Assembly (NCBI RefSeq): GCF_002019645.1 | Contig: NZ_KV917374.1 | Location: forward strand, 2,988,696 to 3,052,695 | Direction: 5' to 3' | DNA: 64,000 bases | From: Litchfieldia alkalitelluris | GTDB lineage: Bacteria; Bacillota; Bacilli; Bacillales; Bacillaceae_L | In this document: piece after piece, positions 1 through 64,000 of the stretch | Numbering within the stretch: the stretch's first letter is position 1 | Layout: every line of letters starts with the position of its first letter | The notes under the pieces: generated by a model | Databases searched by the model: none | What the model was told of the DNA's origin: nothing | The model's input: the letters and a program-made list of their open reading frames with translations, nothing else | Translations under genes and position numbers: made by a program

Positions 1-1017
1 AGAAAACCAGTCTTTCTTATCAACAAATTGATGCTCTATATCTGGCCATACTTCCTCAAGAGTGGGGCTATAAATAATAGATTCTCCCTTTTGTAAATGG
101 TTACTTGAAAAGATATGTGCCCAATAGTCTTCCCTTGAGCCGGTATGATACCTAGAAAAAGCAAAATCAGTTACTCCATTAAAAATTTTTTTGTCTTGAA
201 AAAGTATACTGTATAATTTTTTACCGATAAGAATTCTTTCAGGTAAGGATTGAAAGTTCCTCACAGTGATTCCTGCAAGAAGACGCTGGGTTTTTCTATA
301 AAACGTTTTTCGATTATAAGGAAACACTACAACACTAAAACCTAACAGATCTTGAAGCTTAAATTGAATTGAATCAAGGATTTCAATAAATGATGGATGA
401 TTGATTACTCTCGCTTCAATATAATTCTGTTCATTGATAATCAGTGCTACTGTTAGTAATTTTGAATTCTTCATTTTTAAAAACATTTCCCATATCGGTT
501 TCATAAATAGAGACACATTAAAGATTTTTAATAAATGAAAATATGACTTTCGATGTTTTTTACTATATTCATAAAGTAAAAGCTGAGGATAAACATCATG
601 AAAAATTAACGCATTGGCTCTTTCTAGGAAATTAAAGAAATTCTTCTTGGTTGAATCAGGTATTAATTCACCAACCATATCTCCCTTTAAATCAGTCATA
701 TTCCACCCAGCATTTCTTGATACCATATGAGCTAAAAACGTCCAATGCACCTCAGGGTGAGCTTTATAAAAGTTTAAATATGCATCTGTACGAGTAATAT
801 TATTACGATTATGTTCAATCGTTTTCCTCCTTATTTTTTGAACAATTTCTCTCTCTGTTTCAATAAGAAGAATAGGATTGTTCTCTTTTTGTATCGAGAT
901 ACTTAATTCTTTTTCGATTTGCTGTAATTCTTCGTTCGTTGCAACTCTTAACTCATTCCGTTCGTTTGAATGTAGTTGTCTTTTAAGCTTATTAAGACAT
1001 GACGAAACACATTTCAT
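1..1017 (-). CDS. DUF2515 family protein, YppC-like (C-terminus outside window)
   Basis: An open frame of 339 codons runs from an ATG at 1017 to the window edge with no stop, so the C-terminus is missing. The start follows an AGGAGG site. I recognise the family from memory as DUF2515, represented by B. subtilis YppC, chiefly from a segment SRNAGWNMTDLKG about 110 residues in. No catalytic motif is known to me and the function is unknown. No signal peptide is visible. The upstream glycerophosphodiesterase gene ends 56 bases before it on the same strand with no clear terminator between, so the two may be co-transcribed. Confidence 0.75.
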   Translation of the reverse strand, partial: MKCVSSCLNKLKRQLHSNERNELRVATNEELQQIEKELSISIQKENNPILLIETEREIVQKIRRKTIEHNRNNITRTDAYLNFYKAHPEVHWTFLAHMVSRNAGWNMTDLKGDMVGELIPDSTKKNFFNFLERANALIFHDVYPQLLLYEYSKKHRKSYFHLLKIFNVSLFMKPIWEMFLKMKNSKLLTVALIINEQNYIEARVINHPSFIEILDSIQFKLQDLLGFSVVVFPYNRKTFYRKTQRLLAGITVRNFQSLPERILIGKKLYSILFQDKKIFNGVTDFAFSRYHTGSREDYWAHIFSSNHLQKGESIIYSPTLEEVWPDIEHQFVDKKDWFS

Positions 1018-1073
1018 AAACAAGCCTCCTATTTATCTTAAGGATGTTGATTGTAATACAGTCTTTGGTGGCT

Positions 1074-1895
1074 TTAGTAAATTTGTCTCGTCTGAAAGAT
1101 AAGCTCTGGATAATCAACAATGGCGCCATCAATTCCTAATAATAGTAAAAACTTTAAATCTTGTAGATCATTTATTGTCCAGGCATAAATCTTAAGACCA
1201 AGTTGATGTGCCTGTAGGACTAAATGTCTTGAGATGAACCGTTTTTGTACATTGATAAAATCTGTATTCTTTGAGAGGCTTAATAGATCTCTATAGCTTA
1301 TTAATCGTTTTACAATAAGTCCTGATTCAATGTTAGGAAGATATACTTTTAAAGCTTTCAGTGAGGTGAGGTCAAAAGATTGAATTTTTATATCAATGTT
1401 GCTGCTTGTGAGGGAAGTATATGACGATATTGCTTCTGCGACTTTTAGTTCTATTCCTGGATATAAGGAAGGGTTTTTTATTTCTATTAATAGGCCAACA
1501 TCTTCAGCATACCTTTCTAATATTTCTTTGAAAGTTGGTATTTTTTCACCTTTAAAATCATCACTGTACCAGCTGCCCGCATCCAGTCTTTTAATTTCAT
1601 TCAATGTCAAGTCCTTAATAAATCCTTTACCATTTGTTGTGCGATTGACCTGAGGATCATGGATTACAATAAGATAACCATCCTTTGTCATTTGAACATC
1701 GAGCTCAATATAGTCAACGTTCATTTCAATGGCTTTATCAAATGCTGAGATTGTATTTTCCGGGGCATAGCCAGATGCTCCTCTGTGCGCAATATTTAGA
1801 AGTTTTGTATTGATTTCGTTTACTTCGACATAAAAGGGGATCGTACTAAAAATAAAAAGCATTAACACGATAAAGTATAAAATGTTTTCTCTCAT
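1074..1895 (-). CDS. membrane-anchored glycerophosphodiester phosphodiesterase
   Basis: Hydrolyses glycerophosphodiesters to glycerol-3-phosphate and an alcohol. Motifs are those of the GDPD TIM barrel: HRGASGYAPENT at about residue 37, ELDVQMTKDG, then IHD (the catalytic His-Asp pair), and a C-terminal GIDGAIVDYPE. Residues 5-23 form one hydrophobic segment, so the enzyme is either secreted or anchored outside the membrane. A GTG twelve bases upstream at 1907 is in frame, but it lies inside the AGGAGTG ribosome site, so I take the ATG at 1895 as start (273 residues). GlpQ and UgpQ are the nearest named relatives; I cannot tell which substrate is used. Confidence 0.88.
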   Translation of the reverse strand: MRENILYFIVLMLFIFSTIPFYVEVNEINTKLLNIAHRGASGYAPENTISAFDKAIEMNVDYIELDVQMTKDGYLIVIHDPQVNRTTNGKGFIKDLTLNEIKRLDAGSWYSDDFKGEKIPTFKEILERYAEDVGLLIEIKNPSLYPGIELKVAEAISSYTSLTSSNIDIKIQSFDLTSLKALKVYLPNIESGLIVKRLISYRDLLSLSKNTDFINVQKRFISRHLVLQAHQLGLKIYAWTINDLQDLKFLLLLGIDGAIVDYPELIFQTRQIY

Positions 1896-1963
1896 AGGTA
1901 AGATCACTCCTTTTCCTATGGGACCCTATACTTCATCATATGCAGGAAATTAGTTTAATTCAC

Positions 1964-2020
1964 AAAAGAGGCTGTCCCAAAATGAGAGAATATGCCATTT
2001 TCTCATTTGGACAGCCTTCC
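1964..2020 (-). terminator. rho-independent terminator
   Basis: A long inverted repeat: AGGCTGTCC pairs with GGACAGCCT and the stem continues into AAATGAGA/TTCTCATTT. On the minus strand it is followed by a T-run, so it ends transcription of the small genes at 2032-2310. Confidence 0.8.
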
Positions 2021-2031
2021 TAAAACTATTC

Positions 2032-2154
2032 TTATCTCTTTCGTCGTTCAGCAGAGTGCTCTTTTGCATGCGCTTCTTCTTCAGAAATAATATCTTTCAT
2101 TGGAATATGGTTATTTTTCTTTTTTGTTAGTCGTTCTCGATGTTTTTTACCCAT
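2032..2154 (-). CDS. small basic protein, 40 residues
   Basis: An ATG at 2154, seven bases after an AAGGAAGTGG ribosome site, opens a 40-codon frame. The protein is very charged: a Lys/Arg-rich N-terminal half (GKKHRERLTKKK), an acidic EEEAHAKEH stretch, and a basic C-terminus. No membrane segment. Tiny basic proteins of this kind are common in Bacillus and some are minor spore proteins, but I do not recognise a family, so no function is assigned. The gene lies 30 bases downstream of another tiny gene on the same strand and is followed by a strong terminator, so the pair probably forms one transcript. Confidence 0.6.
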   Translation of the reverse strand: MGKKHRERLTKKKNNHIPMKDIISEEEAHAKEHSAERRKR

Positions 2155-2184
2155 TGCAGGCCACTTCCTTTCTTAAAATAAGCC

Positions 2185-2310
2185 CTAGGATTCTTGTTTA
2201 TGCTTCTGATTTGAATTTGGCAAATGTCCACCTTTTCGACTAGTTGGATTTGTTTCATTTGCATATTCAACGGCTTGTTGTAATTTCTTGCTCATTTTTT
2301 GTTTAGACAT
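2185..2310 (-). CDS. small hydrophilic protein, 41 residues
   Basis: The frame starts at ATG 2310, six bases after a perfect AGGAGG. The 41-residue product begins MSKQKMSKKLQQAVEYANET and ends in a Gly/His/Asn/Lys-rich tail. It is hydrophilic and basic with no Cys and no membrane segment. The composition recalls minor small acid-soluble spore proteins, but I cannot match it to one. The strong ribosome site and tandem position with the next small gene argue that it is real. Confidence 0.6.
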   Translation of the reverse strand: MSKQKMSKKLQQAVEYANETNPTSRKGGHLPNSNQKHKQES

Positions 2311-2400
2311 AAAACTCCTCCTTTTAACTTAGTCTTTTGTATTATCTCCAAGGTTTCTTATAAAATGTTTAAGATCATATTATCTTTTTTTTGCCATCGT

Positions 2401-2429
2401 TTGAAACTTGGTATATTTAATGTTATATT
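2401..2429 (+). promoter_or_regulatory. sigma-A promoter of deoD
   Basis: TTGAAA at 2401-2406, a 17-base spacer and TATATT at 2424-2429. The start point would be near 2436, about 40 bases before the GTG start of deoD. No purine riboswitch is visible in this short leader. Confidence 0.65.
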
Positions 2430-2476
2430 TTTTCATTAGAGGGACAATCCCTTTTTAAGTTAAGGAGGAAATAAAA

Positions 2477-3181
2477 GTGAGTGTACATATTGAAGCAAAA
2501 CCAAATGAAATAGCAGAAACAATTTTACTTCCTGGAGATCCACTTAGAGCAAAATACATTGCAGAAACCTTTCTGGAAGATGCTACTTGCTACAACAATG
2601 TGCGTGGAATGTTAGGGTTTACGGGAACATATAAAGGAAATCGTATTTCTGTACAAGGAACAGGTATGGGTGTACCATCGATTTCAATTTATGTAAATGA
2701 ACTTATCCAAAGTTATAATGTTCAAAATTTAATAAGAGTGGGAACATGTGGCGCAATTCAAAAGGATGTTAAAGTCCGTGATGTCATTTTAGCAATGACT
2801 TCATCAACAGATTCTCAAATGAATCGACTAACCTTTGGTGGAGTAGATTATTCTCCAACCGCATCATTTGACTTATTAAAAAATGCTTATGACGTAGGTG
2901 TTAAAAAAGGGTTAAACTTGAAGGTAGGAAACGTGTTCACTGCTGACCAGTTTTACAATGATAATGCAGAATTAGAAAAATGGGCATCTTATGGTATACT
3001 TGCTGTAGAAATGGAAACAACTGCACTATATACACTAGCTGCAAAATTTAATCGCAAAGCATTATCGGTACTAACTGTAAGTGATCACATCCTTACTGGT
3101 GAAGAAACGACCTCTGAAGAAAGACAAGTAACTTTTAACGACATGATTGAAGTAGCACTAGACGCAGCAATTATGAAGTAG
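2477..3181 (+). CDS. deoD: purine-nucleoside phosphorylase, DeoD type
   Basis: Phosphorolytically cleaves purine (deoxy)nucleosides to the free base and (deoxy)ribose-1-phosphate. At 234 residues it has the standard hexameric DeoD length. Visible motifs are the N-terminal SVHIEA with its substrate-contacting His, GDPLRAKYI and RVGTCGA (phosphate site), [12 protein letters not shown] (the Glu-Met-Glu ribose contact) and [10 protein letters not shown] with the catalytic Asp. The start is GTG after AAGGAGG. In B. subtilis deoD is next to yodJ, and the same neighbour follows here. It complements the purine enzymes found 40 kb downstream. Confidence 0.96.
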
Positions 3182-3192
3182 TAATGTGATGT

Positions 3193-3232
3193 AAAAGCTT
3201 CGCCAGTATTTAAGAGGTGGAGCTTTTTATTT
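3193..3232 (+). terminator. terminator after deoD
   Basis: AAAGCTTCGCC pairs imperfectly with GGTGGAGCTTT, followed by a T-rich tail. Confidence 0.7.
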
Positions 3233-3299
3233 TTAGGGTTTCTAGAAATAGCATGATATTAAACCCCAGCCTAATAGGACCATAATGAAGGTGAAAAAA

Positions 3300-4190
3300 A
3301 TGTATAAACGAATTCTACTTTGCTTTTTAATAGGACTTCTTGTTCTAAGTTTAACTGGTTGTAATTTTAACCTATTAAGATACATAGAGCACCGAACCGA
3401 AGATCAAACGCAACTGGATAATGAAGAGGTTAGACCTTCTGATGAGGTTAATGATTCCGTAAATATTGATGAAGAGGACGAAGAAAAAAGTGCACAGGAA
3501 GATAATGAGCTAGAGGACACAGAAGAACCTGTCGAGGATGAATGGGTATTAGATGAAGAGTATTTTAATGAAACGAACATAGATGACGGTTTGGCTATTA
3601 TTATTAATCCTGAAAACATATTGTCACTAGTTAATAAGGATTATACGTTACCGAGCAATTATATTCCGAATAATCTTGTCACTCCAGATGTTCCGTTTTC
3701 TTTTGGTAATCAAGATGTTCCAAAACGATATATAAGGGCAGAGGCAGCTAGTGCTTTAGAGGAATTATTTGCTGGTGCAGAGAAGGCTAATATTGAGATA
3801 TATGCTGTATCTGGATATCGCTCTTATGTTACTCAAGAAGCAATATATAATGCGCAGGTTCGTAAGACAGGTGAAGCTGACCTAGCTAATCAACTTGTAG
3901 CACTTCCTGGACAAAGTGAACATCAAACAGGACTAGCTATGGATATAAGTAGTAAAGCAGTAAATACCCAATTGATTGAAGAATTTGGCGATACAAAAGA
4001 AGGGAAATGGCTAGCAAAGCATGCTCATTTATATGGATTTATTATCAGGTATCCTAAAGGAAAAGAAGATATCACGGGATATCAATATGAACCATGGCAT
4101 GTGCGATATGTTGGGAAAGAGATTGCGAAAACAATCTTTGAAAATGATATAACCTTGGAAGAGTATTTTGAAAAGGTTAAGAAGATTTAG
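3300..4190 (+). CDS. yodJ: lipoprotein D-alanyl-D-alanine carboxypeptidase, VanY/LdcB family
   Basis: Trims peptidoglycan stem peptides outside the membrane. A lipoprotein signal with lipobox LTGC is followed by a strongly acidic linker (many Glu/Asp, roughly residues 40-85), then a VanY-type zinc peptidase domain. Metal-ligand motifs are SEHQTGLAMD (His and Asp) and EPWHVRYVG (Glu and His); SGYRSYVTQ is also typical. An in-frame ATG at 3285 exists, but AAGGTGA directly precedes the ATG at 3300, so I use the latter. B. subtilis YodJ is the likely orthologue because it neighbours deoD there too. Confidence 0.9.
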   Translation: MYKRILLCFLIGLLVLSLTGCNFNLLRYIEHRTEDQTQLDNEEVRPSDEVNDSVNIDEEDEEKSAQEDNELEDTEEPVEDEWVLDEEYFNETNIDDGLAIIINPENILSLVNKDYTLPSNYIPNNLVTPDVPFSFGNQDVPKRYIRAEAASALEELFAGAEKANIEIYAVSGYRSYVTQEAIYNAQVRKTGEADLANQLVALPGQSEHQTGLAMDISSKAVNTQLIEEFGDTKEGKWLAKHAHLYGFIIRYPKGKEDITGYQYEPWHVRYVGKEIAKTIFENDITLEEYFEKVKKI

Positions 4191-4195
4191 GTTTA

Positions 4196-4270
4196 GAAGG
4201 CTGACTTGATGAAATACACCTTATATTTTGCTAGCAATTTGGGTGTAATTCAAAGTGTCAGCCTTTTACT
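4196..4270 (+). terminator. terminator after the carboxypeptidase gene
   Basis: AAGGCTGAC pairs with GTCAGCCTT, with an inner ACACC/GGTGT stem, then TTTTAC. Confidence 0.75.
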
Positions 4271-4381
4271 ATTTATGCTACCCTGAAGCTAGACACTAAG
4301 CTAAGTATAATTTTTCAATCTCCATGGTGCTAATTTTAATTAGCATAGATGTCTACACTGAAAATACCTAGGTCGGAGAGT

Positions 4382-4544
4382 CCCAATTCCCTTACTAATG
4401 CCCAAAGCCCAACAAAGGGAATGAAAAGCATTGTTTCATTCCAATTTCTCATGCCAAAAGCTCAACACAGGGAATGAAAAGCGTTGTTTCATTCCCTTTC
4501 TCATGCCAAAAGCTCAACAAAGGGAATGAAAGATATACGAGACC
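4382..4544 (+). repeat. 52-bp tandem repeat array (array A)
   Basis: Two full units (4398-4450, with one extra base, and 4451-4502) are flanked by a truncated unit on each side (4382-4397 and 4503 to about 4544). Each full unit carries a dyad: GGGAATGAAA, a seven-base loop and TTTCATTCCC (ten perfect pairs in the second unit), followed by a linker ATGCCAAAAGCTCAAC. The units are contiguous, so this is not a CRISPR. An AT-rich boundary module (about 4320-4372) precedes the array and another copy (about 4605-4660) follows it. Confidence 0.85.
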
Positions 4545-4599
4545 GAAAGATCAGTAGTTGTCAGTTGCTCTCCCTCCACACTGAGGGAACAAAACATTT

Positions 4600-4870
4600 T
4601 CATCCTCCATGGTGCTAATAAAATTAGCATTGAGGTGTACCCTGAAAATAACTTAGTTAGCGGAGTTCCATGAGCTGCGATTCACCTGCTTTCCGGCGGG
4701 GTGGTCCGTGAGCTCGTCGCTTTTTGAGCTCCTGCGGGGTCTCACGAGACCGCTAGATCCAGCAGGAGTCAGGTGGCTCTCCGCACATTCCACACTTAGT
4801 AAGTACTATTTTCTTGCCATGGTGCGAATTTTTATTAGCATTGGGGTCTAGCCAGCAAATACTTGGGCTA
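4600..4870 (+). repeat. dispersed intergenic repeat, GC-rich unit between two boundary modules
   Basis: The boundary module CCATGGTGCTAATAAAATTA...CCCTGAAAATAACTTAG (about 4605-4660) leads into a GC-rich unit (about 4665-4795) containing GAGTTCCATGAGCTGCGAT, CGGGGTGGTCCGTGAGC and GCTCCTGCGGGGTC, ending TTCCACACTTAG. A second boundary module follows at about 4815-4866. Similar units occur at about 11.6, 12.5, 22.0, 31.9, 42.3 and 56.9 kb. The stretch between 4870 and the next gene is AT-rich and I see nothing further in it. Confidence 0.85.
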
Positions 4871-5039
4871 GTGAGTCGATTCGCTAAATGTATACGTTAT
4901 TGGAATTAGATGACTTGGAGAACATCAAAATTAAAATATATTCTTTAATGTAAAGTTTTATGATTCTTTTTACGTATTTTTGCTTTTTATGGTTTTATTT
5001 TGTACAAAAAGTGGTATGATTTGTGTAAGGAGTGATCAA

Positions 5040-5183
5040 ATGACTGAAAAAAAAACAATTCGTGAACTTGCCTTACAATTAAAAGATAAAGGTATTAATG
5101 TGAGTATCTGTAAACCTCGCAAGTCAATAATTAAAGAAATTAGTTATAAATCTAGCTATCCAAAAATAACCATTCAAAGTTAG
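5040..5183 (+). CDS. hypothetical protein, 47 residues
   Basis: ATG at 5040 follows TAAGGAGTGATCAA, a good ribosome site. A longer frame opening at 4980 exists but has no ribosome site. The product begins MTEKKTIRELALQLKDKGIN, a charged amphipathic stretch that could be a helix, and ends in a basic/aromatic segment. No family is recognised and no membrane segment is visible. A TATGAT element at about 5014 may be its -10, but no convincing -35 is present. Confidence 0.5.
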   Translation: MTEKKTIRELALQLKDKGINVSICKPRKSIIKEISYKSSYPKITIQS

Positions 5184-5215
5184 TTAAGTCAATGACTTTT
5201 ACCTAGATTCCTGTC

Positions 5216-5926
5216 TTATAAAACGCATCTATATATTCGATAACCTAACTGATTTTTGTATTTTAATGTATAAAATTCATGCTGATCAAGTATCTCAACA
5301 TATTTTGGGGGGATGTCTGGTGATAATTGAAATTCTGAACCGTTTACCTCATTTTCGTCTGTCAGCATAAACTGATCATCTTTTACTTTGACCTCTGAAA
5401 AACCAGCCTTCTTTATTGTTTGTTTCCATTCTAGTTCATCATATATTTGCTTGATTCCATAAAAACTTTGCAATTCCTTCTTTTGATCATTTGTTAAGTT
5501 TCCCTCGTTTGTCATCTCAATGGCTATTAGTATGCCTCCGGGCTTCAGCACTCTTGATATTTCTTTTAAAGATTTTTCAGCCTTCGTAAATGATAAAACA
5601 GACTCCGATAACACATAATCAAATTGATTATCCCCAAAAGTTAAATCTTCCGCATTATTTTCAAATAATTTCACATCAAGTCCTAGAGTCTCCATACGTG
5701 ATTTTGCCTTTTGAAGCATAAGAGGGTGACTGTCAATTGCAGTGACCTCACAATTGTATTTATGTTTTAGATGAGCAGCTGACTGACCTGTACCGCAACC
5801 TATATCAAGCACCATTGTTGAACTTTTTAATCTTTCCAATTGAAAGATTTTTTTTGTTAAATTAAATCCTCCAGGATGGGCTCCGCCAATCCCAAATAAA
5901 GCTAGAAAGTCTAAATATTTATTCAT
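5216..5926 (-). CDS. class I SAM-dependent methyltransferase, YodH-like
   Basis: The Rossmann motif I VLDIGCGTGQSAAHL near the N-terminus, an acidic end of strand 2 (TAIDSHPLML) and the post-motif LSESVLSFTKAEKSLKEISRVLKPGG define a ubiE-like methyltransferase. Substrate unknown. The longest frame starts at 5965, but AGAGGTGA sits just before the ATG at 5926, giving 236 residues. B. subtilis yodH lies in the same deoD-yodJ neighbourhood, so orthology is plausible but rests on gene order and general motif match only. Confidence 0.8.
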   Translation of the reverse strand: MNKYLDFLALFGIGGAHPGGFNLTKKIFQLERLKSSTMVLDIGCGTGQSAAHLKHKYNCEVTAIDSHPLMLQKAKSRMETLGLDVKLFENNAEDLTFGDNQFDYVLSESVLSFTKAEKSLKEISRVLKPGGILIAIEMTNEGNLTNDQKKELQSFYGIKQIYDELEWKQTIKKAGFSEVKVKDDQFMLTDENEVNGSEFQLSPDIPPKYVEILDQHEFYTLKYKNQLGYRIYRCVL

Positions 5927-6038
5927 CTGATTCACCTCTACTTTGGATATACCCATCCTATGCAAGAAGTTATTAATATGTAATCGATTTTACCGTTGTA
6001 CTCTGAAATTATGCTGTCACAAAACGGTCAAACTTTGG

Positions 6039-6088
6039 TGTGACGTTCTTCACAGTGGATGGTCCATTAGTCATATACAATTAGATTT
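6039..6088 (+). promoter_or_regulatory. Fnr-dependent class II promoter of the nitrate-reductase-like operon
   Basis: TGTGACGTTCTTCACA at 6039-6054 matches the Bacillus Fnr box TGTGA-N6-TCACA perfectly. A -10 element TACAAT lies at 6076-6081, giving a start point near 6088. That places the box centre at about -41.5, the standard activating position. There is no good -35 hexamer, as expected for an activator-dependent promoter. The leader to the GTG start is about 60 bases. Confidence 0.8.
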
Positions 6089-6147
6089 AATTACAAGCAC
6101 TAATGATTTAAAAGGATGCTTTCAATTTATGACTGGGGTGACAATAT

Positions 6148-7302
6148 GTGAAAACGTTTGAACGTTCTTTCTATTCTAAGACAAGTATGCATGTATTTAT
6201 CGTAACGTTAATCTTATTTCTTTCAATGTGGCTAAGTACGGACATGTTTACAGACATTGATATGGCTTTAATGGGTTATATCATTTCGTCTTTTATTTTC
6301 GCAATTGGGTTAACGGTTAGAATAAGTTCATTTCTTATAAGACCCGCAACTGCCCAAATAGTTAAAAGAAGCTTTACTAATATGAAGAAGCAAAAAAGGG
6401 TTAAGAGAAATGTTAAATCAATTTTAATAACACTCGTTGAAAACATTATTTTACAAAAATTCATTTTCAAAAGAGGTATTTATAGAGGGGTTCAACATTT
6501 TTTAATTGCTTGGGGATGTATTGGGTCATTTGCTATTACGTTCGGATTAACCTTTGGATGGTTACGATTTGATCTCATTGACCCAGAAACTTATCAAATA
6601 GTTGCGTTTAATATCCCAACTATGAAAATGGCTGCACATGGACTATTCGCGGAGTTAGTTTATAACGGTTTAAATATTACCGCATTGATGGTATTGATTG
6701 GTGTAAGTATGGCTCTTGCTAGAAGGTTGGTTAATAAGGATGTCAGAGTGACACAAAGAGTTGAGTTCGATTTACTGCCGCTATATATATTACTTGCTGT
6801 TACAGTATCTGGGCTAGTATTAACCGTTTCATACCATTTTCTAGGTGGCTGGATGCATCACTACCTAACACTGGTTCATCAAGTAACTGTAGTAATTATG
6901 TTAATCTATTTTCCTTATGGAAAACTATTTCACCTTCCAATTAGACCACTGGCAACAGCAGTACCAATGAACTACCAAGAGACACTAAAAGTTGATACAA
7001 GAGAATGTAAAAAGTGCGGTAGTCCTTATAGTAGTGATGATCAAATTGCAGATGTTAAACAGATTTTAAATGTTCAAAGCTTTGATTTAAAGCTTGATGA
7101 TGGTTCCTATTTAGCTGATTATTGCCTTCCATGTAGAAGAAGAATCAGAGTAATGAAACAATTGAATATTGAATCTGTACCAGGAAATCCATATGCACCT
7201 ATTAATACATTAAACGATATTCATATGTCTGGATTTGGGAAAAGAAGGTCAGATGAATTTTATAATTTACCGGAAAAAGAAAAAAATGAAATCGTGAAGT
7301 AA
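6148..7302 (+). CDS. membrane cytochrome b-like subunit of the nitrate-reductase-like operon
   Basis: The protein has 384 residues with about five or six membrane segments between residues 14 and 262, of the NarI/DsrM-like quinol-oxidising type. Candidate haem ligands are His117 (GVQHFLIAWG), His164 (AAHGLF), His230 (SYHFLGG), His244 (LVHQVT) and His262 (KLFHLP). The soluble C-terminus adds two Cys pairs, CKKC at 287-290 and CLPC at 326-329, which could hold zinc or iron. The start is GTG after GGGGTGA; the overlapping ATG runs straight into a stop. First gene of a five-gene operon, 15 bases before the molybdoenzyme. Family assignment is by pattern only. Confidence 0.72.
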   Translation: MKTFERSFYSKTSMHVFIVTLILFLSMWLSTDMFTDIDMALMGYIISSFIFAIGLTVRISSFLIRPATAQIVKRSFTNMKKQKRVKRNVKSILITLVENIILQKFIFKRGIYRGVQHFLIAWGCIGSFAITFGLTFGWLRFDLIDPETYQIVAFNIPTMKMAAHGLFAELVYNGLNITALMVLIGVSMALARRLVNKDVRVTQRVEFDLLPLYILLAVTVSGLVLTVSYHFLGGWMHHYLTLVHQVTVVIMLIYFPYGKLFHLPIRPLATAVPMNYQETLKVDTRECKKCGSPYSSDDQIADVKQILNVQSFDLKLDDGSYLADYCLPCRRRIRVMKQLNIESVPGNPYAPINTLNDIHMSGFGKRRSDEFYNLPEKEKNEIVK

Positions 7303-7317
7303 CTGGGGGAGAAATAG

Positions 7318-9441
7318 ATGAGTCAGTATTTAGTAAAAGAAGGCGTTAAAAATTTAGTTAAACCCGGAGAAAAGCTGGTTACTACCCATTGTTGTTACTG
7401 TGGAATGCAGTGTGGGATGCATATTCGCGTAAATGAAAAATCAGGGAAAGTTGTCGGTGTTGAGCCACGTTACGACTGGCCTGTTACTAAAGGGAAAATG
7501 TGTCCAAAAGGAGTAACTGCTTATCAAACGGTCGACCATAAAGAAAGAATTCTTAAGCCACTTATCAAGAAGAATGGTAAGTTTGTTGAGTCATCATGGG
7601 AAGAAGCTTTAGATGTTATTGAGTCTAATTATAAAAGGCTCCAAAAGGAATATGGCAAAGATTCACTGTCGGTTTTTGGTGGAGTTTCAATGACGAATGA
7701 AAAGTGCTATCTAGTAGGTAAATACGCGAGGGTTGCACTAGGTACTAAATATATAGACTATAATGGTAGATTCTGTATGAGTTCAGCAGCGGGTGGAGCG
7801 CTAAAAACATTAGGTATCGATAGAGGATCAACGTTACCTTGGACTGAACTTGAGCATTCAGATTGCTTTTTTATTGCAGGATCAAATACAGCTGAATGTC
7901 ATCCAACTAGTATTCAATGGTTCTGGAAAGCAAAGGACAAGGGAGCGAAATTAATTGTTGCCGATCCTAGAGAAACACCAACAGCTAGAGTGGCAGATGT
8001 TCATTTGGACCTTAAACCTGGAACAGATTCTGCCTTAGCAAATGGTATTCTTCATTTATTAATCCGTGAAGGATATGTGGATAATCAATATGTAAGTGAG
8101 CGTTGTAATAACTTTGAAGAACTTAAGGAATCGGTGAAGCATTGGACACCACAATTAACATCAGAGATTACTGGTGTGGATAAAGATAAGATTATTAAGG
8201 CAGCGCATATTTATGGAATGTCTGAAAAATCAGTTGTTATGTTTGCACGTGGTGCTGAGCAACAATCAAAAGGTGTAGATAATGTTTCACTGTATACCTC
8301 AATGGCATTGTTAAGAGGGCAAATTGGGAAATTCGCCTCAGGTGTTGCCACTTTCACCGGACAAGGGAATGGTCAAGGTGGCCGTGAACATGGGCAAAAA
8401 TCTGATTTACTTCCAGGTTATAGAAAAATTACAGATCCTGAAGCTGTTAAGTACATTTCAAGCGTTTGGGGTATCGATCCAAAAGATATGCCAGGACCTG
8501 GTGTTTCAGCATATGAAATGTTTGATGAAATCCAAAACGGGAACATTCGTGCGATGCACGTGATGTGTAGTAATCCTGCTGTGTCAGCTCCAAATGTAGA
8601 ATACATTTGGGAAGGCTTTAAAAAGCTAGATTTCATGGTTGTAAGTGATTTCTTCTTATCAGAAACAGCTGAATTTGCTGATGTTGTTCTCCCAGCAACA
8701 TCGTGGGCTGAAGATGAAGGGACAACAACAAATCTTGAGGGAAGAGTTATACGTATTCGTAAAGTATGTGAGCCACTTGGTGAGTCAAAAACCGATTGGG
8801 AAATTATGTGTGCAATTGCGAAAAGAATGGGGAAAGAACCTCATTTCTCTTATAAAAATGCAAGAGAAATATTTGAAGAGTTCCGGATAGCAACTAAAGG
8901 TGGAAAAGCCGATTATTATGGAATAACGTGGGAACGTATTGATAAAGAGGATGGGGTGTTCTGGCCATGTCCTTCAGAAGATCATCCAGGGACACCAACA
9001 ATGTTTAAAGAAAAATTCGGTACACCAGATGGTAAAGCAAACCTTCCGGCAGTTGCTTGGAAGGAACCTGGGGAAATTCCAAGTAGTAAGTACCCACACA
9101 TTTTAACAACAGGAAGAGTGGTTTTCCACTATTTATCAGGTAGTCAAACTAGACGTGTTGACTTTTTAATGGAGCAATGTCCAGTGCCATATACGGAAAT
9201 GCACCCGGAGCTTGCAAGTCAATATAATCTATCTAACGGAGATAAAGTAAAACTTATCACTCCAAGATCAGAAATGATTTTAGATGTAAAACTAACCAAA
9301 GCAATTAGAAAAGATACAGTCTTTGTACCGTACCATTGGGGGAAAGAGCTTTCTGTAAATAAGCTGACAAACCCAAGCCTAGATCCAACGTCTAGGATGC
9401 CAGAATTTAAAGTGTGCGCTGTGAAAATAGAGAAGGTTTAA
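7318..9441 (+). CDS. molybdopterin oxidoreductase, NapA/NasA-type nitrate reductase catalytic subunit
   Basis: Probable nitrate reductase with bis-MGD molybdenum and one [4Fe-4S] cluster. The cluster motif is C25-x2-C28-x3-C32 with the fourth Cys at 62 (KGKMCPKG). The probable Mo ligand is Cys153 in RFCMSSAAGG, matching the CMSSA of Nas/Nap nitrate reductases rather than the selenocysteine/cysteine site of formate dehydrogenases. The C-terminal dinucleotide-binding domain (LTTGRVVFHYLSGSQTRR, then YHWGKE) is complete. At 707 residues it has no Tat signal, so it is cytoplasmic. Context (Fnr box, quinol-type cytochrome b, ferredoxin, Rieske) suggests respiration rather than assimilation. Selenate or another oxyanion remains possible. 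Confidence 0.85.
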   Translation: MSQYLVKEGVKNLVKPGEKLVTTHCCYCGMQCGMHIRVNEKSGKVVGVEPRYDWPVTKGKMCPKGVTAYQTVDHKERILKPLIKKNGKFVESSWEEALDVIESNYKRLQKEYGKDSLSVFGGVSMTNEKCYLVGKYARVALGTKYIDYNGRFCMSSAAGGALKTLGIDRGSTLPWTELEHSDCFFIAGSNTAECHPTSIQWFWKAKDKGAKLIVADPRETPTARVADVHLDLKPGTDSALANGILHLLIREGYVDNQYVSERCNNFEELKESVKHWTPQLTSEITGVDKDKIIKAAHIYGMSEKSVVMFARGAEQQSKGVDNVSLYTSMALLRGQIGKFASGVATFTGQGNGQGGREHGQKSDLLPGYRKITDPEAVKYISSVWGIDPKDMPGPGVSAYEMFDEIQNGNIRAMHVMCSNPAVSAPNVEYIWEGFKKLDFMVVSDFFLSETAEFADVVLPATSWAEDEGTTTNLEGRVIRIRKVCEPLGESKTDWEIMCAIAKRMGKEPHFSYKNAREIFEEFRIATKGGKADYYGITWERIDKEDGVFWPCPSEDHPGTPTMFKEKFGTPDGKANLPAVAWKEPGEIPSSKYPHILTTGRVVFHYLSGSQTRRVDFLMEQCPVPYTEMHPELASQYNLSNGDKVKLITPRSEMILDVKLTKAIRKDTVFVPYHWGKELSVNKLTNPSLDPTSRMPEFKVCAVKIEKV

Positions 9442-9466
9442 GCTTTAGAAAAGGAGGCGAAACAAC

Positions 9467-10009
9467 ATGAATAAAATAATGTATTTAGAATTTGAGAGAT
9501 GCATTGGTTGTCGTTCTTGTCAGGCAGCGTGCCGCGAGTGTGGAGACCATGATGCAAAGGAACGAAACTATGTTGAATATGTTGATTTTATGGAAAGTAG
9601 ACAAACGTTTCCGATGCTGTGTATGCAGTGCAAAGACCCAGCATGTGCGAGAGTTTGTCCAGCAAATGCAATCCAAATAACAGAAGAGGGTGTTGTTCTT
9701 TCAGCAATGGAAGAAAAATGTATTGGATGCCGTAACTGTACGTTTGGCTGTCCATTTGGAATACCAAAATTCGATTTCGAAGAAAATAAAATGTATAAAT
9801 GTGATATGTGTTATGACCGTTCTAAACATGATATTGCACCAATGTGTGCTTCTGTTTGTCCAAGTGATGCAATTAGGTTTATAGACTTTGACGAGATGCA
9901 GGCATTAAGAAGAAAGAGAACTCAAATGAACCTTGTTGAAGGAAAAAAACCACAAGAAGGTAATAAGTGGCAATATGTTCCAGAGTTCTTTGGTGTATAC
10001 TCTGACTAA
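9467..10009 (+). CDS. four-cluster [4Fe-4S] electron-transfer subunit
   Basis: A 180-residue ferredoxin of the DmsB/NrfC/NapG type that passes electrons to the molybdoenzyme. Four Cys groups fit four [4Fe-4S] clusters: CIGCRSCQAACREC, CMQCKDPACARVCP, CIGCRNCTFGCPFG and CDMCYDRSKHDIAPMCASVCP. No signal peptide, so it is cytoplasmic like its partner. The ribosome site is AAAAGGAGGCG. It lies 25 bases after the catalytic gene and 46 before the Rieske gene. It probably bridges the membrane subunit to the molybdenum enzyme. Confidence 0.9.
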   Translation: MNKIMYLEFERCIGCRSCQAACRECGDHDAKERNYVEYVDFMESRQTFPMLCMQCKDPACARVCPANAIQITEEGVVLSAMEEKCIGCRNCTFGCPFGIPKFDFEENKMYKCDMCYDRSKHDIAPMCASVCPSDAIRFIDFDEMQALRRKRTQMNLVEGKKPQEGNKWQYVPEFFGVYSD

Positions 10010-10055
10010 TTAAAAACCCACTCATGCAAGAAGTACAAAAGAAGGGGGCAGAGTG

Positions 10056-10589
10056 ATGAGTGAGAAAAATAAACTAAGCCGTAATCAGAAAGATACTAGT
10101 GATGATATGGTTAATTTAGTTGATAATATTGATCGACAGAACGATTTGAAATTTAATCGCCGTTCATTTTTAAAAACTGCTGTAGCAGCGTCTGTAACTC
10201 TCGGTGTCGCAACATTACCATTTTCTATCAAAGCGATGTTAAATGATGGAGATGAGGAACCCGTAAAAGTGAAGATCGGCAAACTCTCTGAAGTAGGTAA
10301 GGGAGAATCTATTAATTTTAACTATCCTACTGATCAAGAACCAGCTATCCTTGTTCACACAAAAGAGGGAAACTTAAAGGCGTATAATAATAAGTGTACC
10401 CACCTTCAGTGTCCAGTTTTTTATGAAAAGGAACAAGATGTTCTACTCTGTCCATGTCACCGAGGGTTCTTTGATGTAAATAATGGACACCCTGTGGCAG
10501 GACCACCACAGAGAGAACTACCATTAATTGAGCTCGAGCTCTTAGATGATGTCATCTATGCGGTTGGAAGGAAAATTCGCCATGGCTAA
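10056..10589 (+). CDS. Rieske [2Fe-2S] protein with Tat-type N-terminus
   Basis: The C-terminal domain has both cluster loops of a bc-type Rieske protein: CTHLQC (Cys114, His116, Cys119) and CPCHRG (Cys132, Cys134, His135). Cys119 and Cys134 are positioned for the stabilising disulfide. The usual Ser of CPCHGS is replaced by Arg. The N-terminus has a 34-residue hydrophilic leader, then NRRSFLKTAV, a twin-arginine motif, and one hydrophobic helix. The domain is therefore expected on the outer face, tethered by that helix. GTG at 10053 and ATG at 10056 are both possible; the GGGGG ribosome site favours the ATG. Its coding end overlaps the next gene by 8 bases. Confidence 0.88.
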   Translation: MSEKNKLSRNQKDTSDDMVNLVDNIDRQNDLKFNRRSFLKTAVAASVTLGVATLPFSIKAMLNDGDEEPVKVKIGKLSEVGKGESINFNYPTDQEPAILVHTKEGNLKAYNNKCTHLQCPVFYEKEQDVLLCPCHRGFFDVNNGHPVAGPPQRELPLIELELLDDVIYAVGRKIRHG

Positions 10590-10782
10590 AAAAATGTGTT
10601 GGGTTATTATTTTAGTCACTCTAGCTGTTAATGTAGTGATGTTACATTTTACAATTGAAGCATATTTCGGTTTAGAGTATAATCATGTATTTGGGAATAC
10701 GATTTTCGCTCTGATATCTTCAATCATAGCACTAATTAGTTATTTTTATTGGCGAAGATTAGAATACAGTAATGAAAAGTAG
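10582..10782 (+). CDS. small membrane protein, two transmembrane helices
   Basis: The 66-residue product begins MAKKMCWVIILVTLAVNVVM. It has two hydrophobic helices (about 5-20 and 33-52) and a charged C-terminus. Its ATG lies inside the last codons of the Rieske gene, after a GGAAGGA ribosome site, so translation is probably coupled. The arrangement suggests a minor membrane subunit or assembly factor of the same complex. I know no family for it. A strong terminator follows directly and ends the operon. Confidence 0.7.
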   Translation: MAKKMCWVIILVTLAVNVVMLHFTIEAYFGLEYNHVFGNTIFALISSIIALISYFYWRRLEYSNEK

Positions 10783-10787
10783 ACAGT

Positions 10788-10817
10788 TAACCCACTCTTA
10801 GAAAAGAGTGGGTTTTT
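10788..10817 (+). terminator. terminator of the nitrate-reductase-like operon
   Basis: AACCCACTCTT, four-base loop, AAGAGTGGGTTTTT: a perfect stem followed by a T-run. Confidence 0.9.
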
Positions 10818-10874
10818 AAATTGTATAATTTTTGGAAGGATGTTGAATCTATTTATAGAAGGGTGGGTGAACTA

Positions 10875-11114
10875 ATGAATCATGAATTAGACTTTGATAG
10901 AGATCATAATCATGAGGATTTGTTAGAAAATGAGCCATTAAAGGATTTCCTAAAAAAGACATGTGAAACTGAAACAGAATTAATGAGAACATACATGATT
11001 ACCGCAGAAAGAATTCATGACAATGAAGAATTAAAATTACGACTACGTAATTTTGCCGAAGGAAACGCAAAGCGATCAAGACAATTATTAGATGAAATAA
11101 GTAGATTATCTTAA
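10875..11114 (+). CDS. hypothetical protein, 79 residues, helical
   Basis: ATG at 10875 follows a GGGTGGGTG stretch; a longer frame from a TTG at 10821 lacks a ribosome site. The product is highly charged: an N-terminal Asp/Glu/His-rich part (HELDFDRDHNHE) and two predicted amphipathic helices (ETETELMRTYMITAERIH and LRLRNFAEGNAKRSRQLLDEI). The spacing of Glu and His loosely recalls ferritin-like helices, but this is weak. It lies just after the terminator of the nitrate-reductase operon on the same strand, so a link is possible but unproven. Confidence 0.5.
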   Translation: MNHELDFDRDHNHEDLLENEPLKDFLKKTCETETELMRTYMITAERIHDNEELKLRLRNFAEGNAKRSRQLLDEISRLS

Positions 11115-11140
11115 CGCGGACTCACTCCGCGGAAAGGAAA

Positions 11141-11533
11141 ACGGAAATGTACCGTAGGCCTTCTAAAATGCAATTGCCTGAGTGAAAACAAGAAGCAACT
11201 AGATCATAGACCCTCTATGCTCCAGTTGCTAGAGTGAAAACAAGAACGAAGTGAATCATAGGCTCTCTATGATTTAGTTGACAAGGCGAAAGCAAGGAGG
11301 AAGTGAATCATAGGCTCTCTATGATTTAGTTGCCAAGGCAAAAACAAGGAAGAAGTGAATCATAGGCCTTCTATGATTTAGTTGCCAAAGCGAAAGCAAG
11401 GAGGAAGTAAATCATAGGCCCACTATGATCCAGTCGCTAAGGAAAAAACTAGGCGGAAGTGAACCATAGACCCTCTATGCTCCAGTTGCTGAAGTGACAA
11501 CAAAGCGGAAGCCCTCTATAATTTAGTTGCCCC
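11141..11533 (+). repeat. 52-bp tandem repeat array (array B), seven units plus a partial
   Basis: Units start at 11141, 11193, 11245, 11297, 11349, 11401 and 11453, each exactly 52 bp, with a truncated unit from 11505. The middle units carry a dyad AATCATAG, five-base loop, CTATGATT, then TTAGTTGCCAAGGCGAAAGC and GGAGGAAGTG. The first and last units are more diverged. Units are contiguous with no spacers. The array fills the gap downstream of the nitrate-reductase region and abuts a boundary module of the dispersed repeat at about 11555. Confidence 0.9.
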
Positions 11534-11549
11534 AAATGTATCTCCTTAC

Positions 11550-11730
11550 TTCTTTATGGTGCGAATATTTATTAACATGAGGTATACCCCAAAAAACAGC
11601 CTGCGGGTTCTAGCGGTCTCGTGAGTCCCGCAGGAGCTCAGGAAGCGACGAAAAGGCTTACGGGCCGGCTCGCGAAAAGCGAGTGGAACTCACCAACCTA
11701 AGTTATTTTTCAGGGTAATAGTAATTCCAA
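11550..11730 (-). repeat. dispersed intergenic repeat, GC-rich unit inverted
   Basis: A boundary module (ATGGTGCGAATATTTATTAA, about 11555-11600) is followed by the GC-rich unit in reverse orientation. Signatures are CTAGCGGTCTCGTGAG, CCCGCAGGAGC, GCGAGTGGAACTCACC and AGTTATTTTTCAGGGTA at the end. It sits between array B and the convergent hypothetical gene at 11774. Confidence 0.8.
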
Positions 11731-11773
11731 TTTGAAACCAGTCTTGCTATGTTTAATTTAAAATGCTCTTACT

Positions 11774-12319
11774 TTACCATCTATCTGTAGGTACAATCGT
11801 AAGCTGACTACCTGTAAACGTTCTTTCACCTAATGTTGTAATAAGAGTACATCTATTAAAAGTGATTAAACTAGAAGAACAAACCTCAAACGTATAATCT
11901 ATAAGAAGACCAGAACCAAGCTCTTGTTCTTGATTATTTTTAACGATAACTTTATTGCCCTCTAGCGTTTTAAATTTTGCTTCGTTTATAAAAAATACCC
12001 ATGAACTCCAATTAGTATAAATATATGCATGAGTACCATCTTGTAAATAGCCTAATAAGCTATTTTTATCATCAATATAAGCCTCATTAATAGAGAGAAT
12101 ACGATTAATTACTTTATTTATGATTGAAAATTCGTCAAACGATAAATTACCTGAAAATGAAACGAAAACCTCATTATGTTTTATTGTTAGAGTTGAAATT
12201 TCTTTGTTTTTATAGAGAATAATTATTTTGTTTCCATGATGTTTCAGGTTGTCTTTATCGAGAGATAGTAAGCTAAGAGGCTCGATTTCTTTTTCGTATT
12301 TTATTAACGCTGATAACAT
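11774..12319 (-). CDS. hypothetical protein, 181 residues
   Basis: A complete frame from ATG 12319 after an AAAAGGGGTG ribosome site. No signal peptide, membrane segment or metal motif is visible. Sequence is mixed alpha/beta with many short hydrophobic strands (KIIILYKNKEISTLTI, HAYIYTNWSSWVFFINEAKF). I do not recognise a family. The gene is isolated between two copies of the dispersed repeat. Codon use looks like the neighbours, so recent transfer is not indicated. Confidence 0.65.
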   Translation of the reverse strand: MLSALIKYEKEIEPLSLLSLDKDNLKHHGNKIIILYKNKEISTLTIKHNEVFVSFSGNLSFDEFSIINKVINRILSINEAYIDDKNSLLGYLQDGTHAYIYTNWSSWVFFINEAKFKTLEGNKVIVKNNQEQELGSGLLIDYTFEVCSSSLITFNRCTLITTLGERTFTGSQLTIVPTDRW

Positions 12320-12454
12320 TCAAACACCCCTTTTTTAATAATTTTATCAATAAATTAGAGTGGAGATAGTGAGTTATCTCACATTAAAGAATTCTTATAC
12401 ATTAATTATAGAATCTTTGCCGATGATAAGGTTAGACAATCACGCTAAAAAGAT

Positions 12455-12625
12455 TATATAGCACCATGAAGTATGAAAAATGTCTTCCATAGTTTAACGT
12501 AAGACCCCACAAGGAACCAAAACGACGAGGAAGAGGCTCATGGACCATCGCGCGGTATTCCGTGAATGGATCGCAGCTCATGGAACTCCACTACCCCAGT
12601 AATTTTCAGGATAGAAATCTTAGAT
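12455..12625 (-). repeat. degenerate copy of the dispersed intergenic repeat
   Basis: Most of the gap between the hypothetical gene at 11774 and the glycosylase gene is a worn, inverted copy. Recognisable parts are CACCATGAAGTATGAAAAA, GACCCCACAAGGA, GACGAGGAAGAGGCTCATGG, ATGGATCGCAGCTCATGGAA and AGTAATTTTCAGGATAG. Confidence 0.7.
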
Positions 12626-12638
12626 AGGAGATGATATA

Positions 12639-13448
12639 GTGCCAGAGTTACCCGAGATGGAAACTTATCGAAACCTACTTAGTGAAAGAATTATTAATCA
12701 AGAAATAACATCTGTTGTTATAAATAGAGAGAAATCAATTAACGTGTCAGTAGATTTATTTGCAACAACCCTACTTGCAAACAAAGTTATCAGCATTGAA
12801 CGGAGAGGAAAATACCTATTATTCAATTTGGAAAATGAGAAATGTTTATTACTTCATCTCATGTTAGGCGGTTTAATGTATTTTGGGACTAGTGAAGACC
12901 AACCAGACAGATCAAAGCAAATCATTATCTCTTTTTCAAAAAGTAATCTTTATTTTATCGGACTTCGTCTAGGTTTTTTACACCTATTTTCAAAAGATGA
13001 TGCTGAACAAGAACTAAGTAAGCTAGGACCTAATCCTTTATCACCTGATTTCACCTTTGAATCTTTTGAGAAATTAATTCATAAACGAAAGGGAATTCTA
13101 AAAACAACTCTGCCCAATCAATCATTTTTAGCCGGTATTGGGAATTGTTATTCTGATGAAATTTGTTTTGAAGCCAAGCTATTGCCAACAAGAAAACTAA
13201 ATGAACTAAATAATCAGGAAAGGGAAAATTTATTTTCAGCAATCAAATCAGTGTTAGTCTTTGCCATTAAATCAGGCGGCTATATTGAGATGCCGCTTTA
13301 TAAGGATGATACACTAACGGGCGGTTATAATAATCGTTGTAAGGTTTATGATCGAGATAATGAGAATTGTCTTCGTTGTGGATCAAAACTAGAGAAAAAA
13401 GTAATATCATCAAGAAAGACATATTTTTGTCCAAGTTGTCAAAAATAA
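12639..13448 (+). CDS. Fpg/Nei family DNA glycosylase (divergent paralogue)
   Basis: Base-excision repair glycosylase/AP lyase. The mature N-terminus PELPEMETY supplies the catalytic Pro2 and Glu3; Lys58 in RRGKYLLF matches the conserved lysine. A helix-two-turn-helix segment (FLAGIGNCYSDEICFEAKLLP) and a C-terminal zinc finger with CLRC and CPSC are present. The canonical MutM segment ending VRKFG is replaced by LRLGFLHLF, so substrate choice may differ from true MutM; database pipelines often call such proteins endonuclease VIII. Start GTG after TAGGAGATGATATA. 269 residues, normal length. Not next to polA as the main mutM usually is. Confidence 0.88.
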   Translation: MPELPEMETYRNLLSERIINQEITSVVINREKSINVSVDLFATTLLANKVISIERRGKYLLFNLENEKCLLLHLMLGGLMYFGTSEDQPDRSKQIIISFSKSNLYFIGLRLGFLHLFSKDDAEQELSKLGPNPLSPDFTFESFEKLIHKRKGILKTTLPNQSFLAGIGNCYSDEICFEAKLLPTRKLNELNNQERENLFSAIKSVLVFAIKSGGYIEMPLYKDDTLTGGYNNRCKVYDRDNENCLRCGSKLEKKVISSRKTYFCPSCQK

Positions 13449-13524
13449 AATTGTCATAAAGGCTTGCTTATTACTTCGGTTTTTTCTAATATTAAAATGA
13501 AGACAATAGAAAGGAGGAATTAAT

Positions 13525-13791
13525 GTGGCAGAAAGAACATTTAAGATAACTAGTGATTCTGGTTTACACGCAAGACCAGCAACAATGTTAGTAAATAAAG
13601 CAGGACAATTCCAATCTGATATTTCACTTTCATTTAATGGTAGATCTGTTAATTTAAAGTCAATTATGGGTGTAATGTCGTTAGGAGTTCCTAAGGGATC
13701 TGAGATTTTAGTAACAGCTGAAGGAAATGATGCTGAAGAGGCATTAACGGCAATAGAAGGTGTATTAAAGTCCGAGGGTCTTGGAGAGTAA
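13525..13791 (+). CDS. ptsH: phosphocarrier protein HPr
   Basis: Phosphotransferase-system carrier of 88 residues. His15 in SGLHARPAT is the site phosphorylated by enzyme I, and Ser46 in [10 protein letters not shown] is the HPr kinase site used in catabolite control. The C-terminus KSEGLGE matches Bacillus HPr as I remember it. It is not Crh, which has Gln at position 15. The GTG start follows AAAGGAGGAATTAAT. Unlike the usual ptsH-ptsI operon, no enzyme I gene follows; a terminator comes next. A second ptsH elsewhere in the genome is possible. Confidence 0.92.
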
Positions 13792-13831
13792 TCTTCTGAT
13801 CGTTACAATCGAATAATACATACAAGATGTT

Positions 13832-13900
13832 AAAAAGGGATGACCGTCTTTAACCTACTATAAGTTATAAAGTAGGGTTAAATGATTGTCAGCCCTTTCG
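13832..13900 (+). terminator. terminator after ptsH
   Basis: AAAGGGATGAC pairs with GTCAGCCCTTT, with an inner TTAACCTACT/AGTAGGGTTAA stem. Stem arms on both sides are A/T-flanked, so it may also serve the convergent gene at 13931. Confidence 0.8.
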
Positions 13901-13930
13901 TTTATCTAGAGTATATTGTGTATGTAATTC

Positions 13931-14161
13931 TTATGCTGTATCACCTTGTTGTTCAACTATGTCATTCACACTTACAAGGGCTCCTGTCCGAATTAATGAT
14001 AAGAATTGTAACTTTGGAAATACGCCCCAGCTTCTTGCATCTTCCATTTCTATTCTTACTGTGGAATCATTAAAATCAACAATTTTTAATGTTTTTGCAT
14101 TACAAAAATTTGGTATAAACTTTTTTGTGAGTTTAAATTCCATATTCTTAGTAAGTTCCAT
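13931..14161 (-). CDS. hypothetical protein, 76 residues
   Basis: ATG at 14161 follows GGAGGTGTTTTCCC, a strong ribosome site. The product begins MELTKNMEFKLTKKFIPNF and includes STVRIEMEDARSWGVFPKL, which looks like a small beta-rich domain. No signal peptide, membrane segment or Cys pair. No family recognised. A plus-strand frame also spans this stretch but lacks a ribosome site, so I prefer the minus-strand gene. Confidence 0.6.
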   Translation of the reverse strand: MELTKNMEFKLTKKFIPNFCNAKTLKIVDFNDSTVRIEMEDARSWGVFPKLQFLSLIRTGALVSVNDIVEQQGDTA

Positions 14162-14338
14162 AGGGAAAACACCTCCAATTTCTAATAATTACCTTTAATT
14201 TCTCCTTAGAAAAGAAAATTATACCAGTTGTTATAAAGTTAAATAATTATATATTTGCTTGGATGAAGTTGTTTTGATGGAAGTTTTATTAAAATAAATA
14301 TAAAATTAGTAATACAACAATTGTTTGGAGGATTTAAG

Positions 14339-14683
14339 TTGAAGACAATTACCGTTGAAGATGTACAAAAGAAACTAAATGAATTAGTAAACACTGAATT
14401 ATACTTACATTTAGAAACAACGAATGGAGCATATGCTGCTCATAACGATGCAACGAAGATGAATGTTGGTGCATATATTCGAAATGCTCTTATTTCATTT
14501 TCCTTGGGTAAGATTACTGGCGCTGGTCCTTATAGAGTTGGTTTGAAGACAAGCCTAGGCTGGATTTATGCCGAAGGGCTCACTGATTATCATATTGACG
14601 AGCATGACCGTCTTCTTCTTGCAGGTCATGATACTGAAGGTCGATTAGCTGTAGCATTTCAATTAAGTAAAAACCCTTTTTAA
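14339..14683 (+). CDS. yojF: YojF family protein (DUF1806)
   Basis: The 114-residue product matches, from memory, the YojF family always found next to the bacillithiol deacetylase gene in Bacillus. Features include MKTITVEDVQKKLNEL, HNDATKMNVGAYIRN and GLTDYHIDEHDRLLLAGHD. The start is TTG at 14339 after TTTGGAGGATTTAAG; an apparent earlier TTG at 14321 lies upstream of the ribosome site and is not used. Its role is unknown, but the constant pairing with bshB2 (22 bases downstream) suggests a part in bacillithiol metabolism. Confidence 0.88.
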   Translation: MKTITVEDVQKKLNELVNTELYLHLETTNGAYAAHNDATKMNVGAYIRNALISFSLGKITGAGPYRVGLKTSLGWIYAEGLTDYHIDEHDRLLLAGHDTEGRLAVAFQLSKNPF

Positions 14684-14705
14684 GTGGGAAAAAGGAGAAT
14701 GAGTA

Positions 14706-15365
14706 ATGAAAGAACATATACTAGTTGTATTTCCTCATCCGGATGATGAAGCATTCGGAACAGCAGGATATCTCGCCAAGCAATCACGAAAGGGAGTTCC
14801 AATTACATACGTTTGTGCAACTTTAGGAGAAATGGGCAGAAATATGGGGAAACCATTTTTTGCAAATAGAGAAACATTACCTGAAATTAGAAAAAAGGAA
14901 ATCCAAGATGCGTGCAAAGTGATGGGAATAAATGATTTAAGGCTACTTGGTCTAAGAGATAAAACTCTCGAGTTTGAAGATTTAGATGTTCTGGCGGATA
15001 CGATTGAAAAAGTGATAAAAGAAATAAAACCTTCATTAATCATTACATTTTACCCTGGTTATGCAGTCCATCCCGACCATGACGCATGTGGAGAAGCAAC
15101 AATCAATGCTGTAAAACGTCTAAAGGTAGACGAAAGACCATTAGTTTATTGCAAAGCATTCTCTAAAAACACGGTTGAAAATCTTGGAGAACCTGATGTA
15201 GTGTTTGACGTTTCTGATGTCTTTGATGTGAAGCTTGAAGCTATTGCTGCACATAAATCTCAAACAGAAGGCCTAATAGCAAATCTAAAGAAACAGTTGC
15301 AAGAAAACAATGAAGAAGCAATTCAATGGCTACAAGAAGAAGGGTATTATACTTATCGCTTCTAA
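14706..15365 (+). CDS. bshB2: bacillithiol biosynthesis deacetylase BshB2
   Basis: Zinc-dependent LmbE/PIG-L family deacetylase that converts GlcNAc-malate to GlcN-malate in bacillithiol synthesis. The zinc and catalytic motif PHPDDEAFG occurs near the N-terminus and HPDHDACGEAT near residue 120 supplies the third ligand. At 219 residues it has the normal length. It forms an operon with yojF and ends in a hairpin terminator. BshB1 is the paralogue elsewhere in Bacillus; the YojF pairing points to BshB2. Confidence 0.93.
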   Translation: MKEHILVVFPHPDDEAFGTAGYLAKQSRKGVPITYVCATLGEMGRNMGKPFFANRETLPEIRKKEIQDACKVMGINDLRLLGLRDKTLEFEDLDVLADTIEKVIKEIKPSLIITFYPGYAVHPDHDACGEATINAVKRLKVDERPLVYCKAFSKNTVENLGEPDVVFDVSDVFDVKLEAIAAHKSQTEGLIANLKKQLQENNEEAIQWLQEEGYYTYRF

Positions 15366-15416
15366 ATCTGTTATTAATATACATTGAAAATATTGCTAAA
15401 TTGATGTTTGCTCTAT

Positions 15417-15452
15417 ATAACCTTTATCCTAAAAGATGAAGGTTATTTTCTT
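15417..15452 (+). terminator. terminator after bshB2
   Basis: AACCTTTATC, short loop, GATGAAGGTT, then a T-rich stretch. Confidence 0.75.
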
Positions 15453-15499
15453 GCGAAAATAGAGAAGAATATAAGTAAGGATGCAAAGGAGGTATTTCG

Positions 15500-16330
15500 T
15501 TGGATATTGGACTTCTATTAGAATACGGATGGGTACTTCTCGTTTTAATCGCATTAGAGGGTATTCTGGCTGCAGATAATGCATTGGTTATGGCAATCAT
15601 GGTAAAACATTTACCAGAGGACCAACGTAAAAAAGCTCTATTTTATGGATTAGCAGGGGCGTTTGTATTTCGATTTGGTTCCCTATTCGCTATTTCATTT
15701 TTAGTTGATGTATGGCAAGTACAAGCAATCGGGGCTATTTACTTAATATTTATTGCCGTAAATCACCTTGTTAAAAAATTCGTATTAAAAAAACCTCATG
15801 ATGATGAGCATGAAACCACTGATAAACCGATCAAAAAGCAATCTGGTTTCTGGATGACAGTGCTAAAAGTGGAACTTGCAGATATTGCTTTTGCCGTTGA
15901 CTCCATTTTGGCTGCTGTTGCACTCGCTGTGACTTTACCACTGACAACCTTACCACAAATAGGTGGAATGGATGGTGGTCATTTTCTTGTTATTCTTGCA
16001 GGAGGTATTATCGGTTTAATTATTATGAGATTCGCTGCAACTTACTTTGTAAAATTATTACATCGCAAACCAGGTTTAGAAACAGCAGCTTTCTTAATTG
16101 TTGGTTGGGTTGGTGTTAAATTAGCTGTCTATACTTTGGCACATCCAGCACTAGGGATCTTATATGAAGGATTTCCGAAACTGCCAGCTTGGAAAATTAC
16201 ATTTTGGATCATCTTAGTTGGTATAGCTCTAGGGGGCTGGTTCCTAAGTAAGGATATAGGACCACTACCGAAAAGTGATGAAACAGAAGAAGCGCTTGAA
16301 AAGGAAGAAGATCTCCTAAAGCAAAGATAA
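15500..16330 (+). CDS. TerC family membrane protein (MeeF/MeeY-like)
   Basis: A 276-residue integral membrane protein with about seven helices. Signature acidic residues within membrane segments are present: LEGILAADNALVMAIMVKHLP and ELADIAFAVDSILAAVALA, both typical of TerC. B. subtilis relatives YceF and YkoY (MeeF, MeeY) act in manganese export and metalation of secreted enzymes; I cannot say which this is. Start TTG after AAAGGAGGTATTTCG. I looked for the yybP-ykoY manganese riboswitch upstream and did not find it. A terminator follows. Confidence 0.9.
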   Translation: MDIGLLLEYGWVLLVLIALEGILAADNALVMAIMVKHLPEDQRKKALFYGLAGAFVFRFGSLFAISFLVDVWQVQAIGAIYLIFIAVNHLVKKFVLKKPHDDEHETTDKPIKKQSGFWMTVLKVELADIAFAVDSILAAVALAVTLPLTTLPQIGGMDGGHFLVILAGGIIGLIIMRFAATYFVKLLHRKPGLETAAFLIVGWVGVKLAVYTLAHPALGILYEGFPKLPAWKITFWIILVGIALGGWFLSKDIGPLPKSDETEEALEKEEDLLKQR

Positions 16331-16337
16331 TTTTTTA

Positions 16338-16376
16338 AAAAGGTGTCAGACAAAGGGTAAAAGTCTGGCACTTTTT
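16338..16376 (+). terminator. terminator after the TerC gene
   Basis: AAGGTGTCAGAC, loop, GTCTGGCACTTTTT. Confidence 0.85.
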
Positions 16377-16411
16377 ATCGCTAATAAGCGAATCAGTTGG
16401 GAGGAAATAAA

Positions 16412-16690
16412 ATGAACTATGATTTTGATGAACTACTTGCACAGTACAGCCTACTTTGGAATAATCGGAATTTAGATGGTGTGGATGCAAAAAAAACTCT
16501 ACTTCAAACCATTGAAACAGATTTAAGAGATGAACTAACACATCCTAGACTTAGAAAGAATTATGCTGAAAAGTTCTATATTGCAGTTAAGAGGATAAAT
16601 CATTCACACTTAGATGCGATTTCAAAATGTAGATTAGTAGATTTACATATTGAAGTGATGGCAGAAATTCAACAATCATTAAATGGTTAA
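16412..16690 (+). CDS. hypothetical protein, 92 residues
   Basis: ATG at 16412 follows TTGGGAGGAAATAAA; the in-frame ATG at 16397 lies before this ribosome site and is not used. The protein is soluble and mostly helical, starting MNYDFDELLAQYSLLWNNRN, with HPRLRKNYAEKFYIAVKRINHSH in the middle cut by no obvious motif. No family recognised. It stands alone between the TerC terminator and a small membrane protein gene. Confidence 0.65.
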   Translation: MNYDFDELLAQYSLLWNNRNLDGVDAKKTLLQTIETDLRDELTHPRLRKNYAEKFYIAVKRINHSHLDAISKCRLVDLHIEVMAEIQQSLNG

Positions 16691-16794
16691 AAATATCGAT
16701 ATACTATTTCTTTTTTTTCTTATATAATAGTTTTTATATAAAATTGGCTCATTAAAATATCTCAAACAGGATTTCTTACTAAGGAGGTATTTTT

Positions 16795-16977
16795 ATGATG
16801 AATATATACATGGAAATTTCTTTAATCTTTATCTTAATTTTAGCAGTTTCTATATCGTATAATATGTTAAAAGGATCTCAGAGAACAGCTTTAAAAGTTT
16901 TAAGTATTTCTTGTATTAGTGCAATTTCCATTACAATATTATGGAGAGCAGCACATTTAGTCTCATATTTTAATTAA
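16795..16977 (+). CDS. small membrane protein, 60 residues
   Basis: ATG at 16795 after TAAGGAGGTATTTTT. Two hydrophobic helices (about 6-22 and 34-53) are separated by a basic loop with GSQRTALK, so the loop is probably cytoplasmic. No known family. A clear terminator follows immediately, which supports an independent transcription unit. Confidence 0.65.
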   Translation: MMNIYMEISLIFILILAVSISYNMLKGSQRTALKVLSISCISAISITILWRAAHLVSYFN

Positions 16978-16997
16978 ATATCCTGTATTTTGAGCCA

Positions 16998-17026
16998 AAG
17001 AGTGATATAGTATATCGCTCTTTTTT
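16998..17026 (+). terminator. terminator after the small membrane protein gene
   Basis: AGAGTGATATA, short loop, TATCGCTCTTTTTT. Confidence 0.85.
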
Positions 17027-17098
17027 GCTTGCGCCTATATTAAAAAGCAAACTGTTTGGAATACTAATTTGTAACACATTTATTAATGAGGTTCTAAA

Positions 17099-17734
17099 AT
17101 GAAAAAGTGGATGTTTGTGATAATTGGCTATCTTTTACTGTTTTATTTTTTTTATGTTTATCATATAGAGATTTTGGCTTGGATTGAGCATAGTGATACA
17201 AAACAACTACCATGGATGTTCTTGATATCAACATTCTTATCAATCATACCAGTCATTCCTTTTACATTATTTGCGGGGATTATGGGGGCCAAATACGGGC
17301 TAATTATAGGTGCGTTAATAAATTGGTTTGGTTCAGTGGCGGCAGCTATTATTATCTTCTTAGTTGCAAGATATATGTTTAACATTTCAATAGAGGTTTA
17401 TTTGAAAAAGTCAAAAAGGATTATCAGTTTTCACCGTTTAATTAAGGAGAATGCGTTTATAGCTATATTATTTTCACGTCTTATCCCAATTGTTCCTCCA
17501 CCGGTTGTGACTATTTATTCGGGGATTAGTAAAATACGTATAAGAACATATACAATTGCAACCATGTTGGGGAAAATTCCGGGAATGTTTTTATACGCGT
17601 ATATAGGAAATCAGCTATTTGCATCTTTTGAGAAACTGATGATAGGAATACTATGTTATGTTATTTTTATTGCCTCTATTGTTATTATATATAAAAAGTG
17701 GAGTCAAAATAAGAGAGCACAGGGGTTCAATTAA
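17099..17734 (+). CDS. TVP38/TMEM64 (VTT-domain) family membrane protein
   Basis: A 211-residue protein with about six membrane segments. The VTT/SNARE-associated signature is visible: FAGIMGAKYGLIIGALINW, then LFSRLIPIVPPPVVTIYSG with conserved Arg and Pro-Pro, and LGKIPGMFLYAYIG. Relatives in the DedA superfamily are linked to lipid scrambling or membrane homeostasis, but no specific role can be given. The ribosome site (GAGG) is weak. The next gene starts 42 bases later. Confidence 0.85.
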   Translation: MKKWMFVIIGYLLLFYFFYVYHIEILAWIEHSDTKQLPWMFLISTFLSIIPVIPFTLFAGIMGAKYGLIIGALINWFGSVAAAIIIFLVARYMFNISIEVYLKKSKRIISFHRLIKENAFIAILFSRLIPIVPPPVVTIYSGISKIRIRTYTIATMLGKIPGMFLYAYIGNQLFASFEKLMIGILCYVIFIASIVIIYKKWSQNKRAQGFN

Positions 17735-17776
17735 TCGTTTATATTAATAAAAAAATTACTATAAGATGGTGAAATA

Positions 17777-18607
17777 ATGAATTTAGGTGCTCATATAAGT
17801 ATTCGACAAGGTTATTTACTTGCTGCCAAAACAGCTAAAGATATTGGTGGTAGTTCATTTCAATACTTTCCTAAAAATCCCCGAAGTCTGAGTGTAAAAG
17901 AATTTAGTGAACAGGATGCATTTGCATGTGCTTCCTATTGTAAGGAAAATAACATGTCTTCGATCGCTCATACACCATATCCTACAAATTTATCGTCCAA
18001 GGGTTCTGAAAGAGATAAAGTTGTAGCATCATTAGTAAATGATTTAGAAATTGCTGAAGCATGTCAATCAATAGGGGTAGTTGTCCATTTTGGTGTCAGT
18101 AAAAACTCAAAGGATCCTTTAGAGGGTTATTTGTTAATGATTGAGACTTTGAATATTGTCTGCGATTTATGGCATGGAAAGTGTTTATTGTTAATTGAAA
18201 ACAATGCGGGTAAAAGTGGACCTGCAGGAACAACCTTCGAAGAGTTAGTACAAGTACGGAACTTAGTTGATTTTCCAGAGAAAATCGGTTTTTGTTTTGA
18301 TACATGTCATGGATTTGCGAGTGGATTGTGGACGGGAAACAACTGGTTAGAAATTGAAGAGAAGGGAACTCAGATAGGGTATTTTGAACACTTAAAAGCT
18401 ATTCATTTAAATAACTCTATGTATCCAAGCGGCTCTATGAAAGATCGACACGCTAATATTCATAATGGACATATAGAAAAGGCACAAATGAAAGAATTTC
18501 TTGGTTCAAAACTCCTAAGAAATTTACCTTTAATTCTAGAGACTCCTACTTCAAACAATTTCACTCATCAAAATGAAATAGAATTAATCAAAAATAATTA
18601 TTTATAA
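17777..18607 (+). CDS. endonuclease IV-like AP endonuclease (Nfo paralogue)
   Basis: A TIM-barrel zinc protein of the xylose isomerase-like/AP endonuclease 2 family. Signatures are GAHIS at the N-terminus, the metal-ligand motif CFDTCHGFASG, and the third signature HLNNSMYPSGSMKDRHANI; LIENNAGKSG also fits. At 276 residues it is slightly shorter than standard Nfo. B. subtilis Nfo (YqfS) lies in another neighbourhood, so this may be a second copy. Expected role: incision at abasic sites in DNA repair, though a sugar isomerase-like activity cannot be excluded. Confidence 0.82.
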   Translation: MNLGAHISIRQGYLLAAKTAKDIGGSSFQYFPKNPRSLSVKEFSEQDAFACASYCKENNMSSIAHTPYPTNLSSKGSERDKVVASLVNDLEIAEACQSIGVVVHFGVSKNSKDPLEGYLLMIETLNIVCDLWHGKCLLLIENNAGKSGPAGTTFEELVQVRNLVDFPEKIGFCFDTCHGFASGLWTGNNWLEIEEKGTQIGYFEHLKAIHLNNSMYPSGSMKDRHANIHNGHIEKAQMKEFLGSKLLRNLPLILETPTSNNFTHQNEIELIKNNYL

Positions 18608-18651
18608 TTAAAAACAACGAAGTAGTTAATAAACTGCTTCGTTGTTTTTTG
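18606..18651. terminator. shared bidirectional terminator
   Basis: AAAAACAACGAAGTAGTT, four-base loop, AACTGCTTCGTTGTTTTTT. It serves the Nfo-like gene and the convergent MATE gene. Confidence 0.9.
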
Positions 18652-19993
18652 TTGCATAGGATTTCTGAAGAACCATTAGTCGTAGAGATAAACATAATGC
18701 TCCTGCAGCTAAACCTGCTATTAAACCAATCCAATAGCCAAAAGCTCCAAGCGATGTATAAGTTGCCAATACATACCCTAAGGGCAAACCAATGACCCAA
18801 TATGAAATAAAAGACATATATAAAGTAGCATTTACATCCTTATAACCACGTAATGCTCCTTGGATTGGAGCTTGAATCGCATCTGATAACTGAAAGAAAA
18901 TAGCGTAAATTAGAAAGTGCTGTGTGAGTATTAATACTTCCTTGTCAACTGTATAAAGACCAGCAACCTGCTCTTTAAGTATGAAAATAACTGCTGAACT
19001 TAGGGCAGAGACAATAACAGCTATAGCAATTCCTAAAAAGCTATATGTTTTAGCATCTTTTAACCTCTTTGCACCAACTTCAAAGCCTACAACAATTGTC
19101 AAAGCCATCGAAACACTTAAAGGAATCATATATAAAAATGATGCAAAGTTAAGAGCAGCTTGATGTGATGCAATTGTTATAGTATTAAATGAACTCATCA
19201 ATAATGTCACAGCAGAAAAAATACTTGTCTCAAAGAAGATAGCGAATCCTATTGGGACTCCTATTTTTAGGATTTCTCTCCATTTTGTAAAAGCAAAACG
19301 GTGAAATTTTTTAAATAATTGATAAGTAGAAAAGGGTGATACTTTATAAATTATATAAACAGTAATAGCTGTTATACACCAATAGGTAATAGCTGTTGCA
19401 TAACCAGCACCAATACCACCAAGTTTCGGGAATCCAAATTTACCGAATATCAATAAATAATTTAGTAATGCATTAATGGGCAATGCAATCAAAGTAATTA
19501 TCATGGTTACTCTTGTTTGAGCTAGTGCATCTATAAAGGCACGTAAAACAGTATAAACAAATAAAGGAATAATACCAAAGCTTAATCCGAGTAAATAATG
19601 TTTAGCGATATGGTGGACTGACTGCTCTAGTTTCATATAGTTTAATATTGGCTCTACTACAAAAAATCCTAAAATAATCACCAAGATTGAGATGAATACA
19701 GAAAGATATATTCCTTGAATGACCGAGAATGAGACATCTTTTTGCTTCTTTGCTCCAATTAAATGAGCAACAATTGGTGTGATCGAAAGTAGGATTCCAC
19801 TTAACCCAGTAAATACAGGTACCCATAAGCTAGAACCAATGGCCACTCCGGCAAGATCATTTGCGCTTACACGCCCTGACATTACCACATCAAAAAAGTT
19901 CATGGCAAATAAACCTAGTTGCGTGATAAGAATTGGTATTAGAATTTTTAAAAATAAACTTGTTTTTTGCTTGTATGAAAAGGTTTGTTCCAT
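18626..19993 (-). CDS. MATE family efflux transporter
   Basis: Na+ or H+ driven multidrug exporter with twelve membrane helices. N-terminal hallmarks are FFDVVMSGRVSANDLAGVAIGSSLW and GLSGILLSITPIVAHLIGA; the second half repeats the pattern at IASHQAALNFASFLYMIPLS. Start at ATG 19993 after GAGGATAAAACAC is preferred over the in-frame start at 20008 (455 versus 460 residues). It resembles NorM-type proteins and B. subtilis YojI, which would fit the yoj gene neighbourhood, but I do not assign the symbol. Confidence 0.92.
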   Translation of the reverse strand: MEQTFSYKQKTSLFLKILIPILITQLGLFAMNFFDVVMSGRVSANDLAGVAIGSSLWVPVFTGLSGILLSITPIVAHLIGAKKQKDVSFSVIQGIYLSVFISILVIILGFFVVEPILNYMKLEQSVHHIAKHYLLGLSFGIIPLFVYTVLRAFIDALAQTRVTMIITLIALPINALLNYLLIFGKFGFPKLGGIGAGYATAITYWCITAITVYIIYKVSPFSTYQLFKKFHRFAFTKWREILKIGVPIGFAIFFETSIFSAVTLLMSSFNTITIASHQAALNFASFLYMIPLSVSMALTIVVGFEVGAKRLKDAKTYSFLGIAIAVIVSALSSAVIFILKEQVAGLYTVDKEVLILTQHFLIYAIFFQLSDAIQAPIQGALRGYKDVNATLYMSFISYWVIGLPLGYVLATYTSLGAFGYWIGLIAGLAAGALCLSLRLMVLQKSYATKNNEAVY

Positions 19994-20160
19994 GTGTTTT
20001 ATCCTCACTGTTAAATTCTAACCAATGAATTATAACACATCTTACTCATTTTAGTTATTTAACAGAAAGTTAATTGAAGCATTTATCATCCAAATAATGT
20101 AACTACTTATCAAAATCTATTATATAATTTAATTGCCAAACCAAATAGGAGGAGAGATGA

Positions 20161-20484
20161 ATGAAGCAAGAATCAATTTTTTGTGAGAAATGTTCAATGG
20201 AAATTAAGCAAAAAGATAATCTCGTTGTAACAACTTATTTTTTTTCATTAGCTTGTTATCATGATTCCTGTTATTCCAAATCGTTAAAAGGATTTCATAC
20301 TTTGTTTGTTGGAAATGAACCAATTAATGGGCCATATAGTACATTTTTAAGTGTGATAGCAGTTATTGCTGCACTTGTATTATTAATTATTGGTGAGTTT
20401 TTTAGTGTAATAGCTATTGTTCTTTTGCTTAATCCTGCAATCAGATTATATTCTTGGCTAACAATAGAGCGTTTCTTAGAGTGA
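20161..20484 (+). CDS. hypothetical membrane protein with N-terminal Cys pairs
   Basis: 107 residues; ATG at 20161 after AGGAGGAGAGATGA. The N-terminus has CEKC (residues 8-11) and a later pair CYHDSC (residues 32-37), suggesting a small zinc ribbon. Two hydrophobic helices follow (about 62-95), and the end WLTIERFLE is cytoplasmic or peripheral. No family recognised. Stands alone upstream of the MFS gene. Confidence 0.65.
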   Translation: MKQESIFCEKCSMEIKQKDNLVVTTYFFSLACYHDSCYSKSLKGFHTLFVGNEPINGPYSTFLSVIAVIAALVLLIIGEFFSVIAIVLLLNPAIRLYSWLTIERFLE

Positions 20485-20541
20485 AAAATTTATCACAAGA
20501 AAATATTTAATTAAATTAAAAATAAGTTAACTAGAAAAACA

Positions 20542-20564
20542 TTTCGCGTGGCGAAAAATATAAT
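20542..20564 (+). promoter_or_regulatory. palindromic operator next to a -10 element
   Basis: TTTCGCGTGGCGAAA (20542-20556) is a perfect 6-3-6 palindrome directly followed by TATAAT at 20559-20564. Bound protein would cover the spacer of the MFS promoter, as repressors of efflux pumps often do. No regulator gene is adjacent. The regulator family is unknown. Confidence 0.5.
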
Positions 20565-20614
20565 ATCCTGATATGATAAAAGGAGATTATATTTTTAAGA
20601 ACGGAGAAATCAAC

Positions 20615-21829
20615 ATGTGGAAAAACAGAAATGTTTGGATCATATTAGGCGGAGAGTTCATAGCCGGTTTGGGGTTGTGGATAGGTATTATAGGAAACCT
20701 AGAATTTATGCAACAATATGTTCCATCCGATTTTCATAAATCACTCATTTTATTTACAGGTCTTTTAGCAGGTGTATTAGTTGGACCTCTTGCTGGAAGA
20801 ATGATAGATTCATATAGCAAGAAAAAGGTTTTACTTTATGCAGGTTTAGGAAGAACATTCAGTGTATGTTTTATGTTTTTGGCTATACAGTATGGAGAGA
20901 TTATGTGGATGGTTATGTTCATGATCGCTCTCCAATTATCTGCAGCATTTTATTTCCCTGCATTACAATCAGTCATTCCTTTAGTTGTTAAGGATAAACA
21001 ATTATTGCAAATGAATGGGATTCATATGAATGTGTCAACTGTTGCTAGGGTATTAGGTACAGCAGTTGCAGGTGCCATGCTAGTAGTTATGAGCTTGAAT
21101 TCTTTGTATTTATTTTCGATGATTGCTTATGCTTTATTATTCCTTTCAACTTTCTTATTAACTATAGAAGAAGAGCCTAAAGAAATAGTTGTCGATAAGT
21201 CCTCTAAAAAGAAATCCGGATTCACTGATGTATTACCTATTTTAAAAGGTCTTCCAATTGTTATGACAGTACTGGTATTAACATGTGTTCCATTGTTATT
21301 TATTGGTGGAATAAACTTAATGGTTATTAATATCAGTGAGATTCAAAATGATCCAACAATTAAAGGTTGGTTATATGCTGCTGAAGGAATCTGTTTTATG
21401 CTTGGAACATTTTTAGTTAAGCGAATTTCAGAGGGAAGAGACGAAATAAAGTTAATGTTCTTTTTCGCATTCATTATAGCCATTTCAGAATTGGTCCTGT
21501 TCTTTGCTGATATAAAAATAATGGCCTTACTATCTTTCGGTTTATTAGGTATTGGATTAGGTTGTTTCTTCCCAATTGCAGCAACTATATTCCAAACAAA
21601 GATACCTAAAGAATTCCATGGTAGATTTTTCTCGTTTAGAAACATGCTAGACAGAGTTTTATTTCAGATTGTCCTTCTGGGTACAGGACTATTTCTTGAT
21701 ACCATCGGGTTACAAAAAATGGCCTTAGTATTTGGGAGCTTATCTCTATTGCTCGTACTAGTACTAACTGTAAAATATACAAAAACCCCAATCATCGAGA
21801 ATACAAGCATTCAGTCTGAAAGATTATAG
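20615..21829 (+). CDS. MFS transporter
   Basis: About 404 residues with twelve predicted helices. MFS features are the loop motif between helices 2 and 3 (GPLAGRMIDSYSKKKVLLYAGL) and FFPIAATIFQTKIPKEFHGRFFSFRN in the second half. It resembles macrolide/multidrug exporters of the MefA type, but the substrate is unknown. I choose ATG 20615 after ACGGAG; an in-frame ATG at 20573 lies at the predicted transcription start. The palindrome upstream suggests inducible expression. Confidence 0.85.
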   Translation: MWKNRNVWIILGGEFIAGLGLWIGIIGNLEFMQQYVPSDFHKSLILFTGLLAGVLVGPLAGRMIDSYSKKKVLLYAGLGRTFSVCFMFLAIQYGEIMWMVMFMIALQLSAAFYFPALQSVIPLVVKDKQLLQMNGIHMNVSTVARVLGTAVAGAMLVVMSLNSLYLFSMIAYALLFLSTFLLTIEEEPKEIVVDKSSKKKSGFTDVLPILKGLPIVMTVLVLTCVPLLFIGGINLMVINISEIQNDPTIKGWLYAAEGICFMLGTFLVKRISEGRDEIKLMFFFAFIIAISELVLFFADIKIMALLSFGLLGIGLGCFFPIAATIFQTKIPKEFHGRFFSFRNMLDRVLFQIVLLGTGLFLDTIGLQKMALVFGSLSLLLVLVLTVKYTKTPIIENTSIQSERL

Positions 21830-21851
21830 TGTATAATAAAATAGAAAAAAT

Positions 21852-21880
21852 AAAGGGACTATAACAGTCCTTTTATTTTT
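21852..21880 (+). terminator. terminator after the MFS gene
   Basis: AAAGGGACT, five-base loop, AGTCCTTTTATTTTT. Confidence 0.85.
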
Positions 21881-21899
21881 GTTTAAAATCTGTTCACGG

Positions 21900-22165
21900 C
21901 ATCAATTCTCACCATAGATCATGAAATTTGTTTGTTCAGCCTGTATGGAAAAGCGGAAACCAAGTGGATCGCAGTGATAGAAATTCGGCACCTCAGTTAT
22001 TTCAGAGTAGAGTTCAAAACTAAATTTGTTTAGCAACACGGATTATGAAAATAGAGTATCTGAAAAATGGATCACAGCTCATGGAACTCCGCAAACTAAG
22101 TTATTTTCAGGGTAGACGTCCATGCTAATTAAAATTAGCACCATGGAGTATGAAAAATTATACTT
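21900..22165 (-). repeat. degenerate dispersed repeat with inverted boundary module
   Basis: Fragments of the GC-rich unit (AAGTGGATCGCAGTGAT, TGGATCACAGCTCATGGAA) lead to a well-preserved inverted boundary module at about 22100-22160: AAGTTATTTTCAGGGTAGAC, then TGCTAATTAAAATTAGCACC and ATGGAGTATGAAAAA. Confidence 0.75.
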
Positions 22166-22169
22166 AGCT

Positions 22170-22320
22170 TAGTGTCTAGCTCCAGGCGCTATCGGCTCGG
22201 GATCATAAGTCAATCCATCTAGAAGGTTAAAGAGCAACCTTCTAGCCGTCTTGTCTTATGCCTGTCGCCGATGAACGAGCGCCTTCCGCATTTCTTTTTT
22301 CAGGGTAGACCTCTATATGA
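22170..22320 (+). repeat. second dispersed hairpin repeat (GTCTAGCTCCAG type)
   Basis: Begins GTGTCTAGCTCCAGGCGC and ends GAGCGCCTTCCGC. Internal inverted repeats are GGCGC/GCGCC, ATCGGC/GCCGAT, CATAAG/CTTATG and AGAAGGTT/AACCTTCT, so the whole unit folds into one long branched hairpin. It is flanked on both sides by CAGGGTAGAC boundary sequence. Only one copy in this window; I recall similar GTCTAGCTCCAG elements in other Bacillus genomes. Confidence 0.8.
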
Positions 22321-22449
22321 GTATTAGTTCTACGGACTATAGAATAGGTCTAGAATAAGTGTGTGAGTGGATAATTATTTACGAATGATGTTAAAGTATT
22401 AAAATGGAAATATGTTAAACACTATAACATGAAGGGAGCGATGATTAAT

Positions 22450-23691
22450 ATGAATATGTTATTCACGGATAGTGACTTAGATGGATTAGGCTGTGGTCTT
22501 CTTGCTAAGATCGCTTTTGAAGATAAAGCAAATGTAGCATATTGCTCATATCGAAATTTAAATGAACGAGTTTCAAAATTCATCGATAATAATGAGAATA
22601 AAAACGCACAAGTATACATAACAGATTTGGCTGTAGGAAAAGATGTAGAAAAGAAATTACAGGAACGCTTTAAAAATCAGGGTCATGTACAAATGGTGGA
22701 CCATCATGTCACTGCAATGCACTTTAACAACTATGACTGGGGATTTGTCCAAGCTGAATATGAAAATGGTAAAAAAACCTCTGCAACTTCTTTATTTTAT
22801 GAATACTTAATTGAACGTAATATGATTGAAGCGACAAAAGCATTAGACGAATTTGTCGAACTTGTTAGACAGTATGATACATGGGAATGGGAAGCGAATG
22901 ACAATAAAGAAGCAAAGAGGTTAAATGATTTATTTTTCATACTAGGTCTTGAACATTTTGAAAAGGAAATGTTAGAAAGAGTCAAGAACCCCGAAGGTTT
23001 TGAGCTTTCCGATAAAGAGACATTAATCTTAGATCTAGAAGAGAAGAAAATTGAACGCTATATTTTTTCGAAAAATAGACAAATGGCACAAATCTTTGTT
23101 GATGACTATTGTGTAGGGGTTATTCATGCTGAACAATACCTATCAGAGTTAGGAAATGCATTAGCAAAGTTAAATCCACATATTGATCTAATAGCAATGG
23201 TTAATGTTGGAACAAAGAAGATTGGTTTTCGAACAATATATGATGAAGTGGACGTATCTAAATTCGCCCAAAAATTTGGAGGCGGTGGCCATCCAAAAGC
23301 ATCAGGCTGTTCAATTGATGAGGAGGCCTTTAATATCTTTGTAAAAGATGTTTTTCCGCTTTCTGCTGTACAAATGGATGCTCCAAAAAATGAGTTGAAT
23401 TTACGAGAGCTAAAAGGGTCGCTTTATATAAATAGAGATCACTTGAAAACGTATGTGTTTTATACAGAGAAAGGGAACTGGAAAATTTATCAAAATAAAC
23501 AGCTGTTAGAACCTGTCTTTGAAACCTATTCTGATGCTGAAAAATTTGTTAAAAGGCATTTTTCTAGTGGATTAGCCTTTGATAACTACCTAATAGGATT
23601 TTTAGCTGAAGTACTAGACAAAAAAGAACCTGAAATAAGAGGAAATCTGGACGAGAATCGAAGTTTAGCATCAAAGAAATTGTTAAACTAG
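22450..23691 (+). CDS. nrnB: DHH-family nanoRNase/oligoribonuclease NrnB
   Basis: Degrades short RNA oligonucleotides and related linear dinucleotides. The DHH domain has TDSDLDGLGCG, ITDLAV and MVDHH; the DHHA1 domain has FGGGGHPKASGCS. Several segments (TSATSLFYEYLIE, ELVRQYDTWEWE, KRLNDLFF) match B. subtilis YngD/NrnB as I remember it. Three ATGs are in frame (22429, 22441, 22450); the GAAGGGAG ribosome site favours 22450, giving 413 residues. A terminator follows. Confidence 0.88.
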   Translation: MNMLFTDSDLDGLGCGLLAKIAFEDKANVAYCSYRNLNERVSKFIDNNENKNAQVYITDLAVGKDVEKKLQERFKNQGHVQMVDHHVTAMHFNNYDWGFVQAEYENGKKTSATSLFYEYLIERNMIEATKALDEFVELVRQYDTWEWEANDNKEAKRLNDLFFILGLEHFEKEMLERVKNPEGFELSDKETLILDLEEKKIERYIFSKNRQMAQIFVDDYCVGVIHAEQYLSELGNALAKLNPHIDLIAMVNVGTKKIGFRTIYDEVDVSKFAQKFGGGGHPKASGCSIDEEAFNIFVKDVFPLSAVQMDAPKNELNLRELKGSLYINRDHLKTYVFYTEKGNWKIYQNKQLLEPVFETYSDAEKFVKRHFSSGLAFDNYLIGFLAEVLDKKEPEIRGNLDENRSLASKKLLN

Positions 23692-23716
23692 AAAGTCACT
23701 AGTAACCACTCTGCTG

Positions 23717-23755
23717 ATGCCGTAAATGAACTTACCATTTGCGGCATTTTTTTAT
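23717..23755 (+). terminator. terminator after nrnB
   Basis: TGCCGTAAATG, loop, CATTTGCGGCA, then seven T. Confidence 0.9.
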
Positions 23756-23869
23756 TTTTACGCTATTTCGATTGGTTTATTAATGTATATACTTTGCAGT
23801 TATATCTCTTTTTTTGTAGAATACTAAGGGTATTCATAAAAGTATTGTAAGTCGAAAGGAAATTGTTAT

Positions 23870-24760
23870 ATGACGTTAAATATAGATGAGTTAAAGCTTC
23901 CTCAAGAGATTCAACAAATGATTGATAAACGTAAAGAAAATAGATACCATGAGGAAGATCAAATGCTGATCGGCTCAAGTGGTTACACTGCATCAAATTT
24001 ATCAGTGATGACAGATGCAATGATTGCATTGAGTCTTGGAAAAAATGTGTTGCTAAAAGGACCAACTGGTGCTGGTAAAACAAAGTTGGCCGAGACATTG
24101 TCCTATCTCTTTTCACAACCTATGTACAGTGTGAACTGTTCTGTTGACCTTGATGCAGAAGCATTACTTGGATTTAAAACAATCCGTGAAAGAGAAGGAA
24201 AGACAGCTATTGATTTCGTACCAGGTCCTGTCGTTAATTCTATGAATAAGGGCTATTTACTATATATTGATGAAATTAACATGGCTAAACCAGAAACATT
24301 GCCGATCTTAAATGGTGTGTTAGATTATCGGAAAATGATCACAAATCCCTTTACTGGGGAAGTGGTAAAAGCAGCAGAAGGCTTTGGTGTTATTGCAGCT
24401 ATTAATGAGGGCTACGTGGGTACAGTTCCACTTAATGAAGCATTGAAAAACCGTTTTGTAGTTATAGATGTTCCTTATATACAAGGTGCCACTCTTAAAG
24501 AGGTATTATTGCAACAGTCAATTTTAAAGGATGAGAAACTGATTGATACCTTTGTTACCTTATCTTCCGACTTAATTACACAAGTTAAAAACGGTCATGT
24601 GTCAGAAGAAGCTGCATCCATAAGAGCATTAATAGATACATGCGATTTGGCAGCTTATATGCCACCACTCCGAGCGATTAAGAGGGGAATTATTGAAAAG
24701 CTAGAAGACGATCGTGAAAAGGTTGCTATTGAAAACATTGCAGAGACGCTTTTCCAATAA
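23870..24760 (+). CDS. yojN: MoxR/NorQ-type AAA+ ATPase (YojN-like)
   Basis: AAA+ ATPase with Walker A GPTGAGKT at residues 64-71 and Walker [11 protein letters not shown], plus the sensor/arginine region [16 protein letters not shown]. 296 residues. MoxR-type ATPases work with a VWA-domain partner to insert metal or remodel a target enzyme; that partner is the next gene, 12 bases downstream. The B. subtilis pair YojN/YojO is the likely orthologue. The enzyme they serve is unknown. Ribosome site AAAGGAAATTGTTAT is moderate. Confidence 0.88.
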
Positions 24761-24772
24761 GGAGTTTAAGCT

Positions 24773-26689
24773 ATGAAGTTTATCCAATTTAATGATAAAA
24801 AAATAGATTCCTTTTTATTCATGCAGCTATCTGATTTAGCGAAGACCTTAGCTAAGCAGGACAATTTAGTGGTTGAGTTTGGATTTAGATCATATTATGA
24901 TCCGATTGATTCTAAAATAATCTTGAGCCATTTTTGGGATAATAGATCGTTCGAGGAAAGAGTTCATGGTCTAAAAACCGATGTTTTTTTAAGAAGTGTA
25001 GGAAGTAAAAAATATACTGATTATCAATCTGTTTCTAAGTTTATAGACTTTACAAAGAAAACGTCACTACCAAGCTTTGCAAAGCAACTCTTCATGATTG
25101 CAGAGGATTTAAGACTTGAAGAACTTTGCAAAAAAGATAGGCCAGGTACATTAATTCCTTTTAAGACAAGAAATAAAGTCTATCGGAAGTATTTCAAAGA
25201 TCAGCTGAATGTAAACTTAGTAAAAAGTGTACAAACTGATGCTTTATTTAATTCTATATTTATATTATTAACTTCCACTTCACCTCTAGAGGAGATACCA
25301 TCGATTAAGAAAGAGATTGATTCTTTATTCCCATTCTTGCGTTCAGAGTTAACTAAGTACTATGAAACAACTTCAACGAATGATGTGATTAAGTTAACCG
25401 CGGGTATTATCGAAGTTTTAGAAGAAGTATTAGAAAACGATATGTTAAATATTTATTTTCACCTCCCAGAACTGGAATATGATGAATTATTCTCACAGAA
25501 TTTCGACGATTTGAAAAGAAAAAACAAATTAAAAAATGACGATTCATTGGATGATGTTAAAAAAGGCGACGAAGATGTTCATGACGATGTATTACCTACT
25601 TGGCATCAAGAAACCAGTACGCCAACAAAAAGCTTTTTGCAATTTGATTTAGAACAAGGAACTCAAACCAATTTACTGGGTGAGTCAGCAAGAGAGGGCG
25701 ATGCAGGAGACCAAGCACTTGGAATCGTTCAAGGATCATCCAAGAAAAGTAAACGAAGCGACTTTTCCAAAGTTGAAGCGTTAGAGGTACAGCATGATCC
25801 TCTAGAAGGAAAAGGCCAGGAGCAATACGGAAAAGAAAATAAATTTGCAAAACCAATAATGATTGATGCTCGGATTCCTAAGAGTCATGAAATTGAACAG
25901 TATTTTGAACATAAGGCGAAAATTGCTCCATACCAAAAAAAGCTAAAACAAATGATTATGAAAACTCTGGAGCATAAAAAGATTCAACCAAGAGGTAACC
26001 TGCATTTCGGTAGATTAAGTAAGAAATTGCTTCCACTATTAACAGACGAAAATCCAAGGTTGTTTTATAAAAAGAATGAAACTTCTCCAGAAATTGATGC
26101 AGTGTTTACTTTATTGGTTGATTGCTCTGCTTCAATGCATGACAAAATGGAGCAAACAAAGCTTGGAATCACTCTTTTCCATGAAGCATTAAAAGCTGTT
26201 CGTGTTCCACATAAAATCACAGGGTTTTGGGAGGATACGAACGACGCGACTGAAACGTATCAACCTAATTATTTTCATCATTCAATAGATTTCCATACCT
26301 CACTACAAGCTAAAACTGGGCCTGAAATTATGCAACTTCAACCAGAAGAGGACAATAGAGATGGTTTTTCAATCAGGCTAATGACAGAGGAACTAGTGAA
26401 AAAAAGAAGTGAAAAACAAAAGTTTTTACTTGTCTTTTCTGATGGAGAACCTGCAGCATTTAGTTATGAACAAAACGGCATAGTTGATACACATGAAGCC
26501 GTCTTAGAAGCAAGAAAACAAGGTATCGAAGTCATGAATGTCTTCTTAGCCAATGGAGAAATTGATGAAGGGCAGAAGAATACCATTCAGAATATATATG
26601 GAAAATACAGTATTCTCGTTAAAAATATTGATGAACTTCCCGATATTTTATTTCCATTACTGAAAAAATTATTGTTGAAGAGTCTCTAG
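24773..26689 (+). CDS. yojO: VWA-domain protein, CobT/NorD-like (YojO-like)
   Basis: 638 residues. The C-terminal VWA domain has a MIDAS metal site, LVDCSASMHDK at about residue 447, and a second motif VFSDGEPAAF. A charged central linker (about 260-370) separates it from a helical N-terminal part, as in CobT and NorD. It should act with the upstream MoxR-type ATPase as a metal-insertion or remodelling machine. In denitrifiers NorQ/NorD serve NO reductase; no nor genes are in this window, so the client is unknown. Confidence 0.87.
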   Translation: MKFIQFNDKKIDSFLFMQLSDLAKTLAKQDNLVVEFGFRSYYDPIDSKIILSHFWDNRSFEERVHGLKTDVFLRSVGSKKYTDYQSVSKFIDFTKKTSLPSFAKQLFMIAEDLRLEELCKKDRPGTLIPFKTRNKVYRKYFKDQLNVNLVKSVQTDALFNSIFILLTSTSPLEEIPSIKKEIDSLFPFLRSELTKYYETTSTNDVIKLTAGIIEVLEEVLENDMLNIYFHLPELEYDELFSQNFDDLKRKNKLKNDDSLDDVKKGDEDVHDDVLPTWHQETSTPTKSFLQFDLEQGTQTNLLGESAREGDAGDQALGIVQGSSKKSKRSDFSKVEALEVQHDPLEGKGQEQYGKENKFAKPIMIDARIPKSHEIEQYFEHKAKIAPYQKKLKQMIMKTLEHKKIQPRGNLHFGRLSKKLLPLLTDENPRLFYKKNETSPEIDAVFTLLVDCSASMHDKMEQTKLGITLFHEALKAVRVPHKITGFWEDTNDATETYQPNYFHHSIDFHTSLQAKTGPEIMQLQPEEDNRDGFSIRLMTEELVKKRSEKQKFLLVFSDGEPAAFSYEQNGIVDTHEAVLEARKQGIEVMNVFLANGEIDEGQKNTIQNIYGKYSILVKNIDELPDILFPLLKKLLLKSL

Positions 26690-26803
26690 GACTAATACCT
26701 ATAACCTACACTAGGTGTATTACTGTTTTTTAGTTGAACAGAAGTATGAATCACTTTAAGCCTTCATATGATTGAATATGCAATTATAGGGAGGGTATGA
26801 AAT

Positions 26804-27220
26804 ATGGGAGGAAACGGACAAGTTCAAGGAGATAATATTTCTTCGTTAATTTCTGAAAAACAATTAGAACGCTTCTTTTATTTAAGTGAATTAGAAAAAC
26901 AAATCGATAAAGAAATGAAAGACTTAAAAAAGATCTTTCATCAACATTTTGATCAGATGGTTGGGAATGATCAAAAATCAGAACTTATTATAGGAGAATA
27001 CAAGATACAAAGGCACATTAGGGTGTCAGAAGGATACGATAATGAAAAAGCCGTAAATCGATTAGAGGAAAAAAATCTACTTGATTGTATCCAAGTGACA
27101 AGAAAACCTGACGTAGATAAAATTGAAGCAGCAATCACATTAGGTTTGTTAGATATAAGTGAGATAGAAGATTGTAAACAGAGAAAACTTGCTAAAGCCA
27201 TTACTGTAAGAAAACTATAA
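26804..27220 (+). CDS. hypothetical protein, 138 residues
   Basis: ATG at 26804 after AGGGAGGGTATGAAAT. The N-terminal half is helical and charged (EKQLERFFYLSELEKQIDKEMKDLKK in part), the C-terminal half ends with a repeat of Lys/Glu-rich helices (IEDCKQRKLAKAITVRKL). The pattern faintly recalls phage nuclease-inhibitor or short coiled-coil proteins, but nothing phage-like is nearby. No family recognised. A terminator follows. Confidence 0.6.
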   Translation: MGGNGQVQGDNISSLISEKQLERFFYLSELEKQIDKEMKDLKKIFHQHFDQMVGNDQKSELIIGEYKIQRHIRVSEGYDNEKAVNRLEEKNLLDCIQVTRKPDVDKIEAAITLGLLDISEIEDCKQRKLAKAITVRKL

Positions 27221-27235
27221 ATACTTTATAATATC

Positions 27236-27266
27236 AAGCTTACTCACTAGGGTAAGCTTTTTTCTT
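27236..27266 (+). terminator. terminator
   Basis: AAGCTTAC, loop, GTAAGCTTTTTTC. Confidence 0.85.
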
Positions 27267-27341
27267 TCTTATTTAGGGATAAATAATTTTTTGTAACAAA
27301 TAATTACAATAGCCAAACAAATAGAAAGGAAGTATCTAACT

Positions 27342-28958
27342 ATGTTACAACCGACAGTTGCAAGTCTTATGTTAAATCAATTAGAAGCATGGGGTGTACA
27401 GAGAATTTATGGAGTTGTTGGAGATGCGATTTTAGGTTTAATGGACGCTATTGGGAAACAAAAATCTATTCAATTTATAGCAGTAAAACATGAGTCAGTT
27501 GCTGCAATGATGGCTTCTGCAGAAGCAAAACTAACAGGAAATATAGGTGTCTGTGCAGCTACAATGGGACCTGGATTAGGAAATTTATTAAATGGTTTGG
27601 GTGATGCCTATTTAGATAAAGCACCTGTCTTAGCAATTACTGGACAAGCACCAACAACTAAAATTGGTACTGATTATAAGCAGTATATAGACCAACAAGA
27701 GTTTATTAAACCGCTTGCTTTATATACATCTCTTGCTACACACCCAGATTCAATATCGGATCTCCTAGTAAAAGCAATTCATACATCTGTTTCTCAAGGT
27801 GCTGTTAGTCATTTGTCTGTTCCAAAAGATTTATTTACAATGCAAACCAAGGCAAAGGTTATTGAAAAGCCTTTAGTAATCAAAGGTGTACCAAGTTTAA
27901 ATGAATCTCAAAATATTAAAGAAATAAGTAACATCATGAATAATGCCAAACATCCAATGATACTCTGTGGAGATGGAGCCATTAATTCGACGAATCTAAT
28001 AACTAATTTATCATTAGCCTGGGGGGCAGGTATCCTTGTTAGTCTAGGTGCGAAAGGTTATTTCGATCATTCTACAAAAACTCTTTTAGGGGGCATTGGC
28101 CAAGGTGGTAATCCTTACGCAAAAGAGCTTTTCGAGAATTCAGATGTCGTTTTACTTGTGGGTGATACTTGGTGGCCAGAAGGATATGTTCCAAAAAACG
28201 CATTAGTCATTCAAATAGATATGACAGAAGAAAATATTGGTAAAGGTATTCCAGTCAAGTACGGTGTAGTCGGTATGGCTGAAGAAATCTTACCAGAAAT
28301 AATAAAGGCCATCCCTCAAGAACGAAAAAATGAAAATTGGTTAGATAAAATTATGAAAGCTAAAGAGAAATGGAATAAAGATAATGAAAAAGAAAGAACA
28401 AGAAATGACCAGCCACTTCATCCTGCACGAATAGTTAGAGCTATTGAAGAAAATGTAAATGAAGATGCCATTTTATCAATTGATACTGGGGATGTTACAG
28501 TTTGGATGAATCGAAATTTTCAGCCTACAAATCAGACATTTCTTTTTTCTGGGAAATGGCGGACAATGGGATTTGGCTTACCTGGAGCACTTGCAGCTAA
28601 ACTAATATATCCAGATAAACAAGTAGTTGCTGTTGTAGGTGATGGGGGAATTGAGATGACACTAGCCGACTTGTTAACGGCAGTTCGGTATGAATTAGAT
28701 ATCACAGTTATTATTTTTAATAATCATGCGCTGCAAATGGAAAAAGATAAAATGATTGTTGGAGGATATGAACAAGAGGGTGTGGGCTTAACCAATCCCA
28801 ATTTTGCTACTATTGCCGAAGCTTGTGGGTGGAAGGGTTACAATATAAGCAGTGAAAATGAGCTTAATCAAGTCATCTCTGAAGCGATTAGTGTATCTAG
28901 TCCAACTCTTATTTCCATTGATACGGCAGCGATTGTTCATCCTGAAACAAAGAGTTAG
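27342..28958 (+). CDS. thiamine-pyrophosphate enzyme, pyruvate oxidase-like
   Basis: 538 residues with the three-domain layout of the acetolactate synthase/pyruvate oxidase family: N-terminal PYR domain with KHESVAAMMASAEAKLTG (catalytic Glu), a central domain, and a C-terminal PP domain with the TPP motif VGDGGIEMTLADLLTAVRYE ending in FNN. It most resembles pyruvate oxidases such as B. subtilis YdaP, which make acetyl phosphate or acetate, but acetolactate-type activity is not excluded. Single gene with ribosome site GAAAGGAAG. Confidence 0.85.
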   Translation: MLQPTVASLMLNQLEAWGVQRIYGVVGDAILGLMDAIGKQKSIQFIAVKHESVAAMMASAEAKLTGNIGVCAATMGPGLGNLLNGLGDAYLDKAPVLAITGQAPTTKIGTDYKQYIDQQEFIKPLALYTSLATHPDSISDLLVKAIHTSVSQGAVSHLSVPKDLFTMQTKAKVIEKPLVIKGVPSLNESQNIKEISNIMNNAKHPMILCGDGAINSTNLITNLSLAWGAGILVSLGAKGYFDHSTKTLLGGIGQGGNPYAKELFENSDVVLLVGDTWWPEGYVPKNALVIQIDMTEENIGKGIPVKYGVVGMAEEILPEIIKAIPQERKNENWLDKIMKAKEKWNKDNEKERTRNDQPLHPARIVRAIEENVNEDAILSIDTGDVTVWMNRNFQPTNQTFLFSGKWRTMGFGLPGALAAKLIYPDKQVVAVVGDGGIEMTLADLLTAVRYELDITVIIFNNHALQMEKDKMIVGGYEQEGVGLTNPNFATIAEACGWKGYNISSENELNQVISEAISVSSPTLISIDTAAIVHPETKS

Positions 28959-28976
28959 TTTTTAATAGTAAGTAAA

Positions 28977-29019
28977 AAGGTCGAGAACACTAAAATGCAT
29001 TAGGTTCTTGACCTTTGAT
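28977..29019 (-). terminator. terminator between convergent genes
   Basis: AAAGGTCAAGAACC pairs with GTTCTCGACCTTTTT on the minus strand. Confidence 0.75.
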
Positions 29020-29021
29020 CA

Positions 29022-29474
29022 TTATTTTTCATTTAACATTTCATATACTTCTTTGTCTAGTTTTTTAGCCAAGTCTTCATTATATGTCTTTACATATTCT
29101 GGTTCAGACGTAATTTTTCCACCGTAGAAAATCACGTCTTCATACGACTCAACTTTTACTGTTACGACACGATACTTCATTGTTTTTTCAATAATCTCAG
29201 AAACAGAAGCAGTTCCTTTTATAGAATAACAGCTTCCAGCTCCAATTACACCAAGAGTAATTTCAGGGTTTGCTTGGATATTTGAGACACTGGTACCTTT
29301 ATGCCCTAAGGCAAACTTAATCACTTCTCCACCTTCATGCGCTACAAGCCATGACACAATACTTAAATGAGGTTTGTTAGTGTCAGCATCCATAGTCACC
29401 AATGATACAATTTTTTCTCCCTGTAATAAATCTACAAGCTCTTGACTAAGTTTTTCTTGATTACCTTTACTCAA
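29022..29474 (-). CDS. pyridoxamine 5'-phosphate oxidase-like flavoprotein
   Basis: 150 residues with a split-barrel FMN-binding fold. Typical segments are GEKIVSLVTMDADTNKPHLSIVSWLVA (first strands), FALGHKGTSVSNIQANPEITLG and YSIKGTASV. These proteins bind FMN or related cofactors, and some are general stress proteins; the reaction here is unknown. ATG at 29474 after AAAGAGGAGGAAAA. The upstream region has a palindromic TATATAAAGTATATA (about 29517) that could be part of its promoter. Confidence 0.8.
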   Translation of the reverse strand: MSKGNQEKLSQELVDLLQGEKIVSLVTMDADTNKPHLSIVSWLVAHEGGEVIKFALGHKGTSVSNIQANPEITLGVIGAGSCYSIKGTASVSEIIEKTMKYRVVTVKVESYEDVIFYGGKITSEPEYVKTYNEDLAKKLDKEVYEMLNEK

Positions 29475-29636
29475 TCTTTTTCCTCCTCTTTCTTTCTAAG
29501 AAGTTTTCATATAAACTATATAAAGTATATACTACATACAAACTGAAATAAAATGATTGGCTCAAGTTATTTCCTGAATAGAGAAAATTTGGGTCGTCTA
29601 ATCTAGGAAACAAATATTATATTAAGAGGTGTATTT

Positions 29637-29843
29637 ATGATTCATCAATCTTGGAATAACACAAAATCAATCAAACAGGTTAAATGTATACATACTGATG
29701 CGGCTAAATACCTGGTAAATCGTGTGTTAACAAAAGGTCAAACGTATGAAGTGAAAAATGAAACAGATGAGTTTTTTTTCATCATTGACAACACCGGTAA
29801 AATAGGTGGTTTTTATAAAGACTATTTTGAAGAAATGAAATAA
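29637..29843 (+). CDS. DUF6501 family small protein
   Basis: 68 residues, start ATG 29637 after AAGAGGTGTATTT. The sequence VKCIHTDAAKYLVNRVLTKG, YEVKNETDEFFFIIDNTGKIGG matches a small conserved Bacillus family I know as DUF6501. It looks like a compact beta-barrel (SH3-like) domain. Function unknown. A shared terminator lies downstream. Confidence 0.75.
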   Translation: MIHQSWNNTKSIKQVKCIHTDAAKYLVNRVLTKGQTYEVKNETDEFFFIIDNTGKIGGFYKDYFEEMK

Positions 29844-29874
29844 GTAAAAGAAACCTGAAGTGCCATATATACAT

Positions 29875-29908
29875 AAAAAATAAGTAGCCTTTTGGCTACT
29901 TATTTTAT
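29875..29908. terminator. bidirectional terminator overlapping a stop codon
   Basis: AAAATAAGTAGCC, four-base loop, GGCTACTTATTTT. The minus-strand gene's stop (29900-29902) lies inside the right arm. Confidence 0.85.
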
Positions 29909-30604
29909 TCTATACCCTTGATATTCAGAAATTAACTCCGAAAGATATGATGCTTCTTCTTCCTTAAAGTATAAGAGCACTTTTTCTTCGGTTTCTTCAC
30001 CGTTTTCCTTCGCGATCGTATTTCGATAAATCACTCCGTCACCAGTTTCTTGATCAATACCTAGCTTATAATAAATTGAGTAATTAGCTTGTACGTCAGG
30101 ACTGTTGTCTTCTATATGAATATACTTATCGTTTGTAATCCACTCAATATGATCTTCGTTTTCTGGGAATTCAGGATCGTCAAAATCATCATCAATACCA
30201 ATATTATCGATTAATTCGTCTGCAAAAACCTCATCAACGAATTCATCATCTTCAAAATCCTCATCATCAATGATGCCATTTAATTCATCAATCTCATCTA
30301 AGTAATCATGAAATGATGCATGAATATAGCTCAACATTTGATCCAGGTTCGCAAATAACACCTTGGCATGAAGCTCAGCTTCATCATCAAAGTGATATGA
30401 ATAAAATTCCTGATTAATTGGATCAAAAAAAACATTACAAAATTCATCTGCTTCACCGTCTGAATCTACGGAGAAATTAAATGAAGGATGTTGTTCAGTT
30501 GTATCTGTATCAAATAAAATATCAACCTCATCAAATCCTTCACATAAATCAGGTAGGCTAATTCTAACAGCATTTTCCATCCGGGCAAACCATTCAAGTC
30601 CCAT
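29900..30604 (-). CDS. acidic protein of unknown function (paralogue of 39111-39794)
   Basis: 234 residues from ATG 30604 (after GAGGTGCATAAAT); an in-frame start at 30619 is less likely. It begins MGLEWFARMENAVR, then has FFDPINQEFYSYHF, HASFHDYLDE, an extremely Asp/Glu-rich linker of about 45 residues, and a C-terminal domain with YYKLGIDQETGDGVIYRNT and FKEEEASYLSELI. The same landmarks in the same order appear in the gene at 39111. Function unknown; the two-domain plus acidic-linker design suggests binding to a basic partner or nucleic acid mimicry, which is speculation. Confidence 0.75.
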   Translation of the reverse strand: MGLEWFARMENAVRISLPDLCEGFDEVDILFDTDTTEQHPSFNFSVDSDGEADEFCNVFFDPINQEFYSYHFDDEAELHAKVLFANLDQMLSYIHASFHDYLDEIDELNGIIDDEDFEDDEFVDEVFADELIDNIGIDDDFDDPEFPENEDHIEWITNDKYIHIEDNSPDVQANYSIYYKLGIDQETGDGVIYRNTIAKENGEETEEKVLLYFKEEEASYLSELISEYQGYRIK

Positions 30605-30740
30605 ATTTATGCACCTCACTTTTATTATTTTCCATTCTATTGTTTCCTAAGTTGTTAAAAGTTAATCGTTATAAGACTCAACATTTTACTAGTTCATTTT
30701 TTTTGATATGATGATAAAGGTAACGTAAGGGAGGTACCAG

Positions 30741-31829
30741 ATGGAATTCAATCATACAATTTTTGAAAAAGCTAAAGAATTTATTATAATTTGTTATCAT
30801 GAACTTAATTTGATAGATCTCATTGAAACAAGACTAGATGAAATTTACAAAGAGATAAAAGTTAGTGGGAGCTATCATCATACATTTGAAGAGCTTGAAT
30901 ACGGTGCGAAAATGGCTTGGCGGAATAGCAACAGGTGTATTGGTCGTCTTTTTTGGAATTCACTTACAGTGTTTGATCAACGAGAGGCTAATAGTGAAAA
31001 AGAGATTTTTAACGCGTTATCTAGTCATCTTAAATTCGCGACGAATAATGGAAAAATACGCCCTACAATTACAATTTTTCGTCAGGATTTAGATGAAGTA
31101 AATCGAATACATATTTGGAATCATCAATTAGTAAGGTATGCAGGGTATGAAACGGAGTTCGGGGTTTTAGGAGACCCTGCCTCAATTCAATTAACTAAAA
31201 AATGTGAAGAACTTGGATGGAAAGGGAAGGGTACTCCATTTGATATTCTTCCAGTCATTATAGAAATCGATAGTAATGGTCCAAAGTTATTTGAACATTC
31301 ATTAGAAAATGTACTCGAGGTAGAACTTGAGCATCCTGATTATACATGGTTTAAAGAGCTACAACTAAAATGGTATGCCGTACCGTTTATTTCAGACATG
31401 GTGTTATCAATTGGTGGGATAAAATATAGTGCTGCACCATTCAATGGATGGTACATGGGAACTGAAATAGGAGCTAGGAATCTTGCAGATGTAAACAGAT
31501 ATAATCTTTTACCGAGAGTAGCAGAACGATTAGGGTTAAATCTCCAATCGAATTCTTCATTATGGAAAGATCGTGCACTAGTTGAATTGAATTTAGCGGT
31601 ATTACATTCTTATAAGTTGTCTGGTGTTAGTATTGTTGATCATCATACTGCCGCACAACAGTTTGCTCATTTTGAAAACAATGAAAAAAATGCTGGTCGG
31701 AAACTAACAGGCGATTGGTCTTGGTTAATTCCACCAATCTCACCAGCAACCACACATATTTTTTACAATAATTATGATAACACAAGAGTAAACCCAAACT
31801 TTTATCACAAAAAAACCAGTCCTTTTTAG
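30741..31829 (+). CDS. nos: nitric oxide synthase oxygenase
   Basis: Bacterial NOS makes NO and citrulline from arginine using a haem-thiolate site and external reductases. The haem Cys66 lies in WRNSNRCIGRLFW; the substrate region IKYSAAPFNGWYMGTEIGAR and PFISDMVLSIGG are standard. 362 residues, oxygenase domain only, as in B. subtilis YflM. Start ATG 30741 after AAGGGAGGTACCAG. Single gene. NO could feed back on the Fe-S regulators and the nitrate pathway encoded elsewhere in this window. Confidence 0.95.
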   Translation: MEFNHTIFEKAKEFIIICYHELNLIDLIETRLDEIYKEIKVSGSYHHTFEELEYGAKMAWRNSNRCIGRLFWNSLTVFDQREANSEKEIFNALSSHLKFATNNGKIRPTITIFRQDLDEVNRIHIWNHQLVRYAGYETEFGVLGDPASIQLTKKCEELGWKGKGTPFDILPVIIEIDSNGPKLFEHSLENVLEVELEHPDYTWFKELQLKWYAVPFISDMVLSIGGIKYSAAPFNGWYMGTEIGARNLADVNRYNLLPRVAERLGLNLQSNSSLWKDRALVELNLAVLHSYKLSGVSIVDHHTAAQQFAHFENNEKNAGRKLTGDWSWLIPPISPATTHIFYNNYDNTRVNPNFYHKKTSPF

Positions 31830-31831
31830 AG

Positions 31832-32045
31832 TAGACCCAATTCTAATAAAAACTCGCACCATGGAAAATGAAAAGGGTTGGTAGCTTGTTTGGAATGAGC
31901 GAAGGTCACTCGACTCCTGCAGGATCTAGCGGTCTCGGGAGACCCCACAAGAGCCTGCGAAGAGGAGGCTTCCGGACAGCCCTGCGGAAAGCGAGTGAAC
32001 TGCAGCGAATGGAATTCAGACGCTAAGTATTTTTAGGGTGGATAT
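31832..32045 (-). repeat. dispersed intergenic repeat, complete inverted copy
   Basis: Inverted boundary module at 31832-31875 (GTAGACCCAATTCTAATAAA, CGCACCATGGAAAATGAAAA), then TGGAATGAGCG, CTCGACTCCTGCAGGATC, GCGGTCTCGGGAGACCCC, GAAAGCGAGTGAACTGCAGC and AAGTATTTTTAGGGTGG. Fills the gap between nos and the ydjO promoter. Confidence 0.85.
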
Positions 32046-32055
32046 TTGTGAAAAT

Positions 32056-32085
32056 TTGACTTTAGGTAACAATTTATAGTACCAT
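32056..32085 (+). promoter_or_regulatory. probable promoter of ydjO
   Basis: TTGACT at 32056-32061, an 18-base spacer and TACCAT at 32080-32085. It would give a leader of about 95 bases containing the hairpin at 32110-32166. Confidence 0.5.
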
Positions 32086-32109
32086 TATATACAGTAACTA
32101 TATTCTGAT

Positions 32110-32166
32110 AAATTCACTTGTTATAAAGAGTTATCAACCAGGTACTCTTTATAATATGTGAATTTT
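32110..32166 (+). promoter_or_regulatory. leader hairpin before ydjO (possible attenuator or thermosensor)
   Basis: Outer stem AAATTCAC/GTGAATTT, a small internal loop (TTG/TAT) and an 11-bp perfect inner stem TTATAAAGAGT/ACTCTTTATAA close a 12-base loop. The stem is followed by a T-run (GAATTTTTC) and, eight bases on, by the TAGGAG ribosome site of ydjO. It looks like a terminator in the 5' leader rather than after a gene. Confidence 0.65.
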
Positions 32167-32186
32167 TCATTTAGGAGTGATCAGTA

Positions 32187-32390
32187 ATGGCATTTGGAAG
32201 AAAACCTGAAGTAGAAATTATCAAAGAAGATCTTAAAGTGTGGGAATGCTCTTCAGAGGAATGTAATTGTTGGGTAAGAGATAATTTCAAGAGCAGTGGA
32301 GAAGAGCCTACTTGTCCAATCTGTAGTTCTGAAATGGTATCAACAACTAAGAACTTACAGGTTATTCAAAATCATGCCAGTGCAAAATAA
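32187..32390 (+). CDS. ydjO: cold-inducible YdjO-like protein
   Basis: 67 residues. VWECSSEECNCWVRDNF and EEPTCPICSSEMV give two Cys groups that fit a small zinc ribbon (Cys at about 20, 25, 27 and 43, 46). This pattern matches the YdjO family, known as cold-inducible in B. subtilis; the molecular role is unknown. Start ATG after TTAGGAGTGATCAGTA. The hairpin directly upstream may control it. A long terminator stem follows. Confidence 0.82.
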   Translation: MAFGRKPEVEIIKEDLKVWECSSEECNCWVRDNFKSSGEEPTCPICSSEMVSTTKNLQVIQNHASAK

Positions 32391-32407
32391 ATCACTCTGT
32401 GTATAAA

Positions 32408-32492
32408 GTGAAAGGGTAACTTAACTTAACATGAGAAAAAATGTCTCTAAATGAGACATCACAATCATGAATAAGATAAGTTATCCTTTACT
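32408..32492. terminator. terminator between ydjO and the convergent cupredoxin gene
   Basis: AAAGGGTAACTTAACTTA pairs with TAAGATAAGTTATCCTTT; an inner GATGTCTC/GAGACATC-like hairpin (ATGTCTCTAAATGAGACAT) lies between the arms. Confidence 0.7.
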
Positions 32493-32505
32493 TTTAGCAC
32501 AGACT

Positions 32506-32952
32506 TTAATCTACTACAATATAAGCAATCATTGGTCCGTTATTTGATGGATCCTGATGCGCTTCACAAATTAATCTGTAAATTCCTTCTTTTTCAAACT
32601 TGAGTGTTATTATCGTTTCTTCTCCTTTTTTCACTGTTCCTTTAATATCGGTTCCCTCAATTCTAAATGGATGTTCATGGCCATTAACACCAAAAATACT
32701 AAGTGTAACCTCCTGCCCCTGAGGCACTTGGATTGTCCCAGGATCCCAACGATATGATTCTATTTCCTTGCCATCCTTTGTAGTTGTTTTAAATTCACCA
32801 GTTACCATGTGAATGCTAAAATTCTTTGCTTGTTCCTGTTCCTGTGACAGGGCTGGGACTGTATATTGATTTAAGAAAAAGCTACCTGCTAGAATAATTG
32901 CTATAAAAAAGATTGAAAATAGCCACCTTTTTTTAATAAAAATGAATTGCAT
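32506..32952 (-). CDS. exported cupredoxin-domain protein
   Basis: 148 residues with an N-terminal membrane/signal segment (about 8-27) and a beta-sandwich cupredoxin domain. Candidate copper ligands are His in GHEHPF and Cys, His and Met in LICEAHQDPSNNGPM, the type-1 order H...C...H...M. Likely a membrane-bound copper electron carrier or copper sensor outside the cell. Single gene; ATG at 32952 after GAAGGAGGATTACT. Resembles cytochrome oxidase subunit II-like cupredoxins, but the CuA set of ligands is not complete. Confidence 0.8.
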   Translation of the reverse strand: MQFIFIKKRWLFSIFFIAIILAGSFFLNQYTVPALSQEQEQAKNFSIHMVTGEFKTTTKDGKEIESYRWDPGTIQVPQGQEVTLSIFGVNGHEHPFRIEGTDIKGTVKKGEETIITLKFEKEGIYRLICEAHQDPSNNGPMIAYIVVD

Positions 32953-33095
32953 AGTAATCCTCCTTCATGGTTTATTATCCTTACATGTATATGCACAGGT
33001 CTGTACATAACTTGTCTATATTTTTCGAAAATTTATGATTATCTTAAATGAGTGTTAAAATAGAGGAAATATTTTTGATTGAGGTGCAAAGATTG

Positions 33096-34259
33096 ATGGT
33101 AGAATTGTCTAAGAAAATGAAGCATTTTCAGGTAGGAGTTTTTAATGAACTAGCAAATTTAAAAACAAAACATATAAAAGAGGGCAAGGAATTAATAGAT
33201 TTAAGTATAGGGAGTCCCGATCTTCCACCAGCAGATTTTATTAAACAAGAACTAATAGAAAAGTCGCAAGACGCCTCTAATTATCAATATGCTTTAAAAG
33301 GGATCGATCAATTAAATGAAGCAATATGTAAGTACTACTCAAAAAAATATAATGTTGAACTTCAAAACGATACTGAAGTTTCAGTAGTGATGGGTTCACA
33401 GGATGGTTTAGTACATTTACCGATGGTTCTTACTAACCCGGGGGATATTATATTAGTACCCGATCCTGGATACACGGCATATGCGGCAGGTATCGCTCTC
33501 GCTGATGCGATTCCTTATAAAATGTTATTAAATAAAGAGCGAAATTATCTACCTTCTTTAGCAGATATACCCGAAGAGGTAGCGCAAAAGGCCAAGTTAA
33601 TGATACTTAATTATCCAGGGAATCCTGTTCCTGCAGTTGGAAGTTATGAATTTTTTCAAGAGGTAGTTGAATTTGCAAGGCGTTATAACATAGTCGTCAT
33701 CCATGATTTTGCGTACTCTGAGCTTTACTACACAAAAGATAAGCCTATTAGTTTTCTTTCAGTACCAGGTGCAAAAGAGATAGGAGTGGAGTTCAATTCA
33801 TTATCAAAAAGTTTTAATATGGCAGGATGTAGAATTGGATATGTGATAGGAAATCAAACAGTTATCTCGGCATTAAAAGCATTGAAGTCAAATCTAGACT
33901 ATGGAGTGTTTCTTCCCATCCAATATGCTGCGGTGAGGGCGTTAGATGACGAAAGTGATTTTAGTGAAGAGCTAAGAAATATCTATAAAAATAGAAGAGA
34001 TATACTTGTTAATGGCTTAAATGAACTTGGCTGGGATATTCAAAGGCCTAAAGCATCAATGTTTCTATGGGCTAAAGTCCCTGATGGTTACACTTCAACT
34101 AGCTTTACGTATGAATTGGTCGAGAGAGCAGGAGTGGTAGTAACCCCTGGAAATGCATTTGGAGAGAATGGTGAAGATTTCGTTAGAATAGCGCTTGTTC
34201 AACCAGAAGCAATACTAGAGTTAGCCGTTGAAAAAATTAGGAACTCAGGGTTATTTTAA
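33096..34259 (+). CDS. class I/II PLP-dependent aminotransferase
   Basis: 387 residues from ATG 33096 (after GAGGTGCAAAGATTG); an in-frame ATG-less extension to 33048 has no ribosome site. Fold type I aminotransferase: LSIGSPDLPP, LNYPGNPVPAVGS, HDFAYSELYY, and the PLP lysine in NSLSKSFNMAGCRIGY. The closest named groups are LL-diaminopimelate or alanine/aspartate-type aminotransferases; the substrate cannot be set from sequence alone. Monocistronic. Confidence 0.87.
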   Translation: MVELSKKMKHFQVGVFNELANLKTKHIKEGKELIDLSIGSPDLPPADFIKQELIEKSQDASNYQYALKGIDQLNEAICKYYSKKYNVELQNDTEVSVVMGSQDGLVHLPMVLTNPGDIILVPDPGYTAYAAGIALADAIPYKMLLNKERNYLPSLADIPEEVAQKAKLMILNYPGNPVPAVGSYEFFQEVVEFARRYNIVVIHDFAYSELYYTKDKPISFLSVPGAKEIGVEFNSLSKSFNMAGCRIGYVIGNQTVISALKALKSNLDYGVFLPIQYAAVRALDDESDFSEELRNIYKNRRDILVNGLNELGWDIQRPKASMFLWAKVPDGYTSTSFTYELVERAGVVVTPGNAFGENGEDFVRIALVQPEAILELAVEKIRNSGLF

Positions 34260-34372
34260 GATTATTTATATATATAAGTTGCTAGTTATAAGTCCTGATG
34301 AAGATAGATACAATAACGTATCAAAGCTAGTTAAATATTCGTATTTTAATATACAATCAAAACTTTATGTCT

Positions 34373-34415
34373 TAAAAAAAGAAGATGACTCCTTAAAAGG
34401 GGAGTCATCTCGATC
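34373..34415 (-). terminator. terminator of pepF
   Basis: GATGACTCCCC, short loop, GGAGTCATC followed by a run of T on the minus strand. Confidence 0.85.
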
Positions 34416-34418
34416 TTA

Positions 34419-36233
34419 CTATTCAAAACTCTTTTCTAATTCATCAATCAAACTACCTACATAAGCTACAGCTTTTCGGATTGCATCTGGTTTAGACATA
34501 TCAACCCCAGCATCTTTCATTAATTCAAGAGGCTTTTTTGTACCACCTGCTTTTAATACTTCAAGCCAGCGGTCAATGACTGGTTGACCTTGTTCCTTCA
34601 TTAATTGATGTACAGCAGTAGATGCTGTTAAACCTGCAGAATATGTATATGGATATAAGCCCATATAATAATGTGGTTGACGCATCCATGTTAATGATGC
34701 TCCTTCATCAATAACTACAGAATCTCCCCAGAATGTGGAAAGAACCTCTTGTTTTTGCTTTGTTAACGTAGAAGCAGTTAAAGGACTTCCAGCTTCAGCT
34801 AACTGATAAACTCGACGCTGATATTCGCCTTCAAGTAAATGTGTTACAAAGTTATGGTAATACGTGCCTAATAGTTGCAGAATCACCCAACGCTTCATTC
34901 TAGGATCAGTTGTTTTAGATAAAATGTGCTCACCTAGTAATAATTCATTCATTGTTGATGGCGCTTCTACAAAATAAGTAGAAGGTCTAGTATTAAAAAT
35001 GCGTTGATGGCTGTTAGCTAAATAGAAATGCCCAGCATGTCCTAGTTCATGAGCTAAGATGAATGCTCCTCTCATTGTATCTGTCCAAGTAATTAAGATA
35101 AATGGATGTGAACCATATGGGCTTGCACAGAATGCCCCTGTAGATTTACCAGCGTTTTCAGCAAGATCAACCCAACGCTCAGTTAAACCTTTTTTCATAA
35201 TATCTAGGTACTCTGGTCCCATGACTTCTAATGATTCTAGAATCACTTGACTTGCTTCCTCATAAGTAGTCTGAGGATTGAAATCAGGATCTAAAGGTGC
35301 TTTTAAATCACAGAAATGAAGTTCATCTAATCCTAGAACACGCTGTTTTAAGTTAGCGAATCTTCTCATATGTGGAGCTAGTTCATTATAAATAATATCA
35401 ATTTGATTATTATACATCTCTGTAGTTACTTGTTGAGAATGTAGAAGCATTTCTGTAACAGAGCCATAGTTTCTTAATTTAGAAATAGCTACTTGCTTTT
35501 TAACCTCAGTTGCGTACGCAGCAGCAAACGTATTTTTATAGCTTTGTAATGTATTACTAAAAGATTCAAATGCATTTCTTCTGACGGTTGCATTGGTTGA
35601 AAGTTCATAACGATCTTCAAACAGGGCAAAAGAAAGGGGAAGTTCCTCACCATTTTCATCTTTAAAAGCTGAGAATGTCATATCAGCTGCCTTGCTATTT
35701 TGGTAAATCATATATGGTGAATTATGAACTTCACTAAGAGCTGCAAGAGCTTCTTCAGTTTCAGGTGATAGGGTATAGGCTTTTTTGTCTAGAAGTTCTT
35801 CTAGATAAATCTTAAATACCGCTAATTCTTTATTTTCATCTATGTATTTTGAAATAACTTCTGTAGGTAAAGCTAGTATTTCTGAATCAACAAATGATAA
35901 TGAAGCACTAATTTTAGATAATACAGAAGCAACCCTTGAAGCATTTCCTTGATTTTCTGGGTTTGTTGCATCTTCTGAGAATCGCAAATTAGCATAAGTG
36001 GCTACATGAACAATTCTTTTCTGAAGTTCTTCACGAGCTAAAAGACAGTCTAACAATTCGCTAGAACCTTGTCCAAGTGTTCCTTTGTACCTTGTCACAT
36101 TTGTCACATCTTCTTGAATCGATTTTAATGCTAGTTCCCATTCCTCGTTATTTAGAAATAAATCTTCAAGTTTCCATGTTAGGTGCGCAGGAATCTCAGA
36201 TCTTTGTGTAAGCTTGCTTAATACTTTTGTCAT
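34419..36233 (-). CDS. pepF: oligoendopeptidase F
   Basis: Cytoplasmic zinc metallopeptidase (M3) that cuts oligopeptides. The active site is HELGH at residues 395-399 within FILAHELGHAGHFYLAN, with the third ligand Glu in FVEAPSTMNELLLGEH. 604 residues, normal length, no signal peptide. Its ATG at 36233 follows GAAAGGAGCTCTTTAA. Convergent with the aminotransferase gene and downstream of narK; no operon partner. Confidence 0.95.
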   Translation of the reverse strand: MTKVLSKLTQRSEIPAHLTWKLEDLFLNNEEWELALKSIQEDVTNVTRYKGTLGQGSSELLDCLLAREELQKRIVHVATYANLRFSEDATNPENQGNASRVASVLSKISASLSFVDSEILALPTEVISKYIDENKELAVFKIYLEELLDKKAYTLSPETEEALAALSEVHNSPYMIYQNSKAADMTFSAFKDENGEELPLSFALFEDRYELSTNATVRRNAFESFSNTLQSYKNTFAAAYATEVKKQVAISKLRNYGSVTEMLLHSQQVTTEMYNNQIDIIYNELAPHMRRFANLKQRVLGLDELHFCDLKAPLDPDFNPQTTYEEASQVILESLEVMGPEYLDIMKKGLTERWVDLAENAGKSTGAFCASPYGSHPFILITWTDTMRGAFILAHELGHAGHFYLANSHQRIFNTRPSTYFVEAPSTMNELLLGEHILSKTTDPRMKRWVILQLLGTYYHNFVTHLLEGEYQRRVYQLAEAGSPLTASTLTKQKQEVLSTFWGDSVVIDEGASLTWMRQPHYYMGLYPYTYSAGLTASTAVHQLMKEQGQPVIDRWLEVLKAGGTKKPLELMKDAGVDMSKPDAIRKAVAYVGSLIDELEKSFE

Positions 36234-36326
36234 TTAAAGAGCTCCTTTCAAGCTAAATATTTCGATTATCTAAATATTATAAATCATTGAAAAGAATTTG
36301 AATATCATTTTTTAAATTATTCACAA

Positions 36327-36356
36327 AAAAGAGACGGGGGAAACCGTCTCTTTGAG
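36327..36356 (-). terminator. terminator of narK
   Basis: AAAGAGACGG, short loop, CCGTCTCTTT followed by TTT on the minus strand. Confidence 0.85.
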
Positions 36357-37667
36357 TTAAGCAGCTTTTTTATTCGACTTAAACTTTGTTACTTCAGCTT
36401 TTTTACTTTGATAGTAATACCAGTTTAAAATAAACGAGATCACATAGAATGCGATGAAGACGTACAATGCATTAATCGGACTACCAGTGTTTTCAGCTGC
36501 CCAACCTAAAAGTTTTGGTATTAAAAAAGATCCGTATGCAGCGAATGCGGCCGTAAATCCAAGAACAGGTGCTGCTTCTTTTGCTGGAAAAATAAACGGT
36601 ATCATTTGGAAAGTAGAACCAGAACCAATACCTGCAGCAATGAATAAAATCAAGAATGATGTTAAGAAACCTGCAAAGTTTTGTTGAAGGGTGAAATAAA
36701 TAACTGAAATAGCACCTAATCCCATGACAACAAACACGTAAGCAGTTATTCTTTCACCACCAAATTTATCGGAGATCCAGCCTCCAACCGGGCGTGCTGC
36801 TGCTGCTAAAAATGCACCTAAAAATGCAAGTGGTACATATTGAGGAAACAACGTTTTTAGTAAAAGTGGAAAAGCAGCTGAGTATCCGATAAAGGAACCA
36901 AACGTTGCAACATATAACCAAGTCATAATCCAAGTGTGTTTTCTTTTCACAATAACAAATTGTTCAGATACAGATTGTTTGTTATTTGGAAGATTATCCA
37001 TTCCGAAATAAGCAATGACTGTCATAATAAGAATAGGGATAACCCAGATAAACGCTGCATTTTGTAACCAAATTTGACTTCCATCAGGTAATACCTGACC
37101 ACTTCCACCCATAAAGGCAAAAGTGCTAGTTGTAATAATTAGTGGTGTAACAAATTGCACAACGGAAACACCCATATTACCCAAACCACCATTAATTCCA
37201 AGCCCAGTACCTTTTTCTTTCTTTGGAAAGAAAAAACTAATATTTGCTGATGATGAACAGAAATTCCCCCCACCAAGCCCACATAGAGCAGCAAGTAGTA
37301 ACATCACTGAATATGGAGTGTCAGGATTTTGAACTGCAATCCCAATACCCATTGCTGGTAGTGCAAGAATACCAGTAGCAAAAACGGTCCAGTTTCTTCC
37401 ACCGAATTTACCTACCCCAAAAGTATAAACAAAACGTAATGTTGCACCAACAAGACCTGGAATGGCTGCTAGTGTGAATAATTCTTCAGATGTAAATTGA
37501 AAACCAATATCGTTTAAGCGAACTGCAACAACGGACCATATTTGCCAAACAATGAATGCAAGCATCAAAGAAGGGACAGAAATCCACAGGTTTCTTCGAG
37601 CATGCTTTCGACCTTCCTTTTCCCAAAAATGAGGATCTTCCGGATGCCAATGTGTAATACGTGCCAT
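36357..37667 (-). CDS. narK: nitrate/nitrite transporter, NarK (NNP) family
   Basis: 436 residues, twelve membrane helices, MFS. NNP-family signatures are the two glycine-rich nitrate motifs GLGGGNFCSSSANISFFFP and GLGINGGLGNMGVSVVQF in the first half, and GIGSGSTFQMIPFIFP with AAFAAYGSFLIPKL in the second. Expected to import nitrate and/or export nitrite. A Fnr box lies 88 bases before the start, matching the one ahead of the nitrate-reductase-like operon 30 kb away. The long N-terminus with HWHPEDPHFWEKEG is typical of Bacillus NarK-like proteins. Confidence 0.9.
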   Translation of the reverse strand: MARITHWHPEDPHFWEKEGRKHARRNLWISVPSLMLAFIVWQIWSVVAVRLNDIGFQFTSEELFTLAAIPGLVGATLRFVYTFGVGKFGGRNWTVFATGILALPAMGIGIAVQNPDTPYSVMLLLAALCGLGGGNFCSSSANISFFFPKKEKGTGLGINGGLGNMGVSVVQFVTPLIITTSTFAFMGGSGQVLPDGSQIWLQNAAFIWVIPILIMTVIAYFGMDNLPNNKQSVSEQFVIVKRKHTWIMTWLYVATFGSFIGYSAAFPLLLKTLFPQYVPLAFLGAFLAAAARPVGGWISDKFGGERITAYVFVVMGLGAISVIYFTLQQNFAGFLTSFLILFIAAGIGSGSTFQMIPFIFPAKEAAPVLGFTAAFAAYGSFLIPKLLGWAAENTGSPINALYVFIAFYVISFILNWYYYQSKKAEVTKFKSNKKAA

Positions 37668-37754
37668 AACTTTTTCCCCCAGTGTTTAAATTCTAAATTA
37701 ATTTTAATTAGTAATTTCTGTATCACTAATATCACATTTTTCATTCTGTTCAGT

Positions 37755-37770
37755 TGTGACCTTAATCACA
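37755..37770 (-). promoter_or_regulatory. Fnr box upstream of narK
   Basis: TGTGACCTTAATCACA is a perfect TGTGA-N6-TCACA site. On the minus strand a weak -10 (TATTAG, about 37726-37731) lies 34 bases downstream of its centre, close to class II spacing. Confidence 0.75.
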
Positions 37771-37905
37771 TGCGATAATGAAAATTAGATTTAACACAAG
37801 GGGATGTCATAAAGTTGTAACTTTTTTCAAACTCAGAATCTAGAAAGCGTATTCTTCGGCGAAAGTTTGATGTTTAACTACATAAATGAACAAAAAATGT
37901 AAAAT

Positions 37906-37933
37906 AAAAAAGCTAACACGATGGTTAGCTTGT
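37906..37933 (-). terminator. terminator of the coiled-coil gene
   Basis: AAGCTAACC, five-base loop, GTTAGCTTTTTT on the minus strand. Confidence 0.85.
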
Positions 37934-37935
37934 GA

Positions 37936-38703
37936 TTAATTATTAATTGTTTCTTTTTCTTGTTTTTCTTTGTTAACAGATTTCTTCTGACTTGGTTTTG
38001 ACAACATTCCGTAAAAAAATGTGGTTGAAACCTTTAAACTCGTTTCTAATTTTTCTAACAGATGAGCGAATCTTTCATATACAATAGACTTTAGGTTATC
38101 CAACTGTCTAGACATTTTCTGAGTCAATGCTTCTTGTTGTTCTATCTTTTCCATTATTGTTTTATGAAAGGCTTCCTGAAGTTGTAGCTTTTCATTAAGC
38201 TGAGCATAAAGAGTTTCATGTTGAGATAATTGTTGAACAAGCTCTCTATTTTGTTCTTCAAAATTCTTAAGGTTTGAAGTTATTGTTTGAGTGGATTTGT
38301 CTTGAAATGTTAATTGATCGATAATAGCTTGATTAATTAGTGATTCTTGTTCGATATTTTTGGCTAAATCTTTATTAAATAAATCTACTTTATCGAAACG
38401 TTCAATTATTTTTAAATAATTTTCGTCTTGCTGATTTATTTTTTCAAGTAATGGAATGATAAAACTTTCTTGTTCCTCTAGTTTGCTTGTTAAAACTTTG
38501 AGATAGTCCAGTTGTTCAGACCTAGATTGAGTGACTGTCGAATTAACATCTTGCAACCCAGAAGATAGTTCTTTATTTAAATTTTGTTGTTTTTTCCATA
38601 GTTCATTTAAATAATTTAAATGATATGAGCTTTGATTTGTGTCAACATCAATTGACTGATGGAATAACTTAGGTTTATTATCCTCATTTTGAATTATACC
38701 CAA
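37936..38703 (-). CDS. coiled-coil protein of unknown function
   Basis: About 255 residues from a TTG at 38703 after AAAGGAGTG; an earlier ATG at 38748 lies upstream of that ribosome site. Nearly the whole protein is Gln/Glu/Leu-rich coiled coil (about residues 25-215), followed by a short hydrophobic patch (TTFFYGMLS) and a Lys-rich tail. No signal peptide. No family recognised. Structural or scaffold role is possible; nothing in the neighbourhood helps. Confidence 0.65.
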   Translation of the reverse strand: MGIIQNEDNKPKLFHQSIDVDTNQSSYHLNYLNELWKKQQNLNKELSSGLQDVNSTVTQSRSEQLDYLKVLTSKLEEQESFIIPLLEKINQQDENYLKIIERFDKVDLFNKDLAKNIEQESLINQAIIDQLTFQDKSTQTITSNLKNFEEQNRELVQQLSQHETLYAQLNEKLQLQEAFHKTIMEKIEQQEALTQKMSRQLDNLKSIVYERFAHLLEKLETSLKVSTTFFYGMLSKPSQKKSVNKEKQEKETINN

Positions 38704-39110
38704 TAATAACACTCCTTTTAAGCAAGATAATAGCTGATTTTTAATCATTTATAACAGTCTATGATGGGATTCAACTATGTGTTTCCGCTTTTGTTATGTG
38801 AGGAGGTCAGAAAGGTAAAATCAACGAAAAATACAACTTTATCCCAAGTCAAAAAAATTATCCTCGTCTTTTGAATAGCCATATTAAAGTTTATTTGAAA
38901 TTTTTATATTAATGATATAAAAATAAAACAGTTTTTCTTTATACTTCACCTGATTAAATCCCTAAATTTAAATAACCGTCATCTTTCCAAAGATTGGAGA
39001 ATTTAACATAAAATTAATTATAGAACTTCGACCCATCGGAAAATGAAAACAGATAAATAACTCCAATATGGTAACACTAAAAAATGTAACCACGAAAGGA
39101 AGGGATGCAA
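38704..39110. other. gene-free stretch, nothing recognised
   Basis: About 400 bases of AT-rich sequence between divergent genes. It must hold both promoters, but I see no convincing hexamer pair, no operator palindrome, and none of the dispersed repeats. Confidence 0.5.
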
Positions 39111-39794
39111 ATGTCATTAGAATGGTTTGACCGAGTTAGTGGGGAACTTCAAGATCATTTAGATTCTATTTGTGATAAGTACGATCAAGTAGGTCAAATG
39201 TCTATTGATCGAGGTGCAAAACATCCAAGAATTGAGTTTTTTGTCGAAACAGAAGACCATGACCGAGAATATTTTTGTAGCTTGTTTTTCGATCCGCATA
39301 ATGAAGAATTTTATGTTGAAACATATGATATTGATCTTCAGCAAGAATCGCGTACCATCCTTACAGACATAGAAGATATCGTGGATTGTGTACATGAAAG
39401 TTTTCATGAGTATATGGATGAAGATGAAGATGATGATGATTATGTACTTGCTGATTATGATGATGAAAACTTTGAAGGTAACGAAGAAATATACTTAGAC
39501 GATGATGTAACCAATGAAGTATTTGAATCAATTGATGTAGAGTGGACAACACCAGAAGTTACAGCGTATGCTCATGAAGATGAGGTAGAGGTAACGTACC
39601 AATTTGGAATTGTTCAAGATACAGGTGACGGAGTTATCAGAAGAGTAAATCGTGTTGTAACAACCGATGAAGAATTAATTGAAGATGAATCTAATTTTAT
39701 CTTTAGCAAAGAAGAGGCTAGCACAATTATTGCGCTAATTGCCACGCATATGGATTCACTAAGCGACTTTGACTTTGACATGATTGACGGCTAA
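39111..39794 (+). CDS. acidic protein of unknown function (paralogue of 29900-30604)
   Basis: 227 residues from ATG 39111 (after GGAAGGGATGCAA). Landmarks shared with the gene at 29900 are MSLEWFDR at the start, FFDPHNEEFYVE, HESFHEYMDEDEDDDDY, a long Asp/Glu linker, YQFGIVQDTGDGVIRR and FSKEEASTIIALI. Sequence between the landmarks has diverged widely, so the duplication is old. Function unknown. Net charge is extremely negative. A terminator follows. Confidence 0.75.
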   Translation: MSLEWFDRVSGELQDHLDSICDKYDQVGQMSIDRGAKHPRIEFFVETEDHDREYFCSLFFDPHNEEFYVETYDIDLQQESRTILTDIEDIVDCVHESFHEYMDEDEDDDDYVLADYDDENFEGNEEIYLDDDVTNEVFESIDVEWTTPEVTAYAHEDEVEVTYQFGIVQDTGDGVIRRVNRVVTTDEELIEDESNFIFSKEEASTIIALIATHMDSLSDFDFDMIDG

Positions 39795-39804
39795 AATATA
39801 CTTA

Positions 39805-39842
39805 AACAAACGAATCATACTAAATAGTATGATTCGTTTTAT
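39805..39842 (+). terminator. terminator after the acidic protein gene
   Basis: AAACGAATCATACT, four-base loop, AGTATGATTCGTTTTATT. Confidence 0.9.
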
Positions 39843-40020
39843 TGTTTGGTCTAATTAAGTAAAACTTTGTTGCTTTTAAACAGTCATAGAAACCACTATG
39901 AAATAGCGGAGAGGCATCCAAAACCCTAACTCTATTGTAAATTAACAGCTATTTCACTTATATAATTGTTCGATAGCAACAAACTTTCAGAAAAGAGCCA
40001 TTGGTTTAGAGGGGGAAAAT

Positions 40021-40311
40021 ATGAGATTAATCACTACTCAAGTATATATTAAAATGAACAGGGTTATCGAAGAGAATCAACAAAAAAACATTGCCCACCA
40101 ACAGGTAATAGAACTTTATGAGGATAGGATTTCTACGAATGAAAACAGTTTTTTATTGTCTGAGGTATTAGACATTTCCTATAAATCTAGTTCAACAAAC
40201 TTCGGCACCTTATATTTACATACAAATCAAGGCTTATTTCCATATCATATCGAAACGGAACCTGGTACCTTTCTAGTAGAATTTAAAAAGTTAAAACATA
40301 ACTATTCTTAG
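40021..40311 (+). CDS. hypothetical protein, 96 residues
   Basis: ATG at 40021 after AGAGGGGGAAAAT. A helical N-terminus (VYIKMNRVIEENQQKNIA) is followed by a beta-rich part with LDISYKSSSTNFGTLYLHTN and PYHIETEPGTFLVEF, which suggests a small PH-like or beta-barrel domain. Cytoplasmic. I do not recognise a named family. A terminator follows. Confidence 0.65.
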   Translation: MRLITTQVYIKMNRVIEENQQKNIAHQQVIELYEDRISTNENSFLLSEVLDISYKSSSTNFGTLYLHTNQGLFPYHIETEPGTFLVEFKKLKHNYS

Positions 40312-40341
40312 CAGCTGAATGGATTCAGCTGTTATTTTTCA
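40308..40341 (+). terminator. terminator
   Basis: AGCAGCTGAAT, two bases, ATTCAGCTGTT, then ATTTTTC. Confidence 0.85.
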
Positions 40342-40424
40342 TTTGAATTATCAGAAATATCTGTTGATTTAATTTAAAAAATCGTATAAGCTTAGAAACA
40401 ATAAATTTTTTGGAGGGAGACTTA

Positions 40425-42164
40425 ATGGAGAAACATAAAGAAAAAATGAAAAATTTGATTAATGTAGCTGCAAAAAGAGAAAAAGCTGATCTAGTAATAA
40501 AAAATGGTCAATTAATTGATGTGTTCAACCATGATATACTTCAAGGTGATTTGGCTATCTCTGATGGAGTCATTGTTGGGATTGGAGAATATGAAGGTAA
40601 CTACGAACTTGATGCAAATGGTAAATTTATCTGTCCCTCCTTTATTGATAGTCATGTCCATATTGAATCATCTATGGTCACCCCTTCTGAGTTTGCAAAG
40701 GTAGTTGTTCCACATGGTGTAACTTCGGTGATCGCAGATCCGCATGAGATTGCAAATGTATCAGGTATAAAAGGGATAAAGTTTATGTTAGATTCCTCTG
40801 AAAAACTACCACTCAATGTCTATATGATGCTACCTTCTTGTGTTCCAGCAACCCTATTCGAAAATGCAGGTGCTGTCTTACTTGCTGAAGATTTAAAGCC
40901 TATATATGAACATCCGAGAGTAGTAGGTTTAGGTGAAGTCATGGATTTCCCCTCAGTTGCACATGCAAGTGAGGAGATGTTACAGAAACTATTGGACGCA
41001 TCAAGTAATGGGAAGAAAATAGATGGCCATGCTGCAGGACTTAGTGAAACCGACATAAATATATATACTTCAGTAGGAATCAAGACAGATCATGAAGCAG
41101 TAACTGCTGAAGAGGCAAAATTAAGACTGCAACGTGGGATGTACTTACTAATAAGACAAGGCTCTGTTGCAAAGGATTTAGAAAAGCTAATTAGTGTAGT
41201 AACTGAACGAAATTCTAGAAGGTGTCTTTTCTGTACAGATGATAAACATATCGATGATTTACTTTATGAAGGTAGTATTGATCATAATGTAAGATTAGCT
41301 ATTAAATCAGGTATTTCTCCTATTACAGCAATCCAAATGGCATCCATCAATGCGGCGGAATGTTATGGATTATCTAAAAAAGGAGCAATAGCACCTGGCT
41401 ATGATGCAGATTTTTTAATTTTAAATGAGTTAGAGACCTTAGATATAGATAAGGTGTATTCACATGGAACCTTAGTAGCAAGCGCAGGAGAATATATCGA
41501 ATCTAAAGAGATAAACGTTGCTGATTATTTAGCATTGACTGAGAGTATACAAATAAAAAAACTTACCAAAGAAGACTTATCCATTCCTATTCAAGAAAAT
41601 TCAACCGCTAATATTATAGAAATAATTCCTAATAGTTTACTAACTAACCACCTTATTGATACGGTCCTCACAAGCAATGGCTATTTTCAACCTTCAATAA
41701 AAAAAGATCACTTAAAATTACTTTTAGCCGAAAGACATTCAGGTAAGGGTAACGTCGGACTTGGAATAGTAAAAGGGCTAAAACTACAAAGTGGTGCAAT
41801 AGCCACTACCATTGCACATGACTCCCATAATTTAATAGCAGCTGGTACAAATGATGAAGATCTTTTGATGGCTGTTGATGTTATTCGAGAAATAGGTGGT
41901 GGATTAGTCGTGGTTGAAAATCAACAAGTTCTTGCAACCCTTCCTTTATCAATTTCTGGAATTTTATCTGAACATGACTATAACACAGTAAATGAACAAT
42001 TGAGTCTTATTCATAACGCCTTATCTAATATAGGTGCTTCATCTGAATTCAACCCGTTTTTAACATTGTCATTCTTAGCACTTCCAGTCATTCCGCGCTT
42101 AAAACTAACTGATTTAGGGCTATTCGATGTAACAAATTTCAAACATATCAATTTAACAAACTAA
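40425..42164 (+). CDS. adeC: adenine deaminase
   Basis: Converts adenine to hypoxanthine and ammonia. Amidohydrolase-type metal motif DSHVHIESSMVTPSEFA, then IADPHEIANVSG and GKKIDGHAAGLS, and the C-terminal VVVENQQVLATLPLSISG are characteristic of AdeC. About 579 residues from ATG 40425 (after TTGGAGGGAGACTTA; the apparent earlier start is inside the ribosome site). Its product can enter the xanthine dehydrogenase pathway encoded just downstream, but a terminator and a repeat separate the two, so it is a separate transcription unit. Confidence 0.94.
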   Translation: MEKHKEKMKNLINVAAKREKADLVIKNGQLIDVFNHDILQGDLAISDGVIVGIGEYEGNYELDANGKFICPSFIDSHVHIESSMVTPSEFAKVVVPHGVTSVIADPHEIANVSGIKGIKFMLDSSEKLPLNVYMMLPSCVPATLFENAGAVLLAEDLKPIYEHPRVVGLGEVMDFPSVAHASEEMLQKLLDASSNGKKIDGHAAGLSETDINIYTSVGIKTDHEAVTAEEAKLRLQRGMYLLIRQGSVAKDLEKLISVVTERNSRRCLFCTDDKHIDDLLYEGSIDHNVRLAIKSGISPITAIQMASINAAECYGLSKKGAIAPGYDADFLILNELETLDIDKVYSHGTLVASAGEYIESKEINVADYLALTESIQIKKLTKEDLSIPIQENSTANIIEIIPNSLLTNHLIDTVLTSNGYFQPSIKKDHLKLLLAERHSGKGNVGLGIVKGLKLQSGAIATTIAHDSHNLIAAGTNDEDLLMAVDVIREIGGGLVVVENQQVLATLPLSISGILSEHDYNTVNEQLSLIHNALSNIGASSEFNPFLTLSFLALPVIPRLKLTDLGLFDVTNFKHINLTN

Positions 42165-42165
42165 A

Positions 42166-42208
42166 AAAGAACGTTCGAATTAATTCACACATTCGAACGT
42201 TCTTTAAA
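42166..42208 (+). terminator. terminator after adeC
   Basis: AAAGAACGTTCGAAT, loop, ATTCGAACGTTCTTT: a perfect 15-bp stem. Confidence 0.92.
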
Positions 42209-42224
42209 TTTCATAAAAATTTAA

Positions 42225-42420
42225 TACCGAAAAATGAAAATAGTGAACTTACTAAGTGTGGAATGAGTGAAGAGCCACTAGATTCCTGCTGGATATAAGG
42301 GCATAGTGAGACCCCGCAGGAGCCAAAAGTGACGAGGAGGCTCATCGTCCCGCCCGCGGAAAGCAAGTGGATCGCAGCGATTGGCACTCAACTACCTAAG
42401 GTGTTTTCAGTGTATACAAA
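42225..42420 (-). repeat. dispersed intergenic repeat, inverted copy
   Basis: Landmarks are CTTACTAAGTGTGGAATGAG, GTGAGACCCCGCAGGAGCC, GACGAGGAGGCTCATCGTCC, GGAAAGCAAGTGGATCGC and GGTGTTTTCAGTGTATAC at the end. Confidence 0.85.
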
Positions 42421-42541
42421 ATTAACTATCTCTATAATTTAGTTATTGTAATATTTAACTAAAAATTCTAAAAATATTTATGCATCATAAACAATGACAA
42501 AACAACATTAAACATTTAAGATGTAATAACATCACACTCTA

Positions 42542-42558
42542 TGTTATAAAATGTAACA
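42542..42558 (+). promoter_or_regulatory. TnrA/GlnR-type box upstream of the purine-catabolic operon
   Basis: TGTTATAAAATGTAACA fits TGTNA-N7-TNACA exactly and lies 54 bases before the start of the first gene. The -10 element is unclear (TATGTT at 42587 would leave the ribosome site at the start point), so activation or repression cannot be decided from position. Confidence 0.65.
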
Positions 42559-42611
42559 TGAGTTAAAAGAGTTGTTAGAAAACATGTATGTTATGAAGGG
42601 ATTGTTATTTT

Positions 42612-43952
42612 ATGAAGATTTTGATTAAAAATGCTGAAATAATTACTATGAATGGTGAAAATAACATCATTTATGGTGATTTGTTAATTGAAAATGACAA
42701 AATCAAGGAAATAGCAACCCAAATATCAGATTTTAATGTAGATAAAATCATTGACGCTAAGGGTAGAACTGTCATTCCAGGATTTGTTCATACACATATA
42801 CATTTATGTCAGACCGTTTTCAGAGGGCAGGCGGATGACCTTGAATTGATGGATTGGTTGGCTAAAAAAATATGGCCACTTGAGGCTTCCCATGATGAGG
42901 AATCAATCTATTATTCAGCGATGCTTGGTATTGGAGAACTAATACAAAGTGGGACTACTTCCATTATTGATATGGAAACAGTACATCATACAGAGTCAGC
43001 ATTCAGAGCTATTGCTGAGAGTGGAATAAGAGCAATTTCTGGTAAAGTAATGATGGACCATGGAAGTGGAGTTCCAGAGAGATTATTAGAAACAACAAAG
43101 AATTCAATAGATGAGAGTGTGACACTTCTCGAAAAATGGAACAATTTTGATGACGGAAGAATCAAATATGCGTTTTCACCAAGGTTTGTGGTCTCATGTA
43201 CTGAAAATCTTTTAACGCAAATTCGGGATTTGTCTTCTCATTATGATGTTAAAGTACACACACATGCATCTGAAAATCTAGGTGAGATTGAAATTGTTGA
43301 GAAAGAACGCGGTATGAGAAATATCGTTTACCTAGATCATATCGGGCTCGCTAATCCTCGCCTCATTTTAGCTCACTGTGTGTGGCTAGATGAAGAGGAA
43401 AAAAGAATACTTAAAGATAGAGGCGTTAAAGTTAGTCATTGTCCAGGTTCGAACTTAAAGCTAGCTTCTGGTATTGCCGAAATTCCAGATTTATTAAAAA
43501 GGGAAATTTCCCTAAGTATTGGAGCTGATGGTGCACCATGTAATAATAATTTGGATATGTTCCATGAGATGAGACTTGCTGCGATCATCCAAAAACCTTT
43601 TCATGGTCCAACCGTAATGAACGCTGAACAAGTATTAAGAATGGCGACAATGGGTGGAGCAAAAGCAATGGGACTTGAAGAAGAAATTGGAAGTCTTGAA
43701 GTAGGTAAAAAAGCAGATATCGTTATTTTAAATTTAAATGACTTCCATGTTTATCCAAATGTTGATGTTGATCCTATTTCAAGGGTTGTATATTCTGCAA
43801 CGAGGGCTGATGTTGAAACAACAATTATAAATGGGAAAATTGTCATGGAAAATAGGATTATGAAAACAATGAACAAAGACTTTGTTTTAAATGAATCGAA
43901 CAAGACTATTAAACGTCTATTAAAACGGGCCACAACTTTGGTTAAAGCTTAA
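42612..43952 (+). CDS. amidohydrolase, deoxyadenosine/purine deaminase-like
   Basis: 446 residues. Metal motifs of the TrzN/SsnA/5'-deoxyadenosine deaminase group are present: HTHIHLCQTVFRGQADDLEL, HTHASENLGE, LAHCVWLDEEE, and GADGAPCNNNLDMFHEMR. Such enzymes deaminate aminopurines or their nucleosides. As first gene of the xanthine dehydrogenase operon (41 bases before pucA) a guanine- or oxoguanine-type deaminase that supplies xanthine is attractive, but the classical guanine deaminase signature is absent. The weak ribosome site GAAGGGATTGTTATTTT precedes it. Confidence 0.8.
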   Translation: MKILIKNAEIITMNGENNIIYGDLLIENDKIKEIATQISDFNVDKIIDAKGRTVIPGFVHTHIHLCQTVFRGQADDLELMDWLAKKIWPLEASHDEESIYYSAMLGIGELIQSGTTSIIDMETVHHTESAFRAIAESGIRAISGKVMMDHGSGVPERLLETTKNSIDESVTLLEKWNNFDDGRIKYAFSPRFVVSCTENLLTQIRDLSSHYDVKVHTHASENLGEIEIVEKERGMRNIVYLDHIGLANPRLILAHCVWLDEEEKRILKDRGVKVSHCPGSNLKLASGIAEIPDLLKREISLSIGADGAPCNNNLDMFHEMRLAAIIQKPFHGPTVMNAEQVLRMATMGGAKAMGLEEEIGSLEVGKKADIVILNLNDFHVYPNVDVDPISRVVYSATRADVETTIINGKIVMENRIMKTMNKDFVLNESNKTIKRLLKRATTLVKA

Positions 43953-43993
43953 TAACAAAGGTGTAAAGAGTGTAAATCAAGAGGAGGTGCCGT

Positions 43994-44998
43994 ATGTACG
44001 ATCATTACTCTATTTTAAAAGAAGCATGTTCAAGCACTGCAGGATTTCTAGCTACTATTATTAAGGTAGAAGGTTCTTCATATCAAAAAGAAGGAACTTC
44101 AATGGTGATTAACCATGATGGAAAAAGAGTAGGGCTGTTAAGTGGAGGATGCTTGGAAACGGATTTAGTTGAAAGAATAAAACAATTGGATACTAAAACA
44201 ACCTCCTTCTTTACAATCTATGACATGAGGTCTGAGGATGATTTAACATGGGGGCAAGGAGTAGGGTGTAATGGTTCAATTCATGTATTAGTAGAGAAGC
44301 TAACTGCAGAATTAAAAAACTTATTTAATAACTTGCTAGCCAAAATTGATCAAGGTAGGGTAGTTAAATTAGTTCGCGAGATATCACTAGATGCTTCTTA
44401 TGTGAATTATCATTTTTCTATAGAAAATGAGATGGATAATGTTGATAATCCCACACCAAAAACAGGAATCAATTTGAGCATTTCTTTAGACTCAAAGGCA
44501 ACCTCCTATGATTACACACAAATCTTTCAATCCAGACCTAACTTATACGTGTTTGGCGCCGGACCCGACTCCATTCCACTTGTTGAGCTTGCTGCGAGTG
44601 CTGGATTTAATGTGACTGTTTGTGATTGGCGGGAGGGTTATTGTAATAAAGAAAATTTCCCTAAAGCACATAGGCTTATGGTTGGTAATCTTTATGAACA
44701 GGTAAATAAACTAAATCCTAAGCCTTCAGACTTTGTTGTTATAATGACTCATCATTTTCAAAAGGATTATGAGTTGACCACCTATTTACTGCAAAAAAAA
44801 TTAAAGTACTTGGGGATTTTGGGATCATTAGATCGCTCAACTAGACTACTTAAAGGATTTACTGTACCTGAATGGGTTTCTTTCCCTGTCGGATTACAGA
44901 TAGGAGCCAAGGGACCGTACGAAATTGCTATATCTATACTTGCAGAAATCATTAAGTATAAAAATATAAACGAAGTGAATCAATTGGTGAGTAATTAA
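43994..44998 (+). CDS. pucA: XdhC-family xanthine dehydrogenase maturation factor PucA
   Basis: 334 residues. XdhC/CoxI N-terminal domain (GFLATIIKVEGSSYQKEGTSM, LLSGGCLETDLVER, WGQGVGCNGSIHVLVE) and a C-terminal Rossmann domain (LYVFGAGPDSIPLVELAASAG). XdhC proteins bind the molybdenum cofactor, help its sulfuration and insert it into xanthine dehydrogenase. Ribosome site AAGAGGAGGTGCCGT. Its stop overlaps the start of pucB (TAATG). Confidence 0.92.
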   Translation: MYDHYSILKEACSSTAGFLATIIKVEGSSYQKEGTSMVINHDGKRVGLLSGGCLETDLVERIKQLDTKTTSFFTIYDMRSEDDLTWGQGVGCNGSIHVLVEKLTAELKNLFNNLLAKIDQGRVVKLVREISLDASYVNYHFSIENEMDNVDNPTPKTGINLSISLDSKATSYDYTQIFQSRPNLYVFGAGPDSIPLVELAASAGFNVTVCDWREGYCNKENFPKAHRLMVGNLYEQVNKLNPKPSDFVVIMTHHFQKDYELTTYLLQKKLKYLGILGSLDRSTRLLKGFTVPEWVSFPVGLQIGAKGPYEIAISILAEIIKYKNINEVNQLVSN

Positions 44999-45666
44999 TG
45001 AACGATAAAATTGTCGGTATATATCTTGCTGCTGGAAAGAGTACTCGAATGGGAACAGATAAGAAATCCCTTGAATTAGGGAATTCTTCTTTGGGTAGTT
45101 TCGCACTCCACACAATTCTTAGTTCTCCTATTTTTAAAACATTTGTTGTAACACAAAAGGATGATAAGCTGTCATGGCTACACCCTTCTTTTTTTTATCA
45201 TGAGAACTGTAAGAAGTGGGAACCTGTATATACTCATGAATTTCATCATGGGCAATCTTATTCGTTAAAAGCCGGGTTAAGTGCTGCTCAAAAAGTAGAA
45301 CCCAAGGCTTATATGATATTCCTTGCAGACCAACCTTTTATCTCTCAGCAAATCATTCAAAAGATAGTTGATGAATACAATCAGATCACAAAAGATAAAG
45401 AGGCGACTAGTGTTGATTTTATAGGCTCTTATAGTGATGGATCTGTTAAGCCACCGATTCTTTTTTTAGATCATGTTTTACCAGATCTTCTAACACTAAA
45501 GGGTGATTTAGGAGCACGTAAATTAATTGCGAATGGGACTCTAAAAGGGAAATTAATATCATTTGATGAATCAGTCATGTTTTTAGATGTTGACACTGAA
45601 GAGGATTATTTATCAGCAAAAAGAGTGAAACCAAACATCTTCATACCAAGAATCAAGCAGTATTAA
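44998..45666 (+). CDS. pucB: molybdenum cofactor cytidylyltransferase-like protein PucB
   Basis: 222 residues of the MobA/MocA nucleotidyltransferase family: N-terminal GIYLAAGKSTRMGTDKKSLEL is the nucleotide-binding loop, and MIFLADQPFIS is the metal-binding aspartate motif. Expected to attach a nucleotide to molybdopterin for xanthine dehydrogenase. The ATG overlaps the pucA stop by one base, so the two are translationally coupled. Confidence 0.9.
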   Translation: MNDKIVGIYLAAGKSTRMGTDKKSLELGNSSLGSFALHTILSSPIFKTFVVTQKDDKLSWLHPSFFYHENCKKWEPVYTHEFHHGQSYSLKAGLSAAQKVEPKAYMIFLADQPFISQQIIQKIVDEYNQITKDKEATSVDFIGSYSDGSVKPPILFLDHVLPDLLTLKGDLGARKLIANGTLKGKLISFDESVMFLDVDTEEDYLSAKRVKPNIFIPRIKQY

Positions 45667-45685
45667 GAAAGGGGGAATAAAGTGG

Positions 45686-46582
45686 ATGGAAACAGAAAAC
45701 ACAGTCGTCACATTACCTGAAGTGTTAATACCTAATAATATAAAAGAGTTATGGGCATTAAAACAAATCAAAAGTTCTTCGGTGATAATAGCTGGTGGTA
45801 CCCTTATTCAAGTGCAATGGGAAACCGGTGAGTCAGTGCCCTCTTCATTAATAAGTATTGAATCTATCAAAGACCTAACTGGAATTTCTGTGATCAATAA
45901 TGAAGAAGGTAAATTTATTAAGATAGGTACATTAACAAGGTTAGCAGAATGTATAACTGATATGACACTTCTTATTCATGCCCCAATATTAGCTGAGGCA
46001 TGTAAGAATATTGCAGCTCCGGCAGTTCGTAATCGAGGAACGGTTGGTGGGAATATTTGCAGTGGGTTGGGAGATGCAATTCCTGTCTTGTTATGTTTAG
46101 ATTCTTTAGTAGAATATTATGACGGAAACGGATATACAACGACCTCACTAAATGCTTGGTTAAGTAATAAATTGCAGGCAAAGGGTTGTATATTAACGGC
46201 TATTCTTATACCCATTCAGGAAAAAATTTTAAATAACACTTACTTCTATGAAAAAGTTGGAAGAAGGGAAGCTTTCAATGTTGCATTAATTAGTCTTTCA
46301 ATTATTTGTTATAAAGATAGTAAATCTAAAGCAAATGAGATAAGGATTTGCATTGGTGGTGGTAACCATAATCCGCAGAGACTAGAGAAAACTGAGAACT
46401 TCCTTAAAAATACTGATTTTGAAAAAGACCTTAATTTAGCAATTTTGTATGAATTGATTTATAACGAAATAGATTCATATACAGATGCTTTCTCAACAGC
46501 CAATTATCGCAAACTTGTCGGAACTAATCTTATATTATCATATATAACAGAACAATTTTGTTCTAAAGGAAGGGTGATTTAA
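45686..46582 (+). CDS. pucC: xanthine dehydrogenase FAD-binding subunit PucC
   Basis: 298 residues. FAD contacts are IIAGGTLIQVQWE and RNRGTVGGNICSGLGDAIPVLL, both standard for CoxM/XdhB-type subunits. Acts with PucD (molybdenum) and PucE (2Fe-2S) as the three-subunit xanthine dehydrogenase that makes urate. Start ATG 45686; GGGGGAATAAAGTGG precedes. The next gene starts three bases after its stop. Confidence 0.92.
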   Translation: METENTVVTLPEVLIPNNIKELWALKQIKSSSVIIAGGTLIQVQWETGESVPSSLISIESIKDLTGISVINNEEGKFIKIGTLTRLAECITDMTLLIHAPILAEACKNIAAPAVRNRGTVGGNICSGLGDAIPVLLCLDSLVEYYDGNGYTTTSLNAWLSNKLQAKGCILTAILIPIQEKILNNTYFYEKVGRREAFNVALISLSIICYKDSKSKANEIRICIGGGNHNPQRLEKTENFLKNTDFEKDLNLAILYELIYNEIDSYTDAFSTANYRKLVGTNLILSYITEQFCSKGRVI

Positions 46583-46585
46583 GAA

Positions 46586-48883
46586 ATGGAGTTAAATCGT
46601 AAACACTCTAAACGCTGGTTTGTTCGACCAGATGGAGCAAAGAAGGTTACAGGTCAACTTAAGTATTTAACAGACTTAACTTTTCCGAATATGTTGTATG
46701 GCAGAATTCTAAGAAGCGGAATTCCTCATGCGAAAATAATGTCTATAAATACTGAAAAAGCACTAAGGTTATGCGGTGTAAGAGCTGTACTCACATATAA
46801 GGATATCCCAGGATTAAACGGATTCGGGCTGATTTTTCCGGATCAACCTGTATTTTGTAAAGATATCGTTCGCTTTGAAGGTGATGCCATAGCAGCAGTA
46901 GCTGCAGACACGGATGAAATCGCAGCTGCTGCTATAAAATTAATAGATGTGGAATATCAACCACTTACAGTAATGGACTCCCCTGAAGTTGCTCTCTCAA
47001 ATGAATCTATTAGTCTACATCCTTCTGGAAATGTACTTCATCGTGCAGAGTATAAAACGATTGAAGACGATGAGATTAATCAAGTATTCTTTTCCTGCCA
47101 CAACGTAATTGAAGAAACGTATCATACCCCGAGACAGATGCATGCTTATATGGAAACTGAAGGTGGAGTAGTTGTTCCAGAAAAAGATGGCAGTATCACC
47201 GTATACGCAGCTACACAGCATGGTTTTAAGGATAGGATGCAGCTTTCTAGAATACTTAATATGGACGAGAAGAACATTAGGGTAGTCTCTAGTCCTATTG
47301 GTGGATCATTTGGTGGAAAGGACGAGTTAAATGTCCAACCTTATGCTTCTTTACTTGCTCTGACTACAAATAGACCTGTGAAAATTCACCAAAAGAGAAA
47401 TGATTCGGTGATTGCAGGTCTCAAACGACATCCAATGAAAATCACTATGAAAACAGGGGTAGATGAAAAAGGGAAGATCCTCGCTCACGTTGTTAGAATT
47501 GTTGCAGATACAGGTGCTTATGCCACGTTGGGGCCTGCCGTGCTTGATTTTGCAGTTGAACACGCAACAGGACCATATATTATCCCTAATGTAAATGTAG
47601 AAGGTGTTTCAGTTTATACTAATAACGGAATTTCCGGTGAATTTAGAGGATTTGGTGGTAATCAAATCACATTTGCATTGGAATCTCAATTAGACCGATT
47701 AGCCGAAAGCTTAAACATATCTCAATATGATATTAGGTTACTAAATTTAAGAAAAACAAACGATTTAGGGCCTTTAGGACAAAGAATTGTCCCAACAAAC
47801 GGTGCTTTTGATGTGCTTGAACAAATTAATCATTCTTCAATCCTAAATAAACCTTTTTCACAAACTGAAAATCGGAAATTAAAAGGTTCTGGACTGGCCA
47901 TTACCATGCATGGTGGCGGTTTAGGATATGGACGACCGGATCCATCTGGTGGAAGATTAGCTTTAACTAAAGAAGGAAAGATTGAGATTGCTTTTGGTTT
48001 TGAGGAAGTCGGGCAAGGGCTAATAGGTTCAATTGAGATTATGATGATTGAGGAATTAGGCTGTAGTAAGGATGATATTTCGATCGTGATTGGTGATACG
48101 GGACTAGTTCCACCCTCTGGTTCTTCCACGGCATCAAGATCTACTAATATGGCTTGGCAAGGAATCAGAACGATGAAGAATCCTTGGTTAAGAGAATTGC
48201 TCAGCAATGCATCAATCGTGACTGAAGAAAAGGTAGAGAATTTAAAAATGGGACCAGGAGGAATTTGGTCTATAGATGATGATGTTACAGTTCCAATTAT
48301 TACTTATAAAAAATTAGCCCAATCGTTGATAAATCTTCCTACAATCACTAGTCAATACGATTTCCCGACAACACCTGATCCAATTGTGGGAGGTCATTAT
48401 TTATATAGTTTTGGAGCTATTGCTGTTGAAGTAGAAGTAGATAAATTAACCGGAAAAGTAAAAGTGACAGATGTAGAACATACGATCGCTGCCGGCCCTG
48501 TTGTTAATCCGATGGGCTTTTTGGGACAAATTGAAGGTGGAGGAATCATGGCCTTGGGCTTCACAATCATGGAAGACTCATTAATGGACAGTGGCAAATA
48601 TGTAACAAGAAATTTCGATTCTTACTTAATACCCACTATTAAAGACATCCCATCACACACAAAAGTAAATGCGATCGAAACATTAGTTGAGGGTGATCAT
48701 TTCGGTCCAAGAGGAGTAGGAGAAATTGGAACAGTTGCAGTTGCTCCAGCCATTATTGCAGCTATTCATGATGCGACTGGTTATTGGGTAAATAAACTAC
48801 CCATTTCACCCGAGGAAATACTTAATGCTTTAACAAAACAAAATAAAGGTTTATTTAATCAACAGTCGAAGGAGTTGATATAA
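46586..48883 (+). CDS. pucD: xanthine dehydrogenase molybdenum-binding subunit PucD
   Basis: 765 residues. CoxL/XdhA features: SSPIGGSFGGKDELNVQP, the MCD-cofactor loop GEFRGFGGNQITFALES, AFGFEEVGQGLIGSI, and the catalytic glutamate in GPRGVGEIGTVAVAPAI. It is the substrate-oxidising subunit of xanthine dehydrogenase. The start ATG follows AAAGGAAGGGTGATTTAAGAA. The stop (TAA) directly abuts the ATG of pucE with no gap. Confidence 0.94.
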   Translation: MELNRKHSKRWFVRPDGAKKVTGQLKYLTDLTFPNMLYGRILRSGIPHAKIMSINTEKALRLCGVRAVLTYKDIPGLNGFGLIFPDQPVFCKDIVRFEGDAIAAVAADTDEIAAAAIKLIDVEYQPLTVMDSPEVALSNESISLHPSGNVLHRAEYKTIEDDEINQVFFSCHNVIEETYHTPRQMHAYMETEGGVVVPEKDGSITVYAATQHGFKDRMQLSRILNMDEKNIRVVSSPIGGSFGGKDELNVQPYASLLALTTNRPVKIHQKRNDSVIAGLKRHPMKITMKTGVDEKGKILAHVVRIVADTGAYATLGPAVLDFAVEHATGPYIIPNVNVEGVSVYTNNGISGEFRGFGGNQITFALESQLDRLAESLNISQYDIRLLNLRKTNDLGPLGQRIVPTNGAFDVLEQINHSSILNKPFSQTENRKLKGSGLAITMHGGGLGYGRPDPSGGRLALTKEGKIEIAFGFEEVGQGLIGSIEIMMIEELGCSKDDISIVIGDTGLVPPSGSSTASRSTNMAWQGIRTMKNPWLRELLSNASIVTEEKVENLKMGPGGIWSIDDDVTVPIITYKKLAQSLINLPTITSQYDFPTTPDPIVGGHYLYSFGAIAVEVEVDKLTGKVKVTDVEHTIAAGPVVNPMGFLGQIEGGGIMALGFTIMEDSLMDSGKYVTRNFDSYLIPTIKDIPSHTKVNAIETLVEGDHFGPRGVGEIGTVAVAPAIIAAIHDATGYWVNKLPISPEEILNALTKQNKGLFNQQSKELI

Positions 48884-49393
48884 ATGTCAATTGAGAACCT
48901 CTCTTCACAAACAAAGAATACGACCACAATCTTGCTAAATTGTTTTATTAATGACAATGAAATAGTATTAGAGGTTCCAGCAACATACCGTTTAGTGGAT
49001 ATTCTTCGAAAAAAACTTGATTTGACAGGAACGAAAATTTCTTGTGAAGTCGGACGGTGTGGAGCTTGTTCAGTTTTAATGAATGGAAACTTAGTTAATT
49101 CTTGTCTATTAATGGCCTACCAAATTCAAGGGTCTAGTATTAATACTATTGAATATATGTCAAAGGAGTCCATGAATCCTATCCAACAAGCTTTTCTAGA
49201 AGAAGGTGCACTCCAATGTGGATACTGTACTCCAGGAATGGTTATGGCTTTAAAGTCATTGCTATCTACTAATCCGTCACCTAGTTTAGAAGAAATAGAA
49301 ATTGCTTTATCCGGAAACCTCTGCCGTTGTACAGGGTATAACGGAATTATTAGAGCGGTTAGCCGTTATATTGAAAACTCACAATCTAGCTAA
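48884..49393 (+). CDS. pucE: xanthine dehydrogenase iron-sulfur subunit PucE
   Basis: 169 residues carrying two [2Fe-2S] clusters: plant-ferredoxin type CEVGRCGACSV plus a later Cys, and the helical type CGYCTPGMVM ... GNLCRCTGYNGI. It transfers electrons from the molybdenum subunit towards FAD. A 14-residue polar N-terminal extension precedes the ferredoxin fold. The ribosome site lies in the end of pucD (AAGGAGTTGATATAA). Confidence 0.94.
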   Translation: MSIENLSSQTKNTTTILLNCFINDNEIVLEVPATYRLVDILRKKLDLTGTKISCEVGRCGACSVLMNGNLVNSCLLMAYQIQGSSINTIEYMSKESMNPIQQAFLEEGALQCGYCTPGMVMALKSLLSTNPSPSLEEIEIALSGNLCRCTGYNGIIRAVSRYIENSQSS

Positions 49394-49413
49394 AGAATTA
49401 AAGGTGGATAATC

Positions 49414-50721
49414 ATGAAAAAATACGATTTAGTGATTCAAAATGGTAATGTAGTGACTGACCATATTTCTAAAATGAGTATAGGTGTCAAAAATGGAGTA
49501 ATAAGATATCTTTCAGAAACACCAATCCCTGTCGACGAATCTGAAAGTTTAATTGATGCTACAGGATTAACTGTTTTACCAGGTCTTATTGACTCACATG
49601 TTCACTTCAATGAGCCTGGGAGAACAGAGTGGGAAGGATTTGAAACAGGTAGTAAAAGTCTTGCTGCTGGAGGAGTAACAACTTTTTTTGATATGCCATT
49701 AAACAGTGATCCTCCAACCGTTACGAAAGAAGCCTTTTTCCAAAAGCAGGAGTTAGCTACTAGAAACTCGATTATTAATTGTGAACTATGGGGAGGTTTA
49801 GTCCCCAATAATCTGCAACAGTTAAAAGATTTAACAGAATGTGGTGTAATAGGTTTTAAAGCGTTTATGTCAGATAGTGGCATTAATGAATTTGAAGCCT
49901 GTAATGATCAAAGTTTACTACTCGGTATGAAGGAGATCTCGGAAATTGGTGGTATTTTAGCGGTACATGCTGAAAGTCAATCAATTACAAATTTTTTAGC
50001 AACGATTTTCGAACAAAATCACAAGATAACTGCCCACGAATTTTCCGAATTGAGACCCATAACCTCAGAAATTGAAGCAGTTCAAAAAATGATTTCTTTT
50101 GCAAAAATCACAGGGTGTAGATTACATATTGTGCATGTGAGTAGTAGGAAAGTAAGTGCGCTTATTGAAACAGCGAAAAAAGAAGGTGTAGATATTACTG
50201 TTGAAACCTGCCCTCATTATTTATCGCTGACAATAGATGACCTTGAAACTTTAGGTGCTATTGCTAAATGTGCTCCGCCTTTAAGGAGTTCTGAAGAAGT
50301 AGAATCATTATGGGAAGCAATACAAAATGATGAAATAGACATGATCGGATCAGATCATTCCCCATCGACACCAGATATGAAACACGGTGATTTACTTCAA
50401 GCCTGGGGAGGAATTTCAGGTGCACAAACAACACTACAAGTCCTTTTACACGAAGGTTGTTATAAACGAAATGTTTCATTAGAAAAAATTGTTCAATTAA
50501 CGTCGACAAATCCCGCAAAAAGATTCAATTTATATCCCCAGAAGGGGCTAATATCACTTGGTAGTGATGCGGATTTAACAATTATTGATCCAAGTTATTC
50601 GTTTTGCTTGAAAAGAGAAGATTTATACTACAAGCATAAACAAAGTCCTTTTATTGGGAGGGAGTTAAAAGGAAAGATTCACTACACACTTGTAGGAGGG
50701 GCTATTGTGTATCAACAATAA
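49414..50721 (+). CDS. pucH: allantoinase
   Basis: Hydrolyses allantoin to allantoate. 435 residues of the cyclic amidohydrolase family: metal motif GLIDSHVHFNEPGRTEWEGFETG, carboxylated lysine region GFKAFMSDSG, HAESQSITN, HIVHVSSRKV and IGSDHSPSTPDMK. EPGRTEWEG is typical of allantoinase rather than dihydroorotase. Closes the puc operon (20 bases after pucE). Urate oxidase and the following hydrolases are not in the window, so those steps must be encoded elsewhere. Confidence 0.92.
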   Translation: MKKYDLVIQNGNVVTDHISKMSIGVKNGVIRYLSETPIPVDESESLIDATGLTVLPGLIDSHVHFNEPGRTEWEGFETGSKSLAAGGVTTFFDMPLNSDPPTVTKEAFFQKQELATRNSIINCELWGGLVPNNLQQLKDLTECGVIGFKAFMSDSGINEFEACNDQSLLLGMKEISEIGGILAVHAESQSITNFLATIFEQNHKITAHEFSELRPITSEIEAVQKMISFAKITGCRLHIVHVSSRKVSALIETAKKEGVDITVETCPHYLSLTIDDLETLGAIAKCAPPLRSSEEVESLWEAIQNDEIDMIGSDHSPSTPDMKHGDLLQAWGGISGAQTTLQVLLHEGCYKRNVSLEKIVQLTSTNPAKRFNLYPQKGLISLGSDADLTIIDPSYSFCLKREDLYYKHKQSPFIGRELKGKIHYTLVGGAIVYQQ

Positions 50722-50732
50722 TTTTAACCTTT

Positions 50733-50809
50733 CAAAAGCTATTTCTAGGATTTTTTCATTGATCTAAATTGGTGATGAAAAGAACTCCTTAGAAAGGCTT
50801 TTTTTATTT
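50733..50809 (+). terminator. terminator of the puc operon
   Basis: A long imperfect hairpin: AAAGC..TTTCTAGGA..TTTTTCATT pairs with TGATGAAAAG..TCCTTAGAAAGGC, followed by seven T. Confidence 0.7.
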
Positions 50810-51033
50810 TACTGAGGCGTTTTTTTTCTATTAAAACACGTATTGATATTGCTGATTATTTCACATTTGTCGAACTGTAATAGAAAATTATTTAATCATA
50901 TTAAACGAGTGTAACTATAAATTTTTAAACTTTTTTGATTATATTTCAGATTTATTAGATAATTCCTTTGTGTGTTTTGAAAGAAAAGAGTATTATAGAA
51001 GTTATTAATAATTTGATAAGGAGTTTTCTTACA
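50810..51033. other. AT-rich leader of the aminotransferase gene
   Basis: Very AT-rich. I see no T-box and no clear hexamer pair. A CodY site would be expected in Bacillus, but none stands out. Confidence 0.35.
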
Positions 51034-52119
51034 ATGAAAGACGTTTTAATTGAAGTTAATTTAACTAAAAGCCAAAAAGTTAAACCAGATTCAGAAGGGT
51101 TAGCTTTTGGTAGGTATTTTACAGATCATATGTTTGTTATGAATTATTCGAGTGATAAAGGATGGTATGATCCCAAAATCGTTCCTTATCAGCCGATTTC
51201 ATTAGATCCAGCAGCAATGGTTTTTCACTACGGCCAAACAGTTTTTGAAGGGTTAAAAGCATATTTATCTAAAAGTGGAGAAGTATTATTATTTAGACCA
51301 GAAAAGAATATGGAAAGATTAAATCTTTCAAATCAAAGATTATGTATTCCTCAAATTGATGGTGATATCGTAATCAGTGGATTAAAAAAACTTATAGAAA
51401 TTGATAAGGATTGGATCCCGACAGCACAAGGTACATCTCTTTACGTTAGGCCTTTTATTATACCTACAGAGTCATTTCTAGGTGTTGCACCTTCTAAACA
51501 CTACCAGTTCATAATTATTCTTTCACCTGTAGGATCTTATTACAAAGAGGGAATAAATCCAGTAAAAATCTATGTGGAAGATCAATATGTTCGTGCGGTA
51601 GCAGGTGGTACAGGTAAAGCTAAAACAGGGGGGAATTATGCCGCAAGTCTAAAAGCCCAAGAAGAGGCATCTTCAAAAGGTTTCTCACAAGTGTTATGGC
51701 TAGATGGTGTAGAAAAGAAATATATAGAAGAAGTTGGAAGCATGAATATCTTTTTTAAGATAAACGGTGAAATTATCACTCCTGCTCTAAATGAAAGTAT
51801 TTTGGAGGGAATAACAAGAAATTCCGTTATCGAATTGCTTAAACATTGGGGATTAACGGTTACTGAGAAAAAGATTTCAATTGAAGATTTATTCGAATGG
51901 TATTCCGAAGGCCTTCTTGAAGAAGTTTTTGGTACAGGTACAGCTGCTGTCATTTCACCTGTTGGTGAACTGAACTGGAAGGGAAAGGAAATGCTGATTA
52001 ATAATGGCAACACAGGTGAAATTGCAAAGCGTTTATATGATACGATTACAGGGATACAAAATGGTACCCAACCAGATCAGTTTGGTTGGACGATGACCAT
52101 TAAAGATAACGAAAATTAA
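51034..52119 (+). CDS. ilvE: branched-chain amino acid aminotransferase
   Basis: Class IV PLP aminotransferase for Leu, Ile and Val. 361 residues from ATG 51034 (after AAGGAGTTTTCTTACA); a frame extending to 50968 lacks a ribosome site. Motifs: HYGQTVFEGLKAYLS, LYVRPFIIP, AGGTGKAKTGGNYAASLKAQ (containing the PLP lysine) and EEVFGTGTAAVISPVG. Monocistronic with a terminator. B. subtilis has two such enzymes (YbgE, YwaA); I cannot tell which. Confidence 0.95.
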   Translation: MKDVLIEVNLTKSQKVKPDSEGLAFGRYFTDHMFVMNYSSDKGWYDPKIVPYQPISLDPAAMVFHYGQTVFEGLKAYLSKSGEVLLFRPEKNMERLNLSNQRLCIPQIDGDIVISGLKKLIEIDKDWIPTAQGTSLYVRPFIIPTESFLGVAPSKHYQFIIILSPVGSYYKEGINPVKIYVEDQYVRAVAGGTGKAKTGGNYAASLKAQEEASSKGFSQVLWLDGVEKKYIEEVGSMNIFFKINGEIITPALNESILEGITRNSVIELLKHWGLTVTEKKISIEDLFEWYSEGLLEEVFGTGTAAVISPVGELNWKGKEMLINNGNTGEIAKRLYDTITGIQNGTQPDQFGWTMTIKDNEN

Positions 52120-52183
52120 TCTCAAAACACTTTGCACTTGATTCACACCTCGATAAAGCAAGCAAATAGCAAGTATATATTTT

Positions 52184-52216
52184 AGACGGATGCAATTTTA
52201 TGCATCCGTTTTTTCT
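52184..52216. terminator. terminator shared by convergent genes
   Basis: ACGGATGCA, short loop, TGCATCCGTTTTTTC. It overlaps the 3' end of the gene at 52198. Confidence 0.88.
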
Positions 52217-53073
52217 TTGTGTGATCTTAATAGTGGCATTGTACAACACCTAAAAGAACCTCCTGATTTAATAATCTCAGTAATATCTACCTCGATTACT
52301 TCATATCCCCGATTTTTCAATTCATTATTAACCTTTTTGTTTACAGGAAGGCTGAATAATTTTTTGTTACCTATTGATAATACATTCGTACCAAGAGTAA
52401 ACTGCTCATCTTCAGTGACTTCTATTAATTCATAATGATTACCAAGTATTTGTATTTCCTTCTCCGTGAATGCACCAGGATAGTACAAAGCTTCCGTAGG
52501 AGAAATAATGTTAAAGACACAATCTAGATGTAAATATTTTTCAGTAAAAGGAACAGCGATCACTTCATATTCACCAAGAAGACGTTGAATATGTTCTATT
52601 GCATTACGGTTTGTCCGGTCACTTACCCCAATAAATACTTTTTTACGGTCAATTATTACATCTCCACCCTCAATTCGATCACCAATGAGGTTAAAATAGG
52701 AAATTCCTTCAGTTTCAAGCCATTTTTTTAGGATATCTTCTTCTCCTTTTCTAATATCAGCTGCCATATCGGCAACAAAAATGGTTTCTCCCAAAGTAAA
52801 ACCAATATCTCGTGTAAAGACCTGTTCAGGAAATTTTGATAATGGGTCTAATAAAATCACATCTACTCCATGATTCCTTAAAGTCTTAACAAACTGGTCA
52901 TGCTGTTCTAATGCCTTTTCAATATGAATGCCTTCATTTTTGAAATGTTTTTGAGTATCGTTGATTACGTCACGTATCGTCATATATTCCGGCTTACAAA
53001 GCACCACTCTAAAGAGATGATCGTATTCACTATGACATGAAGTTTTAACGTGAATATCTGTTCTTTCGGACAT
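52198..53073 (-). CDS. dimethylarginine dimethylaminohydrolase / arginine deiminase family protein
   Basis: 291 residues of the guanidino-modifying superfamily. Catalytic motifs in order: FPEQVFTRDIGF (Asp), RIEGGDVIID, HLDCVFNII (His-Asp) and SGGSFRCCTMPLLRS (nucleophilic Cys near the C-terminus). B. subtilis YkgA is similar. The substrate could be methylarginine, arginine or another guanidino compound; it could release ammonia and citrulline. ATG at 53073 after TAGGAGGTAATT. Confidence 0.85.
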   Translation of the reverse strand: MSERTDIHVKTSCHSEYDHLFRVVLCKPEYMTIRDVINDTQKHFKNEGIHIEKALEQHDQFVKTLRNHGVDVILLDPLSKFPEQVFTRDIGFTLGETIFVADMAADIRKGEEDILKKWLETEGISYFNLIGDRIEGGDVIIDRKKVFIGVSDRTNRNAIEHIQRLLGEYEVIAVPFTEKYLHLDCVFNIISPTEALYYPGAFTEKEIQILGNHYELIEVTEDEQFTLGTNVLSIGNKKLFSLPVNKKVNNELKNRGYEVIEVDITEIIKSGGSFRCCTMPLLRSHKEKTDA

Positions 53074-53199
53074 AATTACCTCCTACTAATTCGTTTAAAG
53101 GTAGTTTGTCCAAGAAAGGATAAATCATTAAAATTATAAGAATCAGAATTCTCTTGACTTCTTTTAAGAATCTAGGCATACTATAAAAAATAAAACGAA

Positions 53200-53432
53200 C
53201 TATGATAAGGATTAGTATGTAGAAATTTATATGACAGAGAGTGAAGCTCTTAGCTGGAAAGCTTCATCATAATAAATCTACAGAACCTACCCTTTGAGTC
53301 CTATGGGAAAAACATAGGCGTTTAACCAACGTTAACGGTCCAAGTGGGGTATTTTTATCCAACTAAGGTGGTACCACGGAAGTATAGAGCCTTTCGTCCT
53401 TAATTTTATTAGGGATGAATGGCTCTTTTTTG
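53200..53432 (+). promoter_or_regulatory. proline T-box leader of proBA
   Basis: A tRNA-sensing leader. The T-box sequence AAGGTGGTACCACGG is at 53365-53379. Stem I ends with GAACCTACCCTTTGAG, so the specifier codon is CCT (Pro) at 53286-53288. A terminator hairpin (53386-53432: AGAGCC/GGCTCT with inner GTCCT/AGGGAT, then TTTTTT) is alternative to the antiterminator. Uncharged tRNA-Pro should switch proBA on. Confidence 0.92.
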
Positions 53433-53465
53433 TATAGGAATAGATTATTAAGAAGGAGTATAGTG

Positions 53466-54569
53466 ATGGATAAGAAGCGAATTGTTGTAAAGATTGGTAG
53501 TAGCTCTTTAACAAACTCCAAGGGGGAGATAGATCAAGAAAAAATCATCGACCATATAAGTGCTATATCTAAATTAATGGAAGTAGGTCATGAAGTTCTA
53601 CTTGTTTCATCTGGAGCAGTAGCAGCTGGGTTTAAAAAGTTAGGCTATTCTTCAAGACCAATTACGATAAAAGGGAAACAAGCTGCTGCAGCGGTAGGTC
53701 AAGGCTTATTAATACAAAAATATATTGAGTGTTTTAAGCAATTTAGAATAATCCCAGCTCAAATTTTATTAACTAGAAGCGATTTTTCAAAGCGTGAAAG
53801 CTATAGAAATGCTTTTGCTACCATTACTGAATTAATAGGTAGGAATATATTACCAATTATTAATGAAAACGACACAGTTTCAATCGAAGAATTAACCTTT
53901 GGTGATAATGACATGTTGTCTGCACTTTTGAGTGGATTAGTACATGCAGACCAACTTATAATTCTTACTGATATCAACGGCTTATATGATTCAAATCCGA
54001 AAGAAAACCCACATGCTAATAAGATATCCTCACTCGAATATATTACAGATGATCTCCTTTTAATCGCTGAAGGGACAGGATCAAAGATTGGCACAGGTGG
54101 GATGCAATCAAAATTATTGGCTGCAAAAACGGCTCTATCTTTAGGAGTAAAAGTGTTTATTGGTAAAGGGGACGGACAGAGTAAATTAGTAAATATTATG
54201 AATGGCAATGGTGATGGCACTTACATAGGATCAGATGAGCTGGGGAGTTTGAACACAGTAAAACAGTGGATTGCATTTCACTCAGAAGTGTCTGGTCAAA
54301 TATATATTGATGAAGGTGCTGAAAATGCATTGATCAACGGGGGGAAAAGCCTTCTCCCTGCAGGAGTTAGCGATATAAAAGGGGTTTTCTCAAAAGGGGA
54401 TGTGGTAGAAGTTTACGGGAAATATGAGCTTCTTGGAAAAGGAGAAGTCTCACTATCATCAGAAAACTTACTTAATTTTATAGAAAAAAGAACTGCCGAT
54501 ACTTCCACCAAATTAACAATGTCAACAGAAGTTATTCATCGAAATAAATGGGTGAAATCATTAATTTAA
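53466..54569 (+). CDS. proB: glutamate 5-kinase
   Basis: First step of proline synthesis: ATP + glutamate to glutamyl-5-phosphate. 367 residues from ATG 53466 (after AGAAGGAGTATAGTG); an upstream frame to 53415 lies in the T-box terminator. Amino acid kinase domain: RIVVKIGSSSLTN, LLVSSGAVAAG, IINENDTVS, FGDNDMLSALLSG and GSKIGTGGMQSKL; then a C-terminal PUA domain (GGKSLLPAGVSDIKG). Controlled by the proline T-box. Confidence 0.96.
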   Translation: MDKKRIVVKIGSSSLTNSKGEIDQEKIIDHISAISKLMEVGHEVLLVSSGAVAAGFKKLGYSSRPITIKGKQAAAAVGQGLLIQKYIECFKQFRIIPAQILLTRSDFSKRESYRNAFATITELIGRNILPIINENDTVSIEELTFGDNDMLSALLSGLVHADQLIILTDINGLYDSNPKENPHANKISSLEYITDDLLLIAEGTGSKIGTGGMQSKLLAAKTALSLGVKVFIGKGDGQSKLVNIMNGNGDGTYIGSDELGSLNTVKQWIAFHSEVSGQIYIDEGAENALINGGKSLLPAGVSDIKGVFSKGDVVEVYGKYELLGKGEVSLSSENLLNFIEKRTADTSTKLTMSTEVIHRNKWVKSLI

Positions 54570-54578
54570 AGGAGTCGA

Positions 54579-55832
54579 ATGAAGATGAATGAGATAATTA
54601 TGAAAGGTCAAAAAGCGAAACAGGCAAGCTTTTCTTTAGTGAATTTCTCAACAACTGAAAAAAACTATGCTCTCAAACAAATTGCTGAACAACTTTTAAT
54701 TGATCAAAATGAAATACTTTCTGAAAACCAAAAGGACATTCACCTTGGTAAACAAAATGGTCTATCTGAAAATGTTCTAGATCGAATATTATTAAATTCT
54801 AAAAGAATTAGGGATATTGTGCATGCGATTGAGTTGTTAATTGAAATGAAAGATCCGATTGGAGAAACCCTAGAAACAATTACAAAAGAAAACGGGCTAC
54901 TAATAAAAAAGAATAGAGTTCCACTTGGTGTAATTGGCATGATTTATGAGGCTAGACCTAATGTAACTGTAGATGCGGCCACGTTATCACTTAAAACGGG
55001 GAATGCAGTAATCTTAAGGGGTAGTTCATCTGCAGCTTTTTCAAATAAAGCTCTTATTGCTAGTGTGCATCAAGCTTTGAAAAGAACCTCTATTCCTGTT
55101 GAGTCCATTCAGTTGATTGAAGACAATAGTAGAGAGACTGCTAAACAACTCTTTCATTTGAACGAATATTTGGATGTGTTAATACCTAGAGGGGGGAAAC
55201 AACTTATTGAAACAGTGATTAGGGAAGCATCTGTCCCTGTCATAGAAACAGGAGCAGGAAATTGCCATATTTTTATTGATGAGTCAGCAGATTTAGCTAT
55301 GACTAAAACAATAGTAATTAACGCAAAAACACAACGACCATCTGTATGTAATTCCGTGGAGTCACTTTTAATCGATGAGAAATGGTTTGAGACCAATGGA
55401 GCAGATCTAATAAATCTATTATTCGAACATGGCATATTAGTCATAGGTGATGAACGAGTATGTGAAATATCTTCAGAAATAAAGAAAGCAGAAGAGGAAG
55501 ATTGGTACACTGAATACTTAGATTTAACTTTAAGCATCAAGATTGTTGGGTCTGTTGAAGAAGCCATTACTCATATTAATAAGTATGGAACAAAACATTC
55601 AGAAGCAATCATAACTGAAGATGATGATCGAGCATCACTATTTATGAAAAATGTTGATTCAGCTGCAGTTTATCATAATGCTTCTACTAGGTTCACTGAT
55701 GGTTTTGAATTCGGCTATGGAGCTGAAATAGGTATTAGCACACAAAAATTACATGCCAGGGGTCCTATGGGCTTAAATGCATTAACATCTTCAAAGTATT
55801 TTATATATGGTCAAGGTCAAATTAGGATTTAA
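54579..55832 (+). CDS. proA: gamma-glutamyl phosphate reductase
   Basis: Second step of proline synthesis, reducing glutamyl-5-phosphate to the semialdehyde. 417 residues of the aldehyde dehydrogenase superfamily: [52 protein letters not shown] and the catalytic Cys in [16 protein letters not shown]. Follows proB by nine bases in the same operon. proC is not here. Confidence 0.96.
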
Positions 55833-56071
55833 TTGAATAGAAGCATTTTACTTGAATGAAACTAACAATAAGTGGTTAACTAGTCAATATAACTTTCTTT
55901 ATTACATCTAAAGCTAGTTTCACGATCTTTGTTTTTTAACCGTCAAAAAGACAGTGGTACATAAAATTATAACCATTTAATTTGAAAACCACTTTTTCAA
56001 CTTTTTACGTTCGAGTAGAAACGAATTGTTCAGAAAAAGCTTTAAGAGAGAATTACGAATGGAGAGAAGAC

Positions 56072-56749
56072 ATGGATAATCATTCATTAAAAAAAGAACA
56101 AATTATTGAAGCTTTCGAGTTTCGACATGCCACAAAACAGTTTGATCCAACTAAGAAGATTAGTGAAGAAGACTTTTCTTTTATTTTAGAAACTGGAAGG
56201 TTATCACCAAGCTCAATTGGGTTAGAGCCTTGGAAATTCTTAGTTATTGAAAATGAGCAGTTAAAAGAAAGATTGAGAGAGATTTCTTGGGGAGCACAAG
56301 GTCAGTTGCCTACTGCAAGTCATTTTGTTATCATCCTTGCAAGAACAATTAAGGATGTTAAATATGATTCAGAATATATTAAAAATCATATGATTAATGT
56401 AAAGAAGTTCCCAGAAGAATTAATGGCTAGAATTCAAGAAAGATACAAAACTTTTCAAGAATCTGATTTTAAAGTACTGGAAAACGAAAGAACGATATTT
56501 GATTGGTCATGTAAGCAATGCTATATAGCGCTCGCTAATATGATGACTGCTGCAGCTCAAATTGGAATCGATTCATGCCCGATTGAAGGGTTTGATTATG
56601 ATAAAGTCTCGAATCTTTTAGATGCTGAAGGACTACTTGAGGATGGTCATTTAAACATTGCGGTGATGGTTGCTTTTGGATATCGCTCTGAGGAACCTCG
56701 TCCTAAGATACGTAAGCCGTTGAATGATATAGTGCAGTGGGTAAGGTAA
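56072..56749 (+). CDS. NAD(P)H-dependent nitroreductase-family oxidoreductase (YfkO-like)
   Basis: FMN-binding nitroreductase fold, 225 residues. Matches B. subtilis YfkO closely in my memory: FRHATKQFDP, ETGRLSPSSIGLEPWKF, GQLPTASHFVIILAR, SKQ-like WSCKQCYIALANMMTAAAQ and CPIEGFDYDKV. Reduces nitro compounds or quinones with NAD(P)H. The longest frame starts at 55982, but GGAGAGAAGAC precedes ATG 56072. No close operon partner; the upstream 240 bases show nothing notable. Confidence 0.88.
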   Translation: MDNHSLKKEQIIEAFEFRHATKQFDPTKKISEEDFSFILETGRLSPSSIGLEPWKFLVIENEQLKERLREISWGAQGQLPTASHFVIILARTIKDVKYDSEYIKNHMINVKKFPEELMARIQERYKTFQESDFKVLENERTIFDWSCKQCYIALANMMTAAAQIGIDSCPIEGFDYDKVSNLLDAEGLLEDGHLNIAVMVAFGYRSEEPRPKIRKPLNDIVQWVR

Positions 56750-56794
56750 CAATAATCAATTATTTATGTAAATAGCTTTTTTGATTTTTCATTG

Positions 56795-57045
56795 TCGTTT
56801 TTGTCTACACTGAAAATAACTTTGGTTGTGGAGTTCCATGAGCTGCGATCCACTTGCTTTCCGCGGGGTGGTCCGTGAGCCTCCTCGTCGCCAGGGGCGG
56901 GCTCCTGCGGGGTCCCACGAGACCACTGGATCCCGCAGGAGTCAAGTGGCTCTTCACTCATTCCACACTTCGGAAGACCTTCATACTACATGGTGCTGCT
57001 GTAATTATCATGACGGTCTACCTGGGTTTAAGTTTTAATCACGCT
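56795..57045 (+). repeat. dispersed intergenic repeat, best-preserved copy
   Basis: GTCTACACTGAAAATAACTT opens the unit. Then follow GAGTTCCATGAGCTGCGATC, CTTTCCGCGGGGTGGTCCG, GTGAGCCTCCTCGTCGCC, GCTCCTGCGGGGTCCCACG, ACTGGATCCCGCAGGAGTC and TCATTCCACACTT, then a boundary module CATACTACATGGTGCTGCTG...GGTCTACC. Strong internal complementarity, e.g. TCCTGCGGG/CCCGCAGGA and CCACTTG/CAAGTGG. Three spurious reading frames run through it. Confidence 0.9.
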
Positions 57046-57084
57046 TATTCAATGACAATAATAAAAGCAGGGGAGAGAGGTTTT

Positions 57085-57996
57085 ATGAAATTAAGTATAC
57101 TCGATCAGTCACCTGTTTATGAGGGATGTTCTTTTGAAGAAGCTCTAGATAAGTCCATTCAGCTAGCTCAATTAGGAGAGTCTTTAGGGTATGAGCGTTA
57201 TTGGTTGACAGAGCATCATAACTTTAAAAGTTTAGCCAGTTCTGCGCCTGAGATAATCTTAGCAACGATTGGTTCAAAAACTAATAAAATACGAATCGGT
57301 TCTGGTGCAGTATTGTTACCTCATTATAAATCTTATAAGGTAGCTGAAGTTTTTAATACGCTAGCTGCTCTGTTTCCGAACCGTGTGGATATAGGAGTAG
57401 GAAGAGCACCTGGTGGATCAGCAGAAGCTACAATGGCATTATCGGATAATTATTTACAGGAAGTATATAAATTTCCACAAAAAATTCGAGAATTAATTTA
57501 TTTTCTGCAATTAGAAAACCAAGAAACCAATCCATTACCTGTACCAATCCCAAACATAAAACCACAAATCTGGCTTTTAGGCACAAGCAAAAAAAGCGCT
57601 CTGCTGGCTGCTGAATATGGAGTTTCATATGCATTTGGTCAATTTATGAGTGATAAAAATGGTAGTGAAATAATAGCTGAATATATTCAAAACTTCAAAT
57701 CTGAACATACAGTAAAAAGTCCTAAGGCACTAATCACAGTGAATGTGTTTTGCGCAGAAACAAAGGAAAGAGCAGATGAAGTAATGACTAATATGTATAA
57801 AAGGAAAACGGTTCAAGGTAAAATAGAAGAAAATGATATGACAGACACCATTGTCGGTGATTCAATAGAAGTGAAAGATAGGTTAGAGGAAATTAGAGCT
57901 ATGCATCAAGTTGAGGAGATTATGTTAAATGTACCTTCAATAAATTATCATGATCGAATAAAAAGTTTTAAATTAATAGCAGAAGAGTTGTTATAA
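57085..57996 (+). CDS. luciferase-like monooxygenase (LLM class, MsnO8 group)
   Basis: 303 residues from ATG 57085 (after GGGGAGAGAGGTTTT). A longer in-frame reading to 56854 runs through the dispersed repeat and is not real. Bacterial-luciferase TIM-barrel flavoenzyme: MKLSILDQSPVYEG, ERYWLTEHHNFKSLASSAPEI, IRIGSGAVLLPHYKSYKVAE, RVDIGVGRAPGGS and LLGTSKKSALLAAEYG. Uses reduced flavin and oxygen; substrate unknown. Confidence 0.88.
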   Translation: MKLSILDQSPVYEGCSFEEALDKSIQLAQLGESLGYERYWLTEHHNFKSLASSAPEIILATIGSKTNKIRIGSGAVLLPHYKSYKVAEVFNTLAALFPNRVDIGVGRAPGGSAEATMALSDNYLQEVYKFPQKIRELIYFLQLENQETNPLPVPIPNIKPQIWLLGTSKKSALLAAEYGVSYAFGQFMSDKNGSEIIAEYIQNFKSEHTVKSPKALITVNVFCAETKERADEVMTNMYKRKTVQGKIEENDMTDTIVGDSIEVKDRLEEIRAMHQVEEIMLNVPSINYHDRIKSFKLIAEELL

Positions 57997-58023
57997 ATCT
58001 TATGTACGAAGGAAGATGCATCT

Positions 58024-58965
58024 TCATCCTCGCTTCAATGATAATTGCAAAATAGGTTGAATGGTTTGCTCATTCAGAATAATCACTTTGGAAGAGTAAT
58101 CAGAGTGTTCCTGATAACATAATAATAACTCATGATAAAATTCCAAAAGTTTTCTTACTATATTTATCGTGTCTTTTGAAAAAATTCCTGAACGATTACA
58201 AATAATATTTTCATATTTCTCTACAATTTTACGAGTAGATTTGAGAGTCTTTGAGAAATCCTTCATATTATATACATCACTTAGATTTGCACTGAAATAA
58301 TTAATGTCTTGTTCAATATATTTATTTAAAACTGAGTTAAGGTCATGTTTTTTAATTTCTTCCTCATTGTCGTTAAAAATAAATTGATTTAGCATAATTA
58401 AATCAGATTTTAACGGTTGGTTTAAAAAACTAAGGTAAATTCTTAATGTGTTAAACGCATCGTACATTGGGTTATGCTTTTCTCCAATAAAATCCAAACC
58501 ATAAAGCTGAAGAGCGTTTTCGACCGAGTATTGGTTTTTAGTTACTCTTTTAGAAAAAATCGCTTGAAAGTCAATATATCTCTTTTCAATTTTCGAAATT
58601 GTTGCTGGTGAAATCTGATGTTGCTCAGCATCTATCTTTAGTCTACATAAATCACTTTTAGACCATGAAAAGAAACGTGTTTTCTTAATTCCTCCAACCC
58701 AATCAAGAAAAAGTTCGAACACCACTGAAAAGTTATTAGCATCCACTAAATCATCATCACTAATTCCTGTTAATTGTTTACAAAACGGTGATAACGGCTT
58801 TAGTTGATTTGGACGAATATACTGGTCAAAGTATTGAATTTCTTCTGTTTTAATATCATATTTAACTGCGCCCAATCTAATACTTTCCATACTTGTAAAT
58901 GTCATACCCCTATTAGAGCAAAGCATTTCAAAGTCGAAGAACACATATTGTTTCACAGTTGCCAT
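58024..58965 (-). CDS. DEDDh 3'-5' exonuclease with C-terminal extension
   Basis: 313 residues. The N-terminal exonuclease domain has FFDFEM (first Asp and Glu), SWSKSDLCRL (second Asp) and HNPMYDAFNTLRIY (His and last Asp), all in the right order. The last 120 residues are helical with no recognised domain. It belongs to the KapD/inhibitor-of-KinA-like exonucleases. ATG 58965 after GAAGGAGGGAATTTAAAC. Another DEDDh exonuclease gene lies 0.9 kb away on the same strand. Confidence 0.82.
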   Translation of the reverse strand: MATVKQYVFFDFEMLCSNRGMTFTSMESIRLGAVKYDIKTEEIQYFDQYIRPNQLKPLSPFCKQLTGISDDDLVDANNFSVVFELFLDWVGGIKKTRFFSWSKSDLCRLKIDAEQHQISPATISKIEKRYIDFQAIFSKRVTKNQYSVENALQLYGLDFIGEKHNPMYDAFNTLRIYLSFLNQPLKSDLIMLNQFIFNDNEEEIKKHDLNSVLNKYIEQDINYFSANLSDVYNMKDFSKTLKSTRKIVEKYENIICNRSGIFSKDTINIVRKLLEFYHELLLCYQEHSDYSSKVIILNEQTIQPILQLSLKRG

Positions 58966-59071
58966 GTTTAAATTCCCTCCTTCCTAACAGCATATTATAA
59001 TAGAAATAAATATAGTATGAAACTATCAATATATTCCAAGAAAAATCCTCATAGAAAGGACGATTGATAAA

Positions 59072-59701
59072 ATGACAGAATCTAATTTAGTCTGGTACGC
59101 TTGTTACGGTTCGAATTTGGATCGAAATCGCTTTTTATGCTACATAGAAGGAGGCAATCCAAAGGGTTCAGCAAAAAAGGAAGTGGGTTGTAAGGACAAA
59201 ACACATCCTTTAGTAGAGAAGGAAATGATTATACCACATCCTTTATATTTCGCTAAAAATGCAGGGCGTTGGAATAATGGAGGTGTTGCTTTTATTGGCC
59301 ATAAAGAAAGCGAGAAGGAATTCACTTTAGGCAGAATGTATTTAATCACAGCTGAGCAGTTTAAGGATGTGGTTAGGCAGGAAAATGATGATTTCAGTTT
59401 AAGTGTGAATCTTACTGATGTGATAAAGAAAAAATCAATGACTTTCAGAAAATCATGGTATGGACATATCATTAGTTTAGGGGAGGTTGAAAATTATCCA
59501 ATCTTCACATTTACGGCATACTGGGATAAAGCTGATGTTCAATATCAAGTACCCTCAAATGAATATTTAGCTACAATCCTCCGTGGCTTATTAAATACGC
59601 ATAAGTTAACAAATCAAGAGCTAATTGACTATATTATCGATAAGCCTGGTATCAAAGATAATTATACGTCGGATCAAATTTTAAGTTTATTAAATAAATA
59701 G
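59072..59701 (+). CDS. gamma-glutamylcyclotransferase-fold protein
   Basis: 209 residues. The N-terminus VWYACYGSNLDRNRFLCYI is the substrate-binding YGSN loop of the GGCT/AIG2 fold, and GRMYLITAEQFKDVVRQEN is also typical. The catalytic Glu cannot be placed with certainty. It may act on glutamyl peptides, but families with this fold vary. Ribosome site GAAAGGACG. The terminator overlaps its stop. Confidence 0.75.
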   Translation: MTESNLVWYACYGSNLDRNRFLCYIEGGNPKGSAKKEVGCKDKTHPLVEKEMIIPHPLYFAKNAGRWNNGGVAFIGHKESEKEFTLGRMYLITAEQFKDVVRQENDDFSLSVNLTDVIKKKSMTFRKSWYGHIISLGEVENYPIFTFTAYWDKADVQYQVPSNEYLATILRGLLNTHKLTNQELIDYIIDKPGIKDNYTSDQILSLLNK

Positions 59702-59735
59702 CTAAGCGATGGAAATTTCGCTTAGCTATTTATTT
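59697..59735 (+). terminator. terminator
   Basis: AAATAGCTAAGCGA, six-base loop, TCGCTTAGCTATTTATTT. Confidence 0.85.
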
Positions 59736-59838
59736 ATCTAACTACTTGGAAACACTATGAATCATATTCCTGAAAACTCGAGTAACAGAGTTATAAAAAT
59801 AATAGCTATCGGTTTATCTAAGGAAAGGATTCCTTGTA

Positions 59839-60546
59839 TTATATACTTCGTGTTACTTCTAAAAGATCATTATATTTCAAAAGTTGATCTGTTTCATTTA
59901 TAAGTTTAATAAAGATTTCTGCGGTCATAATCGCATCGTTTAATGCATGATGTCTTTCTTTTTGATCAATCTGATAATATTCAACAAGCTGATCCAAAAA
60001 GTTATTATTATCAGGATAAATCCAATTAGCTAGAGCATGAGAATCAATTACTTCTGGCGAGAAATCGGGAAGCCCCCACGTTTTAATTGTCGATTGTAGA
60101 AATGGGATATCAAAGCTAGCTGGATGAGCAACTAAGACTGTCTCTTGACTAAAATCAATAAATTTCTTTAGAACCCAAGGAAAGTAGTGGCTGCTGTTAA
60201 TCTCTTTATCAGTTAGTCCAGTTAGTTGTTTTATCGAGTGTGGTACCTTATCAATAGGTCTAACTACCTTATAGAATGACTCATCTCTTAGAATTTCTCC
60301 ACCTCTGATTTTAACAGCTCCGACAGAGAGTACTTCATCACCTAGTTCTGGGAAAAAGCCGGTAGTTTCTAAGTCAAATACAGTAAAAGTAACTGCCGAA
60401 AGATCTTTTTCCTTTTCGATGGCTATTGTATTATTTGAAATAAAATGTAAATCGTTTTGTGTATTTCGTCGTATTTGTTTTAATTTATATTTGATCATAA
60501 ATTGTTTCCAAAGATAATAATGCAGAATTTTAATATCAACAGGCAT
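59839..60546 (-). CDS. DnaQ-like 3'-5' exonuclease
   Basis: DEDDh exonuclease of about 235 residues: VFDLETTGFFPELGDEVLSVGAVKI, HPASFDIPFL and HHALNDAIMTAEIF. The 50-residue N-terminal extension is basic and helical (MIKYKLKQIRRN). Start at ATG 60546: the stop of the upstream gene is one base before, and its ribosome site (AGAGGTG) lies in that gene's last codons, so translation is coupled. Pairing with a DUF294 protein is known in other bacteria; the joint role is unknown. Confidence 0.85.
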   Translation of the reverse strand: MPVDIKILHYYLWKQFMIKYKLKQIRRNTQNDLHFISNNTIAIEKEKDLSAVTFTVFDLETTGFFPELGDEVLSVGAVKIRGGEILRDESFYKVVRPIDKVPHSIKQLTGLTDKEINSSHYFPWVLKKFIDFSQETVLVAHPASFDIPFLQSTIKTWGLPDFSPEVIDSHALANWIYPDNNNFLDQLVEYYQIDQKERHHALNDAIMTAEIFIKLINETDQLLKYNDLLEVTRSI

Positions 60547-60547
60547 C

Positions 60548-62464
60548 TTAGACACCTCTTGTTCTGTTGAAGCTTATTTTTGTCGCTTGTTGCATTCGAT
60601 TAGCAATTTGGATTGCTTCTTTCAATTTCCATTTATCTTCTTTTGATAAAGTAGAAAGTGCTAGTTTGTTAGTCACAGGATTATTGTCTGCCAATTGGTT
60701 AAGGTTTTGTTTAATTCGATAAAACTGTAAATAATGTAGAGCTGTTTTTGCATTTTCTACATCGCGGGGATGCATTGCATTAGACTCCTTTAATCGATGA
60801 AGTCTTTGAATAGTGTTAACTTCTTTAATTCCATATTTTATTGCATATATACGTACTGTATTAATAATTTGCATCAAACCTACTTTTTTCACGTCAATTG
60901 TCTTATTTTTTTGATTCAGATTCATAACACCAAGTGGAGTGACTGGAATTTTCCATCTTAACGAATCTTTAACAAGAAGGTACTGCAATAAATTCGAACC
61001 TCTAACCTTTTCGGTTATAAAGTTTCTTACATCCTCAGCAATGGAAAAATCACCATAGATAGGACGAAAATCGTAAAACATAGTAAACCTTTGTATTTCT
61101 TTCGCATCCAATTCTTTTTTCCAATATTGAATCTCGCTTTTCCATTGATCAATCGATTTCCTCCATGGCTCTTCCTTAGCCATAATTCCCCCTGTGCATT
61201 GTGGGAAGCCTACTTCCTCTAAATGACAGTTAACTTTCATTGTGAAAGTATGAAAATACTTTTCGATCTCTTCTGCATTTTTTAGATGGGAGTAATTATC
61301 TATAATAATTCCATTATCTTGGTCAGTATGAAATGTCTGATCTTCACGAGCTTGACTCCCCATTGTTATAAAACAGTAGTTAACAGGAGGCTTACCGTAA
61401 CCTTCATTTTTCATTTCACTTTCAGTTACTTTAATTAATTGACGATACATTAAGTCATTATGTTTTGAAATGATATCTGTTATATCATAAGCATAACTTC
61501 CGTTTTCAAGTAACTCATGAATAAATGATAGAAACATAGAATTTTTATTCGAACTGTATTCTTTTAAGGCTGTAATTGAATTAGTATTCATAATTTTGAA
61601 AGATAGTTCAAGATAACTTGAATTATTAAGGTTAAGGAAGGAGTGGGGAGTTAACATACCAACGACATTCTTATTATTAACAACAGGTAGTATCTGTGTA
61701 TTTTTGTATTTAAAGTATGATAATGCTTCAATAGTAAAGATATCATCCCTAACTGTAAAATATCCTTGACTCTTATACCAATTTTCTACGGTTTCATCTG
61801 GTTTGTATTTTGTAATAAAATCTAGAACCTCATTATTAGTAAGAATGCCATCAATAGTCTTTTGATCATTGCTAACGATTAATCCATTAACACCTTCAGT
61901 TCTTAATTTAATAGCTGCATCTGTCATTAATTCAGTAGGTGAGATGAATTTGGGAGAGGTCATTAAAGATTTGACCCTTGTACTTAAAAGGTTGATATTT
62001 TCATCATCACCTTGAGAAGTATTACTTTTTATTTCATTATATAAAGTTTTCATTCTTTCCCCAACGCTTTCCCAGATCACTTTAGAAAATGTAGGGTTTG
62101 ACAGCATAACCGCAAAAAAACTATCTTTGTTCAATTTAAACACTTTACTGTCCTCTATTGCTTGAACAGAGAAGTTAAGTTCTCCACTAGTAAACATAAC
62201 CATAATACCTACTATGTCTCCGGGATAATAATATCTGAGTGACAGTTGTTTTCCGTTTGTTTGATGTAGTATGTTTTTAGCTAAACCACTAACCAAGAAA
62301 TAAATATCTAAATCTTCAATAGACTCGTCTTCGTGAAATAGAAATTCACTTTTATTGAAACTTTCCAGCTTTGATTGAGAAACAACACTTGTAAACTCAT
62401 CATTCGTTAATAAATTAAATGGATAATAATCTTTAAGAATTATATCTAAATTCGGTTGTTGCAC
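60548..62464 (-). CDS. cNMP-binding / CBS / DUF294 nucleotidyltransferase protein
   Basis: 638 residues with four parts: an N-terminal cyclic-nucleotide-binding-like domain (about 15-140: YYYPGDIVGIMVMFTSGEL), two CBS domains (about 165-280), a GlnD-like nucleotidyltransferase domain with GSQAREDQTFHTDQDNGII (about 365-385; G-S and D-x-D metal motif), and a helical C-terminal DUF294 domain. A nucleotide-sensing transferase is implied; target unknown. Start is GTG after AAGGAGGCGTGTAATT. It is divergent from the glutamine synthetase gene and translationally coupled to the exonuclease. Confidence 0.88.
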   Translation of the reverse strand: MQQPNLDIILKDYYPFNLLTNDEFTSVVSQSKLESFNKSEFLFHEDESIEDLDIYFLVSGLAKNILHQTNGKQLSLRYYYPGDIVGIMVMFTSGELNFSVQAIEDSKVFKLNKDSFFAVMLSNPTFSKVIWESVGERMKTLYNEIKSNTSQGDDENINLLSTRVKSLMTSPKFISPTELMTDAAIKLRTEGVNGLIVSNDQKTIDGILTNNEVLDFITKYKPDETVENWYKSQGYFTVRDDIFTIEALSYFKYKNTQILPVVNNKNVVGMLTPHSFLNLNNSSYLELSFKIMNTNSITALKEYSSNKNSMFLSFIHELLENGSYAYDITDIISKHNDLMYRQLIKVTESEMKNEGYGKPPVNYCFITMGSQAREDQTFHTDQDNGIIIDNYSHLKNAEEIEKYFHTFTMKVNCHLEEVGFPQCTGGIMAKEEPWRKSIDQWKSEIQYWKKELDAKEIQRFTMFYDFRPIYGDFSIAEDVRNFITEKVRGSNLLQYLLVKDSLRWKIPVTPLGVMNLNQKNKTIDVKKVGLMQIINTVRIYAIKYGIKEVNTIQRLHRLKESNAMHPRDVENAKTALHYLQFYRIKQNLNQLADNNPVTNKLALSTLSKEDKWKLKEAIQIANRMQQATKISFNRTRGV

Positions 62465-62623
62465 AATTACACGCCTCCTTCATTAGGATTACTTTTACGG
62501 TAACATACTTTGACGTGCCACAAAAGGGAAATGGATTTTGAAGCCTAAATCTCACAATACACAATTAATAAAAATGCAATAAAGTTGATACTTATTAGTT
62601 AGGTAGTGCGAAAAAGAGAGTTT

Positions 62624-62639
62624 TTGATAGCGTTTTCAA
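62624..62639. promoter_or_regulatory. cre site (CcpA)
   Basis: TTGATAGCGTTTTCAA fits the catabolite-responsive consensus WTGNNARCGNWWWCAW with no mismatch. It lies between the divergent DUF294 and glnA genes, centred about 83 bases upstream of the predicted glnA start point. Confidence 0.7.
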
Positions 62640-62679
62640 AAATATTTTTATAAAAATACAAAAATATTAGAAAAATATA

Positions 62680-62708
62680 TTGTCAAATCTATGATAATTA
62701 AATATAAT
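62680..62708 (+). promoter_or_regulatory. sigma-A promoter of glnA
   Basis: TTGTCA (62680-62685), a 17-base spacer and TATAAT (62703-62708). Predicted start point near 62715. Confidence 0.85.
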
Positions 62709-62715
62709 AAAACCA

Positions 62716-62732
62716 TGTTAGAAAATATTACA
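62716..62732 (+). promoter_or_regulatory. GlnR/TnrA operator at the glnA start point
   Basis: TGTTAGAAAATATTACA fits TGTNA-N7-TNACA exactly, directly downstream of the -10. That position indicates repression under nitrogen excess. Confidence 0.8.
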
Positions 62733-62754
62733 TTGAAACGTGAGGTAATCGAAC

Positions 62755-64000
62755 ATGGCGGAAACTAAAGTATCTCAAATAAATGAAAATACATTAACAG
62801 TTGAAAAAATCAAAGACATTATTAATGCTAAATCAGTCGAACTATTACATCTTCAATTTGTTGATATTGAAGGTATATTAAAAAATGTGACAGTTACTTC
62901 TGCACAGTTAGAAGATGTTATTGACAATAAAATGATGTTTGACGGATCATCAATTAAAGGTTTCTCGCCTATAAACAAGTCGGATTTGTATCTGGCGCCT
63001 GATTTATCAACATTTGCAGTATTACCTTGGACTGTAGAAGAAGGATATTCAGAAGCTAGATTCTTATGCTCTGTTAAAAACCCAGATGGTACTCTTTTCG
63101 AAGGTGATACTCGTAATGTTTTAAAAAAGACAGTAGAGCGTGCGGCGGATAAAGGCTATACTATTTCAATCGGGCCAGAGTTAGAATTCTTTTTGTTCAA
63201 AGCCGACGAAAACGGAAATCCTACTGTTCAATTAGGTGATAACGCTGGTTATTTTGAACCATCACCAAAGGATTTCGGTGAGCGTGTTCGTTTAGAAATT
63301 TATAAAGCTTTGAAAGCTATGGGCTTTACAATCGAAGCTTCTCATCACGAAGTTGCAGAAGGTCAACATGAGATTAACTTTAAATACGCCGATGCACTTG
63401 GTGCTGCAGACTTAGCAACTACTTATAAATGGGTCGTGAAAACAGTAGCACAACAACATGGATTACATGCTACTTTTATGCCAAAGCCAGTATTTGGAAT
63501 TAACGGATCAGGAATGCACGTAAATATGTCGTTCTTTAAAGATGGGGAAAATGTATTTTTTGATGTTGATGGTAAGCACCAACTTTCAGAAGAAGCATAC
63601 CAGTTCATCGCAGGAGTACTTGAAAATGTGAAGAGTTTTGTTGCTGTAACAAACCCACTTGTTAACTCATATAAGCGTCTCGTTCCTGGTTATGAAGCTC
63701 CTTGCTATATTGCTTGGTCACCTTCAAATCGATCAGCATTAATCCGCATTCCAGCTAAACGTGGGCTAGCGACACGTGTTGAATTGCGCTGTCCAGATCC
63801 TTCTTCAAATCCGTACTTAACATTTGCTGTAATTGCAGCAGCAGGTCTTGATGGTATCGAAAAGGGTTTAACAGCACCAGCTTCTATTGACGAGGATATC
63901 TTCCACATGTCTGAAGAAGAACGCTTTGGCTTTGGTATCGAAAATCTACCTGGAAGCTTAGATGCAGCAGTTGCTGAGCTTGAAAATGGAGAAATTGGAC
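62755..64000 (+). CDS. glnA: type I glutamine synthetase (C-terminus outside window)
   Basis: ATP + glutamate + ammonia to glutamine. 415 codons are inside the window and the end is cut off. Landmarks: FDGSSIKGFSPINKSDLYL, GPELEFFLF (metal ligands), ASHHEVAEGQHEINFKYADA, NGSGMHVNMS (His), KRLVPGYEAPCYIAWSPSNRSALIRIP (Glu flap and ATP site). It resembles the short GSI-alpha type, but at residue 72, matching Arg62 of B. subtilis GlnA, it has Pro; Arg62 takes part in glutamine feedback there. No glnR gene precedes it, so it may be a second copy. Ribosome site GAGGTAATCGAAC. Confidence 0.95.
   Translation, partial: MAETKVSQINENTLTVEKIKDIINAKSVELLHLQFVDIEGILKNVTVTSAQLEDVIDNKMMFDGSSIKGFSPINKSDLYLAPDLSTFAVLPWTVEEGYSEARFLCSVKNPDGTLFEGDTRNVLKKTVERAADKGYTISIGPELEFFLFKADENGNPTVQLGDNAGYFEPSPKDFGERVRLEIYKALKAMGFTIEASHHEVAEGQHEINFKYADALGAADLATTYKWVVKTVAQQHGLHATFMPKPVFGINGSGMHVNMSFFKDGENVFFDVDGKHQLSEEAYQFIAGVLENVKSFVAVTNPLVNSYKRLVPGYEAPCYIAWSPSNRSALIRIPAKRGLATRVELRCPDPSSNPYLTFAVIAAAGLDGIEKGLTAPASIDEDIFHMSEEERFGFGIENLPGSLDAAVAELENGEIG

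Follow-up and report, generated by a model that had tools for sequence, protein, structure and literature searches.

A five-gene operon conserved in order

Why would an operon place a molybdenum enzyme that resembles an assimilatory nitrate reductase beside a membrane cytochrome b, a ferredoxin and a Rieske protein? This arrangement occurs in Litchfieldia alkalitelluris, in a 64,000-nucleotide stretch of DNA on contig NZ_KV917374.1 that we analyzed as a whole and call the window. At 6148-10782 on the + strand, five genes follow one another: those for a cytochrome b, a cytoplasmic Mo enzyme, a ferredoxin with room for four clusters, a Rieske protein with a Tat-type N-terminus and a two-helix protein. 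Judged by sequence and context, the operon probably encodes a membrane-anchored, FNR- or Nre-controlled menaquinol:nitrate reductase for anaerobic respiration, in which the unusual cytochrome b and Rieske protein would link an assimilatory-looking Mo enzyme to the membrane.

An earlier note on this DNA had placed the five genes at these positions, where we confirmed them, and had set conservation of their order beforehand as a test. The order was kept across 75 loci (55 of class A, 14 of class B and 6 of class C) and on two Deinococcus plasmids. The cytochrome b gene adjoins the Mo enzyme gene in 75/75 loci, and the complete set is present in 74/75, the remaining locus being cut by a contig end. 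All 74 complete loci have the genes on one strand and in one order, with median gaps between neighbors of -11 to 21 bases. Because the first two genes always adjoin and all five occur in 74 of the 75 loci, the clustering is more than chance. The two Deinococcus plasmids inspected, from four plasmid records, carry the same five-gene set followed by NarK. Among 299 sampled genomes of the window's order, 68 have the operon cytochrome b. In a phylum-wide sample of 398 genomes, where up to five candidates were scored per genome, at least 2 had the operon, and both belong to the same order as the window. The operon is conserved in soil Bacilli and present also on Deinococcus plasmids.

FNR boxes and nitrate-related neighbors

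Upstream of the operon lies an FNR-type box, TGTGACGTTCTTCACA (6039-6054), a perfect TGTGA-N6-TCACA palindrome whose first base is the left edge that had been drawn for the locus from the letters alone. In the 345-base windows upstream of class A operons the box was perfect in 43/55 and had one mismatch in 12/55. Shuffled class A upstream controls gave no perfect and 9 one-mismatch boxes (n = 1500). Shuffling of the cytochrome b regions produced 2 perfect boxes and 8 with one mismatch (n = 375), and random windows from the same loci contained perfect boxes in 48 of 1500 cases, among which real boxes can be included; we counted both results against our reading. Boxes with at most one mismatch were absent before the internal genes for the Mo enzyme (0/76), the Rieske protein (0/74) and the two-helix protein (0/74). 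The number of FNR boxes in the window (4 observed vs 2.72 expected) is not above chance; it is their positions that carry the argument. The FNR of this genome has the C-terminal cysteine motif NCEECPAVFC. Upstream of the operon, no box with one mismatch or fewer was found in class B (0/14) or class C (0/6), which we counted against the respiratory reading. The neighbors in class B include NreB (13/14), NreC (11/14), NreA (10/14) and NarK (12/14).

The window also contains a 436-amino acid NarK/NarU-type nitrate/nitrite transporter (36357-37667, - strand), which scored 309.2 bits on TIGR00886 (cut-off 311.7) and 443 bits on the NarU model NF011608 (cut-off 836). This gene is 26 kb from the operon and has a perfect FNR box (37755-37770) about 90 bases before it. 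NarK is close to the operon in only 23/55 class A loci, which was likewise counted against our reading. A recurrent neighbor, present in 44/55 loci of class A and 4/6 of class C, is a 181-amino acid protein of unassigned family (11774-12319, - strand) for which Pfam and NCBIfam gave no match at E 1e-5. Its gene is preceded in 28/46 cases by an FNR-like box that is perfect or has one mismatch; in the window this is a one-mismatch box at 12368-12383, 49 bases before the gene.

The context thus supports nitrate as the likely substrate, used in respiration, and nitrate respiration is favored over other oxyanions because of the FNR box, NarK and the NreABC context. The alternative that survives best is a cytoplasmic nitrate reductase for nitrogen assimilation or electron disposal, for which cytochrome b and the Rieske protein would merely be an alternative electron source, with no energy conserved. 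It fits the closest catalytic relatives: besides NasC, these are assimilatory enzymes encoded next to nirB in a Mycobacterium and on a Deinococcus plasmid. However, the window's genome already has a separate NirBD-NasC-NasB-NarK cluster with no FNR boxes inside it, and the FNR boxes of class A and NreABC neighbors of class B mark anaerobic respiration. We therefore consider a purely assimilatory or electron-disposing role unlikely.

A search of the window's genome for NarG gave no match. Within the same-order sample (n = 299), NarG was found in 11/68 operon genomes vs 45/231 other genomes, showing that the operon and NarG occur independently. We looked for replacement of Nar by the operon, and these counts do not support it. 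Surveys of nitrate respiration in Bacilli usually go by narG or napA. Because 57 of the 68 operon-carrying genomes in this sample have no narG match, many potential nitrate respirers may escape them. The operon most likely allows nitrate respiration without the usual Nar enzyme.

The Mo enzyme

The predicted Mo-bis-MGD enzyme (7318-9441, + strand; 707 amino acids) is NasC-like in profile scores, active-site residues and tree position. Its best NCBIfam match was the Gram-positive NasC model NF047855 with 913.1 bits, under the cut-off of 1100; the true NasC of the same genome scored 1330.4 bits. Scores on this model were 867-946 bits across the operon group vs 1227-1330 for true NasC. The enzyme scored 82.3 bits on the NarG model TIGR01580, far under its cut-off of 1084, and 306-308 bits on NapA models with cut-offs of 904-931. 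In the tree, one branch separates the operon enzymes, which stand beside Gram-positive NasC, from all other rows; NapA, Paracoccus NasA and formate dehydrogenase lie elsewhere. The seven NasC rows grouped at 100/100; support for the operon clade was 88/91, which is below the tree program's star and was counted against our reading. The first 45 residues of 77 sequences contain no RR motif.

These results bear out the earlier note's statement that the catalytic subunit lacks an export signal. Nor does the subunit fall within a characterized family with the same five partners, the outcome that the note had named as refuting its reading, since the tree places the group beside rather than inside NasC and the NasC cut-off is missed. 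We rejected plain NasC identity on score, tree position and partner genes, and Nar and Nap on score, tree and partners, with the missing RR motif as a further point against Nap.

The active site contains C153-M154, T347 and R356, and its Cys-Met and Gly-Arg-Glu are as in NapA and NasA. As judged from these aligned residues, it is of the nitrate type. Another substrate, either formate or an oxyanion such as chlorate or selenate, is quite improbable. Formate is suggested by the score of 683.8 bits on the formate dehydrogenase alpha model TIGR01591, above the curated cut-off of 666.25 and also counted against our reading, and by the nearest solved structures, which include formate dehydrogenases. 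However, the C(U)140-H141 pair of Escherichia coli FdhF aligns with C153-M154, and R333 aligns with T347 in 77/77 operon enzymes; we take FdhF 140, 141 and 333 to be the catalytic Cys/Sec-His pair and Arg. We rejected formate dehydrogenase because this His and Arg are absent. Moreover, selenocysteine-type formate dehydrogenases from the same genomes score only 509-520 bits on the NasC model. Against other substrates in general, NarK and NreA-type sensors form a nitrate-specific context. It is hardly credible that the Mo enzyme gene is a common NasC-type gene that merely neighbors redox genes unrelated to it, with no complex formed: NasC is the best-matching model, but conservation of the five genes, with their order, strand and short gaps, in Bacilli and in Deinococcus already contradicts it.

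The partner proteins

Cytochrome b (6148-7302, + strand; 384 amino acids, GTG start) has six hydrophobic segments by hydropathy and a C-terminal CxxC...CxxC domain. A Pfam search gave no match, and the match to the QmoC model was weak (36.4 bits, cut-off 300). H117, H244, H262, C287, C290, C326 and C329 are invariant in 77/77 sequences. Because these are the only three His kept throughout, the cytochrome seems to lack one heme ligand of the NarI type. At the position expected for the fourth His, placed with what we presume to be the NarI heme-ligand numbering and a weak NarI match (E 0.73), the 77 sequences have Ser in 69 and Ala in 8. The apparently single bis-His heme was counted against our reading as regards the electron path across the membrane. 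An AlphaFold model of cytochrome b from three sequences had a mean pLDDT of 40 and was not used.

The ferredoxin-like subunit (9467-10009, + strand) has DmsB and FdnH/FDH-beta as its nearest families, all under cut-off, and FdnH as its nearest PDB match. It had been described as having 16 Cys; the count is actually 17, all invariant in 76/76 sequences. Sixteen fit four [4Fe-4S] clusters and Cys25 is extra.

The Rieske [2Fe-2S] protein (10053-10589, + strand; PF00355, 46.9 bits) has a twin-arginine N-terminus. Its RRxF and its Cys/His ligands are each kept in 76/76 sequences, and the closest solved chains are the Thermus Rieske proteins 3fou and 1nyk. It accompanies a cytochrome apparently one heme ligand short, as an added protein predicted for the outer face. 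The two-helix membrane protein (10582-10782, + strand; 66 amino acids), found in 74/75 loci, has two hydrophobic segments; its gene starts inside the Rieske gene, near its end, more probably at the ATG at 10582 than at 10546.

Proposed mechanism

We infer the substrate, quinol donor, electron-transfer order, topology and energy yield of the system from sequence. In the proposed mechanism, cytochrome b and the Rieske protein would oxidize menaquinol at the outer face and release protons outside. Electrons would pass via heme b to the four-cluster ferredoxin at the inner face, and from there reach Mo-bis-MGD by way of the Mo enzyme's own [4Fe-4S] cluster. NarK would import nitrate, which this site would reduce to nitrite in the cytoplasm. 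FNR in class A and an NreABC-type system in class B would switch the operon on anaerobically. The window's genome also encodes a second NirBD, which has two perfect FNR boxes and would take the nitrite to ammonium.

Only tentatively do we suggest that the outer heme of a NarI-type cytochrome was lost and that the outer-face Rieske protein replaces it as electron acceptor from menaquinol, with quinol oxidation split or relayed in Rieske fashion and the electrons ending on the cytoplasmic Mo enzyme. If so, the system would pair a Rieske protein in a new way, with a NarI/DsrM-type rather than a bc-type cytochrome, and would add a fourth type to the respiratory nitrate reductases.

Comparison with known systems

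The claim that the gene set is neither Nar, Nap nor assimilatory Nas stands, since model cut-offs were missed, the partners differ and the tree sets it apart. Gram-positive NasC resembles the Mo enzyme overall and in its Cys-Met Mo site, TGQGNGQGGREHG motif and cytoplasmic location. However, NasC is partnered by NasB/NirB in an assimilatory cluster, whereas the operon enzyme has cytochrome b, ferredoxin, Rieske and two-helix partners and an FNR/Nre context. NarGHJI likewise sets catalytic and four-cluster subunits at the inner face on a NarI-like cytochrome b under FNR/NreABC control, but the operon has a NasC-like catalytic subunit in place of NarG, no NarJ, an added Rieske protein and apparently one NarI heme ligand fewer. 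Nap and the Bacillus azotoformans nap cluster also join a Mo enzyme to ferredoxin-type partners; by contrast, NapA is exported and on a separate branch, and the operon has no NapB, NapD, NapH or NapC.

The nar operon of Haloferax mediterranei comprises narB (Rieske), narC (cytochrome b, 486 amino acids) and narGH, so that a nitrate reductase is joined to a Rieske protein and cytochrome b there too (PMC2483277). Its catalytic subunit, however, is NarG-type, Tat-exported and outside the membrane, whereas that of the operon is NasC-like and cytoplasmic; the operon cytochrome b is shorter than narC and nearest to QmoC/NarI. In Bacillus bataviensis, a nasC proposed to be assimilatory is linked to HCP and, as here, to a Rieske protein; the available part of that paper mentions the HCP partner and no cytochrome b or ferredoxin partner (PMC3475470). 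Our search of published open-access papers found no description of the operon.

Automatic annotation hides the system, as the Mo enzyme scores above the cut-off of a formate dehydrogenase model and the Deinococcus counterpart of cytochrome b is labeled 'MFS transporter'. The Deinococcus counterpart of the two-helix protein is annotated DUF6755.

Conservation of the five-gene operon

The operon lies on the forward strand at 6148-10782 and encodes, in order, a cytochrome b-like membrane protein (384 aa), a Mo-bis-MGD enzyme (707 aa), a ferredoxin-like subunit (180 aa), a Rieske protein (178 aa), and a two-helix protein (66 aa). Searching 299 genomes of the window's order with the cytochrome b returned 74 places in 68 genomes. 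These (the window, L001 for genome G019, and 72 others), together with a locus of Mesobacillus zeae (L002), gave 75 loci that we grouped by best query into classes A (n = 55), B (n = 14), and C (n = 6). Cytochrome b and the Mo enzyme were present in all 75 loci and the other three proteins each in 74, the exception (L121) being at a contig end. The earlier note had proposed that these genes form a unit, and this survey of gene neighbourhoods agrees: all five are on the same strand in 74 of 74 complete loci. Spacing between them, taken from the longest possible reading frames, is short or negative, with medians of -4, 14, 21, and -11 bases in these loci. A gene for an Mrp/NBP35-type Fe-S carrier ATPase, which may be a dedicated cluster carrier, lies between the ferredoxin and Rieske genes in seven class A loci (L050, L104, L106, L108, L115, L120, and L122). 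In many other loci a gene of this type is divergent beside cytochrome b.

Identity to the window proteins was 60-79% (class A), 35-38% (B), 35-37% (C), and 31-34% (Deinococcus) for cytochrome b, and 75-91%, 62-64%, 55-56%, and 47-48%, respectively, for the Mo enzyme. The class A ferredoxins are 89-99% identical to that of the window. The Deinococcus sequences came from a plasmid search that found cytochrome b in four records. Two were inspected, and both hold cytochrome b (annotated 'MFS transporter'), the Mo enzyme, a 4Fe-4S protein, a Rieske protein, a small protein (DUF6755 in one record), and a NarK-type transporter. A phylum-wide sample contained the operon in 2 of 398 genomes, both of the window's order. 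In genome G033 (L134) the Mo enzyme gene is broken into two reading frames and the remaining operon genes appear intact; the broken gene is either decaying or carries a sequencing error.

The catalytic subunit

The Mo enzyme scored 913.1 bits against the NasC model (NF047855), under the cut-off of 1100, 683.8 bits against the formate dehydrogenase alpha model (TIGR01591), over the cut-off of 666.25, and 306-308 bits against NapA models. Across 60 related genomes, NasC-model matches fell into bands: seven above the cut-off at 1227-1330 bits, 24 at 867-946 bits, and five with an in-frame TGA at 509-520 bits. In the middle band, 19 matches are at surveyed operon places and five (genomes G690-G694) are outside the survey. 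The broken G033 gene accounts for one further match, at 697 bits.

The catalytic subunit was placed in a phylogeny with 37 rows. Operon sequences, including Deinococcus, supplied 21 of these and fell on one side of a branch with support of 88/91, below the level that the program marks with a star. NasC (7 rows, 100/100) joined two assimilatory enzymes of Mycobacterium and Deinococcus plasmids (98/94), and NapA, Paracoccus NasA, and the formate dehydrogenases fell outside. Cys153 is found in 75 and Met154 in 76 of 77 Mo enzymes (the remainder are gaps), and Thr347 and Arg356 in all 77. By contrast, E. coli FdhF has C140-H141 and R333, which we take to be its catalytic residues, in place of Cys153-Met154 and Thr347. 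The active-site residues are nitrate-reductase-like. The 77 enzymes have no RRx[FL] motif among their first 45 residues, so export is not indicated.

The predicted electron-transfer subunits

Cytochrome b has six hydrophobic segments. It matched no Pfam family, and its QmoC match was weak (36.4 bits). Its only invariant histidines are H117, H244, and H262 (77/77). H244 and H262 are spaced by 18 and align, in a weak match (E 0.73), to RLH...LIH of E. coli NarI, the heme ligands of which are presumably H56, H66, H187, and H205. H117 would then correspond to NarI H56, and the position of NarI H66 to residue 127, where 69 of 77 sequences have Ser and 8 have Ala. From this we infer a single bis-His heme close to the inner face, with the partner for the outer heme missing. 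A CxxC...CxxC domain (invariant Cys 287, 290, 326, and 329) shows a weak likeness to FHL subunit 6 at the end of that protein (E 0.4).

All 17 Cys of the ferredoxin-like subunit are invariant, and the protein resembles DmsB, FdnH, and NarH-type subunits. The Rieske protein carries CxHxxC and CPCH motifs (76/76), and its closest solved chains are Thermus Rieske proteins. Because its N-terminus is of Tat type (RRxF in 76/76), the cluster is probably at the outer face.

FNR-type boxes

Perfect FNR-type boxes (TGTGA-N6-TCACA) occur at 6039, before the operon, and at 37755, before a NarK-type gene. Allowing one mismatch, the window holds four boxes versus 2.72 expected, a count that is not unusual (26 of 100 shuffles had as many); one is within a gene and three precede the operon, the NarK gene, and a gene for a 181-aa protein. 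Across loci the signal is strong. The box before the operon is perfect in 43 and has one mismatch in 12 of 55 class A loci, and none was found at up to one mismatch in class B (0/14) or C (0/6). Among 1500 shuffled regions there were 0 perfect and 9 one-mismatch boxes; shuffled 280-base regions gave 2 and 8 among 375, and random windows of the same loci, possibly including real boxes, 48 and 50 among 1500. Within the operon, no box precedes the Mo enzyme (0/76), Rieske (0/74), or two-helix (0/74) genes, and 4 of 74 ferredoxin genes have a one-mismatch box.

The genome holding the window has 21 perfect boxes versus 5 in a reversed control. Two of them precede a second NirBD and one each the operon, NarK, and YwiC; among the other 16, at least four are inside reading frames, two precede an adhE-like gene, and three precede DoxX-like genes (names by eye). 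The second NirBD, which is followed by a siroheme-type gene (L161 4769-9147, reverse strand; C1:5174771-5177131), is separate from the assimilatory NirBD and probably reduces nitrite to ammonium in dissimilation. The assimilatory cluster NirBD-NasC-NasB-NarK has no box inside. This genome's FNR carries the motif NCEECPAVFC in its C-terminal part, like Bacillus subtilis FNR. No NarG match was found in this genome, and the Mo enzyme query matched four genes: itself, NasC, and two distant relatives.

Neighbouring genes

Neighbours were counted within about 7 kb of the operon by phmmer with thresholds that we set. NarK is near the operon in 23/55 (A), 12/14 (B), and 4/6 (C) loci, and Mrp in 33/55 (A) and 6/6 (C). 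Class A also has a radical-SAM protein (22/55) and YwiC (14/55), and class B has NreB (13/14), NreC (11/14), and NreA (10/14). FNR-type boxes precede YwiC in 14/15, radical-SAM in 20/22, Mrp in 24/39, the 181-aa protein in 28/46, NarK in 18/48, and FNR-like genes in 9/31 cases. Each family was profile-checked on one representative: those for TIGR04053 and YwiC were over the cut-off, NreA was under it (105.4 bits; cut-off 175), and for NarK (TIGR00886) one representative was over and two were under. The TIGR04053 radical SAM/SPASM protein is at 2667-3878 of locus L045 and adjoins fnr in the window's genome (L162).

The gene for the 181-aa protein (11774-12319, reverse strand) often has its own FNR-like box and adjoins the operon in 44/55 loci of class A and 4/6 of class C. 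The protein had no match in Pfam or NCBIfam and is possibly a maturation or regulatory factor. In class B, 14/14 loci have a gene for a protein of about 130 aa, assigned to no family, after the two-helix gene (at 3007-3399 of L057, reverse strand, for example); no class A or C locus has it.

Proposed function

Regulation links the same five genes to nitrate respiration in two independent ways, through FNR in class A and through NreABC in class B. The simplest account of these sequences is that the operon would encode a menaquinol:nitrate reductase under anaerobic control, for which we infer the Rieske step, heme count, and energy conservation. Published work covers two Bacillus species with Nar, Nap, and NasC, including a NasC that is linked to a Rieske protein and HCP (PMC3475470), narGH and napA across Bacillota (PMC11388526), a nar operon of haloarchaea that includes a Rieske protein and a cytochrome b (PMC2483277), and NasBCDE, NarGHJI, and NapAB as the types of nitrate reductase (PMC2614493). 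No description of the five-gene operon was found in the open-access literature searched.

Two further features of the window were named by eye. The gene at 30741-31829 (forward strand) looks like the oxygenase domain of a bacterial nitric oxide synthase and matched no NCBIfam model at E 1e-5. The stretch at about 42600-49400 (forward strand) looks like a xanthine dehydrogenase-type Mo hydroxylase cluster and includes a MobA-like gene at 44998-45666.
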